A stretch of DNA of 39,633 nt from a virus: IMG/VR virus record IMGVR_UViG_3300044796_000081, positions 1 through 39,633 of that record; one strand, written 5' to 3'. The notes beneath the pieces were generated by a model. It ran no database searches, was not told the origin of the DNA, and saw only the letters and a program-made list of their open reading frames with translations. Every line of letters starts with the position of its first letter. Position 1 is the stretch's first letter. The position numbers and the translations under genes are program-made. Shown here piece by piece: positions 1 to 39,633 of the stretch.

Positions 1-615
1 AAGCGTCGTGTTGGCGTTGATCAGATTGGTGAGCGCCGTGGCGACCGTAGCCGGCGTGTCGCCAGCCAAGAGCGTGTAGGTGACGCCGCTATCCGCCCCC
101 TGGAAATCCGGGAGTGCCGGGCTGACAAAGGTCAGACTGACCGTGTCGCCCTTATTGAAAGGAATCGCGTTGCCGTTGGCGTCGCTCGCGTCGATTGTCA
201 CCGTCGCCGTAGCCGCGACCACCGCGGCGCTTTCCAAGACGTAGGCGCCGTTGTCGATATCGACGGCGACGACATCGGGGGTCGGCGCGGCCTGGTTGCG
301 GGCGATCGATATTTTCTTCGTGCCGGGTAGGGGGCCAATCGAGGTTACGACGCCAGTGGAGTCCACCGTCGAAGCGTTGTCCGAGAATGCCTCAAATGAT
401 AGATTGTTGGCCAGCAAACCGCCGCGATAACCGCTCTGCGCCGTCGCTGCGAATTGGGAAAGGCCTGCGCTCCTGATCCACTTGAACTTGTTAGGCCCGC
501 CATCGCCCAAGGGTTCTGTGAAGCAGTTGATCAGACGCCCGGCGCCTTCCTGCGGGCTGTTCCCCGGCGAGGTCCCAATGGGAAAAGGAATGGGCAACGG
601 GCGCTGAACGGACAT
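1..615 (-). CDS. P22 gp10-like packaged-DNA stabilisation / tail hub protein (partial, 3' end missing)
   Basis: An uninterrupted frame of 205 codons starts at the ATG at 615 and runs off the left end. The N-terminus reads MSVQRPLPIPFPIGTSPGN, followed by SPQEGAGRLINCFTEPLGD. This pattern of a list of quantities followed by 'R-x-IN-x-F' is typical of P22 gp10-type tail accessory proteins. In P22, gp10 follows gp4 and closes the portal channel after DNA packaging. The gene lies 3 nt downstream of a gp4-like gene, the same order as in P22. Residues from about 100 onward are a threonine/alanine-rich beta region. The family call rests on N-terminal style plus position; the C-terminal part cannot be seen. 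Confidence 0.65.
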   Translation of the reverse strand, partial: MSVQRPLPIPFPIGTSPGNSPQEGAGRLINCFTEPLGDGGPNKFKWIRSAGLSQFAATAQSGYRGGLLANNLSFEAFSDNASTVDSTGVVTSIGPLPGTKKISIARNQAAPTPDVVAVDIDNGAYVLESAAVVAATATVTIDASDANGNAIPFNKGDTVSLTFVSPALPDFQGADSGVTYTLLAGDTPATVATALTNLINANTTL

Positions 616-618
616 GGC

Positions 619-1008
619 CTAGAAGGACTCGGTTCTTAACGGCTCGTACGTCGGCTTTCCGCGGAGCTGGACCTTGAGAGACATGACTGCGGTCCCCGTC
701 CCAATGGGCGACCCAAGGCCGCGGGCGACAAGTTTGGCGTAGTCATCGTTGGTCACGCCAAACTTCGACGCGCACTCGCCAGCCACGATGTCGGCGAGGT
801 CCGAGAACCATTCCGGCTGGATATTGTCCGGGTCGGCGACGTAGCAGATTTCCAGCGCGGCGAGCTTGCGGAACGTCGCGTCTAGCTTGCTCGAGACGGA
901 CTGAAAATCCTCAACCTCGGGCGACTGACCGGCGGAGAGAACGCCGAGATTGGCTAGAACCTCGGCGATCAGGTCGGCCGATGTGCGGAACGGGGGCGAG
1001 TTGGTCAT
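619..1008 (-). CDS. P22 gp4-like head completion / tail accessory protein
   Basis: This 129-residue protein begins MTNSPPFRTSADLIAEVLANLG. It has the helical layout of P22 gp4-type packaged-DNA stabilisation proteins: a leading 'LI..vL..LGVLS', a middle helix with a conserved tryptophan in IQPEWFSDLADIVA, and a short C-terminal tail. P22 gp4 (166 aa) binds the portal ring as the first tail adaptor. The gene follows an unknown gene by an ATGA start/stop overlap and precedes the gp10-like gene. Together with the P22-like portal, this supports a podovirus-type tail. It is slightly shorter than P22 gp4. Confidence 0.7.
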   Translation of the reverse strand: MTNSPPFRTSADLIAEVLANLGVLSAGQSPEVEDFQSVSSKLDATFRKLAALEICYVADPDNIQPEWFSDLADIVAGECASKFGVTNDDYAKLVARGLGSPIGTGTAVMSLKVQLRGKPTYEPLRTESF

Positions 1009-1562
1009 CAGCTACGCCAGGGAATCTCGAGTATGCCATGCTTGACGAAGACGCCGGCGACGTCGAGTTCGCTCAGTTGCTCCTCAATCCGCATGTGGCG
1101 GAGCTTGGGTTCAAACAGCCGGCCGAGCCAATCGATGTCGTCGCGGCCGACCTCGCAGACCCGGCGCATGTCGCGATCTTCGGACCACTTCGTCACGAGA
1201 TCATCGACCGTGTTGACGCCCTTCATCCACGCCACAACATGGGTTCGATACTGCATCGCAGTCTTGGGCGGGTCGTTGTCGCCCGGTTCCGGCCCGACGC
1301 CCCCAACGCGGAAGAAGCGATTGACGCGCGCCGCCTCGATCAAGCTCTTATCCTTGACCCGCATCGGCACATTGGCCCGGAACTCTCGCCCGCGCCATTT
1401 GCACGTCGGGGGATCATCTGAGCCAGGGACGTAGGTCAGTTCCTCGCCTTCGAATTCCTCGGCAGGCGCCGGCGGTTCGCTCGGCGTGGTCTGAGCAAGA
1501 CGGGCCGCGCGCGCATCTCGGCTGCGTCCGTCAATGCGCGTTTCGCTTGTGGTGTCGCTCAT
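1008..1562 (-). CDS. hypothetical late-operon protein
   Basis: A protein of 184 residues, not recognised. Residues 1-40 are polar and disordered-looking. The remainder is a mixed fold with many charged residues (CKWRGREFRANVPMRVKDKSL, WMKGVNTVDDLVTKWSEDRDMRRVCEV). Its stop overlaps the gp4-like start as ATGA, so the two are translationally coupled. Its position between the decoration-like and gp4-like genes suggests a head or tail-adaptor accessory protein. That role is inferred from position only. Confidence 0.75.
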   Translation of the reverse strand: MSDTTSETRIDGRSRDARAARLAQTTPSEPPAPAEEFEGEELTYVPGSDDPPTCKWRGREFRANVPMRVKDKSLIEAARVNRFFRVGGVGPEPGDNDPPKTAMQYRTHVVAWMKGVNTVDDLVTKWSEDRDMRRVCEVGRDDIDWLGRLFEPKLRHMRIEEQLSELDVAGVFVKHGILEIPWRS

Positions 1563-1625
1563 GTGTTCTTTCCCTCAGACTTTGGTGGCCGGCGGCAGGT
1601 GTCCGCCGCCGGACGTTCTCGCGGA

Positions 1626-2105
1626 TCAGACGTGCCTGATCCAAGCGTGGCCGGTCCCGACCGTGACATAGCCGGGCCGCGTCGTCTGGCCGATCGTCGG
1701 CGGCATGACGTCGAAGCCGGTGTCGCGGGCAAGCTTAGCCCGCTCGGCGTCATGACGGGCGTGGATGGCGCTGACATCTCGGCCGTCAGCGATGGCAAGT
1801 TCCGCCGCCTGCCGCTGCCACATCACAACGTAGAGCTTGACCGCGGCGCTTTCGGCCTTCACTTCATCACGCTCGGCGGCAAGGCCGGCGACTTCCGCTT
1901 CGTGCCGCCGCTTCATCCCATCGGCCTCGGCGGTCTGCCGCGTCTTCATCGCGACTTCCTTGGCGTCGAGCGCCGCAGCTTTCTGTTCGTCGAACGCAGC
2001 GCTGTATTCGTCCGGTGTCATCGTGACCACCGAGACGGGCGGCTTGACGGGCTCAGAGGGCGCGACTTCCGCGGGCGGAGCCTGGGCGTTTTCATTCGGT
2101 TCCAT
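1626..2105 (-). CDS. hypothetical coiled-coil virion-region protein
   Basis: A protein of 159 residues beginning MEPNENAQAPPAEVAPSEP. The ATG at 2105 was preferred because AAGGAG lies 6 nt before it; the ATG at 2111 directly abuts that box. The N-terminal 30 residues are Pro/Ala-rich. Residues about 40-125 are a charged helix rich in Glu, Ala, Lys and Arg (AEADGMKRRHEAEVAGLAAERDEV), likely a coiled coil. The C-terminus is a short beta-like tail. No family was recognised. It may be a minor virion or assembly protein, judging by location only. Confidence 0.7.
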   Translation of the reverse strand: MEPNENAQAPPAEVAPSEPVKPPVSVVTMTPDEYSAAFDEQKAAALDAKEVAMKTRQTAEADGMKRRHEAEVAGLAAERDEVKAESAAVKLYVVMWQRQAAELAIADGRDVSAIHARHDAERAKLARDTGFDVMPPTIGQTTRPGYVTVGTGHAWIRHV

Positions 2106-2164
2106 GGTCATCTCCTTGACTGCGTTGATGAAGCGGCAGGGGCAATCGCCCCTGCCATTTATTT

Positions 2165-2719
2165 CTAATTGTCGTTGTTTGGGACGTATGCCAGGATGAG
2201 GGTAATCGCCCCCGTCGTCGCCGCGGTGCCGGTCTGCGTGTATTTCGCGTAGATCGGAACGCCGCCGTTGAGCGCGGTCTGGTAGGTCGCGTTGCTCGTC
2301 ACGGTCAGACCAATGCCCGCCGCAGCGGTCAGGTGGAACATGCCCGTTCCGATGGTCGTGGTGTGGTTGCTGATGTTCGTGGTCGAACCCGAGCCGCCGT
2401 CGGCGATGATCTCGTTCGCGCTCGCCGACGTCGCGCCGAAGGTCAGGGTGTTGGTCGTCGCGGCGTTGAACGCCGCGGTGACCTGCGCATCCAGCGACAG
2501 GATATACGCATTCTTCGGCAGGGTGCAGAACCACTGGCCAGTGCTGATGTTCGGGTCATTGTAATTGACCGTCACCCGGCAGTACTGGACGACCTGCGTC
2601 CCGACGTCGCGGGTCGGGATAATCTTCTTCTGGTCGACGTTGAGCGCGTAGGCGGAGCCAAGAGTGACGGCGGCCAAAGCGCACGCGAGGATCGCGCTTT
2701 TCATGAGATTGCGAAACAT
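2165..2719 (-). CDS. head decoration-like protein carrying a Sec signal peptide
   Basis: A protein of 184 residues. The ATG at 2719 has AAGGA 9 nt upstream; an in-frame longer ORF to 2878 lacks support. Residues 1-26 (MFRNLMKSAILACALAAVTL, then GSAYA) form a classic signal peptide with a predicted AYA|LN cleavage. The mature part resembles small beta-sandwich proteins found beside the major capsid gene in many phages: NDPNISTGQWFCTLPKNAYI, AAFNAATTNTLTFG, and the C-terminal YAKYTQTGTAATTGAITL followed by a PNND ending. Such proteins are thought to decorate capsids. A signal peptide on one is odd. An HNH gene separates it from the coat gene. Confidence 0.7.
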   Translation of the reverse strand: MFRNLMKSAILACALAAVTLGSAYALNVDQKKIIPTRDVGTQVVQYCRVTVNYNDPNISTGQWFCTLPKNAYILSLDAQVTAAFNAATTNTLTFGATSASANEIIADGGSGSTTNISNHTTTIGTGMFHLTAAAGIGLTVTSNATYQTALNGGVPIYAKYTQTGTAATTGAITLILAYVPNNDN

Positions 2720-2778
2720 GGGTTGAGTTCCTTGTCTTAATAAGATACCTTGGCCCCACTCGCTCGGAGGGGAACAAG

Positions 2779-3324
2779 ATGCTCGAACAATGGAAGCCAG
2801 TCGTCGGTTACGAAGACTGCTACTCGATTTCAGACCAAGGTCACTTAGCCCGGACCTCGACCTATGGCGACAACGCAAAGCCGTGTTGGAAACTCAGATC
2901 GCCGGCCCTCAAGAATGGCTATCGCAGCTATCACATGTGCAAGAACGGCGTTCGAAAATACCGCCTAGCCCACATCATGGTCTGGGAAGCCTTCAAAGGG
3001 CCGATCCCTGCGGGCCTTGACGTAAACCACGAAAACGGTGACCGCGACGATCCATCGCTTGAGAACCTTAATCTTCTCACTCGATCGGAGAATTGCGCTC
3101 ACTCGTTTCGCGTCTTGGGCCGCAAGAATTTCAATGTAACTCAGCGCGGGTCAAAGCATGGCCTCGCCAAGCTCACTGAAACCGACATTCCAACCATCTT
3201 TGCTCTGTCTGCCGAAGGACACACCCAAACGCAGATTGCGAAAACGTTTGGCGTTTCCGGAGTCGCTATTGGGCATGTTCTTCGCCGTAAAACATGGCGC
3301 CATGTTGAGGTGACGCCAGTATAG
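2779..3324 (+). CDS. free-standing NUMOD4/HNH homing endonuclease with C-terminal HTH
   Basis: A protein of 181 residues on the strand opposite to the surrounding late genes. Domain order: NUMOD4 DNA-binding motif at about 3-26 (EQWKPVVGYEDCYSISDQGH); HNH nuclease core with H65 in LAHIMVWEAF, V82-N83-H84 with the following EN, and SLENLNLLTRSEN; C-terminal helix-turn-helix at about 131-172 (KLTETDIPTIFAL, QIAKTFGVSGVAIGHVL). The start has GGAGG 8 nt upstream. It lies between the coat gene (5 nt from its end) and the decoration-like gene, the usual setting for a selfish endonuclease that cuts phages lacking it. Confidence 0.93.
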   Translation: MLEQWKPVVGYEDCYSISDQGHLARTSTYGDNAKPCWKLRSPALKNGYRSYHMCKNGVRKYRLAHIMVWEAFKGPIPAGLDVNHENGDRDDPSLENLNLLTRSENCAHSFRVLGRKNFNVTQRGSKHGLAKLTETDIPTIFALSAEGHTQTQIAKTFGVSGVAIGHVLRRKTWRHVEVTPV

Positions 3325-3329
3325 TAGTG

Positions 3330-4490
3330 TTACGCGTCGGCGACGGCGGCTTCAAAAAGTGTAAATATTCCCCACTCACGTAGGTTTCCGGCCGCGGTCT
3401 TCTTGAACATCTTGGAGATGCCGTAGGCCATCTCGATGCCGGCGCCGCGGATGAAGCCGTAGTCGTCTTCTTTCCGGAAGCGCGGGATGGGCATCTGGCC
3501 CCACGCCCACGCCGCGGCGGACTGGCCGCACATGAACGCAGGCGAAACCCTGGTCGTCCCGCTGGCGCCGGCGGTCAGATAGGTCGTCGGCAGACGCAGC
3601 GAGAGTTCCGGGATTTCACGGATGATCACGCCGTTGTAGAGCAGGTCGCCGTCGACGAAGATCGGGTTCTTGAGATAACCCTGCTGCTCCCTCGCGCGGC
3701 TGTTCTGGTTCGCCGTCTTGATGTCGGTGTCGTTGCCCGCATCGCGGAACTGCTCCTGGCCGACGAACAGGACGAACCATTCCGTGCCGTTCTCCTTGAG
3801 TTTGAACGGGCGAATGCGCGGATTGGCGACCTTGGCCTGGCGCTTGGCCCGCATGATCAGCGCGCCGGACATCGTCATCGCGGTCGTGATGTTGGTCATC
3901 GAGGCCGAGAAGTTGCCTGCCGACAGGTTGGCCGTGTTTGAGTTGCCGATCAAGATGCGGTCGGCGTTGTCCGTGATCCAGGTGTTACGCTGGGCCGCGG
4001 TGGCCGAGTCGAACAGGATGCCGTTGACGCGCTGGCCGGCCGAACTGCCGAGACCGGCGGGCGCCGATTCGCTCGGGAGTGCGTAGAACGCGTCGCAGAT
4101 CTCGTCACGCTGGAGTTCTTTGCCCCAGTCGGCGAGCGCGGGCTTAGCCTCGGCGAACAGGTCGATCGACGACTTGTGCTCGTCCGAGTTCTTGATCGCC
4201 ACGGCCTTACGAGCCCAGTCAATCCAGGCGCGCATACCGTAGTTGTCGATCGCCTCTTCGTTGCCGACCAGAGGTCCGGAGCCGATCGCGCCGCCATTGA
4301 GACGGTCGCGAATCGGGACGTTGACCTGCTCGCCGCCGTTCTTGCCTTCGAGATCGGCATAGACGCGGATGATCGAATTGATGTCAGCGCCCATGTACGG
4401 CGAGAACAGGTTCTCGCGCACATACTCGCGGATGATATCCTTGCGGAATTTGATAAGTTTGTTGTTGTCTTGCGGGATCGTAATGGACAT
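3330..4490 (-). CDS. major capsid protein (N4-gp56 / DUF4043-like)
   Basis: A protein of 386 residues directly downstream of the scaffold gene. Family-like segments are VYADLEGKNGGEQVNVPIRD, RLNGGAIGSGPLVGNEEAID, NYGMRAWIDWARKAVAIKN and a late WFVLFVGQEQFRD. These match the style of the N4-gp56/DUF4043 capsid family, an HK97-fold group, more than the P22 gp5 coat. The start MSITIPQDNNKLIKF has no competing start. The window thus pairs a P22-like portal and tail adaptors with a different coat type. An HNH gene lies just past its end. Confidence 0.85.
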   Translation of the reverse strand: MSITIPQDNNKLIKFRKDIIREYVRENLFSPYMGADINSIIRVYADLEGKNGGEQVNVPIRDRLNGGAIGSGPLVGNEEAIDNYGMRAWIDWARKAVAIKNSDEHKSSIDLFAEAKPALADWGKELQRDEICDAFYALPSESAPAGLGSSAGQRVNGILFDSATAAQRNTWITDNADRILIGNSNTANLSAGNFSASMTNITTAMTMSGALIMRAKRQAKVANPRIRPFKLKENGTEWFVLFVGQEQFRDAGNDTDIKTANQNSRAREQQGYLKNPIFVDGDLLYNGVIIREIPELSLRLPTTYLTAGASGTTRVSPAFMCGQSAAAWAWGQMPIPRFRKEDDYGFIRGAGIEMAYGISKMFKKTAAGNLREWGIFTLFEAAVADA

Positions 4491-4551
4491 AGCGGTCGTC
4501 TTTCAGGTTACAGCCGCGTGCGCCCGAACCCCGCAAGGGGAACTGGACACG

Positions 4552-5613
4552 TCATGCTGATTTGAACACCGAGTCAAAGATCGCAGCGTTGGAATCGTCT
4601 CGATCCGCGCCGTCCGATCTCAAGTGATTGCCTCCCGACGCTCGGTTGAGCGATGCGGGAAGGCGAGTTAGATTACGAGGCCTTCCTTCGTCCCCAGTCG
4701 CCGCTTCCTCACGCAAACTTTCGAGAAGCTGCTTGCGGAATTCAGGATCGGAGGCGAGAGCTTTGCGGGTATCCTCGACGATCTTGGCTTTGTAGGCCGA
4801 AGGATCGTCGCCAACCTCGCGGAGAGCCTCGTTGCGTTTGTTCCATTGGACAAGGGCTTCGCCGGGGTTCGGCGATTTCCACATCCGCTGAACAAGTTCT
4901 TTGTTCTCCTGAACGTTGGGGTCAAGTTTCGTGACGGTTTCAAACGCCTTCGTAAACGCGTCACCATGTTTCTGATGGGCCAGATTAAGACTGAACTCGA
5001 CGCGTTGCTGATCCATTTGCGAGCGCATTTGCTCAATCTGAGCCTTAGGCGCGTTGGCGACATAGTCGGCGAACGCTTTGGGATCTTCAAAGAGATCAGG
5101 AAGACCAGCGGTCTTCTCGTCAGCCTTAGGCGGCGTGACGATCGGCTGCTGTTTGTTGAGCGCGGCTAGAACGCCATCAAACCGCGCGGTGAGCGCGTCG
5201 ATGTCTTTCTTGCGGGCAACTTCGGCCTCGGCGATCTTGCCTTTGGCTTCGGCCAGTGCGGCTTCCGCCGCCTGCGCGCGCTTCGTTTCCTCTCTCAGAC
5301 GACCGGCCGGAACGCGGCCTTTGGGCTCGTCCGCCTTGGCTTCGGCTTCGGCCTTTGCCGCCGCAGCCTCTTCCTCGGCTTTTTTGCCCTCGTCGCCTTC
5401 CTTGGCTTCGATCTCTTCGCCAGTTTCCTCGGCTTCGGGTTCCTCGTCCTCGTCGGGCTCGATTTGCCCTTCAAGACCGGTTCCCATTTCCTCAAGCGAT
5501 CGGTCTCCGGTCTCGTCTAGGACCGGCTCATCGTTGCCGAACGCCTCGCCGAAAATCTCACGATCCGTTGCCCTCATTGCTGCTTTGATGATGTCGTTTT
5601 CGCTGTTCGCCAT
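4552..5613 (-). CDS. scaffold-like protein
   Basis: A protein of 353 residues starting MANSENDIIKAAMRATDREI, with GAGAGAAC upstream. The ORF can be extended upstream to 5679 but that part looks non-coding. Residues about 45-120 are extremely acidic and Glu/Ala/Lys-rich (EDEEPEAEETGEEIEAKEGD), then a long helical region rich in Ala and Glu with coiled-coil character to about residue 170. The C-terminal part is helical and ends NAAIFDSVFKSA. Composition, length and position immediately upstream of the coat gene fit an internal scaffolding protein. No sequence signature is decisive. Confidence 0.8.
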   Translation of the reverse strand: MANSENDIIKAAMRATDREIFGEAFGNDEPVLDETGDRSLEEMGTGLEGQIEPDEDEEPEAEETGEEIEAKEGDEGKKAEEEAAAAKAEAEAKADEPKGRVPAGRLREETKRAQAAEAALAEAKGKIAEAEVARKKDIDALTARFDGVLAALNKQQPIVTPPKADEKTAGLPDLFEDPKAFADYVANAPKAQIEQMRSQMDQQRVEFSLNLAHQKHGDAFTKAFETVTKLDPNVQENKELVQRMWKSPNPGEALVQWNKRNEALREVGDDPSAYKAKIVEDTRKALASDPEFRKQLLESLREEAATGDEGRPRNLTRLPASLNRASGGNHLRSDGADRDDSNAAIFDSVFKSA

Positions 5614-5763
5614 TTCAGGTTCTCTCTGTCGCGTGAGAAAGCGGCGGCGCGCGTAGAGATGTCCGCGCCGAGATGACATTGCGCCGTGTCGTGGACGCCT
5701 ACGATTGGGCTAAGACGAGCGGCGCCCAGAGCCGCGGCCTCGTATCGTGAGGCTAGACGAAAC

Positions 5764-6087
5764 TTATTGCATCGCTTTGAGACGACGCTCTAGGGCTTCG
5801 GCCGGCGAGGCCGCGAGATCGACATCAGACGATCCCTGGCCCGTCATGCCGAGCGCCTTGTCGCAGGCTTCGCGAAGACTCTTGATCGCTGCTGGCGAGC
5901 CGCGCAGATGAGCTACGCAGGCACCGTCCGCGACGACCTGACCATCGTTCATAGGCGTCAATGACATGACCGAGAGGACAATGGCCACGACCCCGTTGGA
6001 CTGCCCTAGCGCCGGCGCAGCATCGAAATAGATTACAGGCGCTGAGTTGGCGTTCTTCAACGCAGGGCGCGCAGGCTTGTCGGTCAT
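5764..6087 (-). CDS. conserved proteobacterial/phage hypothetical protein
   Basis: A protein of 107 residues. The N-terminal block LKNANSAPVIYFDAAPALGQ and the AHLRGSPAAIKSLREACDKAL helix resemble small alphaproteobacterial proteins of unknown role, somewhat like DUF3467 proteins. The start overlaps the stop of a 30-codon ORF as ATGA. It lies between the glycosidase cassette and the scaffold gene. No function is proposed. Confidence 0.7.
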   Translation of the reverse strand: MTDKPARPALKNANSAPVIYFDAAPALGQSNGVVAIVLSVMSLTPMNDGQVVADGACVAHLRGSPAAIKSLREACDKALGMTGQGSSDVDLAASPAEALERRLKAMQ

Positions 6088-6176
6088 GCGTTCATTGCCT
6101 CATCGATAAGTGTCGCTCTCTCGCACATCTCTAGGAAGACTGCGAGGGAGAGAAGCCAGAGGGTGGCGAAGGTCAT
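6084..6176 (-). CDS. mini-ORF, 30 residues, hydrophobic N-terminus
   Basis: The start ATG at 6176 overlaps the GH5 stop as ATGA, and its stop overlaps the next gene's start as ATGA, so it is tightly embedded in the operon. The N-terminus MTFATLWLLSLAVFLEM is hydrophobic. Its first 11 residues are almost identical to those of the mini-ORF at 7938-8006, because both lie in a 36-bp direct repeat. It may be a real tiny membrane peptide or a coupling sequence. No ribosome site of its own is evident. Confidence 0.45.
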   Translation of the reverse strand: MTFATLWLLSLAVFLEMCERATLIDEAMNA

Positions 6177-6179
6177 GGG
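6144..6179. repeat. 36-bp direct repeat, copy 1 (3' side of the GH5 gene)
   Basis: Begins gagggagagaagccagaggg and matches 7974-8009 at 35 of 36 positions; the single difference is a/g in 'ggcga[a/g]ggtcatggg'. It overlaps the GH5 stop codon and the start of the 30-residue mini-ORF. Confidence 0.95.
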
Positions 6180-7936
6180 ACAGCCAGCATTTGCGTCAGG
6201 CGCAGATCGTCTACTTGGATGACATCGCCGCTACCGACCCCAGCGCCGGTCGCATTGGCGCTCATGACAATCGTCGAGCCAGTCGTCGATAAAATCGTCG
6301 TGCCGCCGGGGATTACCGTTGGCGTCGTAATGTCGCGGATCGTTGAACCTGCACTGAAGTTCTGCACCTTAGACGGAACGGCCGCAAAGTGCAGCGTGGC
6401 ATTGCCGGATGCCGTCGTTCCGTTGGTCGTGGCGGAAACCGGCGCGATGTTGAGGCTGTTGGCTGACTGCACTCCGTTAGAACCGTAGAACCATATGGGG
6501 GCAGTGACGCGAGGCGACTTGAGTTGCTGGTAGAACGCCCGCGAAAGAACAAGCCACTGGTCGTTGCTGTCGGTCGTGTTGTTGGGGATGCCGAACTCGC
6601 CATTGTAGCACGCCGCAGTGACTGAAGCGCACCACGCAATGAACGGTGCGAAGCCTTGCGCCCCGTTGTTCGTGTTGATGCTGTAGGACGAATAAGTGCC
6701 TGAAAATACACCGCCTCCGCCGCCGCTGGTGTAGACGCCATCAGGATAATAGTGGGCGTCGAAAACAAGCGGCCCGCCCGTCAGCGTCGCCATCTCCCAG
6801 TTGATCCACGGCCACATGTAGGAGGGACTGGCGGCAATGCCATCAACATAGATTGGCGTTGCTCTATCGTAGGATCGGATTGCCGTGATAGCTCCCTGTA
6901 GCCATGGCAATAGAGGATTTGGCTGGTAGGTTGTCGAAGACGATCCTAGTTCTAGTTGCGCGTCAGCGATCTGAACCGTGCTGCCCGCGCCTTCATTCAA
7001 TTGCAACTGCATCTGAACCGAGCCGGCAGTCGGCGTATAGGTGTATGAAAATCGTTGCCACGATGTCGTACAAGTGTGTGATGGCCCAGACGATCCGAAT
7101 TCAACCTCGAAGTTCGCGTCGCTTCCGGCGGTTACCTTGCAATATGCGCTGAACGTATACGGCACATGCGCAAGAGTGACGTACTGCGCAACAGAGCCAT
7201 ATCCGGAGCCACTCGTCAGCGACCATGCCGGTCCGTAACCCGCGCCAAGAGGATTCGTCCCGGCGGCGAGTTGCGTGACAACCGCGCTGTTCGTCACGCT
7301 CCACGGCTGCGCGCCGATTGTGTCACCCAAACCATTCGGCCCAAACATCAAGTTGGTCGGCGCGTACATCGTGTTCGTGCCGGGGACGCTGGACGCTGGT
7401 TCGTTCATCAGGCCATAGCCGATCACGCCGGGCGTCCCGACGAGTGCCTGCGCAATGTCGCCCCACAGCGTGTTGAAGTTCGCCTGCGTGAGCGTCCCGT
7501 CGCCCATGTAATTGACGCCGGTCCCGGGTCCGCCAGCGTTGCCAGCGTAGCCGCAAACCGTCGCTATCCACGACGAGTGCTGACAGTAGTAGCTGAAATT
7601 GTGAATCTCAACAATCGTGCTGATGCCATAGGACCAGGCGGTTGCAATCGCCGTCTGCACGCTGCTGAGGTAGGTCGCGTCTAGCGAGCCGCCGAGCGTG
7701 GTCTCGAGGCTTTCCCAGGCGATCGGTAGGCGGACATAGGTCACGCCACGCGCCGCAAGGTAGGCAAAGTCGGTCCCGGTCGGGAAGGTTTGGCCGTTCC
7801 AGGGTGAAAACTCCGGCCCCGATACGTTGACACCGAAGGCGACAAGGGCGCGGCCATGCCAGAATGCGTTTGCGGCGAGCGGCGCAGCGAGCAAAGCTAC
7901 CGCGGCGAATACTGCTGTGAGAGATTTGATTTTCAT
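6173..7936 (-). CDS. secreted GH5-family glycoside hydrolase with inserted jelly-roll domain
   Basis: A protein of 587 residues with GGAGG 6 nt before the ATG. Residues 1-24 are a Sec signal peptide ending AANA|FW. GH5 (cellulase-like TIM barrel) landmarks are all present: R69 in YVRLPIAWE, H112-N113 in VEIHNFSYY, N178-E179 in GYGLMNEP (acid/base), H395-Y396 in VFDAHYYPD, nucleophile E447 in CYNGEFGIP, and W482 in PIWFYGS. Between the acid/base strand and the His-Tyr strand, residues about 212-341 form an inserted beta-sandwich typical of phage fibre or carbohydrate-binding modules (PYTFSAYCKVTAG ... IADAQLELGSSSTTYQP). Residues from about 500 are an extra beta-rich tail. It would cleave a beta-linked polysaccharide outside the cytoplasm or on the virion; the substrate is unknown. 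Confidence 0.9.
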   Translation of the reverse strand: MKIKSLTAVFAAVALLAAPLAANAFWHGRALVAFGVNVSGPEFSPWNGQTFPTGTDFAYLAARGVTYVRLPIAWESLETTLGGSLDATYLSSVQTAIATAWSYGISTIVEIHNFSYYCQHSSWIATVCGYAGNAGGPGTGVNYMGDGTLTQANFNTLWGDIAQALVGTPGVIGYGLMNEPASSVPGTNTMYAPTNLMFGPNGLGDTIGAQPWSVTNSAVVTQLAAGTNPLGAGYGPAWSLTSGSGYGSVAQYVTLAHVPYTFSAYCKVTAGSDANFEVEFGSSGPSHTCTTSWQRFSYTYTPTAGSVQMQLQLNEGAGSTVQIADAQLELGSSSTTYQPNPLLPWLQGAITAIRSYDRATPIYVDGIAASPSYMWPWINWEMATLTGGPLVFDAHYYPDGVYTSGGGGGVFSGTYSSYSINTNNGAQGFAPFIAWCASVTAACYNGEFGIPNNTTDSNDQWLVLSRAFYQQLKSPRVTAPIWFYGSNGVQSANSLNIAPVSATTNGTTASGNATLHFAAVPSKVQNFSAGSTIRDITTPTVIPGGTTILSTTGSTIVMSANATGAGVGSGDVIQVDDLRLTQMLAVP

Positions 7937-7937
7937 T

Positions 7938-8006
7938 TCACCCCTCCATCACCGGCGCGCGGTCGGCCGGGGAGAGGGAGAGAAGCCAGAGGGTGGCGAG
8001 GGTCAT
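7938..8006 (-). CDS. mini-ORF, 22 residues, partial duplicate of the 30-residue mini-ORF
   Basis: Starts MTLATLWLLSLSPADRAPV and stops 1 nt before the GH5 start codon. The first 11 residues duplicate those of the ORF at 6084-6176, differing only L/F. Upstream an 11-codon frame, MTTSGTYGFAP, ends in ATGA overlap with this start and looks like the remnant 3' end of another gene. It is probably a by-product of a recombination that installed the GH5 cassette. Confidence 0.35.
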   Translation of the reverse strand: MTLATLWLLSLSPADRAPVMEG

Positions 8007-8009
8007 GGG
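7974..8009. repeat. 36-bp direct repeat, copy 2 (5' side of the GH5 gene)
   Basis: Pairs with 6144-6179 (35 of 36 identical). The two copies bracket the GH5 gene almost exactly. See the matching finding. Confidence 0.95.
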
Positions 8010-8051
8010 GCGAAGCCATACGTTCCGGAGGTCGTCATTGTTCGTTATCCA

Positions 8052-9626
8052 TCACAGATTCGGAAGCGTCGCATTGGTGGCCGGGTTCCAACCTGTAAAC
8101 GCGTTGCCATCAAGGATTGTGTGACCGCCAAGATTGGTGAAGTTCTGGATTGGCCGCCATTGCCACGTTTCTCCCGCGACCGGAGCGCCACCCGATGGAT
8201 TGATGATAATGGTCATTTCCTGCGCGACCGAATTGTAGGTTACGTCTTGAACGGTCCCGGTTTTCGTACCGTCGTTCTTCTGGATGATGGTCCCGGTCCC
8301 AAGTCGGCGGTACACATCATTTGGCGCTGTATCTGTCCAAGACGTTTGCGAATATACGATATTATTTCCGGACGCCCTGCCAACAACTACAGACAAAATG
8401 TTATCTAGCGATTCTATATGAGACCACGTCCCGCCAACAGAATTGTTCAATGTAAGATTTTTCACGGTATAGGGGCTTACAGGCAGCTGCGCTGGCTGCG
8501 GCCAAATGCTGCCATTAATTGAGTTGTATGATATGGATGTGTTCTCTATCGTTAGCATCTTGGGGCATACGGAAATTGACCCGCTCACTGTCACCCCATT
8601 TATTACAAGATTGTCCGCCTCGTAGGCTCCGGCAATACCGCCTCCGCTAGTTCCCCCGAATGCAGCCCCTCCCGTAAGGGTAATGTCCCCACACATTCTA
8701 TCTAGTTCCGTTCCGTTCATAAACGATCCGCCGTTTACCGTCATCTGACGATTTATCTCGGAATTTAGATAATAATCAGCTAAACAATTTGTAAGAACTA
8801 ACGTGTCACATGTGATATTAATGACGCCAGTCTCTGTGTGGTATGGATTATTAGCAAATCGAATATTTTTAAATTCAAGATATGATGGGTATGAATAATA
8901 TGAAGCATCCAATAATAGTGCTCTAGGGGCACCAGAGTTCAGTCCGGGTCCAATCGTGTCTGGCAGATCTGCCCATAAGCTATTATAACTGTTCTTAAGA
9001 GGGGCAGATAATCCTACCACATTGCCAGTGACCCCGGTAACAGTCTGCCATTCAAAATACCGCGCACCAGGAATGCCGCCATATGCATTTGTTTCATAGC
9101 CATACAATATAATTCTCTTACCAATCGAGAAATTACCTGCATCGCTGGGATTCGTTAGAGTAATTGATGTTGCTCCAACGGCTGCGGTGTTGAAAAGGAA
9201 CCCATTAGTCTGGGTAATCGTACCAGAATAGGTCGCTGTATTGGTGTAAAACGGGGTTCCAACCCACAGCGGGAGGGCGGTGTTATATGCGTTCGTTTGA
9301 TTAAGCAGTGACTGGACCGACGTTCTCGATACGGGATCGCCGATAATCGTCGCATTGTTGACACCGAGCAACCAACGGGGATCAGTGCTTCCGATCGTCC
9401 CCGGCGGCAGGTAGATTGTGACCGGCCCGTTCGCTGCAATGCAGTCCGCGGCTAAGGCAAACAATTGCGTCTTATAATCGACGCCTTGGACACCCGCGAC
9501 GCCGTAGTCAGTTGCGTGGAAAACTACCCCTAAGTTTTTGCCATGAGTCCAGGCAGCCGCAGGCTGTGCCGCCAGCCACGCGCCGACCGCAATACCTCCA
9601 AGCAATATCTTCCGGCGCGTCAGCAT
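8052..9626 (-). CDS. exported right-handed beta-helix (pectate-lyase-like) protein
   Basis: A protein of 524 residues. The N-terminus MLTRRKILLGGIAVGAWLAA carries a twin-arginine motif and a hydrophobic stretch ending PAAAW, a Tat-like signal. It then reads HATDYGVAGVQGVDYKTQLF and GPVTIYLPPGTI. This is the usual entry to the pectate-lyase-superfamily beta-helix of phage depolymerases and tailspikes, though the normal 'GDG..D' is replaced. Residues about 240-400 have regular short beta repeats (LEFKNIRFANN, TLVLTNCLADYY, NLVINGVTVSG, LTIENTSISYN). The gene is strikingly AT-rich for this window: 8761-8820 has only 16 G+C of 60. It overlaps the upstream gene by 7 nt. It probably binds or cleaves a polysaccharide; no catalytic residues can be assigned. 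Confidence 0.8.
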   Translation of the reverse strand: MLTRRKILLGGIAVGAWLAAQPAAAWTHGKNLGVVFHATDYGVAGVQGVDYKTQLFALAADCIAANGPVTIYLPPGTIGSTDPRWLLGVNNATIIGDPVSRTSVQSLLNQTNAYNTALPLWVGTPFYTNTATYSGTITQTNGFLFNTAAVGATSITLTNPSDAGNFSIGKRIILYGYETNAYGGIPGARYFEWQTVTGVTGNVVGLSAPLKNSYNSLWADLPDTIGPGLNSGAPRALLLDASYYSYPSYLEFKNIRFANNPYHTETGVINITCDTLVLTNCLADYYLNSEINRQMTVNGGSFMNGTELDRMCGDITLTGGAAFGGTSGGGIAGAYEADNLVINGVTVSGSISVCPKMLTIENTSISYNSINGSIWPQPAQLPVSPYTVKNLTLNNSVGGTWSHIESLDNILSVVVGRASGNNIVYSQTSWTDTAPNDVYRRLGTGTIIQKNDGTKTGTVQDVTYNSVAQEMTIIINPSGGAPVAGETWQWRPIQNFTNLGGHTILDGNAFTGWNPATNATLPNL

Positions 9627-10552
9627 GCGTTTGGAAGTCCCCAGAACACATATTGATTATGGCACATATTTCCCTGCACCGTTGTTGACGACGCCCCGGA
9701 CCAAACCCCAGCTTCTTCAATATAATATATGTCGGGGCTTCCATTATCTAAAAGCTGAATTGCCGATCCCCCCATATTATTTGAGCCGGAATTCAGCGAC
9801 GTAATCGCGCCGTCAACGCTAATGCCGCCGGCCGTCCCGAACACCCCCTGAAACGCGTGCCACGTACCTTCCGTCTGAGACGCGTTGGCCACCGTCCCGG
9901 CAAAAATTTGAATGAGCCCGGAGGTGTAGAAATTGAACTCGTTAGCCCCCGCATATAGTATGACCGTGCTATTATAAGTGGCGCCCGTACGAACCGCGAC
10001 CGCAGAGTATGTGAAAGGGCTAGTAGGCGGGCTCAACGTGTTGTTCACTGCTGTATAATATTGTGTTGACGCGGTTCTTTTTACGCAGTAATCACTAGCG
10101 TTTGGGCATCCATTTGATGCTCCCGGCACAACAAGAATTGCCTGATTAGCGAATGTTGATTGCGTCTCATCGCACGCTGCTGAATAGCAGTGCGTACTTC
10201 CGCTTTGGTCGTAAAATGTCTTAACAAGACAAAGGTTCGTGGAATTATTACAAGTTCCTAGAGATGTTATCTGCGCCGCATTTAAGACACCCGCGCTAGT
10301 GACGCTGATGTCAGCGCACGCCGCATCAGCGGGTGTGCAAAGGTTGATTGCCTTTCCCCCCGCGTTTGCATAGGCCGTATTATAGGCACGCACCCCCCAC
10401 CACATATAGGCGGATGCTATGTCCCCTGGACCAACATAAGCCGCTCCGGCTGCGATCGAAGCATTATAGTTCGAATCCCTCGACTGCCAGAACGCCTGCG
10501 CCGGCCAAGCGGCGACAATCGCGGCGAGAAGAAGCCAGCGAAGGGATTTCAC
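9620..10552 (-). CDS. exported GH54-like (arabinofuranosidase B-type) lectin-fold protein
   Basis: A protein of 310 residues from a GTG at 10552. This start overlaps the preceding stop as GTGA and has GGGGA 8 nt upstream; an ATG at 10567 is possible but lacks a ribosome site. MKSLRWLLLAAIVAAWPAQA is a signal peptide. Residues about 30-130 match the style of the GH54 catalytic beta-sandwich seen in phage fibres: ASAYMWWGVRAYNTAYANAG, ADISVTSAGVLNAAQITSL, then LCLVKTFYDQSGSTHCY. The C-terminal half looks like a laminin-G/concanavalin-like sandwich. Eleven cysteines suggest disulphides outside the cytoplasm. It lies in the same AT-rich block as the beta-helix gene. Confidence 0.75.
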   Translation of the reverse strand: MKSLRWLLLAAIVAAWPAQAFWQSRDSNYNASIAAGAAYVGPGDIASAYMWWGVRAYNTAYANAGGKAINLCTPADAACADISVTSAGVLNAAQITSLGTCNNSTNLCLVKTFYDQSGSTHCYSAACDETQSTFANQAILVVPGASNGCPNASDYCVKRTASTQYYTAVNNTLSPPTSPFTYSAVAVRTGATYNSTVILYAGANEFNFYTSGLIQIFAGTVANASQTEGTWHAFQGVFGTAGGISVDGAITSLNSGSNNMGGSAIQLLDNGSPDIYYIEEAGVWSGASSTTVQGNMCHNQYVFWGLPNAC

Positions 10553-11781
10553 AGCGAATATCCCCATGCCTTAACCGAAACAAGGCCACCAGCGCCGGGC
10601 GCACCGGAAACAACGGCGATGCTTGTGCTGACCGCGCTAGCTGGAATGCACGGCGTGAAGATTTGCTCGTCAACGCCAATACCGGACGCGAGCGGCGCGA
10701 CCCACAACTCCGAACTCATCGTCGCTGTGATGACGCCAGTCACCGTGTCGAGAACGGTCGTCGCCGCCGTCGCGTTAGCGCGGATCGAATAACCGCAGAT
10801 ATAGGTCGTGTGGCCGGAGACGTTAGTCAGGGTTGCTGTGGTTGCACCAGTGGTGCCGGTGGCCGATGCGGTAATCGGAACCGCTGTCGCCGGATACTGG
10901 CTCGTCAAGGAGCCGGAGATTGGGATTGCCTGACCGCCGCTGACGCCCTGCACAGTTACGATTGCACCGGTCGGGCTGCCAGCCGTTGCTGTGCCAGGAT
11001 TGAGGCCAACCACCAGCGTCTTGTCAGCGGCCACAGGAAGCGTCGAAGCCGCCTTGACCGTGGCGACGTTCGTCCCGGCCGAGTCAACAATGCCGACGCC
11101 GCCGATCGAGACGGTCGGGGCTTGGGTCGGGATTGCTGTTGTAATGTCCGCATGGAGCTGTTTCAAGCAAGGGTTGATGCCCGCCGTGCTGCCGCAACCG
11201 GCCGCATCGGCGACACCACCCTCTGGCGTACTCGTAGTGACATTAGTTCGCAGATTGCCGGCCGTGTCGGTCGAGAGCGGGTTGCTCTTTGCGGTCGTGT
11301 ATGTCGGCGCGCCAGTCGTTGTCGCCGTCAACGGCAGGTTGCCGACTTCACCTGCGGTTGTGCTGTTTTGGGCTAGAGCCAAATCGGCAATAGCGCCAGA
11401 AACAAACGCCCCGGAGATAGCCGTGACCGCACCGCCACCACCGCCACCGCCGCCGCCAGTACCATAAACCAGCGTATACGCGATCGTCGCTGGCCCTAAA
11501 ACCGCCAGGGCATAAACATGTGATGACGCATCGGCTTGGTTGAATGTGATTGGCGCGTTGGGCTGATTGGCATTTAAGCTCACGCCCCCCGCCGCAAGCG
11601 CGGGGAGAGAATCCGCCACCACAACATAGACGTTGCCGTTGATGGCTTGAACTGAGACGGGCGCTAGACCAAGGTCTGTGTACGCGCCCTCAGACAAGCC
11701 GACCTGCGCCGTATTGGCCGCGAACGCGTTAGCCCCGCCAAGCCACAGCAGAGCGGCACAGAGCGCAAGGATTCTCTTCAT
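10549..11781 (-). CDS. exported Gly/Thr/Ala-rich fibre-like structural protein
   Basis: A protein of 410 residues; the ATG at 11781 is 2 nt after the portal stop. MKRILALCAALLWLGGANAF is a signal peptide (AFA|AN). It reads VSVQAINGNVYVVVADSLPA and SHVYALAVLGPATIAYTLVY, a pattern of phage surface proteins. A run of nine glycines (about residues 108-116, encoded by a GGN repeat near 11430-11457) acts as a hinge. The C-terminal domain has YICGYSIRANATAATT, FTPCIPASAVST and the ending SGAPGAGGLVSVKAWGYSL. It is probably a head or tail fibre or adhesin-like protein. The larger frame open to 12405 is the portal read in another frame. Confidence 0.75.
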   Translation of the reverse strand: MKRILALCAALLWLGGANAFAANTAQVGLSEGAYTDLGLAPVSVQAINGNVYVVVADSLPALAAGGVSLNANQPNAPITFNQADASSHVYALAVLGPATIAYTLVYGTGGGGGGGGGAVTAISGAFVSGAIADLALAQNSTTAGEVGNLPLTATTTGAPTYTTAKSNPLSTDTAGNLRTNVTTSTPEGGVADAAGCGSTAGINPCLKQLHADITTAIPTQAPTVSIGGVGIVDSAGTNVATVKAASTLPVAADKTLVVGLNPGTATAGSPTGAIVTVQGVSGGQAIPISGSLTSQYPATAVPITASATGTTGATTATLTNVSGHTTYICGYSIRANATAATTVLDTVTGVITATMSSELWVAPLASGIGVDEQIFTPCIPASAVSTSIAVVSGAPGAGGLVSVKAWGYSL

Positions 11782-11783
11782 GG

Positions 11784-13736
11784 TCACATTCCCGGCATGG
11801 GCGGCGCGACGGGCTGTGCGCCTTGGGGATTGGGCTGGGCGGGCGGTTGTGGGTTCAGGAGCCCCATCGCCTCTTTCCAGAGTTGGGTCTGGAACGCGAT
11901 GGCCTGCTGCTGCGTCTCGTTTGCGACCTGGCCGGTCTCGACACTGGCCTTCTGAGCTTGAGCGTCGCTCTTGCGCGCGTTCGCCGCCGTCAGGGCGTTC
12001 TTGGCCGCAGCGCCCTCCATCTGGAGCTTCGCCGCCATGAGTTGCGGTGGACCCGGAGGCTTCGGCGCCATCATTTGCATGATCTTGTTCTTGATCTCGC
12101 GCGGGCCGGGCCACAGTTCCATGATGACCTGGAACGGAACCGTCCCTGGAGCGAGGCCCTTGACCAGGTCGAAAGCGTCTTGCCCGAGGCTGGCGGAGTC
12201 GGGGGCTTCCTCGAGGATGATGTCGACGTCCAGCGCGCCGAGCGCATTGACCGTCGCCGGGCGGCCGAACTGGTCGAGGGTAAGCCCGTTGAGTTGGACG
12301 AACGCGGCTTTCTGAGCATCGTTCTCGACCATGCGCAGCCAGCGCTCGGTTTTCCAATGCCGCTGCGCCGTTGCCCAGATAGCTCGATAGATTTGCAGTT
12401 TCCATTGTCGGATCGCGAGAACGAACGGGCCAAGCTCGGCCATGCCGGGCTGGCGCAGAAGCTCGATCGCCCGGCCGGACAGATTGTTGATCCCCTGCCC
12501 GGAGATCGCCGCCACGTTCAGGTTGGCGAACTGGTCGATCTCGTCCTTGGCCTCTTGGCTCATCGAAGTGAACGCGGCGAAGTCTTGCGTGCGGTCGTCA
12601 GGCGTGATGTTTAGGCCGGGGTTTTTCTCGACCACGCCGTCCGGCCTCGCCCACTCGATGCGGGCCTTCTCAACGTCGTCGACCGCCCCCTTCTCCATGA
12701 TGAGCTTGCGAGAATTGGCGACGTGCAGCGCCTTGGACTTCGACTGATTGAGCGAGTCCTGTGGACCCTTCAAGTTGCGGACGAACCCGTATCGATCGCC
12801 ATCATGGTCGACCGCGACGGAGAACATCTTGAACGAGGAAATCGTCTTGTTCTTTTCGTTGAAGAACGGCGAAATTCCTTCATCCAACAAGGTGTTGGCG
12901 ACGTAGAACGCCCAGCACCACTTGCCCCGGCGCTTGTACCAATGCTCGATCAGCCGGATGCTGCGCGTCGCGGCGTTGACCCACTTGACCTCGCGATCGG
13001 GGTTGCTCGTCAGGTCGGCGTCGCCCGAGGTCAGGCCCTTAAGCTCTTCCTCCTTGTCGGGGAACATCTGGATCGCTTCGTCAACGTCGATCCATTTCGA
13101 GATGCCCTGATAAAGAGCATCGCTAAAGTCGAGACGATACGACGTCGGATCGTAGAAATATTCGTCGCCGATGACCCACGGCAGAGCAATGTCCGGGTCG
13201 CTGTCCTTGCCGTTGCTTTGGTCGCCTTCGACCATCACCATCTGGACGCCGGCAATCCCATCGATGCACGATTGCAGCAGGCACCACGGATCAATGCCCT
13301 TCCAGTCGTTCTCGTCCAGGACGTAGCGGATGACCTGCGTCGCGATGTCGGCGCCGGCCTCGCTCTTGATATGCCGCGGCAGGGCCTTTGGATCTGACCG
13401 ACCGCGTTCGACCAAGCCGACGATGGCGTTGATCTTGCGCGCAATACGGTTCCAGGTCAGCGGCGGCTGGTGGCGCTTGCGCAGGATTTTAATCTGGTCG
13501 GCGGTCCAGTGCGCGCCGTGATAATAGCGGCGGGCCTCTTTCTGCTCTTCGATCTCATCCGTCTTTGAATACAGGTAGTCGAGGTATTGCTGTTGCAGCT
13601 TGCGGACGTCTAGGAATTGCGATTTCTCTTCGCCGCCAGATAAGTCCGGCTTTCGACGCACGGCTTGAGCGCGCGGGTCAACGGTCTGCGACCGAGCGGC
13701 GCCCGACGCAAGCAACTGGCCGGCGATGTCAACCAC
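11784..13736 (-). CDS. P22-like portal protein
   Basis: A protein of 650 residues from a GTG at 13736, overlapping the upstream gene by 8 nt. Portal features of the P22 gp1 family are visible: EARRYYHGAHWTADQIKILR and LTWNRIARKINAIVGL near the N-terminus; GIDPWCLLQSCIDGIAGVQM; the PWVIGDEYFYDPTSYRLDFSD segment; LIEHWYKRRGKWCWAFYV; and YGFVRNLKGPQDSLNQSKS in the middle. The C-terminal 100 residues are an Ala/Gln helix, comparable to the barrel of P22 portal, ending in a Pro-rich tail. The dodecameric portal forms the packaging vertex. Four exported-protein genes follow it in place of the usual scaffold/coat. Confidence 0.88.
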   Translation of the reverse strand: MVDIAGQLLASGAARSQTVDPRAQAVRRKPDLSGGEEKSQFLDVRKLQQQYLDYLYSKTDEIEEQKEARRYYHGAHWTADQIKILRKRHQPPLTWNRIARKINAIVGLVERGRSDPKALPRHIKSEAGADIATQVIRYVLDENDWKGIDPWCLLQSCIDGIAGVQMVMVEGDQSNGKDSDPDIALPWVIGDEYFYDPTSYRLDFSDALYQGISKWIDVDEAIQMFPDKEEELKGLTSGDADLTSNPDREVKWVNAATRSIRLIEHWYKRRGKWCWAFYVANTLLDEGISPFFNEKNKTISSFKMFSVAVDHDGDRYGFVRNLKGPQDSLNQSKSKALHVANSRKLIMEKGAVDDVEKARIEWARPDGVVEKNPGLNITPDDRTQDFAAFTSMSQEAKDEIDQFANLNVAAISGQGINNLSGRAIELLRQPGMAELGPFVLAIRQWKLQIYRAIWATAQRHWKTERWLRMVENDAQKAAFVQLNGLTLDQFGRPATVNALGALDVDIILEEAPDSASLGQDAFDLVKGLAPGTVPFQVIMELWPGPREIKNKIMQMMAPKPPGPPQLMAAKLQMEGAAAKNALTAANARKSDAQAQKASVETGQVANETQQQAIAFQTQLWKEAMGLLNPQPPAQPNPQGAQPVAPPMPGM

Positions 13737-14019
13737 GCGTTTTCGCCTTCATATTATCAAGCTGCGTGCTGGACACGCGGCCTGATTTCGCCAGCATGTC
13801 CATCGTGCGCGCGGACGCATGCCTTTCCTCGGCTTCGGCCTCCATGTGCTTCTTGATCGCCTCCATGAACTTCTTGTTCTTGGCGATCTTGTGGACGCGG
13901 TGGACGTGCTGCGCGGCGTTGGACAATTCATCATTATCCCACGGGCCGTTCGGCCGCTCATGAGGCTCGACGTACTTCTTCGGGCTATCCGTTGCTGTCC
14001 TGATATCTTCTCTCGGCAT
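13729..14019 (-). CDS. small basic helical protein with C-terminal SHOCT-like motif
   Basis: A protein of 96 residues, with AAGGAG 8 nt before the start. It is highly charged (HVHRVHKIAKNKKFMEAIKK). The last 25 residues read MLAKSGRVSSTQLDNMKAK, matching the end of the ATP-grasp protein upstream and of the protein at 15780-16058. This resembles the short C-terminal SHOCT-type helix motif. Its 3' end overlaps the portal start. The role is unknown; the location suggests head assembly or a packaged protein. Confidence 0.75.
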   Translation of the reverse strand: MPREDIRTATDSPKKYVEPHERPNGPWDNDELSNAAQHVHRVHKIAKNKKFMEAIKKHMEAEAEERHASARTMDMLAKSGRVSSTQLDNMKAKTRG

Positions 14020-14031
14020 GGCTCAAACTCC

Positions 14032-15387
14032 TTAGATCCAGCCCTCACGAGCCGCAATTTTGTCAAACTGCTTCGACGAAATCTTGCCGGCGCGCATCGC
14101 TTCCTCGGCCGTGGCCTGCTCTTTCGGCACTGGCTTGTCAGTCTTTTCGCCAAGCGCTTTCTTGAGGTTTTCGTAAGCCTCATCGATGGCTTCAAGCGGC
14201 TTCTCAACCGAATAGCCATCAACCAAAGCCGCGACGCGCTTGCACTCCGCGATCGCTTCCTCGGCAGTGTTCCCGGTTGCAACCACGGCGCCGATCTCCG
14301 GCATTCCCGACCATTGCGGGATGACGTAGTACTCGCCGTCGATCACGGTGAAATTGCGCAGCTTGACGTTCTCTCGGATTTCTTCCGGGAACCGGACCTG
14401 CTGCCAGTTCGAGTCCGCCCAATCGGAAAGAAGCAGAACCTCAGCACCCCATTTGTGCGTATATTCTGGCTCGATGACGATGCCATCAGCGCCCCACCAG
14501 ATGACCTCGGCTAGGTTACCTATCATTTCCTGGTAAAGCTCGCTGGGCGGGCTCCCGGCCCGCGAACATGGGTCGATGAGGTACGCCTTGTCTTTGGTCT
14601 CCCTGATCTCGGTCGAGAGAAACCCGCGGTAGCCGACGCGCTTCAATTCGGGGGCGAGCTTCTCGTTGACATCACGCACGTTCGGCGGCAGTTGATTGTA
14701 CCGCATCGTGCGGCCGATATAGGCCTTGTCCTTGACCTCGACGCCGACGATGGCGCCGCGAGCAAACTGCCCGTCGATCGTAAACCCATCGTAGCCGATC
14801 TCGATCGCGTCGTTGATCCCCTCTTCGACGACAAACTCCATGATCTTTTTCTTGGCGCCGAGATTGTGTTCAAGCTCGTCAAGGCGGGGCTCGACCTCTT
14901 CATAGGTTGGAGCGGCAAATGTCTCCATGTCGCCGCGCGTGGCGCTGATCTTGACATATTGATCGTCGTTGGCCTTCAAGTGCCGGCGCAGCGCGTCTAA
15001 GCCGATGATCCGCTTGTACGGCCCGATGTCGATCCCGAGCCGCTTGCTGGTCTCCTTCGATTTTACGCGGTCAAGTTCCAACTCGGCTCCACCGGAGCGG
15101 CAACCCCAGACCCGATGCCCATGGCTGACGAGGTAATCCTGCATCGCGCCTTCGTAGACATCGGGGAAAACCCAGACGTCAACGTCGTCGATATGAGACC
15201 ACGGATCCTCGACGCGCTCGATGTTATCAATACCCTTGCCGATCATTAGGGCATTGGATTTTGGGTAGCCGTTCGTCCAAGGCGCGAAGTAAAGGACGCG
15301 GCCAAACTCTTTCGATAGACGGATGGCAATTTCTAGGAACAAGCCGTTGTCGACGACCATGGCCGTGCGCTTACGAAGATCAGACAT
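14032..15387 (-). CDS. PurD-like ATP-grasp ligase with C-terminal SHOCT-like motif
   Basis: A protein of 451 residues. The ATG at 15387 overlaps the previous stop by 1 nt with GAGG 5 nt upstream; a GTG one codon earlier is possible. It resembles the glycinamide ribonucleotide synthetase (PurD) class of ATP-grasp enzymes. An N-terminal Rossmann-like part (VWVFPDVYEGAMQDYLVSHG) is followed by GGAELELDRVKSKETSKRLG at the domain junction, a lysine strand in DDQYVKISATRGD, GFTIDGQFARGAIVGVEVKD, and a metal/ATP site STEIRETKDKAYLIDPCSR. The PurD-like C-terminal AVVATGNTAEEAIAECKR follows, then AMRAGKISSKQFDKI at the tail. ATP-grasp enzymes join a carboxylate to an amine or thiol through an acyl phosphate. 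The substrate is unknown and no purine-pathway neighbours are present. Confidence 0.75.
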   Translation of the reverse strand: MSDLRKRTAMVVDNGLFLEIAIRLSKEFGRVLYFAPWTNGYPKSNALMIGKGIDNIERVEDPWSHIDDVDVWVFPDVYEGAMQDYLVSHGHRVWGCRSGGAELELDRVKSKETSKRLGIDIGPYKRIIGLDALRRHLKANDDQYVKISATRGDMETFAAPTYEEVEPRLDELEHNLGAKKKIMEFVVEEGINDAIEIGYDGFTIDGQFARGAIVGVEVKDKAYIGRTMRYNQLPPNVRDVNEKLAPELKRVGYRGFLSTEIRETKDKAYLIDPCSRAGSPPSELYQEMIGNLAEVIWWGADGIVIEPEYTHKWGAEVLLLSDWADSNWQQVRFPEEIRENVKLRNFTVIDGEYYVIPQWSGMPEIGAVVATGNTAEEAIAECKRVAALVDGYSVEKPLEAIDEAYENLKKALGEKTDKPVPKEQATAEEAMRAGKISSKQFDKIAAREGWI

Positions 15388-15776
15388 CACAGCCTCAGCG
15401 TCGTCGTTCCGCTCATGTCGTCAAGGCTAAGCGAAAAACGCTTAATCGGAGAGATGAGCTGAGTGGCGTCGAATTTTCGACAGGAACAGATGAAGAGATA
15501 AGCGCCGTCGTGATCTGGCCAAGTATCGGCGACAAGGAAGGATTCTGTTATGGGTTGCAGAATCGTTTTTCCAAACCCTCCCTTACCTTCGACCGGATAA
15601 GACCAAACCGCTGGATTGCCTGCTGGAGACATGTCCATCGCTTCGGCACATGCGACTAGAAACAGCCGCCAGTCACCATCACTTAGCCGGCCACGCAGCG
15701 TGAACGCCTGCGAATACATCCTTTTTCCAAGGGTGATTTCATCGTGAGAAGGGGCGATCTCCGCCAGGTCGTCCAC
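15387..15776 (-). CDS. hypothetical protein upstream of the ATP-grasp gene
   Basis: A protein of 129 residues from a GTG at 15776, preceded by GGAGG with 8 nt spacing. It appears to be a mixed alpha/beta fold (YSQAFTLRGRLSDGDWRLFL, AYLFICSCRKFDATQLISP). No family was recognised. It is coupled to the ATP-grasp gene by a TGATG overlap, so a functional link is plausible but unproven. Confidence 0.7.
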   Translation of the reverse strand: MDDLAEIAPSHDEITLGKRMYSQAFTLRGRLSDGDWRLFLVACAEAMDMSPAGNPAVWSYPVEGKGGFGKTILQPITESFLVADTWPDHDGAYLFICSCRKFDATQLISPIKRFSLSLDDMSGTTTLRL

Positions 15777-15779
15777 TCG

Positions 15780-16058
15780 TCAGCCCTCCAGCTTCTTCAT
15801 CTGTCGATCGGAAATCATCCCGGACTTAGCGAGCCGCTTGGCCTTGTGTCGGACGTGCTTGGGCAGTTTGCCGATCTTGCGGCCGGCGTCGGCTTTGACG
15901 AAGTCCTTTCCGACCGACTTCGGAACTCCCTCGACCTTGCCTTCGGCCGCGGCGTGCATGAGGTGGTTCTGCGCTTGACTGGATGAGGGCATTTCACGCT
16001 CCATGCGTCCTTTGAAGGCGACGGCCTTGTTGTTTTGCTGCGCTTCGGTGCCGGCCAA
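15780..16058 (-). CDS. small basic protein with C-terminal SHOCT-like motif
   Basis: A protein of 92 residues from a TTG at 16058, with AGGA 8 nt upstream. The ORF has no ATG before residue 19. It is Lys/Arg-rich. The last residues, KRLAKSGMISDRQMKKLEG, share the LAKSG-x-[IV]-S-x-x-Q pattern with the proteins at 13729-14019 and 14032-15387. The role is unknown. Confidence 0.7.
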   Translation of the reverse strand: MAGTEAQQNNKAVAFKGRMEREMPSSSQAQNHLMHAAAEGKVEGVPKSVGKDFVKADAGRKIGKLPKHVRHKAKRLAKSGMISDRQMKKLEG

Positions 16059-16062
16059 CTCT

Positions 16063-16266
16063 TCAGTCCTCTAGAATTGTCTGGACCGGCCGCCAATGAC
16101 ACTCGCCGGTGATACGCTCCCACATCTGCTCAAGGGCAATATCAGCATTGCCGCCGCCCTTTGGGCGATGCCACCGCAGTTGAGGCGTCGGCTTCCATGC
16201 CCACGACTCGAACAAGAAAGCATCCATGTCGATGTCTGGATACTTATCTTGTGGCTGCTCATTCAT
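16063..16266 (-). CDS. hypothetical small protein (67 aa)
   Basis: Starts MNEQPQDKYPDIDMDAFLFE and contains several tryptophans (SWAWKPTPQLRWHRP, MWERITGECHW). It overlaps the acidic ORF upstream by 8 nt and ends 4 nt before the next gene's TTG start. No family was recognised. A competing frame at 16071-16262 is Arg/Ser-rich and looks like a shadow. Confidence 0.65.
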   Translation of the reverse strand: MNEQPQDKYPDIDMDAFLFESWAWKPTPQLRWHRPKGGGNADIALEQMWERITGECHWRPVQTILED

Positions 16267-16435
16267 TTAGTTCTTCGGCCTCGATAAACGCCGGCTCGCC
16301 CGGTTTTAGGTCTTCCTCATCGGCGTAGTCGCGCCACTCGTCCGGTTCGTCCGGGCCATCATCGTCGCCAACGGCCGCGCAATCCTCGTCCTCTTCGTCG
16401 TCATCCTCGGGGATGTGGCGAATGAGGCCGCGCAT
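16259..16435 (-). CDS. small acidic protein (58 aa)
   Basis: A short ORF starting MRGLIRHIPEDDDEEDEDCA. About 40% of residues are Asp or Glu. Its ATG overlaps the GNAT stop as TAATG, and its own end overlaps the next start. Such coupling favours a real gene. Strong acidity could suit a DNA mimic or a protein-binding peptide, which is speculative. Confidence 0.6.
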   Translation of the reverse strand: MRGLIRHIPEDDDEEDEDCAAVGDDDGPDEPDEWRDYADEEDLKPGEPAFIEAEELNE

Positions 16436-16971
16436 TAGTCACCCTCGACCAAAGCCCACAATATGTGCGAGCGCCACTCGCCGTCTATCTTCCCGTAGGA
16501 CTTCGCGAAGCCCTCGATCTTGAACCCAACGAATTCGAGCAGGTGGTTTGAATTCCGGTTCTCGGGCAGCGTCGCGGCCTCAACCCTATGCAGGCGCAGC
16601 TTATCGAAGGCGAAGGCCAAGCCGACACGCAAGGCGCGCAACGCTAGGCCAGACCCGGAGAACGACCTGCCAACCCACCCGCCGAGCACGGCGCTCTGCG
16701 CGGCCCCGCGTCTCACCTGGCCGAACGACATCTGACCAAAGAGCCGCGAGTCTGACGCGCGAAACAGCATGAACGTGTACCCGCGATCTTCCTCGATCTC
16801 GCAGGCCTGCATCGCAAGCCTGCGCCGGAACCCAGTCAACGACATCTCGTCGGCGTTCCAAGTCGGCTCCCATGGCGCGATGAACTCTTGGCTTGACCGA
16901 CGAAGCTCTGACCATTCCTCAAAGTCGCCGATCGACGCGGGGCGGAGATAGACGCCGTGGCCTTCAATCAT
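16435..16971 (-). CDS. RimJ-like GNAT N-acetyltransferase
   Basis: A protein of 178 residues over the full GNAT length. It begins with VYLRPASIGDFEEWSELRRS and APWEPTW, which is strongly like alphaproteobacterial RimJ-type ribosomal-protein alanine N-acetyltransferases. The acetyl-CoA loop is GRSFSGSGLALRALR, keeping the G-x-G but with fewer basic residues than usual. The second half, KLRLHRVEAATLPENRNSNHLLEFVGFKIEGFAKSYGKIDG, is canonical. It would acetylate a protein N-terminus or a small amine. It sits between TerL and the portal in a phage operon, which is unusual; the target is unknown. Confidence 0.88.
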   Translation of the reverse strand: MIEGHGVYLRPASIGDFEEWSELRRSSQEFIAPWEPTWNADEMSLTGFRRRLAMQACEIEEDRGYTFMLFRASDSRLFGQMSFGQVRRGAAQSAVLGGWVGRSFSGSGLALRALRVGLAFAFDKLRLHRVEAATLPENRNSNHLLEFVGFKIEGFAKSYGKIDGEWRSHILWALVEGD

Positions 16972-17038
16972 TGGTTGTGGTCATCGGGCAAAAATGACCT
17001 CTAGAACCGCCAGAACAGCACCAATAGGTTGAAATCGC

Positions 17039-18529
17039 CTAGATTGTCATAACATCGAAGTCATCGCTGCGCTGGCGGCGATCGCCGTAGCCGTCCTGAA
17101 CCTTCGGCTTTTCATCTTTTGGCGGGTTGGCGTCGATCATCTGGTCGAGAAGCTGGCCTATTAAGCCGCACATGTCGACCTGATCGTCGTGCACGCCTGC
17201 AGGAAACCTCAGCAGTTCGCTCTCGAACTCGCCGCGCCACGTAGCATTGGCCGGGATGCGCAGACCCCGCGTCGCAACCAAGCCCCTAAAGCTCTGCGCC
17301 CGCACCGCCTTGTCGCCTCGGGTCGGGAACTGCTCACGCGCCACGTAGGCCTTGCGCGCCCTCATCTCCCGCTCCAAAAACGGGCCGACGCCCGACTTTA
17401 TCTGGCCGGTTTCCTCTGACCAAGCCATTGGTTTCCATTTGATAATCAGGTCACAAAGCGCAGCGACCCATTCCTCGCTTGAGGCCTGCTTACGCCAGAC
17501 ATCGACCATCCAGGGATTGCCGTCGCTGTCGAGCCCTAGAACCCCGTGGACCGTGTAGTCGCCGCCCCCGCCTGTCACTGCGTAGTCGGACCCGCCATAG
17601 AGCCGTAGGCTTTCCTTAGGCGGCACAACGTCAACGGGCAGAAGCCATTCGCGCTTGAAATAGTTGCCGGTGTCAGGAACCGGGTCTTGCTGATAGAGCG
17701 CCGACCACGTTCGCGAATCGCCAGCAGTCTCGGCCTTGCGATCCCTCAGAAACCGCCCGTAATCGTAACCGCTTGGCTCATCCCACAGCATGACGCCGGC
17801 CGGTCGCCCTAGCGGATCGTCGTCTGGACCGAGGGATTCCGCCCTGATCTTGAGCCGCCGATAAGGCTTGCCGATTTCGTCCATTTGCTTGGCGACGCGG
17901 CCGGCGAGATCATCCTCATGAAAGCGCTGATGCATGATTACGCGCTTGGCGCCGGGCCGCAGACGAGACGAAAAATCGTTGATGTACCAATCCCATACGC
18001 GATCACGAATGCGCTTTGACTCCGCGTCCTCGCGCGACCCGAACGGATCATCAATAATCCCTAGCGCGGCTCTAAACCCGAGGATGCCAACGCCAACGCC
18101 GACCGCGTAATACTCTCCGCCGCCGACCGTCGCCCAACGGTTCGCCGCCGTGCTGTCCGAGCTAAGCGCGACGCCCAGCAGCTTGCCAGCATCGCCAACC
18201 AGATTGCGGGTCTTTCGCCCCCAACGCTCGGCAAGCTCGGACGAATGAGACGCCGTCAGAACGTCCGCGTCTGGCGACCTAGCCAGATAATGCGCTGGGA
18301 ACAGATAGTTGACCCACGTTGACTTGGCCGAACCTGGGGGCCATTCGATCAGCAGAAGGTCGTCATCGCCGGAGATTAGCGCCTCAAGCTCAGCGCACAA
18401 CAGCCGATGATGCGGAGCCGGCTCAAAGCCTCGGGTCCGACCAAACTCAATTAAGGACCGTCTGGCGCGCCGCCGTTTCAGAAGCTCCTTCGCCGCCTCC
18501 GATGGCAATATCTTCGAGTTCGTCGTCAC
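17039..18529 (-). CDS. terminase large subunit (TerL)
   Basis: A protein of 496 residues. Walker A is WPPGSAKST at 63-71. Walker B is LGIIDDPF with D160/D161. A coupling motif follows in VIMHQRFHEDDLAG. The C-terminal RNase H-like nuclease carries D315 in YGGSDYA, D324, and the late HDDQVD at 447-452. This ATPase-nuclease packages DNA through the portal. The GTG start at 18529 gives an 83-nt overlap with TerS. At least part of it must be genuine because the conserved ARRSLIEFGRTRGFEPAPHH starts inside the overlap, but the exact start is uncertain. Confidence 0.95.
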   Translation of the reverse strand: MTTNSKILPSEAAKELLKRRRARRSLIEFGRTRGFEPAPHHRLLCAELEALISGDDDLLLIEWPPGSAKSTWVNYLFPAHYLARSPDADVLTASHSSELAERWGRKTRNLVGDAGKLLGVALSSDSTAANRWATVGGGEYYAVGVGVGILGFRAALGIIDDPFGSREDAESKRIRDRVWDWYINDFSSRLRPGAKRVIMHQRFHEDDLAGRVAKQMDEIGKPYRRLKIRAESLGPDDDPLGRPAGVMLWDEPSGYDYGRFLRDRKAETAGDSRTWSALYQQDPVPDTGNYFKREWLLPVDVVPPKESLRLYGGSDYAVTGGGGDYTVHGVLGLDSDGNPWMVDVWRKQASSEEWVAALCDLIIKWKPMAWSEETGQIKSGVGPFLEREMRARKAYVAREQFPTRGDKAVRAQSFRGLVATRGLRIPANATWRGEFESELLRFPAGVHDDQVDMCGLIGQLLDQMIDANPPKDEKPKVQDGYGDRRQRSDDFDVMTI

Positions 18530-18881
18530 TCAGGTTGCCCGCATCGCGATTGATGTTCTCTCGCTTCTCGACACGGTTTCCACTGAGGATGCCCTTTTCC
18601 TTGATGGCTGCGATGGCTGGCGAGAACTGACCGGCTTCGAATGCGGCCTTCCTAACCTCTTCGGCTTCGGCGATCAGGCTTTCGACGGTGACTTCGGCGC
18701 GCTTTGCGGCTCTATTTTGCAGTTCAGCGAGTCGCGCTAAAACCTTTTGGTTTTTTTTAAGGGTCGAGGCATTGCCCGGATTGAACTTGTAGCCTGCGTT
18801 GGCGTAGGCTTTTTCAGCCGTCTCGCCTTTCGCGAGTTCCTGCGCAAAGCGCTCGTACCTCGGATTGGTAAGCGCGGGCAA
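18447..18881 (-). CDS. terminase small subunit (TerS)
   Basis: A protein of 144 residues from a TTG at 18881 that abuts the previous stop, with GGGGAG 6 nt upstream. It opens LTNPRYERFAQELAKGETAE and KAYANAGYK, the helix-turn-helix of small terminase proteins that recognises the packaging site, followed by a coiled oligomerisation region (LARLAELQNRAAKRAEV). The acidic C-terminus GNLSDDELEDIAIGG is common in this family. It lies immediately upstream of TerL. Confidence 0.88.
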   Translation of the reverse strand: MPALTNPRYERFAQELAKGETAEKAYANAGYKFNPGNASTLKKNQKVLARLAELQNRAAKRAEVTVESLIAEAEEVRKAAFEAGQFSPAIAAIKEKGILSGNRVEKRENINRDAGNLSDDELEDIAIGGGEGASETAARQTVLN

Positions 18882-19040
18882 TTACGTCTCCCCTTCTGGG
18901 ATTGAGTGTCGGTCGCGTTTGGGCTTGCGGGGCGGCTTGGGTGAGCGCTGAGACGGGGTATTTGGTTTCCCGTCCTGTTGGGCTTCCGGCGCGCGATTGG
19001 CGTCAGTGACCGTCTTATTCGATTTGTGAGGGTTTGTCAT
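18882..19040 (-). CDS. small basic, proline-rich hypothetical protein
   Basis: A protein of 52 residues starting MTNPHKSNKTVTDANRAPEA and ending RHSIPEGET. It is very polar, with RSPKPPRKPKRDR, and is likely disordered. The frame is open further upstream to 19127 with a TTG, but that part has no coding look. Ribosome site support is weak. It contributes the TerS ribosome site from within its last codons. Confidence 0.5.
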   Translation of the reverse strand: MTNPHKSNKTVTDANRAPEAQQDGKPNTPSQRSPKPPRKPKRDRHSIPEGET

Positions 19041-19288
19041 GAGGGACCGCGCTAACGGCCGAGACCTAGCCTGATACGGTACAGGTGCAGTTTCGGAGAT
19101 GCAGGGTGATCGTCGGCGCTTGGTCAAGAGCCGCCGCGCGGAATGGGGAATTGAATGCGGCGCGGCTTGGCGGGGAGGATTGCCAGAGGCCGCGCCGATG
19201 GAGAGTGGAACCGCCGTGCGTGACTTGTCGGCCGACCGGCGCGCCTAGCGGTGCTTTAGTCGCAATGATAGCGACAAGGCAATCGTGT

Positions 19289-19316
19289 GTTTAACGTGAT
19301 CCGTGTAACCTGTCAA
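19289..19316 (-). promoter_or_regulatory. putative sigma70-type promoter for the late (terminase) operon
   Basis: On the minus strand there is a perfect TTGACA (19316-19311), a 16-nt spacer and a poor -10, TTAAAC (19294-19289). It lies at the end of the 191-residue gene. The 272-nt stretch 19041-19312 holds no convincing gene, so it may carry the late promoter. The -10 match is only 3 of 6. Confidence 0.3.
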
Positions 19317-19888
19317 TAGGGATGCAGGCCGTTGATCCCCCGATCCAAAAGCCCGTAATGCCCGGCGAGCCGATAGAGGCCATTTTTCAACATGCCAACG
19401 TCTGAGGGGAATGGCTCGCCGAAGGTGCAGCAAAGACGCTCCATGGCCTTCGGGAGTCGATTGTGGACCGCGGCCAGGGTTTCATTCGCCCTTGCGACAA
19501 CCCGATCCAGTTCGGCGATTACGGCCCGCTGTGCGGCTATCTGGGCGAGGGTGGGGAATTCCGGCAATGCCGATTGGCGGACCTGTTCGCCCCCGCAGCC
19601 CTCGACTTGAAATCCTCGCGCAGTCTTGGCGGCGCTTATCTCTTGGGCGTAATCGCATCCGGCGCGATAGCAGGCGAAATAGAGCCGATCGGTTCTTGGC
19701 CACGATGTCTCAACGAAGCGGCCTAGTGGGGTGGCGAGACGTGGGTCGCTCGATCCGCCGCGGTGCGGCTGGGCGAGCGCGACGGACATTATATCCCGTT
19801 GTTCTTTTTCCTCATTTGGCGTTTGGCGTGGGCTTAAACCTCTCGCGGAGGTCGTGTAAACAATCCGGGATAAAGCCGCTTCGTTCAT
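19313..19888 (-). CDS. hypothetical protein (191 aa)
   Basis: The chosen start ATG at 19888 (MNEAALSRIVYTTSARGLSP) follows GGGGGACGGA; the frame continues upstream to 19951. The N-terminal third is polar. The C-terminal half is helical (LAQIAAQRAVIAELDRVVARANETLAAVHNRLPKAMERL in two segments), then CTFGEPFPSDVGML. No family was recognised. It is divergent from the plus-strand early genes at 20046, so it may be a regulator or the first late gene. Confidence 0.6.
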   Translation of the reverse strand: MNEAALSRIVYTTSARGLSPRQTPNEEKEQRDIMSVALAQPHRGGSSDPRLATPLGRFVETSWPRTDRLYFACYRAGCDYAQEISAAKTARGFQVEGCGGEQVRQSALPEFPTLAQIAAQRAVIAELDRVVARANETLAAVHNRLPKAMERLCCTFGEPFPSDVGMLKNGLYRLAGHYGLLDRGINGLHPY

Positions 19889-19992
19889 TCCGTCCCCCGA
19901 CCGTTTCTGCCTCACGACTCTAGCACTTTCGCCCCGCCGCGCCAACCGCATTCACCCCGCGCGAGAAATTCTGACTTGGTTCGTTTTTGTTG

Positions 19993-20020
19993 TTGATTGG
20001 TTCACAATTTGGGAGATAAT
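19993..20020 (+). promoter_or_regulatory. putative sigma70 promoter for the rightward small-gene operon
   Basis: -35 TTGATT (19993-19998), 16-nt spacer, -10 GATAAT (20015-20020, 5 of 6 matches). It lies 25 nt before the first rightward gene and its strong GGAGG site, in a locally AT-rich stretch. Confidence 0.6.
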
Positions 20021-20045
20021 ATCCCTGCGTCACGGAGGAAAAATC

Positions 20046-20231
20046 ATGAAATCCGAACCACGCTTTGACATGTCCGCCGGCTTCATCCCGGACTCGCCAG
20101 AACTGCGGGCGCCAGCTCAGAGATTGATCCGTCTTGAAACGCTTATCGTCGTCGCCTTGGGTGTGACCGTCTGCGCAATCGGAACGGCCCTTGGCATGTT
20201 GGCCGCGTTTGCTTGGGAACAGTGGCGCTAA
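20046..20231 (+). CDS. small single-pass membrane protein
   Basis: A protein of 61 residues with GGAGG 7 nt before the ATG. The first 28 residues are polar. Residues about 33-55 (TLIVVALGVTVCAIGTALGM) form one transmembrane helix, followed by AWEQWR. It is the first gene after the predicted promoter and is followed by a hairpin, so it may be expressed alone. No family was recognised. Confidence 0.75.
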   Translation: MKSEPRFDMSAGFIPDSPELRAPAQRLIRLETLIVVALGVTVCAIGTALGMLAAFAWEQWR

Positions 20232-20240
20232 GAAATTGAA

Positions 20241-20274
20241 GGGGCCGCCAGACGCTTGCCGCGTGGGCGGCCCC
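20241..20274 (+). terminator. strong GC hairpin after the membrane-protein gene
   Basis: GGGGCCGCC (20241-20249) pairs perfectly with GGCGGCCCC (20266-20274); an inner ACGC/GCGT stem (20252-20255 with 20261-20264) extends it. There is no U-run after it, so it may attenuate, act Rho-dependently, or protect the mRNA. The rest of 20232-20450 holds a candidate promoter but no gene. Confidence 0.5.
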
Positions 20275-20399
20275 AAGCCTCGTGTCCCGCGCAATTCCTG
20301 CCACGGAGAGGGCGCGGGGAGGCGCAACCGGAAGATAGGCGGAACGGTCCGGCGCGTCAAGACAGCGTTACAAAATCGGATCGTCCGCGCATTTTATTG

Positions 20400-20427
20400 T
20401 TGCATTTTATCTCGGACGGGATATTAT
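20400..20427 (+). promoter_or_regulatory. second putative rightward promoter
   Basis: -35 TTGCAT (20400-20405), 16-nt spacer, -10 TATTAT (20422-20427), in an AT-rich pocket 24 nt before the next gene. It would restart transcription after the hairpin. Confidence 0.5.
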
Positions 20428-20450
20428 CGGAAATTGCCACGGAACGCGTT

Positions 20451-20729
20451 ATGTCCCTTACCCACAAAGAAATGACCGCCCACATCCGCAACCGGCTTAA
20501 GGTTTGCGATATTCCGGCACGTTGCCGCATGAACGAGGCTTGCGGCTTCCGTATGATTCAGGTTTTCGGCGTGACCCACGAAGCGCGCTGGACTGCCGAG
20601 CAGGCCAAGATGATCGGCCGCATCGCTCGCGTTAACGGGCTAACTTTTGTTCGCGGGATGCCGGTTGATGAGGACCATTGCTCCACAATGACCGGCCGTG
20701 CCTATTTCGAGTTTTATTTTGCCGTATAG
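20451..20729 (+). CDS. conserved small phage protein (92 aa)
   Basis: Starts MSLTHKEMTAHIRNRLKVCD and continues IPARCRMNEACGFRMIQVFG. This resembles a small phage early protein seen in other proteobacterial phages ('MTAHIRxRLK...CG...IQV'), of unknown role. The frame is open upstream to 20256 but lacks signals there. An ATG at 20472 is an alternative start. The fold looks alpha/beta, ending FEFYFAV. Confidence 0.75.
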   Translation: MSLTHKEMTAHIRNRLKVCDIPARCRMNEACGFRMIQVFGVTHEARWTAEQAKMIGRIARVNGLTFVRGMPVDEDHCSTMTGRAYFEFYFAV

Positions 20730-20738
20730 GAGACCCCG

Positions 20739-20975
20739 ATGCTCAACAAGATCAGAATTTGTGACCCGACCAAATATCGCGGCGACGTGCTGATTGAGAC
20801 GGATTACTATGAAGGCTGGGCAGTTGCCCCGTGGGATGAATGGGGCGTTCCGGAATTGTGCGGCCCGTTCGCGTCGGTTGACGCAGCAAAAGCCACGCTA
20901 GACGAACATCGCGACTATCTGGAATGGCGCGGCTATAAGATCGACCCGCGTTCGGAAATAGGGGCAACAAAATGA
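20739..20975 (+). CDS. hypothetical small early protein (78 aa)
   Basis: The ATG follows AGGAG. Acidic and aromatic-rich: YYEGWAVAPWDEWGVPELCG, then SVDAAKATLDEHRDYLEWRG. No family was recognised. It overlaps the next gene by 4 nt. Confidence 0.75.
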   Translation: MLNKIRICDPTKYRGDVLIETDYYEGWAVAPWDEWGVPELCGPFASVDAAKATLDEHRDYLEWRGYKIDPRSEIGATK

Positions 20976-21250
20976 ACACACAACCCCTTGCTGAATACGC
21001 CGCCGCGCTCGACCGCGCCGAGGACTACGCCAATTCCGACCCGAACCTCAAGCTCGTCCGCGCGTCATGGCTGGTCGCCAGTGTTTGCCGGGAGCGGACC
21101 CGAGAAGGCGACCGCGCACGGGCGCTCGTCATGCTCGGCCGGCTTGAGGACTTCCTTGCCCGTGAGGACGGACCATTCTCTGCCGTCTCGCGCAATGCCG
21201 CCAGCAGGATATGCGCGCAGATCGCCACTGAGATCGCCACATCAGCTTGA
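20972..21250 (+). CDS. hypothetical small helical protein (92 aa)
   Basis: All-helical and Ala/Arg-rich (AEYAAALDRAEDYANSDPNL, GDRARALVMLGRLEDFLARE). It overlaps the previous stop as ATGA. No family was recognised; it belongs to the operon of small rightward genes. Confidence 0.75.
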   Translation: MNTQPLAEYAAALDRAEDYANSDPNLKLVRASWLVASVCRERTREGDRARALVMLGRLEDFLAREDGPFSAVSRNAASRICAQIATEIATSA

Positions 21251-21266
21251 AAATAGGAGTAAGGGG

Positions 21267-21563
21267 ATGAAGACCATTTCAGATTGGAACGGCGTCAAGG
21301 CCGAATCGGTTCTCGCCGGATCGCCCGCGCAAGCGTTCAACGTCATGTCCGACATGCTGACCGATCTCCGCAAATACGAGACGGTAAATGCCAAATTGGT
21401 CTCGGCGCTTGAAGACTGCGCTGAGTTGATCGAACTAGAGCGTGGCACCAAGGGCTGTTCAGGACCGGGCGACCACAGCGATCGCCACGCCGACGCCGAA
21501 TGGTCTGGTTCGTCGGAAGCGCTGAGCAAGGCTTACGCGGCTCTTACCAAAGCGGGTTCCTGA
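21267..21563 (+). CDS. hypothetical protein (98 aa)
   Basis: The ATG at 21267 has AAGGGG and a further GGAG upstream. The longer frame to 20988 overlaps the previous gene and is not supported. Starts MKTISDWNGVKAESVLAGSP, with a central helix KYETVNAKLVSALEDCAELI and an Asp/His-rich loop (GDHSDRHADAEW). No family was recognised. Confidence 0.7.
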   Translation: MKTISDWNGVKAESVLAGSPAQAFNVMSDMLTDLRKYETVNAKLVSALEDCAELIELERGTKGCSGPGDHSDRHADAEWSGSSEALSKAYAALTKAGS

Positions 21564-21564
21564 A

Positions 21565-21867
21565 ATGGACACTTATCTGACCATCGCCGGCGCAGAATAC
21601 ATCGTCGGCTATGACTACAAGATCACGGCGGAGGCCGTTCCCGAGCAGGGGCCTTCCTATGCCAGCGGGGGCGAGCCTGCGTCTCCGATGGAATACGAGG
21701 TTACGTTCGTCGATCTCCGCAAGGACGAGGGCGGCGGGAAGGAAACGCCCGTCGATTGCCCCGCGTGGCTCAAGGCCGAGATCGAGACTTGGCTTTACGA
21801 GGATCCGACCGGCAAGATTTACGAGGCGATCGAGGAAGACGACAACGATTGGGACGAACTCAGATGA
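21565..21867 (+). CDS. acidic hypothetical protein (100 aa)
   Basis: Starts 1 nt after the previous stop. The N-terminal part is beta-like (MDTYLTIAGAEYIVGYDYKI, EYEVTFVDLRKDEGGG) and the C-terminus is strongly acidic (YEAIEEDDNDWDEL). No family was recognised. The following start overlaps its stop as ATGA. Confidence 0.75.
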   Translation: MDTYLTIAGAEYIVGYDYKITAEAVPEQGPSYASGGEPASPMEYEVTFVDLRKDEGGGKETPVDCPAWLKAEIETWLYEDPTGKIYEAIEEDDNDWDELR

Positions 21868-22076
21868 TCCGCACCCTCACGATCTGGGCCGATGTCGTCG
21901 CATTCATCGCAACATGGCCGCAATGGCACCACGCAAGGCATGCCCCGGCCCCTACGCGGGCTTCAATGCAGGCGCTGTATGATGACGCCCGCCGCCGCCA
22001 CCACGGCCAGCGGGCGGCCTGGCTTCACCTGCGCGACGCAACAAACGAAGCGCTCCGGCGCGAACTCGCCAAATAG
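21864..22076 (+). CDS. hypothetical protein (70 aa), last gene of the rightward unit
   Basis: Starts MIRTLTIWADVVAFIATWPQ with a hydrophobic N-terminus, then a basic, His-rich helix (ALYDDARRRHHGQRAAWLHL). It may be membrane-associated. No family was recognised. The gene ends 28 nt before the terminator. Confidence 0.65.
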   Translation: MIRTLTIWADVVAFIATWPQWHHARHAPAPTRASMQALYDDARRRHHGQRAAWLHLRDATNEALRRELAK

Positions 22077-22103
22077 ATCGCCGCATTCCTCCCCGCACGA
22101 CTT

Positions 22104-22128
22104 GGCCCGGCGAAAGCTGGGCCTTTTT
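22104..22128 (+). terminator. rho-independent terminator with GAAA tetraloop
   Basis: GGCCC (22104-22108) pairs with GGGCC (22119-22123); a G-T pair and an inner GC/GC step close a GAAA (GNRA) tetraloop; five T follow (22124-22128). It separates the rightward small genes from the convergent methyltransferase operon. Confidence 0.85.
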
Positions 22129-22805
22129 CATGGGCGCAGCGCCAGCCATTGCCGGGCGACCCATTTGGCATACGCCGGCGGGATCGATTCCGACAACTCC
22201 CCCAGCGCCATCCAATCGATTCCAAGGGCCTCAGACGCCGCGGCCTTGTGGCCGCCCTGCCAAACATCCCTCGTTCCCCTTCCACCGACCGAGGCCGCCC
22301 GCCGGCGCGCGTGGCCGCCGTAAATCCCGATGACCGGACGGCTGTCATGTCGGCACGCAGGCGCCGCGACCGGGAAGCTGCATTCGAACGCCCGATGGCG
22401 CTGCAGTTGGCAACCCTGGGCGCCGAGGCCAAACATGGACCCACAGAGAATGACCGGATCGATCATATCCCATGCCGCATCTTCGACATTCTCAATGCAC
22501 CAGGGAACGCCGCTCGCTTGCAGCAGTGTGCGAACCTGGCCGATCAGCCGCGGCGCGCCGCGTGCGCCCGGCGCGTGCCGCATGGACGTGTAGCCCTGAC
22601 ATGGCGGACTTGCCCAAATGAAATCGTAGGCGCGGAGATCGAGTTTCAGAATTTCCAGCGCGTCGGCCTGGATGAACGTATCGCCGACATACCGCCCCTG
22701 CCTCACCAAGTCGACGCCATCGACACGAGCGAACCCGGCCTGCTGCAGACCGCGCGTGGCCCCGCCGGCACCACAGAAACAATCGAGGGCACGCAGACCG
22801 CTCAT
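22128..22805 (-). CDS. DNA cytosine-5 methyltransferase
   Basis: A protein of 225 residues from the ATG at 22805, with GGTAGGGGA upstream; the longer frame to 22892 is unsupported. C5-methyltransferase motifs: I, LDCFCGAGGATRGLQQAGF (about 7-25); IV, SPPCQG with catalytic C69; VI, IENV with E105; VIII, QLQRHRAFE; X, SIPPAYAKWVARQWL near the end. It transfers a methyl group from S-adenosylmethionine to cytosine C5. It is short for the family, typical of phage versions, with a small target-recognition region. No cognate restriction enzyme is present, so it probably protects phage DNA. Confidence 0.93.
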   Translation of the reverse strand: MSGLRALDCFCGAGGATRGLQQAGFARVDGVDLVRQGRYVGDTFIQADALEILKLDLRAYDFIWASPPCQGYTSMRHAPGARGAPRLIGQVRTLLQASGVPWCIENVEDAAWDMIDPVILCGSMFGLGAQGCQLQRHRAFECSFPVAAPACRHDSRPVIGIYGGHARRRAASVGGRGTRDVWQGGHKAAASEALGIDWMALGELSESIPPAYAKWVARQWLALRP

Positions 22806-22858
22806 TCCCCTACCGCCACCGCGCGCACCAGGTCGAGAGAGACGATTAGGATTGGCAT
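22802..22858 (-). CDS. possible 18-residue leader ORF
   Basis: Reads MPILIVSLDLVRAVAVGE, with GAGG 8 nt upstream of the ATG. Its stop overlaps the C5-methyltransferase start as ATGA. It could couple translation of the methyltransferase. It is too short to judge further. Confidence 0.3.
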   Translation of the reverse strand: MPILIVSLDLVRAVAVGE

Positions 22859-22861
22859 TTT

Positions 22862-22969
22862 CTATCCCTCGATTGCTTCCATCTCTGGCCACGCCTCGTC
22901 GGGCGACGTATCCAACTCCAAAGTCCCTTGGTCAGATTTCGTTGCCGCCCCCGGTGCGGCCGTCTTCAT
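22862..22969 (-). CDS. possible small acidic protein (35 aa)
   Basis: Starts MKTAAPGAATKSDQGTLELD and overlaps the upstream methyltransferase stop as ATGA. The same frame continues upstream to 23053 through ELKPSYFRQAVKN. This frame would be joined to the methyltransferase if the G11 tract gained or lost bases. It may be an independent small gene or a C-terminal extension. Confidence 0.4.
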   Translation of the reverse strand: MKTAAPGAATKSDQGTLELDTSPDEAWPEMEAIEG

Positions 22970-24954
22970 GTTTTTGACCGCCTGACGGAAATATGAGGGC
23001 TTAAGTTCTCCCCCCCCCCCGCATGATCTGTGCCGCCGAATAGCGGGCCGCAATCCTGCGGCTTATCGCCTTGGCGCGCCTTCATGCTCTCGTGCTTGCG
23101 GGTCGCGGGTCCAGCGGCACATAGCGCCATGCGGCGCGCAATGTCGGCGCAGTATTCAGCTTCGCGCTCGATCAGCACGGCGTTGAAACCTTCGCGCCAT
23201 GCGGCTTCTCCGGTGGTGCCTGTGCCGGAAAACGGGTCGAGGATTGTTCCGCCAGGCGGCGTCACCAGCCGGCAAAGCCATCGCATCAGATCGACCGGCT
23301 TGACCGTGGGATGCTTGGAGCCGAGACGATCGTCGGCGTCGGCCTTGGCGGAATAGAAGAAGCGGGCGGCCGAGCCGGAATCGCCGTGCGATATATTCAC
23401 CGTACCCGCCGGCCGGCTCTCCTTTCCGTAGGCGGCCGACGCGTTGCCGTGGCCGTCGCGCGACGACGCCTTCATGACGACGCTGCCGACCGCCGCCGCC
23501 TTGCTTTCAGGGAACAGCGCCAGCACTTCGTCCGAGCCGTCCAAAACAATGTTTGCCGGCCAGCGGCCAAGCGACTCCGCCTTTTCGATCGCGCGATTCA
23601 GCCGCGCTTCTGACTTCGCGGAATCGGCCATCCAAGGTCGCGCCCAGCCGGCGTTAATATCTGTCGCGGCATCCATCGATCCGCGCGGCGCGATCTTGTC
23701 TTCGGTAGCGACCCGGCACGCGTCGACATTGATCGCGCCCGTCCCCCATTTGAGAACGTTTGCGGCGACCGTCTTTTCGCTCAATGGTTTACGAGCGAGA
23801 CAAATTGGCTCCCATGCTGGCTTGAGCGCACTACCAAGCGGAATGAGGCTGTCTAGCCACTCTCTATCGGGGAGTCCGCACCAAGTGCATACGCGGGCCA
23901 CCGCCGGATTCCGTCCACTACAATCGTCAAGGATGATCCGACGAGGCTCACGTCGATCTGAATCGACGACAGCACTTGTTCTGTTATCGCCTCTATTTTG
24001 TGATGGCAGCTCTCGCAAAGGGCGACCAGATTGTGCTGTTGGTTCGTCCCCCCGAACCGAAACGGCTTCAAATGGTGGACGTGAAGGGTCTCGTTTATCG
24101 GAGCAGTTCCGCATATCCGACACGTCTTGTCTCTCGCTCTGATCTGTGCGCGCCTGTTCTTCCAGCCCGGCCCGTAACGAAGAGACTCCATATCCCGCCG
24201 TTTCTGGGCTGAATTCGCGCACACCCTTGAACAGAAAAGCTTCTTTGAGCGAAGGTGGTCTCTCCGTCTCCGAATGATTGGGGTTCCGCAAGTCGCGCAT
24301 GGTATCGGGGCCATCGTCAGCGTTGACCGAAACGACGCTTTCCCCAGTTGCTTGCGCCGCCTCGCGGCAGGAAGTTCGCTGAACCCGAACTTCCTGCCGA
24401 TCTCTGCGTCGGAGATCTGGCCCAATAGGCCGTCCATCTCTGCCGTCCAAACAATCGCATTTTGCCAGCCCATATCTGGCTTCTACCATTTTATTGGTTG
24501 CTTTGTCAACCGAATGTGATTTAGGAAACCCCGAGCCGTACACCCATCCGATCTGATCGCGGATCTCGAACCCCGCGTCCTCGATCGCGCAGGCGAGCCT
24601 GTGATAGGAGCGCGTTCCGCCGAAAGCGACGACATGCGCACCAGGCTTCAAAACGCGGAGGATTTCGGCCCAAAACTCAATGGCGAACGCCGTAGCACCG
24701 TTGTCCCAGTCCTTACCCATGAACCCCTTGGCGAGACGCGCGTAACCGTCAGCGCCCTTGCGTGATCGGTCTGAGGTCTGTGTGTTGTCGGCTTGCGATG
24801 TCTTGCCAAAGTGCTTGACGATCGACACAAGAGCATAGGGCGGATCGGTCACGACGGAGTCGACGCTGTTGTCCGGGAGCGTCTTGACAACTGCTAAGCA
24901 ATCGCCAGCGTGCAAAATAACCCGACCATCAAGGAACGTTTGCGCCTCGGTCAT
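22966..24954 (-). CDS. DNA methyltransferase (N6-adenine/N4-cytosine type) with a 207-codon internal overprinted segment
   Basis: A protein of 662 residues. The catalytic motif TDPPY is at 36-40 and the SAM-binding DPFSGTGTTGEAA starts near 573, so the order (DPPY first) is that of class-beta enzymes. Other family blocks are VVAFGGTRSYHRLACAIEDA, GFPKSHSVDKATNK, ALKPAWEPICLARKPLSEK, RWPANIVLDGSDEVLALFPE and KHPTVKPVDLMRWL. Residues about 161-367 are hydrophilic, low in order and not typical of the family. This stretch coincides with an HNH gene read in another frame (23853-24473). Without it the enzyme would be about 455 residues, a normal size. The 3' end contains an 11-G run. Confidence 0.88.
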   Translation of the reverse strand: MTEAQTFLDGRVILHAGDCLAVVKTLPDNSVDSVVTDPPYALVSIVKHFGKTSQADNTQTSDRSRKGADGYARLAKGFMGKDWDNGATAFAIEFWAEILRVLKPGAHVVAFGGTRSYHRLACAIEDAGFEIRDQIGWVYGSGFPKSHSVDKATNKMVEARYGLAKCDCLDGRDGRPIGPDLRRRDRQEVRVQRTSCREAAQATGESVVSVNADDGPDTMRDLRNPNHSETERPPSLKEAFLFKGVREFSPETAGYGVSSLRAGLEEQARTDQSERQDVSDMRNCSDKRDPSRPPFEAVSVRGDEPTAQSGRPLRELPSQNRGDNRTSAVVDSDRREPRRIILDDCSGRNPAVARVCTWCGLPDREWLDSLIPLGSALKPAWEPICLARKPLSEKTVAANVLKWGTGAINVDACRVATEDKIAPRGSMDAATDINAGWARPWMADSAKSEARLNRAIEKAESLGRWPANIVLDGSDEVLALFPESKAAAVGSVVMKASSRDGHGNASAAYGKESRPAGTVNISHGDSGSAARFFYSAKADADDRLGSKHPTVKPVDLMRWLCRLVTPPGGTILDPFSGTGTTGEAAWREGFNAVLIEREAEYCADIARRMALCAAGPATRKHESMKARQGDKPQDCGPLFGGTDHAGGGENLSPHISVRRSKT
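23010..23020 (-). repeat. homopolymer tract (11 G on the coding strand) near the methyltransferase 3' end
   Basis: Eleven consecutive C on the plus strand, read as GCG GGG GGG GGG GAG (Ala-Gly-Gly-Gly-Glu). Slippage would replace the last 20 or so residues with another frame; one alternative frame continues for about 50 codons to 22862. Confidence 0.9.
23853..24473 (-). CDS. HNH endonuclease nested out of frame inside the methyltransferase gene
   Basis: A protein of 206 residues on the same strand as the methyltransferase, offset by one base. Residues 9-34 look like a Myb/HTH-type DNA-binding helix set (WTAEMDGLLGQISDAEIGRK). A first zinc site uses C59/C62 and C81/C85. The HNH core is C118-x2-C121, HVHHLKP with H133/H134, N148 in QQHNLVALC, and C153-x2-C156-H157-H158. 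GWKNRRAQIRARDKTCRIC is typical of phage HNH proteins. This is the clear biological frame in this interval. It looks like a homing endonuclease inserted in-frame-permissively into a variable loop of the host gene. Confidence 0.9.
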   Translation of the reverse strand: MGWQNAIVWTAEMDGLLGQISDAEIGRKFGFSELPAARRRKQLGKASFRSTLTMAPIPCATCGTPIIRRRRDHLRSKKLFCSRVCANSAQKRRDMESLRYGPGWKNRRAQIRARDKTCRICGTAPINETLHVHHLKPFRFGGTNQQHNLVALCESCHHKIEAITEQVLSSIQIDVSLVGSSLTIVVDGIRRWPAYALGADSPIESG

Positions 24955-25121
24955 TTTATCTCAGGCTCCCGTGGCGGGCCTTGTCCCTTCCATTCCATCA
25001 GCGCGGAATATTCCCCGTGCGGCGCGTGGAGTGGTTTTCCGTCCCATTCCCATCCTAGCGCGAGATAGGCGGGAATGTCATTATATTTTACGTATCGAAA
25101 CCAAATAATATCGCCGGTCAT
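24951..25121 (-). CDS. small hypothetical protein (56 aa)
   Basis: A short ORF reading MTGDIIWFRYVKYNDIPAYL, then ALGWEWDGKPLHAPHGEYSA and LMEWKGQGPPREPEIK. Both ends overlap neighbours as ATGA (the upstream stop and the methyltransferase start). The style matches small phage proteins that report a field-like 'W-E-W/H-G-E-Y-S-x-L-M-x-W'. Function unknown. Confidence 0.75.
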   Translation of the reverse strand: MTGDIIWFRYVKYNDIPAYLALGWEWDGKPLHAPHGEYSALMEWKGQGPPREPEIK

Positions 25122-25384
25122 GGTGTAGCGATCTCCGCCATCGCTGGCGCTCCGCCTAGATTGTCTCCGCCGACCGGAGCGAGCATCGGCTCCGACGGCT
25201 CCCCGTTCGGCTCAATGCGCAGGCCCGCCAGCTCGGCCGCGAGCACGCCGAACACCTCGCCGATCTCGCGACGATGGAGAAGATGGCCGAACCGAGCCAC
25301 GATCTCTTGCTGCGCCGCCGCGATGACCTCACGGCAGGCATCGACGCCGGCGTTATAGCTGGGCGCGTCGAATAGGCGGGTCAT
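25118..25384 (-). CDS. hypothetical protein (88 aa)
   Basis: The start ATG at 25384 overlaps the upstream methyltransferase stop as ATGA; the frame beyond to 25474 overlaps that gene and is rejected. A helical N-terminal two thirds (VDACREVIAAAQQEIVARFG, VFGVLAAELAGLRIE) and a Pro/Gly-rich tail. No family was recognised. Confidence 0.7.
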   Translation of the reverse strand: MTRLFDAPSYNAGVDACREVIAAAQQEIVARFGHLLHRREIGEVFGVLAAELAGLRIEPNGEPSEPMLAPVGGDNLGGAPAMAEIATP

Positions 25385-26136
25385 AGTGCAGACTCCAATA
25401 ATAGGGGCACGTCGTCGAGAATTCTTGCATTTGCAAGAGCGACATATTTTGGGTCTGCCTCGATTAGCGTACACTCATAGCCTACCAATTTGGCGGCGAT
25501 CGCAGTCGAACCAGAACCCCCGAACGGATCAATTACCGCCCCGCCGACCGGGCACGCGTACCGCAGCAGAGATTCCAGCAGAGCAATCGGTTTGGCGGTC
25601 GGATGGCCAACGCCCTTGCGATGTTCAGAGGGGCAATAAATGACGCTACGCTGCAGGCGCGGGCCTCCATCTTCGGATCGATAGAGCGTCTCGCCAGTGG
25701 CTCCTATCCATTGCGCCGGGCGCCCCTTCTTACGAACAGTGCGCGCCGTCGCATCATTTGTGAATTGTGGCTCTTTGAACACGTCGGCCCACTTGGCGTC
25801 GCTGGGATAGAAATGTGCAACTAGTTCATGGACGCGCCGGAATCGGTCGTTGAAAAGTCCGGTGCCGTTGTGCTTCTCCCAGACGACTTCGTGCGAAAGA
25901 TTCCAGCCGACAAACTCAGACGCCGTTTCCATGAAATAGCGCAGGCTGCCAAACACCCACATCGACCCAGCCGGCTTGAGCATCGGCCGGACAAGAGCCG
26001 GCCAACCCGGTACGCGCGTATCCCATCCGAGGCTCGTCTCACCATAAGGCGGGTCAACGATGGCGCAGTCGAAACTACCGGCAGGCAGCGTCGGCAGCAC
26101 GTCGCGGCAATCCCCCGCAAGAATGCGTGTGCTCAC
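25381..26136 (-). CDS. DNA methyltransferase, N6_N4-MTase family
   Basis: A protein of 251 residues from the GTG at 26136, which overlaps the upstream stop as GTGA and has GGGAG 8 nt upstream; the longer frame to 26193 is rejected. VDPPYGETSLGWD at 27-39 is the catalytic motif and DPFGGSGSTAIAAKL the SAM-binding motif, so it is a class-beta amino-methyltransferase. HPTAKPIALLESLLRYACPV precedes the latter as usual. It probably methylates adenine N6 (DPPY). It is the second amino-methyltransferase in this operon, with no restriction partner. Confidence 0.92.
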   Translation of the reverse strand: MSTRILAGDCRDVLPTLPAGSFDCAIVDPPYGETSLGWDTRVPGWPALVRPMLKPAGSMWVFGSLRYFMETASEFVGWNLSHEVVWEKHNGTGLFNDRFRRVHELVAHFYPSDAKWADVFKEPQFTNDATARTVRKKGRPAQWIGATGETLYRSEDGGPRLQRSVIYCPSEHRKGVGHPTAKPIALLESLLRYACPVGGAVIDPFGGSGSTAIAAKLVGYECTLIEADPKYVALANARILDDVPLLLESAL

Positions 26137-26381
26137 GCCGCCCACTCCCTCGGCTCGACGCCGAACGCCCGCAGCGCCATCATGGCCGCCCACGTCATCG
26201 GGAAATCCTTCGGGAAGCCGTTGACCAGATCGCTATGGACCGTGAACACGGGATCACCCTTGACCGTTTCGTCCAACTTCACCGCCTCCGCCCGGACGGA
26301 ATAGCCGCGCAGCGCCCAGTATTTCTCGACTGCTTTCGCGACCGCCTGTGCATCGGTCTGCGTTGCCAGAGCATATGCCAT
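26133..26381 (-). CDS. hypothetical protein (82 aa)
   Basis: The ATG follows GGGGG with good spacing. It contains AKAVEKYWALRGYSVRAEAV and VHSDLVNGFPKDF, an alpha/beta fold. No family was recognised. It is coupled to the methyltransferase by a GTGA overlap. Confidence 0.75.
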   Translation of the reverse strand: MAYALATQTDAQAVAKAVEKYWALRGYSVRAEAVKLDETVKGDPVFTVHSDLVNGFPKDFPMTWAAMMALRAFGVEPREWAA

Positions 26382-26384
26382 GCG

Positions 26385-26966
26385 TCATTCCCCCTCGTTC
26401 TCTAACGGAGCCCTGTCGATTTCTTTCCTAAACGTTTCTGCTAGACGCTTAGATAAGGTCAGTGGGCCACGAAGATGGGGGAAACCATCCGCTACAGCCT
26501 GTATGGCTTCCGGCCTTGTCTGTGGCCGTTGGCGACGGCTTCTCGGGTCTAGCCCAGGATCGACCGATCTCGCCAGTTCTTTGAATAGTGCCGCGACCCG
26601 TTGTCGCATGTACGGGTCGTGAGCTCTCTCAGACGGAAACTTCCACCAACGATCGCTCGTTTTGCGCGTCAAATCGAAGTCCTCGGGCCATTGCTTCGGG
26701 ACCGTAGCGACGCCGTGGGTGCGCATGAACCGCGTCGGCACTCCGTGATCTTCAAAATAAATCATCCAGGCATGCCACTCGGCCGGCGTCGGCGCGCCGC
26801 TATCCTTCGGCGCCTCGTTGCGGATCACGAAGCCCTGGCCGCCCTGCGCGCGGATCGAGGCGCTGGCAAGGGCAGCCCAGTTCTGGTTGTTGATCTCAGC
26901 GCCCGTAGGCGTGTGTGAGTAGTCCGTTCCCGTTGCCTGACGGCCGGGCTTGAACTTCGGGGCCAT
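26385..26966 (-). CDS. hypothetical protein downstream of the replication initiator (193 aa)
   Basis: The start is fixed by GGAGG 6 nt before the ATG, even though this gives a 71-nt overlap with the initiator gene. The N-terminus is polar. The middle contains PTPAEWHAWMIYFEDHGVPT and RFMRTHGVATVPKQWPEDFD, a block I associate with replication-region phage proteins but cannot name. The C-terminal half is basic. The position suggests a helper in replication, inferred from context only. Confidence 0.75.
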   Translation of the reverse strand: MAPKFKPGRQATGTDYSHTPTGAEINNQNWAALASASIRAQGGQGFVIRNEAPKDSGAPTPAEWHAWMIYFEDHGVPTRFMRTHGVATVPKQWPEDFDLTRKTSDRWWKFPSERAHDPYMRQRVAALFKELARSVDPGLDPRSRRQRPQTRPEAIQAVADGFPHLRGPLTLSKRLAETFRKEIDRAPLENEGE

Positions 26967-27648
26967 AGGTGTCCTCCATGATTGGATTTAGCAGTTTCAG
27001 AATGCGATCGATCGTCGGCTTGAACGCCCTGTCTCGACCGGGGCCGGGCGGCAAATTGCCCTGCAAAAACGGGCTAGCGCGAATTTTGCTGTAAAGCGCC
27101 TGAAACCCCGCTTCCGGTGTGGGCAAATCCCAATCTTCCATCAGGGATTTCGCGGCTTTCAGGATAGCTCGCTCACGAGTCCCGCCGTCCGGGACAACCG
27201 CAATCCGCACCATCCGCGGGCACTCGCCGATCATGTCGTTCCAGCCCTCGCAGGCAAATCTCACGATCCGGGTTTCTTCCTCGACCTTCGCTCGGCGTTT
27301 GTCCCGAACGGAAGGGCTACCGAAAAGGTCGGCTCCCGCCTCTGGCTTTCTGACTACCGTAGGTAGTTCTTTAATATCTTCTTCTTCTATCGCATTGAGA
27401 ACGCGCTCGCGTATAGGCGAGCGAGGCAGCGTAACGTTCGTTACGGTTTCGTTACGCTCCGTTACGCTCGGCGTTACGGTTTCGTTACGCTTACGCTCCC
27501 GGTATCTGGCTTGCCGAAGGGCGTTAACGCCGCGCGTCTCGGTTGGGTCCTCTATCGACTCTGCAACCACAGAGAGTACTTCGCGCAGCTGTTCGGCTGT
27601 CAACTCAAGCGCTGCCAGTCGGCGTAATCCGTCGGCGCTGACCGCCAT
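26896..27648 (-). CDS. lambda O-like replication initiator / replisome organiser
   Basis: A protein of 250 residues. The ATG at 27648 overlaps the previous stop by one base; a GTG one codon earlier is possible. Residues about 45-75 are a basic, repetitive linker (ARYRERKRNETVTPSVTERN). The C-terminal domain resembles phage replication-initiation proteins: FACEGWNDMIGECPRMVRIA, AAKSLMEDWDLPTPEAGFQA, KIRASPFLQGNLPPGPGRDR, then FKPTIDRILKLLNPIMEDTYG. Such proteins bind origin repeats and recruit helicase. The DNA coding the linker holds iteron-like repeats. The family is assigned by domain style rather than a fixed motif. Confidence 0.65.
   Translation of the reverse strand: MAVSADGLRRLAALELTAEQLREVLSVVAESIEDPTETRGVNALRQARYRERKRNETVTPSVTERNETVTNVTLPRSPIRERVLNAIEEEDIKELPTVVRKPEAGADLFGSPSVRDKRRAKVEEETRIVRFACEGWNDMIGECPRMVRIAVVPDGGTRERAILKAAKSLMEDWDLPTPEAGFQALYSKIRASPFLQGNLPPGPGRDRAFKPTIDRILKLLNPIMEDTYGPEVQARPSGNGNGLLTHAYGR
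27361..27495. other. putative replication origin: phased iterons plus AT-rich tract inside the initiator gene
   Basis: GTTACG occurs at 27440, 27451, 27461, 27473 and 27484, spaced 11, 10, 12 and 11 nt, about one DNA turn each. An inverted GTAACG at 27431 makes a palindrome with the first. The 20-mer cgttacggtttcgttacgct is present exactly twice (27439-27458 and 27472-27491). An AT-rich pyrimidine tract lies about 40 nt away (27367-27390, 19 of 24 A/T). This mirrors lambda ori, which sits inside gene O. Confidence 0.6.
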
Positions 27649-27845
27649 CACCGTTCCGTCAGTTGCGAGAGTGTGAGCGCGGCGTCGAGCAGGGCTTCCT
27701 TGGTCCTGATGACCTCGGATTCGCGCATTCCCGGAAACGCCTTGCGGAAATCAGCCTTGCGCACAAGTTTGATCGCGTCGATCTGAGCGCCGATCGAACA
27801 TAGCTTGCGTTTTATAGAAGGCTGGGATAGATTTGGGTCTTCCAT
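27648..27845 (-). CDS. hypothetical small protein upstream of the initiator (65 aa)
   Basis: Starts MEDPNLSQPSIKRKLCSIGA, then QIDAIKLVRKADFRKAFPGM and a final helix TKEALLDAALTLSQLTER. Longer frames to 27908 need a TTG. Ribosome site support is weak. It is likely helical and basic. It is coupled to the initiator by TGATG. No family was recognised. Confidence 0.6.
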   Translation of the reverse strand: MEDPNLSQPSIKRKLCSIGAQIDAIKLVRKADFRKAFPGMRESEVIRTKEALLDAALTLSQLTER

Positions 27846-28007
27846 TGGGCGGCGCAATCGCTCTTGGATACGGCCGGGTCGAAGGCGTGCAACCGCCTCC
27901 CCGGCCAAACTTTTGCCAACTCAAAGACGCTACGCCTGCTTCGCGCGCTCGTCAACCGCTACAGTTAGCTGTTAGTCGGCAGTAATAGGCTAGCGATAGG
28001 GACTTCC

Positions 28008-28655
28008 TCAATCTCGCGCTTTAGCGCGCGCTATGCGGGCCACATGAGCCGCGCAACCGTGACGAATCGTCGTGTGGTCCTCTCTGTTCATGACCTTGGC
28101 GACGTCCACAAAACTCAATAGAAGCTCGCGCCGGATACGGTACATCGCCTCTTGACGGGCCACCGAGGTTTCATTCGCGCGCGAGTCCGACATCAAATCA
28201 GCGAATGTGAGACCAAAAGCTGAGGCCGTCTCGCGCACTATATCACGCGCCTGCAAACGAACGCTGGCGCGGTAGGCATGGCTGCGATAGCGAGGTGGAT
28301 CGATTGGCGCCCGTTCTCGGCTTGGAGCCGCAGCGATGATTCGGGCCAGAACGTCATTGCGATAATTCCTGAGTGTTTTTCCGTTGCGGCGACCGCCTAA
28401 GGGCTTCCCCCATGCTGGAATCCGCGCAGTATCGGATAAAATCCTGCTCGGACCGTCGCTTTCCACTGTAGGCGCGACGACTGGCCTGGTGTGGGTTGCA
28501 ATCAGCTTCGGAACCGCCTCTAGCCTTGCCCGCGCGGCTCGCCAGATAGCATCTTGGCGTCTGGCCTCAGGACATGGGTTGCGAGCGGGAAACGCGCCAG
28601 CGAGGCAAATAGGGGCCATCGATGGGATGAACTCGTCAACTCTAACTTCACGCAT
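28008..28655 (-). CDS. DnaA domain IV-like DNA-binding protein
   Basis: A protein of 215 residues. The start overlaps the RusA-like stop by 8 nt, with GGAGG in range. The C-terminal 75 residues follow the DnaA DNA-binding domain: IVRETASAFGLTFADLMSDS, RQEAMYRIRRELLLSFVDVA, and the signature helix KVMNREDHTTIRHGCAAHV, equivalent to the 'RDHTTV.H' motif that reads DnaA boxes. No ATPase domain is present; the N-terminal 120 residues are basic and unlike DnaA. It could recognise DnaA-box-like sites in host or phage DNA. Confidence 0.88.
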   Translation of the reverse strand: MREVRVDEFIPSMAPICLAGAFPARNPCPEARRQDAIWRAARARLEAVPKLIATHTRPVVAPTVESDGPSRILSDTARIPAWGKPLGGRRNGKTLRNYRNDVLARIIAAAPSRERAPIDPPRYRSHAYRASVRLQARDIVRETASAFGLTFADLMSDSRANETSVARQEAMYRIRRELLLSFVDVAKVMNREDHTTIRHGCAAHVARIARAKARD

Positions 28656-29055
28656 CTTCTACGCCCTCCAACGATTCTACCACAACGCGCACAAACGCGA
28701 CAGGACCGTAAATCTTGACGACGTTTAGATGCGCGACCTGCGCGTCGTCTACGTAAACAATTGAATTAATTGCATCTTCCAGGATTTTGGTGATGTTCGA
28801 ACAGTCGGGCTTGCTCGCCTTCCAATAGGCGGCGGCCTTGCGCTTTTTCGACCACGACTCGGGAATGAGGTAGACGGCTCGCACGTCCATCGAGACGGGG
28901 CCGGCGAGCGGGGGGGCGCCGCGCATGGCCGCGGCCGCAATCATCTTGACTGCGCCCATGAAGTCGGACTGGCGCTTGGGTGTAAAATGCCTTTTGCCTT
29001 GCGCGCCAGCACGCGCCCACGGCACCGATTCGCCCGGAATGACGAACTGAACCAT
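28648..29055 (-). CDS. RusA-like Holliday junction resolvase with a substituted catalytic Asp
   Basis: A protein of 135 residues from the ATG at 29055; the frame to 29151 overlaps another gene. The N-terminal MVQFVIPGESVPWARAG and the KPDCSNITKILEDAINSIVY block followed by VDDAQVAHL are RusA hallmarks. In E. coli RusA, D70, D72, K76 and D91 are needed. Here D84, K90 and D103/D104 are kept but the D72 position is Ser86. The enzyme may be weakened, may use a different metal ligand, or belong to a subfamily where Ser is normal. RusA cuts four-way junctions during recombination. Confidence 0.85.
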   Translation of the reverse strand: MVQFVIPGESVPWARAGAQGKRHFTPKRQSDFMGAVKMIAAAAMRGAPPLAGPVSMDVRAVYLIPESWSKKRKAAAYWKASKPDCSNITKILEDAINSIVYVDDAQVAHLNVVKIYGPVAFVRVVVESLEGVEDA

Positions 29056-29062
29056 CACGCGG

Positions 29063-29437
29063 TCATGGCTTGGAATGTTTGTGGCATGTCCGGCGATAGC
29101 CGTCGTCAGAAGGCCAACCGCTCGACGCCTCCTCGCGGTATCCTGGCTCATCGCACATATTGATGAAACACTGGACTTCTTTGCAACGAGGGCAACCTAC
29201 TATTTCCGCGGTGGTGTCAAATGGATTAGGAGCGCGCAAAAGATCGGCGTCTTGGCCCCGCCAGTCGCATTCACCACACTTCCAATGATATGATGTCATC
29301 TTGATCGTTCGATCGCCGGGTATATCCCCCGGCGCCTGAAATTGGGGATGAGACTCCCCTCTAGCCTTGCGGGGTTGTCCAGCATCCGATCGCCGCTTGC
29401 GCGGGACGCGGTCTTTTGATCCGAGGGTTCTGCCCAT
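29063..29437 (-). CDS. zinc-ribbon phage protein
   Basis: A protein of 124 residues. The N-terminus is basic (MGRTLGSKDRVPRKRRSDAG). The C-terminal 78 residues hold several Cys pairs: WKCGECDW, VGCPRCKEVQCFINMCDEPG and RRTCHKHSKP, a zinc-binding pattern shared with small phage proteins. An internal ATG (MTSYHWKCGECDW) could give a short form. The role is unknown, perhaps nucleic-acid binding. The ATG lies directly after the upstream regulator stop. Confidence 0.8.
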   Translation of the reverse strand: MGRTLGSKDRVPRKRRSDAGQPRKARGESHPQFQAPGDIPGDRTIKMTSYHWKCGECDWRGQDADLLRAPNPFDTTAEIVGCPRCKEVQCFINMCDEPGYREEASSGWPSDDGYRRTCHKHSKP

Positions 29438-29635
29438 TTAATGATCCTGTCCTAGCACCTGTTCGATTGAAAGGCCGGTAGTGCGCATGATGAGTGCGGC
29501 GCGCTCCGCTGACGGCTTGGCATTTCGCCGCTCAATCTCACATAGCTGAGAAACGCTCATTCCAAGCATTTTCCCCGCCGTTTTCAGCGTCATGCGGCGG
29601 TCAATGCGCCAAGTCCGAAGCGGATGCTCATTCAT
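29438..29635 (-). CDS. Xre/Cro-CI-type HTH regulator
   Basis: A protein of 65 residues. TLKTAGKMLGMSVSQLCEIE followed by RRNAKPSAERA is a standard lambda-repressor-like helix-turn-helix (about 16-45). It is the first gene of the leftward replication/methylation unit, divergent from the recombination unit, so it probably controls the two promoters between them. It has no dimerisation domain beyond the fold, hence is Cro-like. A predicted -10 element lies 8 nt before the ATG, implying a leaderless mRNA like that of lambda cI. Confidence 0.88.
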   Translation of the reverse strand: MNEHPLRTWRIDRRMTLKTAGKMLGMSVSQLCEIERRNAKPSAERAALIMRTTGLSIEQVLGQDH

Positions 29636-29643
29636 AGGGCTGC

Positions 29644-29672
29644 AATATGAGGCCGAAAACTTTTTATGTCAA
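29644..29672 (-). promoter_or_regulatory. leftward promoter for the HTH regulator operon
   Basis: On the minus strand, TTGACA (29672-29667, perfect), 17-nt spacer, CATATT (29649-29644, 4 of 6). The start point would fall within a base or two of the regulator ATG (29635). Confidence 0.7.
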
Positions 29673-29687
29673 GACTGCATTATTTCG

Positions 29688-29717
29688 TTGACGGCGAACG
29701 TCGTCTGTGCGCAATAT
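29688..29717 (+). promoter_or_regulatory. possible rightward promoter for the recombination operon
   Basis: TTGACG (29688-29693), 18-nt spacer, weak -10 CAATAT (29712-29717), just before a strong GGAGG site. It lies within the 102-nt divergent region. Confidence 0.4.
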
Positions 29718-29737
29718 CCCTCCCGGAGGACCCGAGC

Positions 29738-30556
29738 ATGAACGCCGAAACCGACGGAAAAATTGCAGAAGTTTTGCCAGCAGTCCGATTGCCGACAGCC
29801 GAAGGGCCAAGTTCCCCTATTTCCGAGAGCCGCGCCGTTCTGGCGACGATCGAACGTCTTGCGCTGGACCCGACCGTCAGCGTTGAGAAGATGGATCATA
29901 TCCTGCAAATGCAGGAACGGATTCTCGACCGCCGCGCCCGCATGGCGTTCGCGGAGGCAATATCCGACGCCAAAGCCGAAATGCCGGCGATTATCAAGAA
30001 CAAACAGGTCAGTTACGAGTCGAAAGATAGCAACAAGCCCGCGACCTCGTACTGGCATGAGGATTTCGCCGAGATCGCCAAGACGGTCGATCCTATCCTT
30101 GGCAAGTTTGGCCTTTCCTATCGGTTCCGAACAGTCGGTAAGCCTGGCGAACCTATCACAGTCACCTGCATCATCGCGCATCGCGAAGGTCACCAGGAAG
30201 AGACGACGCTCACGGCGCCGCACGACGCCAGCGGAAGCAAGAATGCCATTCAAGCGATCGGCAGTTCGGTCACCTATCTGCAACGCTACACGCTCAAAGC
30301 CGCCCTTGGCCTAGCCGCCAGCCGCGACGACGACGCGCAGTCGATCAGCAATGCGATGGACATGGCAAACGACATGCAGATCGCAGCATTGACGGCGATT
30401 GCAACCAAGGCGGACCGGGCAATGTCTGCCGTCCTTGAATGGGCGAAGGTCGACAGCGTAGACAAATTGACCGCGTCCAAATGTGAGGAAGCAATTGCAA
30501 TCCTTGAACGCGCCGCCAAGAAGAATGCCGTCACCAAGGGAGCGACAAATGGCTGA
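29738..30556 (+). CDS. erf: Erf-family single-strand annealing recombinase
   Basis: A protein of 272 residues from the ATG at 29738, with GGAGG 8 nt upstream; the frame to 29666 crosses the promoter and is rejected. ERF-domain blocks are visible: ARMAFAEAISDAKAEMPAII, then KPATSYWHEDFAEIAKTVDP ILGKFGLSY, and GSKNAIQAIGSSVTYLQRYT LKAALGLA before DDDA. P22 Erf promotes annealing of complementary strands and circularisation of incoming DNA. It is first in the rightward operon, upstream of a YqaJ-type exonuclease, the usual two-part phage recombination system. Confidence 0.93.
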   Translation: MNAETDGKIAEVLPAVRLPTAEGPSSPISESRAVLATIERLALDPTVSVEKMDHILQMQERILDRRARMAFAEAISDAKAEMPAIIKNKQVSYESKDSNKPATSYWHEDFAEIAKTVDPILGKFGLSYRFRTVGKPGEPITVTCIIAHREGHQEETTLTAPHDASGSKNAIQAIGSSVTYLQRYTLKAALGLAASRDDDAQSISNAMDMANDMQIAALTAIATKADRAMSAVLEWAKVDSVDKLTASKCEEAIAILERAAKKNAVTKGATNG

Positions 30557-30854
30557 GCATACGCCGACGCCGTGGCATGTGAGACCCGGAAACGATTTCG
30601 ACTTTGGAAAGGCCGGACGCATAGGAGCTACTGCGGTTGACGACGTGGCGACGTGTTGGGTCTCGGACTCGCACAACGGAGAAGCCAACGCCGCCTTCGT
30701 CGTCAAGGCAGCAAACCATTTCGATCAGATGGTTGAAGCGCTTACCAACATCGCTAGCACTTTCGACGAATCTTACAGGGATGGCTGCCTCGAACGTCGC
30801 ATCGGCGATCTTGCGCGAGCCGCCCTTCCAAGATCGGAGACTAACAATGGCTGA
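30549..30854 (+). CDS. conserved phage hypothetical protein
   Basis: A protein of 101 residues starting MAEHTPTPWHVRPGNDFDFG and containing NAAFVVKAANHFDQMVEAL. This is the common phage layout 'HTPxPW....NAxFIVxAxNxxxxLVEAL' of unknown function. The start ATGGCTGA overlaps the erf stop by 8 nt; the next gene starts with the same overlap. Confidence 0.88.
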   Translation: MAEHTPTPWHVRPGNDFDFGKAGRIGATAVDDVATCWVSDSHNGEANAAFVVKAANHFDQMVEALTNIASTFDESYRDGCLERRIGDLARAALPRSETNNG

Positions 30855-31941
30855 GACTGAAAACGGGCTGGTCACCATCCCGGCCGATCTTCTGGACGGG
30901 GCGCCGGGCGCGCTTGCGGTCTATTCCGCGCCGCTGACGGAGTTCGACGCGGGGCCGCTCGGCGTCCTGATTGCCGCGCTGGCGAAGCGGGCCGATGCCT
31001 TTCGCAAGACGGCGACGATCGAGACGCGCGGCGGGCGGGATGAGATCGCGAGCTTTGCCTATCGGCTGGCGAGGGCGAAGGGAACGCTTGAGTCCGCCGG
31101 AAAGGCCGTCGCCGACAAGATCAAGGAACTGCCGAAGAAGGTGGACGCAAACCGCCGCCGCGTGAAAGACGCAATCGAAAGCTTGCAGACCGAAGTCCGC
31201 GCCCCATTGACTGCCTGGGAAGACGCAGAGAAGGCCAGGACCGAGAAGCATCTTGCCTCAATCGAGCGCCTTCGCGCGACCGGCGTTGGCGAATTTCCCC
31301 TCACGACGACCGCAGCCGAGATTCAATCGATCCTCTCCGCCGTCCAGGAAATGCAGATCGACGAAGCGACGTGCGAGGAATTCGAGGTCGATTACCGCAT
31401 AGAGCGCGAGCAAGCCTGTGCGCGGCTCGCCAGCGCCCTTCTTGGCCGGCAGAGGTATGAGCAGGACCAGGCCGAGCTTGCCCGCCTACGGGCCGCCGCT
31501 GAGGCTCAGGAAGCCGCAGAACGGGAACGGCAGGCCGAGGCGTCGCGGCAGGAACGTCAGCGCCAGGCCGAGATTGATGTCGAACGCAATGCGCGGGAAG
31601 CGGCCGAACGCCAGACTCGCGACGCCGAGGCCGCCCGACTGCGTGCCGAGAACGACGCCCGGCTCGCCGCAGAGCGTACCGCGCGCGAAACAGCAGAGCG
31701 CGAAGCCGCCGAACTGCGGCGCCAGGAAGCCGCGCGCGCCGCCGAGACCGCCGAGGCCGAAAAACGCGAGCGCAGCATCAAGCACCGCGCCGCAATCCAC
31801 CGTGAGGCCGCCGACGCGATCAACGTCGTACTGCGCGGCATGAGGCAAGCCGCGTCCTCGCTCGAACCGGACGAGGTTTCGGTCGCAATCGTCAAGGCGA
31901 TTGCCAAGGGCGAGATCGCTCACGTGGCGATAGAATACTAG
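30847..31941 (+). CDS. long coiled-coil recombination-region protein
   Basis: A protein of 364 residues. Residues about 40-130 have KGTLESAGKAVADKIKELPK and VRAPLTAWEDAEKART, a helical domain similar in style to DUF1351-like phage proteins. Residues about 200-315 are a continuous Ala/Glu/Arg/Gln heptad-like helix (EAAERERQAEASRQERQRQA). The last 50 residues form a small folded end (INVVLRGMRQAASSLEPDEV). It is placed between Erf and the SSB-like protein. Its role may be structural in recombination; no enzymatic motif is seen. Confidence 0.85.
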   Translation: MAETENGLVTIPADLLDGAPGALAVYSAPLTEFDAGPLGVLIAALAKRADAFRKTATIETRGGRDEIASFAYRLARAKGTLESAGKAVADKIKELPKKVDANRRRVKDAIESLQTEVRAPLTAWEDAEKARTEKHLASIERLRATGVGEFPLTTTAAEIQSILSAVQEMQIDEATCEEFEVDYRIEREQACARLASALLGRQRYEQDQAELARLRAAAEAQEAAERERQAEASRQERQRQAEIDVERNAREAAERQTRDAEAARLRAENDARLAAERTARETAEREAAELRRQEAARAAETAEAEKRERSIKHRAAIHREAADAINVVLRGMRQAASSLEPDEVSVAIVKAIAKGEIAHVAIEY

Positions 31942-31950
31942 GGGGATAAA

Positions 31951-32211
31951 ATGAGCGCCGCAGAAATCTACGTCCACAGTGTCACCCGCATAGCCGCCGC
32001 GCGGAAAGAAAGTAACGGATCGGTTTGGGTTGACCTTCGGCTTTTCAGTTACGACGACAATGAAATCGCCGTGACTCTCTTTCCCCGCGACGGCCCCGAC
32101 CCTCGCTTTGCCGCGCTCGCTGAATTCATCGCGGCGACTTGGCCGGAGGAAGAGAAGGCGCCGACCGAACCAGAGCCGGCGGTCGACCAGACCGATGATA
32201 TGCCGTTTTGA
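31951..32211 (+). CDS. small protein with an SSB-like C-terminal tip
   Basis: A protein of 86 residues, with GGGG upstream. The first 60 residues could form a compact beta fold (IYVHSVTRIAAARKESNGSV, then DLRLFSYDDNEIAVTLFP). The last 25 residues are a Pro/Glu linker ending DQTDDMPF. Bacterial SSB proteins end in an acidic tip such as DDDIPF, through which they recruit repair and replication enzymes. Together with the Erf/exonuclease neighbours, this suggests a phage ssDNA-binding protein or a decoy for SSB-binding enzymes. The OB fold itself is not demonstrable by eye. Confidence 0.75.
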   Translation: MSAAEIYVHSVTRIAAARKESNGSVWVDLRLFSYDDNEIAVTLFPRDGPDPRFAALAEFIAATWPEEEKAPTEPEPAVDQTDDMPF

Positions 32212-32223
32212 AAGGGACGTGCC

Positions 32224-32493
32224 ATGACAACGAAAACGACGTATATTTGCGACCGATGCCACGAGGTAATTCCTGACGTCGACTCGCTTTGGCAGATGGG
32301 CGTCAAGGCAAAATCGTATCGATATGGTCGAAAGGAATACGACGCCATGGAAGCCGATTGGTGCGATCGCTGTGTCGCCACAGTGGGATTTGTCGAGCGC
32401 AAGGATGTCCCGGCGCCAGCCGCCAAGATCACGCTTGAAGACTTCGTCCGCGAGATCGCCGAGGAAGTCGTCACCAATCGCATGGGAGGCTGA
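32224..32493 (+). CDS. small zinc-finger protein
   Basis: A protein of 89 residues. YICDRCHEVIP near the N-terminus and DWCDRCVATVG about 40 residues later provide two Cys-x2-Cys pairs for one zinc. The C-terminal helix is acidic (ITLEDFVREIAEEVVTNRMG). It lies between the SSB-like protein and the exonuclease. The role is unknown. Confidence 0.82.
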   Translation: MTTKTTYICDRCHEVIPDVDSLWQMGVKAKSYRYGRKEYDAMEADWCDRCVATVGFVERKDVPAPAAKITLEDFVREIAEEVVTNRMGG

Positions 32494-32495
32494 AA

Positions 32496-33104
32496 GTGCC
32501 GGTCGAAATCTTTCGAGACATCGAGCAAAACAGCGACGAGTGGAAGAAACTCAGAAGCGGAATTCCTACCGCCTCCGAATTTTCCGCTGTTCTCGCAAAA
32601 GGCGAAGGCAAGACTCGCCGCGCTTTGATGCGCCGCCTCGCTGGCGAACGCGTAACCGGCGAACCCGAGGCGACGTTCGAGAATGCCGCCACGCAGCGCG
32701 GCCACTTGATGGAAGACGACGCGCGCCGAACCTACGCGCTGGTCGCCGATCTTCCGGTGCCGCTCGAACAGGTCGCGTTCGTCAAGAATTTCGGCTCCGG
32801 GTGCTCGCCCGACTCTCTGATCGGCGACGTCGGTGGTCTCGAAATCAAGACTGCCAAGCCATCGATCCTGATCGATATTTTCGAGCGCGACCAAGTTCCG
32901 ACCGAGCATATCGCTCAGGTCCAAGGTTCGATGTGGATTTGCGAAAGATCGTGGTGGGACGTTTGCATTTATTGGCCTCGCCTCCCAACCTTCATCCGGC
33001 GCGTCCAGCGCGATCCCGCCTACATCGCCAATCTGGCGCGCGAGGTCGCCGAGTTCAATCGCGAGCTTGACGCGTTGGTCGAGCGCATCCGCAAGTGGGG
33101 TTAG
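32496..33104 (+). CDS. YqaJ-type (lambda Exo-like) exonuclease
   Basis: A protein of 202 residues from a GTG with GGAGG upstream. Motifs of the YqaJ viral recombinase family: EWKKLRSGIPTASEFSAVLA, the Gly-Cys-Ser-Pro-Asp-Ser block with D106 and D111 (GCSPDSLIGDVGGLEIKTAK), E116-x-K118 of the PD-(D/E)xK core, and a glutamine pair in HIAQVQGSMWICERSWWDV. It resects double-strand ends 5' to 3' to feed the Erf annealase. It begins 2 nt after the previous gene. Confidence 0.93.
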   Translation: MPVEIFRDIEQNSDEWKKLRSGIPTASEFSAVLAKGEGKTRRALMRRLAGERVTGEPEATFENAATQRGHLMEDDARRTYALVADLPVPLEQVAFVKNFGSGCSPDSLIGDVGGLEIKTAKPSILIDIFERDQVPTEHIAQVQGSMWICERSWWDVCIYWPRLPTFIRRVQRDPAYIANLAREVAEFNRELDALVERIRKWG

Positions 33105-33107
33105 GCC

Positions 33108-33644
33108 GTGGGCGCGAAGGTCGAGGCAATCTGCGGGTGGAATGGGTCGAACCCGATTCCCCTTCGCCAATACGAAAAAATCCTCGACGCCTCGCTTGTT
33201 ATTGGCGAGAGGTATCTGACGACGTTTGAACCGCTTTCGTCGATCAAGAGCCGGTCGCATTATTTTGCGACGATCCATGACCTTTTCTTGAGCTGGCCTG
33301 AGGCTCACCCGCGGCAGTTTGTTTCGGCCGATTTACTCCGAAAATGGGCGCTGATCCGCTGCGGCTTCCGGACCGAGCGTCAGTTCGCGACCGCGAGCAA
33401 AGCTGAGGCTAGGCGTCTTGCGACCTTCCTCGCTGCAGGGGATGAATACGCGGAGCTTTCCGTCGCGGACAATGTTATTATCGAGTGGAAAGCCTTGAGT
33501 CAGAAGGCGCACGCCATGGGCCGCGAGCAGTTTGGCCGTTCGAAAACCGAGGTCCTCGCCTTCCTTGCGGGCGAGGTCGGCGTCACGGTTGAATCGCTCG
33601 CGCCACCGAGAGAAGAACCGCCGATGAGGGAGGATGAACGATGA
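33108..33644 (+). CDS. conserved phage protein of the recombination region (178 aa)
   Basis: From a GTG at 33108. It contains IKSRSHYFATIHDLFLSWPE, FVSADLLRKWALIRCGFRTE and RQFATASKAEARRLATFL, a layout I recognise from hypothetical proteins in rhizobial and related phages but cannot name. The C-terminus is a Pro/Glu tail. It overlaps the next gene by 4 nt. The function is unknown. Confidence 0.82.
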   Translation: MGAKVEAICGWNGSNPIPLRQYEKILDASLVIGERYLTTFEPLSSIKSRSHYFATIHDLFLSWPEAHPRQFVSADLLRKWALIRCGFRTERQFATASKAEARRLATFLAAGDEYAELSVADNVIIEWKALSQKAHAMGREQFGRSKTEVLAFLAGEVGVTVESLAPPREEPPMREDER

Positions 33645-33922
33645 GCGAGAAAGCTGAATTGCTTGCCGAAGCGACCAGGCTAGCCAACAACTACCAGACA
33701 CTTGAAACCATCGTGAACGGCATGTTGGCCGCAGACAACAGCGCTCTCTCCGCCGCAAACGCCAAGATCGCTCTGCTTCGTGCGGCGCTGGAGCCGTTCG
33801 CTAACAGAGTACCAAAGTCGTTTATAGATGGCACCACATCGGACAAATCTCTAGTTGCATTGGCCGGGTCTCCGCTTGGTGACTACCGTAACGCCCACGC
33901 GACCATGGAAGAAACAAAATGA
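33641..33922 (+). CDS. hypothetical helical protein (93 aa)
   Basis: MSEKAELLAEATRLANNYQT and ALSAANAKIALLRAALEPFA form two helices; the tail is loop-rich (DGTTSDKSLVALAGSPLG). The start and stop overlap neighbours by 4 nt each. No family was recognised. Confidence 0.75.
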   Translation: MSEKAELLAEATRLANNYQTLETIVNGMLAADNSALSAANAKIALLRAALEPFANRVPKSFIDGTTSDKSLVALAGSPLGDYRNAHATMEETK

Positions 33923-34017
33923 CTAAGCGACAACCCTTAACCGCCGATGACGTGCGCCATATGCTACGCCGGGCTTGCGACGCAGAGGGCGGCCAAGTCA
34001 ATTGGGCGTCGCTTTGA
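33919..34017 (+). CDS. short HTH-like protein, probably truncated (32 aa)
   Basis: Reads MTKRQPLTADDVRHMLRRAC, then DAEGGQVNWASL and stop. The pattern 'DVR.MLR.AC...GGQ..WA' is the first half of small phage helix-turn-helix proteins that normally continue with the recognition helix. Here the frame stops at that point, so it may be a remnant. The start overlaps the previous stop as ATGA. Confidence 0.55.
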   Translation: MTKRQPLTADDVRHMLRRACDAEGGQVNWASL

Positions 34018-34028
34018 AGGAGAAGCCA

Positions 34029-34331
34029 ATGACAGAACTGGAAACGTCGCTCGCACTCTCGAATATCCCGGAGCACATGCACGGTGGACTTACACGCTGG
34101 GTCGAGCATGGCGTCAGGCCCGGTCACTTCCTGACCGCCGTGCTGACAAACGATCTGCGCGAGGCGTGCGCGCGGGCCGACGATCAGAACATCCACCTGA
34201 TCCCCGAATATGTCTCCTGGCTCTACAACTACGCGCCTGGTCAGTGCTGGGGATCGCCGGAACGGTTCGACGCTTGGCAAAAGCTCAAAGCCGCGCAGCG
34301 GGCTTATGCGGAACCGGAGGAAGGCCAATGA
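34029..34331 (+). CDS. conserved phage hypothetical protein (100 aa)
   Basis: NIPEHMHGGLTRWVEHGVRP, GHFLTAVLTNDLREACARAD and LYNYAPGQCWGSPERFDAWQ form a pattern found in small proteins of many proteobacterial phages, of unknown role. GGAGAAG lies upstream of the ATG at 34029. It overlaps the next gene by 4 nt. Confidence 0.88.
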   Translation: MTELETSLALSNIPEHMHGGLTRWVEHGVRPGHFLTAVLTNDLREACARADDQNIHLIPEYVSWLYNYAPGQCWGSPERFDAWQKLKAAQRAYAEPEEGQ

Positions 34332-34669
34332 CCGCTAGAATCTCAATCGAGATAGCCTCGGCGCGCAATGTCGCGGAGCGATGGCGCCGGCAATATCAGC
34401 GCGAGCAGCCAGGCCACCAGTGGCTACAGACTGCAAAAGGCTCGTCGGAGGATATTTACAACAAGCTGTGTGCGCTCGGCGAGGTGCCGGACGTTGAGTC
34501 CGTCGCAGCAATCATCGGCAACAAGTCGTGGGGACACCTGCGCTGCGCGGGATGCGATGACGACGTTTTGCGCGGAGTGCGCCTCAATGGCAAATACGGC
34601 GGCTGCGTTTTGCTTTGCCGCGCCTGCGCGGTCGAAGCGGCGCTGGCGTTTGAGGAGCCGAGCAAATGA
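34328..34669 (+). CDS. zinc-finger-like hypothetical protein (113 aa)
   Basis: The C-terminal half has LRCAGCDDDVLRGVRLNG and VLLCRACAVEAAL, two Cys-x2-Cys pairs suited to zinc. The N-terminal half is helical (ARNVAERWRRQYQREQPGHQ). No family was recognised. Confidence 0.8.
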   Translation: MTARISIEIASARNVAERWRRQYQREQPGHQWLQTAKGSSEDIYNKLCALGEVPDVESVAAIIGNKSWGHLRCAGCDDDVLRGVRLNGKYGGCVLLCRACAVEAALAFEEPSK

Positions 34670-34992
34670 GCGAGAAGAAAAACGACACGATGACGGCCGA
34701 CGCAATGGCGGCGCTAGACGCATGGAGCGACGGTGCCCCGGCCAATCAAATCGCCGGGATGCTCCTTGTGGCAGTCGTCGATCGTGACGAGGCCGTCGCC
34801 AAGATTGAGAAGCTGCGCGAGGCTCTGGACGAAATATTTACGCGCATCTCCTACATCAACATCCACGGCGTTGGCGAACAGCCAGAGCCCACCGGAATCC
34901 CGCAACCGATGCGGGCTTCGCCTGACGAGTTTAGGCGTATTTGGCAGGAAATTGGGAATCTGGCCGGCGCAGCCTTGGACGAAACGAAATGA
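34666..34992 (+). CDS. hypothetical helical protein (108 aa)
   Basis: MTADAMAALDAWSDGAPANQ, VVDRDEAVAKIEKLREALDE and PDEFRRIWQEIGNLAGAALD are amphipathic helices. It overlaps both neighbours by 4 nt. No family was recognised. Confidence 0.78.
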   Translation: MSEKKNDTMTADAMAALDAWSDGAPANQIAGMLLVAVVDRDEAVAKIEKLREALDEIFTRISYINIHGVGEQPEPTGIPQPMRASPDEFRRIWQEIGNLAGAALDETK

Positions 34993-35270
34993 CGCCCTGC
35001 CCTCAGATCGCCACCTATCGTCTATCGTGCGGCCCCGGCGGCATCCCATCATGGCTCGCCCGCTACGTCGTCACGAAGCGCAATCCAAAGTCCGGCGCCG
35101 TTTCCACCGGCTTCCTGCCAATGGTGTTTGAGGCTTCCTACGAAGCCGGGGCCATTGAGGCCGCCGAATCCTTCTGGGCCTCAGAGCAAGCCAAAATCGA
35201 CGCACGGGCCGATCGTCTGGCGGCGGCGCGAGACACGCGAAAGCGGCGGGGCATGGAGGGGACGGCGTGA
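34989..35270 (+). CDS. hypothetical protein (93 aa)
   Basis: Starts MTPCPQIATYRLSCGPGGIP and ends in a basic helix (DRLAAARDTRKRRGMEG). The middle, GFLPMVFEASYEAGAIEAAE SFW, resembles short phage proteins of unknown role. It overlaps the previous stop as ATGA. Confidence 0.75.
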   Translation: MTPCPQIATYRLSCGPGGIPSWLARYVVTKRNPKSGAVSTGFLPMVFEASYEAGAIEAAESFWASEQAKIDARADRLAAARDTRKRRGMEGTA

Positions 35271-35563
35271 GCGACGACATCGACATCAGCGCAGAGGACG
35301 CAATCTCGCTCTTGGCGGATGGCGAGACCGTCCACAATTTCAGTGCAGGCCCGGCGATGATCGGCGCAGACTGGCCCCGAGATGACGCAATCGAAGCGAT
35401 CAAGACGGCGACGATGATCTTGCTCGCCACGGTTTCCACTTTTGCGCGCGGCCTGAAACACCCGATTTTCATTGAACAGCCGAATGGCCGTCGTTCATGT
35501 TTTGCGGCAGACATGGAAAAGGTCGCAGCATTTGAGCGCAGCAAAGGGATAGCGCGGAGATGA
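35267..35563 (+). CDS. hypothetical protein (98 aa)
   Basis: From a GTG that overlaps the previous stop as GTGA. MSDDIDISAEDAISLLADGE and AIEAIKTATMILLATVSTFA suggest an acidic N-terminus and a helix; the C-terminus is basic. No family was recognised. Confidence 0.75.
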   Translation: MSDDIDISAEDAISLLADGETVHNFSAGPAMIGADWPRDDAIEAIKTATMILLATVSTFARGLKHPIFIEQPNGRRSCFAADMEKVAAFERSKGIARR

Positions 35564-35970
35564 GCCGCGCCGTCAAGGAATGGGTTGGGAAAACCGATGA
35601 TACTCCGGCGCCGCCCCGCGTTCGCTTGCGGGTCTTTCAGCGCGAGAACGGGATTTGCCACCTGTCAGGCCGCAAGATTGAAGCTGGCGAGCCGTGGCAA
35701 CTAGACCACAAGATAGCGCTGATCAACGGCGGTGAGAATCGTGAGAGCAACCTGTTTCCGGCGCTGGCCGACAAACACAAGGAAAAGACGAAGGCCGACG
35801 TTGCGGAGAAAGCCAAGGTCGCGGCCACGGCTAAGAAACACATCGGCGCGACCCGTCCCGCCGGCAAACTGCGCGGTGCCCCCTTCCCAAAGTCCGCCCA
35901 GGCCCAGCACCGCGCCGACCGCGACCCAAAGCCGCACTTGCCGCCGAGGGCGTTATACGTGCCGAAATAG
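35560..35970 (+). CDS. HNH endonuclease (phage accessory type)
   Basis: A protein of 136 residues. RVRLRVFQRENGICHLSGRK leads into EPWQLDHKIALINGGENRES NLFPALADKHKEKTKADV: D49-H50, N60/N64 and H73 form the HNH core. Only one Cys (C33) is present, so the usual zinc site is absent. The C-terminal 50 residues are basic and Pro-rich. It is an HNH type common in rhizobial phages. In this setting it could be a structural-role nuclease or mobile; it is coupled to its neighbours, so probably a resident gene. Confidence 0.9.
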   Translation: MSRAVKEWVGKTDDTPAPPRVRLRVFQRENGICHLSGRKIEAGEPWQLDHKIALINGGENRESNLFPALADKHKEKTKADVAEKAKVAATAKKHIGATRPAGKLRGAPFPKSAQAQHRADRDPKPHLPPRALYVPK

Positions 35971-36017
35971 AATCCTTTTCGGTTAAGGCCCCCGCCATCA
36001 ACATCTAGGAGTTCCAA

Positions 36018-36953
36018 ATGAGGCCACTTTGTATCTACCACTCGCCTTGCGCCGATGGGTTCACAGCGGCATGGATTGTCAATCGATTCTTCGAGGGGGA
36101 GGTCGATTTTCATCCCGGCGTCTACGGCGAGTCTGCCCCCGACGTTGCTGGCCGCGACGTGATTCTTGTTGATTTCAGCTACAAACGGCCGATTCTGGAG
36201 TCGCTATTGCAATCCGGCGACGCCCGGCAGGCCAACACAATCCTTGTGCTAGACCATCACAAGACGGCCGCAGCCGACCTCGACGGGCTCGAAAGCCCTA
36301 TTTTCGACGGCTCGCGCAAAACCTACGACCCAGACCATTGGCGGCGTGATTGGGAGTCGTGGTCAAATTGGCCGGTTCGGTCCGTGTTCGACATGGAGCG
36401 CAGCGGCGCTCAGATCGCGTGGGATTTCTTCTTTCCCCGCAAGGCGCGACCAGTCTTGGTCGATTATATTGCTGATCGTGACCTGTGGCGTTTCGCATTG
36501 ACCAGTTCGCGCGAGGTCAACGCTTACGTGTTCGCCAACGATTACGGATTCTCTGAGTGGAGCATTCTAGAAGACATGCTCAGCGAACAACAGGGCGTGG
36601 TCGATGTCGCGCGCGCCGGCGCGGCGATCGAGAAAAAGCACCACAAAGACGTCGCTGAGTTGGTCAGGGTATGCCAGCGGACCATGATCATCGGCGGCTA
36701 TAAGGTTCCCGTCGCCAACATTCCCTACACGCTGACGAGCGACGCCGGGCACCTGATGGCGAAGGGCGAGCGCTTCGCCGCCTGCTACTGGGACACGCCG
36801 AACGGCCGCGTCTTCTCGCTACGCTCGACGGACGAAGGTCTCGACGTGAGCTTGATCGCCAAAGGCTACGGAGGGGGCGGTCATCGCAACGCGAGCGGAT
36901 TCCAGATGCCGCTTGGCTGGGAAGGCGACACAACGGTTAGCGGCAATGGGTGA
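36018..36953 (+). CDS. DHH/DHHA1-family phosphoesterase
   Basis: A protein of 311 residues, with AGGAG upstream. Motif I is SPCADGFTAAW with D13; motif II VDFSY with D52; motif III VLDHHK with D79-H80-H81; VDYIADRDLWRF follows; the DHHA1 end is GYGGGGHRNASGF. These bind two metal ions and hydrolyse phosphodiesters such as short oligonucleotides, cyclic dinucleotide products or ssDNA. It is close in size to single-domain DHH proteins rather than RecJ. In a phage it may recycle nanoRNA or remove nucleotide alarm signals; the substrate is not known. Confidence 0.9.
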   Translation: MRPLCIYHSPCADGFTAAWIVNRFFEGEVDFHPGVYGESAPDVAGRDVILVDFSYKRPILESLLQSGDARQANTILVLDHHKTAAADLDGLESPIFDGSRKTYDPDHWRRDWESWSNWPVRSVFDMERSGAQIAWDFFFPRKARPVLVDYIADRDLWRFALTSSREVNAYVFANDYGFSEWSILEDMLSEQQGVVDVARAGAAIEKKHHKDVAELVRVCQRTMIIGGYKVPVANIPYTLTSDAGHLMAKGERFAACYWDTPNGRVFSLRSTDEGLDVSLIAKGYGGGGHRNASGFQMPLGWEGDTTVSGNG

Positions 36954-36999
36954 AAACCGGATAGGCATGGTTAAATTATTGGATAAGTGGAGAAGAGCT

Positions 37000-37077
37000 A
37001 TGACCCGTGTTTCCCCCGTCGTCGGCTTCGCCGCTATCCGCGCCCGCAGCGCCGAGCAGAAGGGAGAGGACAAATGA
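37000..37077 (+). CDS. possible tiny protein (25 aa)
   Basis: MTRVSPVVGFAAIRARSAEQ, with GGAG 7 nt before the ATG; an in-frame ATG at 36967 would make 36 residues. It overlaps the next gene as ATGA. No family was recognised. Confidence 0.45.
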   Translation: MTRVSPVVGFAAIRARSAEQKGEDK

Positions 37078-37439
37078 GCACAATACCTCACGACGTTGAG
37101 TTTCAAGCGTGGCACAACCGAGTTGCGAGACTCGAAGCCGAGCGCGACGAGCTCGCCGCCAAGCTCGCGGAGGCGACAGAAAATTTGGATGACTGCGCGC
37201 TCCAGCTTCACATGGCGCGAGGCCAAATTTCTGCGGATGCGCAATTACTCGCCGCCGCCAATGCTAGGCTCGCGGAGGTGCGAGACGATGTTGTGTTGTG
37301 GAAAACTATTGCCGAAAGCGCTGGCAATCGCGAACTCGCCATGACTGCCCAGCGCGACGCTGCCAATTTATGCGGATGCGCAATTACTCGCCGCCGCGAA
37401 GGCTTAGGCCCCTTTCCGCCACAGGAGACGACGAAATGA
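37074..37439 (+). CDS. coiled-coil hypothetical protein with an altered 3' end (121 aa)
   Basis: A heptad-like N-terminal half (RVARLEAERDELAAKLAEAT). It includes QISADAQLLAAANARLAEV encoded by repeat copy 1. The last 28 residues (NLCGCAITRRREGLGPFPPQ) are encoded by repeat copy 2 read in a shifted frame, so the tail looks like a frameshift or recombination product. The GGAGACGACGAA site at its end starts the next gene. Confidence 0.7.
   Translation: MSTIPHDVEFQAWHNRVARLEAERDELAAKLAEATENLDDCALQLHMARGQISADAQLLAAANARLAEVRDDVVLWKTIAESAGNRELAMTAQRDAANLCGCAITRRREGLGPFPPQETTK
37232..37258 (+). repeat. 27-bp exact direct repeat, copy 1
   Basis: Begins tgcggatgcgcaattactcg; identical to 37371-37397, 139 bp away. 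Read here as Ala-Asp-Ala-Gln-Leu-Leu-Ala-Ala-Ala. Confidence 0.95.
37371..37397 (+). repeat. 27-bp exact direct repeat, copy 2
   Basis: Same 27 bases as 37232-37258 but read in another frame (Cys-Gly-Cys-Ala-Ile-Thr-Arg-Arg-Arg). In copy 1's frame it would read ADAQLLAAAKA and stop, suggesting an ancestral gene end. Confidence 0.95.
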
Positions 37440-37780
37440 GCGATTCTGGAGGTGCGCTCGACAATGCCATGCTGCTGTTGAGCCAGGGATTAGACCTATG
37501 CGTCAGGGCACGGAAGATGGATGCCCAGGACCGCACTGCGGCCCAAATGGCAATTTCAGACGCACCACAAGAATGGTGGGATGAAAATATAGAGGCTCGC
37601 GCGGCGCGCCATAACGCGATCTTTCCCGATCAACCCATGTCCACGAAATGCGGAACGCTCGCGCTCTGGGTCCAGGATCAATACGAAAAGGACCTGGCGG
37701 ATTGGGAACGTCGAGCGAGGCACTTTCTCACGCACGTGGCCTTGGAGTCGCAGCCGATTCAACCTCTGGTGACGAAATGA
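37436..37780 (+). CDS. hypothetical protein (114 aa)
   Basis: Helical: ALDNAMLLLSQGLDLCVRAR, then WWDENIEARAARHNAIFPDQ and LADWERRARHFLTHVALE. Preceded by aggagacgacgaa, a site repeated before the gene at 37948. No family was recognised. Confidence 0.75.
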   Translation: MSDSGGALDNAMLLLSQGLDLCVRARKMDAQDRTAAQMAISDAPQEWWDENIEARAARHNAIFPDQPMSTKCGTLALWVQDQYEKDLADWERRARHFLTHVALESQPIQPLVTK

Positions 37781-37935
37781 GGGAGGGACAGACTTGTGCC
37801 GATTCAACCTCCAAAGACGGAAAGCCGAAAGAATTGCCACGTCACGGCGAGGATATTTGGTGGCAGGCCGGGAAAATCTTCTTCGACCACGATCGTCAGC
37901 AACTTGTGAAGGTAGCTTACTCCCATGCCCCTTAA
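37777..37935 (+). CDS. small hypothetical protein (52 aa)
   Basis: MREGQTCADSTSKDGKPKEL, then GEDIWWQAGKIFFDHDRQQL. The DNA shares gccgattcaacctc with the end of the previous gene (37753-37766 and 37798-37811). It overlaps the previous stop as ATGA. Confidence 0.6.
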   Translation: MREGQTCADSTSKDGKPKELPRHGEDIWWQAGKIFFDHDRQQLVKVAYSHAP

Positions 37936-37947
37936 GGAGACGACGAA

Positions 37948-38391
37948 ATGAGCGAGATAACCGACCTCATGAACGGACCAGATTATGTTCCGCCTATCGA
38001 TCCCCGCGACGCCATTCTCTCCGCGATTCGTGAGAAGGAAGCGAGAGACGCCGCAAACATCGTTGTTGCCTCGAGTGCTCCCGGGGCCGGCGGCAATGTC
38101 ACTGTGGACACTTGGGGCTACAGCCAGACTGAGATTGCACCCAAAAGCAAGCCTGATTTGCAGGCTGATCTTGACGCCACGATCTCCGCCCTCCGCGCGG
38201 CGCTCGCAACGGCGCGTGAGGCGCTGAAGGAATGCGCTGACGATTTGGAGAGTGAAGTTGAGGCCCACTACCCGCGTCCGAATCCCTACCCGATGGAAAA
38301 GCGTAGGTATGACCGCGACATGGAACCAGTCCGCCACGCTCGTTCCGCCCTTGCCGCTATCGACGCGGCAGGGAAGCCCACACAAAAATAA
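37948..38391 (+). CDS. mosaic small protein containing a structural-protein C-terminal motif (147 aa)
   Basis: Residues about 1-35 are polar. Residues about 38-60 (NIVVASSAPGAGGNVTVDTW, then GYSQ) match the C-terminal end of the fibre-like protein at 10549-11781 (SGAPGAGGLVSVKAWGYSL), 15 of 23 aligned residues identical by eye. The rest is a helical part (DLQADLDATISALRAALATA) typical of small early phage proteins, ending at ARSALAAIDAAGK. It looks like a fusion of two unrelated pieces. It is the last gene of the rightward operon, before a hairpin. Confidence 0.7.
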   Translation: MSEITDLMNGPDYVPPIDPRDAILSAIREKEARDAANIVVASSAPGAGGNVTVDTWGYSQTEIAPKSKPDLQADLDATISALRAALATAREALKECADDLESEVEAHYPRPNPYPMEKRRYDRDMEPVRHARSALAAIDAAGKPTQK

Positions 38392-38392
38392 T

Positions 38393-38419
38393 GCGCCGCC
38401 AGCCTAAGGCCAGCGGCGC
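38393..38419. terminator. bidirectional hairpin between convergent operons
   Basis: GCGCCGC (38393-38399) pairs with GCGGCGC (38413-38419), with an inner GCC/GGC stem and TAA loop. No T-run follows on either side. It starts 2 nt after the rightward operon stop and 47 nt before the end of the leftward genes. Confidence 0.5.
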
Positions 38420-38465
38420 GGTAAATCGGTTCACAAATTCCGCACTGAGCGGAAGGGGATGGTAC

Positions 38466-38768
38466 CTAGGGGACCCTGTTCCACAGATAATGTGCAAGGC
38501 CGCCGGCGATTGCCCCGCAGCCGACGAGGATGGCGCCCATTGTAGATAGGGCCTTGCGGACGCCACGCCACTCGTCTGTGATCGAGATCAACGAAGCAAG
38601 CTTTCCAAGGACTTCCGCATTGTGGATGCGGGCGATTTCGTCGTTCGCCTGCGCTCGAACGTCGTTTGTTGTCGCTAACTGAGCGTTGAAATCGACCTTT
38701 TGTTCAATCGCGACAAGCTTTTCCTCAAGGCGGGCAATTTTCACATCGAAGGAATCGGTCATGTCCAT
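38466..38768 (-). CDS. coiled-coil membrane protein, XhlA/holin-accessory-like
   Basis: A protein of 100 residues. The N-terminal MDMTDSFDVKIARLEEKLVA is an amphipathic helix. The C-terminal 30 residues, VRKALSTMGAILVGCGAIAG GLAHYLW, form one transmembrane helix. This layout (a coiled coil followed by one C-terminal membrane span) fits hemolysin XhlA-type and some phage holin-associated proteins. The AAAGG site favours the first of two ATGs. Together with the next small membrane genes it suggests a lysis cassette. Confidence 0.7.
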   Translation of the reverse strand: MDMTDSFDVKIARLEEKLVAIEQKVDFNAQLATTNDVRAQANDEIARIHNAEVLGKLASLISITDEWRGVRKALSTMGAILVGCGAIAGGLAHYLWNRVP

Positions 38769-38833
38769 TTCAGCCTTTGAGTTAGGCTTATTGCGGATTC
38801 ATCGCCAGCCTCGGAATGTACGCAGAAGCCCAT
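38759..38833 (-). CDS. possible 24-residue ORF between membrane genes
   Basis: MGFCVHSEAGDESAISLTQR then LKWT. Its stop overlaps a possible internal start of the next gene. Coupling suggests translation, but content and length give no other support. Confidence 0.25.
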   Translation of the reverse strand: MGFCVHSEAGDESAISLTQRLKWT

Positions 38834-38835
38834 AT

Positions 38836-38943
38836 TCACGTCGCTCTCGCGTCAAATAGCCAGTCGCAGACCCACCATACGCCGACCACCACCACGACGC
38901 CGATGATGGCTCCGATCGCCGAACCGATAATCGTCTCCCACAT
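38836..38943 (-). CDS. tiny single-pass membrane protein (35 aa)
   Basis: MWETIIGSAIGAIIGVVVVV, then GVWWVCDWLFDARAT: nearly all membrane-spanning. The start overlaps the lipoprotein stop as TGATG. It could be a small holin-type or spanin-partner protein. Confidence 0.6.
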   Translation of the reverse strand: MWETIIGSAIGAIIGVVVVVGVWWVCDWLFDARAT

Positions 38944-39053
38944 CAGTTGCATTCCGCCGAGTGGATGACGCACGGCGCAAGATCGTGGACGATGCCACAC
39001 CCCGCCGCCGAAGCGGCGAGGGCTAGGATGATGGCGAGCGCGAGGATGCGCAT
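38943..39053 (-). CDS. tiny lipoprotein (36 aa), possible o-spanin-like
   Basis: MRILALAIILALAASAAGCG is a lipoprotein signal, with a lipobox-like AAGC although Leu at -3 is absent. The mature part (CGIVHDLAPCVIHSAECN) is about 18 residues with three Cys. Small outer-membrane lipoproteins in phage lysis regions act as spanins. It lacks the Pro-rich stretch common in Rz1. Its ATG overlaps the previous stop. Confidence 0.55.
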   Translation of the reverse strand: MRILALAIILALAASAAGCGIVHDLAPCVIHSAECN

Positions 39054-39382
39054 CAGGCGGCTGGGGCGGCCGGAGCCGCCAGAGGATCGGTCAACCCTTC
39101 GTCCTTGCCGGCCTGGACGAGGGCGGCGTCTAGCGTGGCGCTCATCGTCTCCAGAGAGGTCATCTGATCCGCAGTCAGCGGGCCACTGGACTGCACCGCG
39201 GCGATCATGTCTTTGACCGACGCAATGAGGTTCGGGACTACCGCGATGATGTCGGGGATGATTTTGTCGAGCAGCGAGATGATCTTCGCCGCTGCGGAGG
39301 TTGACCCGCTCGTGATGTCCGGCAGAAGGCTTACGACAAGATCGAGAACGGCTTGGATGATAAGTTCGGCTGCACTGAGCAT
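39053..39382 (-). CDS. hydrophobic helical protein near the lysis region (109 aa)
   Basis: AAGGA lies 8 nt before the ATG. Residues about 1-70 are strongly hydrophobic and amphipathic (ELIIQAVLDLVVSLLPDITS, IIPDIIAVVPNLIASVKDM). The tail is Ala/Pro-rich. It resembles small proteins beside endolysin genes in alphaproteobacterial phages. A membrane or lysis role is possible. Confidence 0.65.
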   Translation of the reverse strand: MLSAAELIIQAVLDLVVSLLPDITSGSTSAAAKIISLLDKIIPDIIAVVPNLIASVKDMIAAVQSSGPLTADQMTSLETMSATLDAALVQAGKDEGLTDPLAAPAAPAA

Positions 39383-39410
39383 TTTGAAATTCCTTTCCGC
39401 GAAACGGGCC

Positions 39411-39633
39411 TTACGACGTGGTAATGCCGGCGCTGATGAGGTCGGCCTTAAGCGCCCCGTAAACCGTCATCAGCGTATTGTACGACACGACCGGGATCGA
39501 GGCGCCGTTGTTCGCCCGGAGCAACTTGATCACAGCGTCGCGATCTTGGCCGTAGACGCGAAGGTCGGTGAACACCTTCTGCTCGGTTGCCCGGTTGCAA
39601 GCTTGCGCTGTGCCAACGAGCTTGTGGCACGAG
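39411..39633 (-). CDS. unidentified protein, partial (5' end missing)
   Basis: 73 visible C-terminal residues: SCHKLVGTAQACNRATEQKV, FTDLRVYGQDRDAVIKLLRA and NNGASIPVVSYNTLMTVYGA, ending LKADLISAGITTS. A Cys pair 9 residues apart is visible. It runs off the right end and no family was recognised. The 60-residue Arg-rich frame at 39448-39630 is a shadow of it. Confidence 0.7.
   Translation of the reverse strand, partial: SCHKLVGTAQACNRATEQKVFTDLRVYGQDRDAVIKLLRANNGASIPVVSYNTLMTVYGALKADLISAGITTS

Follow-up and report, generated by a model that had tools for sequence, protein, structure and literature searches.

This locus raises the question of why a tailed phage should carry, inside its head operon, a run of genes whose products carry predicted export signals, when the textbook view has tailed phages assembling in the cytoplasm. 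The window, i.e., the whole stretch of DNA analyzed here, is an entire IMG/VR virus record; at 39,633 bases it lacks terminal repeats and is incomplete, and the records of the clade to which it belongs are all metagenomic or draft. Its minus strand encodes a terminase, an ATP-grasp-like gene, the portal, a block of four genes, a 107-aa gene, the scaffold, the coat, a decoration-like gene and gp4/gp10-like genes (Table 1). The portal and coat profile matches, together with the order terL-portal-scaffold-coat that we observe in the window and in its relatives, mark it as a P22-like tailed phage, which resembles Salmonella phage P22 in its P22_portal protein, its Phage_capsid_3 coat, its gp4/gp10-like genes and its gene order. 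Unlike the window, P22 is not known to have a cassette separating portal from scaffold or a signal peptide (SP) on any virion protein. The hosts of the clade are probably soil Alphaproteobacteria (Rhizobiales); a genome scan for hosts returned three metagenome-assembled genomes (MAGs) only, two of them labeled Rhizobiales or Salinarimonadaceae. With respect to the remaining gene content, the ATP-grasp/RimK-like protein of about 450 aa (14032-15390, minus strand), which lies between terminase and portal, has homologues in 25 clade members and was not found in outgroup records, and three DNA-methyltransferase-like open reading frames (ORFs; 22128-22892, 22966-24954 and 25381-26193, minus strand) lie outside the virion operon.

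Table 1. Positions and supporting evidence for the window features discussed in the text
Feature	Position	Strand	Evidence and remarks
Putative capsid cement protein, 184 aa	2165..2719	-	Predicted Sec SP 2645-2719 (...GSAYA/LNVDQ, cleavage at slash); Cys pair C47/C65
Major capsid protein (coat)	3330..4490	-	PF13252 (Phage_capsid_3) 9.8e-36, phrog_334 1.5e-68; without SP
Scaffold protein	4552..5613	-	Family profile and synteny; without SP; downstream border of the slot
Conserved 107-aa protein	5764..6087	-	Without SP; delimits the variable slot at its scaffold end; 20 clade members have a homologue in this position
GH5 endoglucanase/mannanase-like enzyme, 587 aa	6173..7936	-	Predicted Sec SP 7865-7936 (...ANA/FWHG, cleavage at slash); PF00150 9.6e-24
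Beta-helix-like protein, 524 aa	8052..9626	-	Predicted Tat SP 9552-9626 (MLTRRKILLGG...AAA/WTHG, cleavage at slash)
LamG/GH54-like protein, 315 aa	9620..10567	-	Predicted Sec SP 10493-10567 (...AWPAQA/FWQSR, cleavage at slash)
Gly-rich fibre-like protein, 410 aa	10549..11781	-	Predicted Sec SP 11719-11781 (MKRILALCAALLWLGGANAFA)
Portal protein	11784..13736	-	PF16510 (P22_portal) 5.8e-96; without SP; upstream border of the slot

The earlier note had placed the four-gene block between portal and scaffold; its coordinates hold, and all four genes are on the minus strand. Tight gene overlaps tie the block to the portal, with the Gly-rich gene starting 2 nt past the portal stop codon and the gene for the LamG-like protein overlapping the preceding one; two window genes have a lower G+C (0.50-0.52). 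The Gly-rich protein ends in a jelly-roll domain (10552-10887) with an invariant Cys pair, for which a fold search returned a generic jelly roll, with no match at E <= 0.001 and weak matches that include the Bdellovibrio Bd2133 fibre tip and carbohydrate-binding modules (CBMs). The LamG-like protein has 10 Cys arranged as five close pairs. It had also been labeled GH54-like, a label that Pfam does not support, since we found neither the GH54/ArabFuran catalytic domain of an arabinofuranosidase nor any other Pfam family above the cut-off. The beta-helix-like protein matched no Pfam or PHROG family. The GH5 protein is a predicted hydrolase, its PF00150 domain retaining the acid/base and nucleophile Glu residues, with NEP and GEFG motifs in the translation and 6 Cys as three close pairs; its nearest PDB entry is the endoglucanase 4lx4 (1.5e-19), and we found no close relatives in viral contigs and only distantly related known phage proteins. 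In none of the four proteins did Pfam or PHROG searches recognize a tail-anchor or other virion-anchoring domain.

With our own rule-based predictor, which recovered 8/8 known E. coli SPs, five window proteins are SP-positive, four of them for Sec and one for Tat (MLTRRKILLGG), and all five show n-, h- and c-regions and an AxA-type site, with the twin Arg in the Tat case. This bears out the claim that all four block proteins, as well as a fifth encoded at 2165-2719, begin with clear Sec or Tat signals. The rest of the window gave only two weak alternative-start matches, so that the block (4/4 SP-positive) differs significantly from it (Fisher, P = 6e-5), and internal windows of slot proteins, used as a control, were positive in 0.45% of cases.

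The fifth protein is not part of the block. It had been described as decoration-like; beyond the SP, its identity can now be refined, since fold and gene order make it best read as a capsid cement protein. An AlphaFold (AF2) model of the mature chain (pLDDT 80) was matched by Foldseek in the PDB to the cement proteins of Pam1 (7eel_H, 1.2e-5) and GP4 (8h89_J, 7.9e-4), followed by those of KHP40 and KHP30, at modest TM-scores of 0.47 to 0.52. In fold, the mature chain resembles the Ig-like trimeric cement of cyanophages Pam1 and Pam5, Ralstonia phage GP4 and Helicobacter phages KHP30 and KHP40, and the cement trimers of GP4 lie on the outside of the capsid (PMC9698820). The gene is the single one directly 3' of the coat, with one homologue per record, and SP-less cement homologues in other phages (L127, L128 and L130) also lie directly after the coat. 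For both cement and tail fibre we observe one homologue per record and no cytoplasmic second copy, in records that are metagenomic or draft. Start codons that would allow a cytoplasmic isoform by dual translation start do not occur consistently close to the predicted cleavage site; a tblastn search for the fibre and the cement in cultured phages found none. An HNH-like ORF on the opposite strand (2779-3324, plus strand) is inserted between coat and cement in the window, and L120 has a homologue in the corresponding position.

A survey of SPs in homologues, which had been proposed as a check, made clear that the pattern characterizes an entire phage clade and not just this genome. Portal-based scans yielded about 90 related loci, plus complete or near-complete relatives, and in the portal tree the trait is held by a supported clade of 46 sequences (100/98). 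The slot between portal and scaffold is hypervariable among members, from about 100-190 nt to about 8.5 kb, and in the clade it is filled with 1 to 6 ORFs with predicted SPs, six of them consecutive in L042; even the close relatives L002 and L007, with portals 93% and 87% identical to that of the window, have other slot genes, which are again SP-positive. In outgroup phages the slot is empty or, with few exceptions, holds ORFs without SPs, among them fibre-like or enzyme ORFs. Counted over related sequences, which are not statistically independent, SPs are found in 65/100 clade slot ORFs of at least 100 aa versus 2/15 in the outgroup slot, in 24/27 clade cements versus 0/6, and in 7/12 clade tail fibres versus 0/4, compared with 3/307 for the 15 other conserved families of the clade, which are internal to the virion. 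When the start codon may be chosen freely, 34/278 non-structural genes are also SP-positive, as are 12% of shuffled N-termini. The SP-positive slot proteins include GH5, GDSL/SGNH, pectate-lyase-like and CBM domains, and the PHROGs matched by SP-positive proteins bear the names tail fiber, tail spike, virion structural and head decoration. From these sequence comparisons, the block is best explained as a cassette site, hypervariable within a P22-like clade, for proteins of the virion surface. The earlier note was right that its position is unlike a tailspike locus, yet two genomes with an empty slot (G013 and G014) have a similar battery of SP genes past the spike anchor, at the tail-fibre locus, and its N-terminal motifs resemble those of the slot proteins.

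Some of these motifs recur directly past the cleavage site. The W.HG type is seen, for example, at 7853-7864 and 9540-9551 of the window, and other classes are TPGG, TG.G and SAASTN. W.HG occurs in 7/83 mature N-termini, against about 0.005 expected, and is common to unrelated proteins; we speculate that the mature N-terminal motifs (W.HG, TPGG and TGAG) may be docking tags.

Tail genes show the trait as well. The fibre family of the clade is homologous to the Pam5 tail fiber gp16 (3e-63), and its SP is fused to the domain at the very start, SP-less relatives beginning MAGT.. and SP-positive ones continuing from the SP into AGT.., so that the processed fibre would equal the SP-less one. Furthermore, the N-terminus of the Pam5 tailspike corresponds in the clade to a separate SP-less gene of about 180 aa, and the gene that follows this anchor domain is SP-positive in 13/13 clade genomes, which looks like a spike divided between an anchor that stays in the cytoplasm and an exported working end. 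The gene order of the cultured relative Pam5 is otherwise like that of the clade, with annotated cement directly after coat and then adaptor, head completion, ejection proteins, tail fiber, receptor-binding protein (RBP) and tailspike, but in Pam5 the cement, tail fiber, RBP and tailspike all lack SPs, and the cement and several other proteins of the window's clade differ from their Pam5 counterparts by an SP and by added Cys pairs.

These cysteines provide a second line of evidence. Exported bacterial proteins favor even cysteine counts, a signature of disulfide-bonded exported proteins (PMC7678975). We observe even counts in 59/64 mature SP-positive slot proteins (P = 4.5e-13) and in 14/16 terminal fibres, with 25/51 SP-negative slot ORFs, 88/196 internal proteins and 104/202 non-structural proteins as controls. 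In the window, the mature Sec substrates have 4, 10, 6 and 2 Cys, all even and mostly in close pairs, and the Tat-dependent beta-helix protein has 5, an odd number that is expected because a Tat substrate folds in the cytoplasm. Within single families the two features covary: at least 2 Cys are present in 22/24 SP-positive cements versus 1/12 SP-negative ones (P = 1.4e-6), at several different pair positions, and the fibre Cys pair is present in 7/8 SP-positive versus 0/9 SP-negative fibres. The cysteine data support the predicted export independently of the SP calls, and the internal-window, family and parity controls reject chance as the explanation of the SP pattern. In two sister genomes (G009 and G018; L112 and L142) the cement has neither SP nor Cys and the tail fibre has both, which indicates that export is optional for each protein.

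We consider it probable, judging from these patterns, that phages of this clade export virion surface proteins, that DNA-filled heads form in the cytoplasm and that the surface set joins them at lysis. A DNA-filled head with a stump would be built in the cytoplasm, with the portal, scaffold, coat, head-completion, ejection and spike-anchor proteins, none of which has an SP, remaining on the cytoplasmic side. Cement, tail fibre, spike/fibre and glycan-active appendages would leave by cleavable Sec and in some cases Tat SPs, be processed, fold and gain disulfides in the periplasm, and wait there until the endolysin system opens the cell, whereupon the two pools would meet and the surface proteins attach to the virion, perhaps outside the cell. 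The exported set of the window would comprise the cement, the jelly-roll fibre, the LamG-like protein, the Tat-exported beta-helix protein and the GH5 enzyme, with a glycan as the presumed target. A little more guardedly, we lean toward the fuller picture of a two-compartment virion, exported by Sec and Tat together and joined at or after lysis, in which the slot acts as a cassette site with possible docking tags. Cement addition, according to the GP4 paper (PMC9698820), and tailspike addition, as in P22, are late, outer-surface steps. This makes late joining plausible, since such proteins could be moved to another compartment without harm to head assembly. Among the three alternatives offered by the earlier note, which find unequal support, the one that has virions decorated outside the cytoplasm fits best, given the SPs on the relatives' cement, Pam5-type fibre and tailspike-locus proteins and the unmarked internal virion proteins. 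Conversion of structural into secreted proteins is only partly right, in that cement and fibre both have homologues without SPs, with no change in the mature chain. The export of glycan-active enzymes before lysis is possible for the enzymes but leaves an exported capsid cement unexplained.

In the main rival, which we regard as unlikely, the glycan-active enzymes and adhesins of the slot would be secreted by the infected cell as effectors that act on capsule, cellulose or biofilm to loosen it, provide food for the host or prevent superinfection, and would never join the virion. The hydrolase and CBM domains among SP-positive proteins are what such effectors would look like, no virion anchor is recognized in the four window proteins, and a soil viral GH5 has been found to be an active endomannanase, from a class of genes usually called auxiliary (PMC6786970). 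The window's GH5 and LamG-like proteins could indeed be free secreted enzymes. Effectors of this type, however, do not account for SPs on the sole copy seen of the cement and of a Pam5-type tail fibre, for the virion PHROGs that SP-positive proteins match, for genes embedded and overlapping in the head operon, or for the SP-less fibre-like or enzyme ORFs in the outgroup slot.

Quite improbable is a reading in which the N-termini stay uncleaved, either as membrane tethers, with virions completed at the inner membrane, or as trimerization stalks inside the virion, and nothing is released into the periplasm. Hydrophobic N-terminal segments can in general act as anchors, and cleavage is a prediction, but AxA-type sites throughout, the Tat motifs, the even Cys parity and the Cys-pair covariation point to an oxidizing compartment, and the fibre chain after cleavage would equal the SP-less protein. 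Lysogenic conversion, by which some members would be temperate and express the cassette in the lysogen so as to change the host surface, is highly improbable: relatives do occur in bacterial MAGs, and a cargo site of high turnover and lower G+C resembles a moron locus, but the overlaps couple the cassette to portal translation and the trait is common to cement, fibre and tailspike-locus genes. An artefact of spurious start codons or false-positive SP calls is barely credible, the positives among freely started non-structural genes and shuffled N-termini standing against the excess in slot ORFs and cement over internal families and against a Cys parity and covariation that are independent of any hydropathy score.

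Returning to the exported surface set, other phage proteins known to depend on host Sec are the Sec-inserted coat proteins of inoviruses, SAR endolysins and Rz1 spanins, which function in membrane extrusion or lysis and not as icosahedral capsid cement or tail fibres. Our full-text literature searches found no report of SPs on tailed-phage virion proteins, an absence that is no proof, and no precedent for an assembly route with exported outer proteins in tailed phages. If true, export of the capsid cement and of tail fibres would be an exception to the rule of cytoplasmic assembly and offer a route to disulfide-stabilized virions. In addition, the gain or loss of an SP with matching gain or loss of a Cys pair in the same protein would provide a natural experiment on when phage proteins can move across a membrane.

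Similar genes have been described in soil viruses from a different angle. The carbohydrate-active enzyme (CAZyme) auxiliary genes of soil viruses, namely a GH5 endomannanase and a GH75 chitosanase, likewise place a GH5 in a soil phage contig; the papers on soil-phage GH5 and GH75 treat these genes as metabolic and contain 0 mentions of signal peptides, whereas the GH5 of the window is one of an exported surface-type set in a head operon. Part of the soil auxiliary CAZymes would, if our reading is true, be reclassified as virion or virion-associated proteins. Homologues of other slot proteins also occur without SPs, as in Caulobacter phage Cr30, in which a domain homologous to the SAASTN type adjoins a beta-1,4-xylanase, and in the rhizobial phages RHph_Y25 and Lo5R7ANS, which have a homologous SGNH protein (phrog_8480).

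The jelly-roll C-domain of the Gly-rich fibre is also found elsewhere. In the outgroup members L076, L080, L083 and G015, SP-positive proteins of about 150 aa encoded after terL consist of this C-domain, invariant Cys pair included; since it carries an SP even in the outgroup, this domain family may have been exported from the start. Within the window, a 147-aa ORF (37948-38391, plus strand) includes 25 aa (AANIVVASSAPGAGGNVTVDTWGYS) with homology to the C-terminal end of the Gly-rich fibre-like protein (profile E = 3.9e-5), which looks like a recombination remnant.
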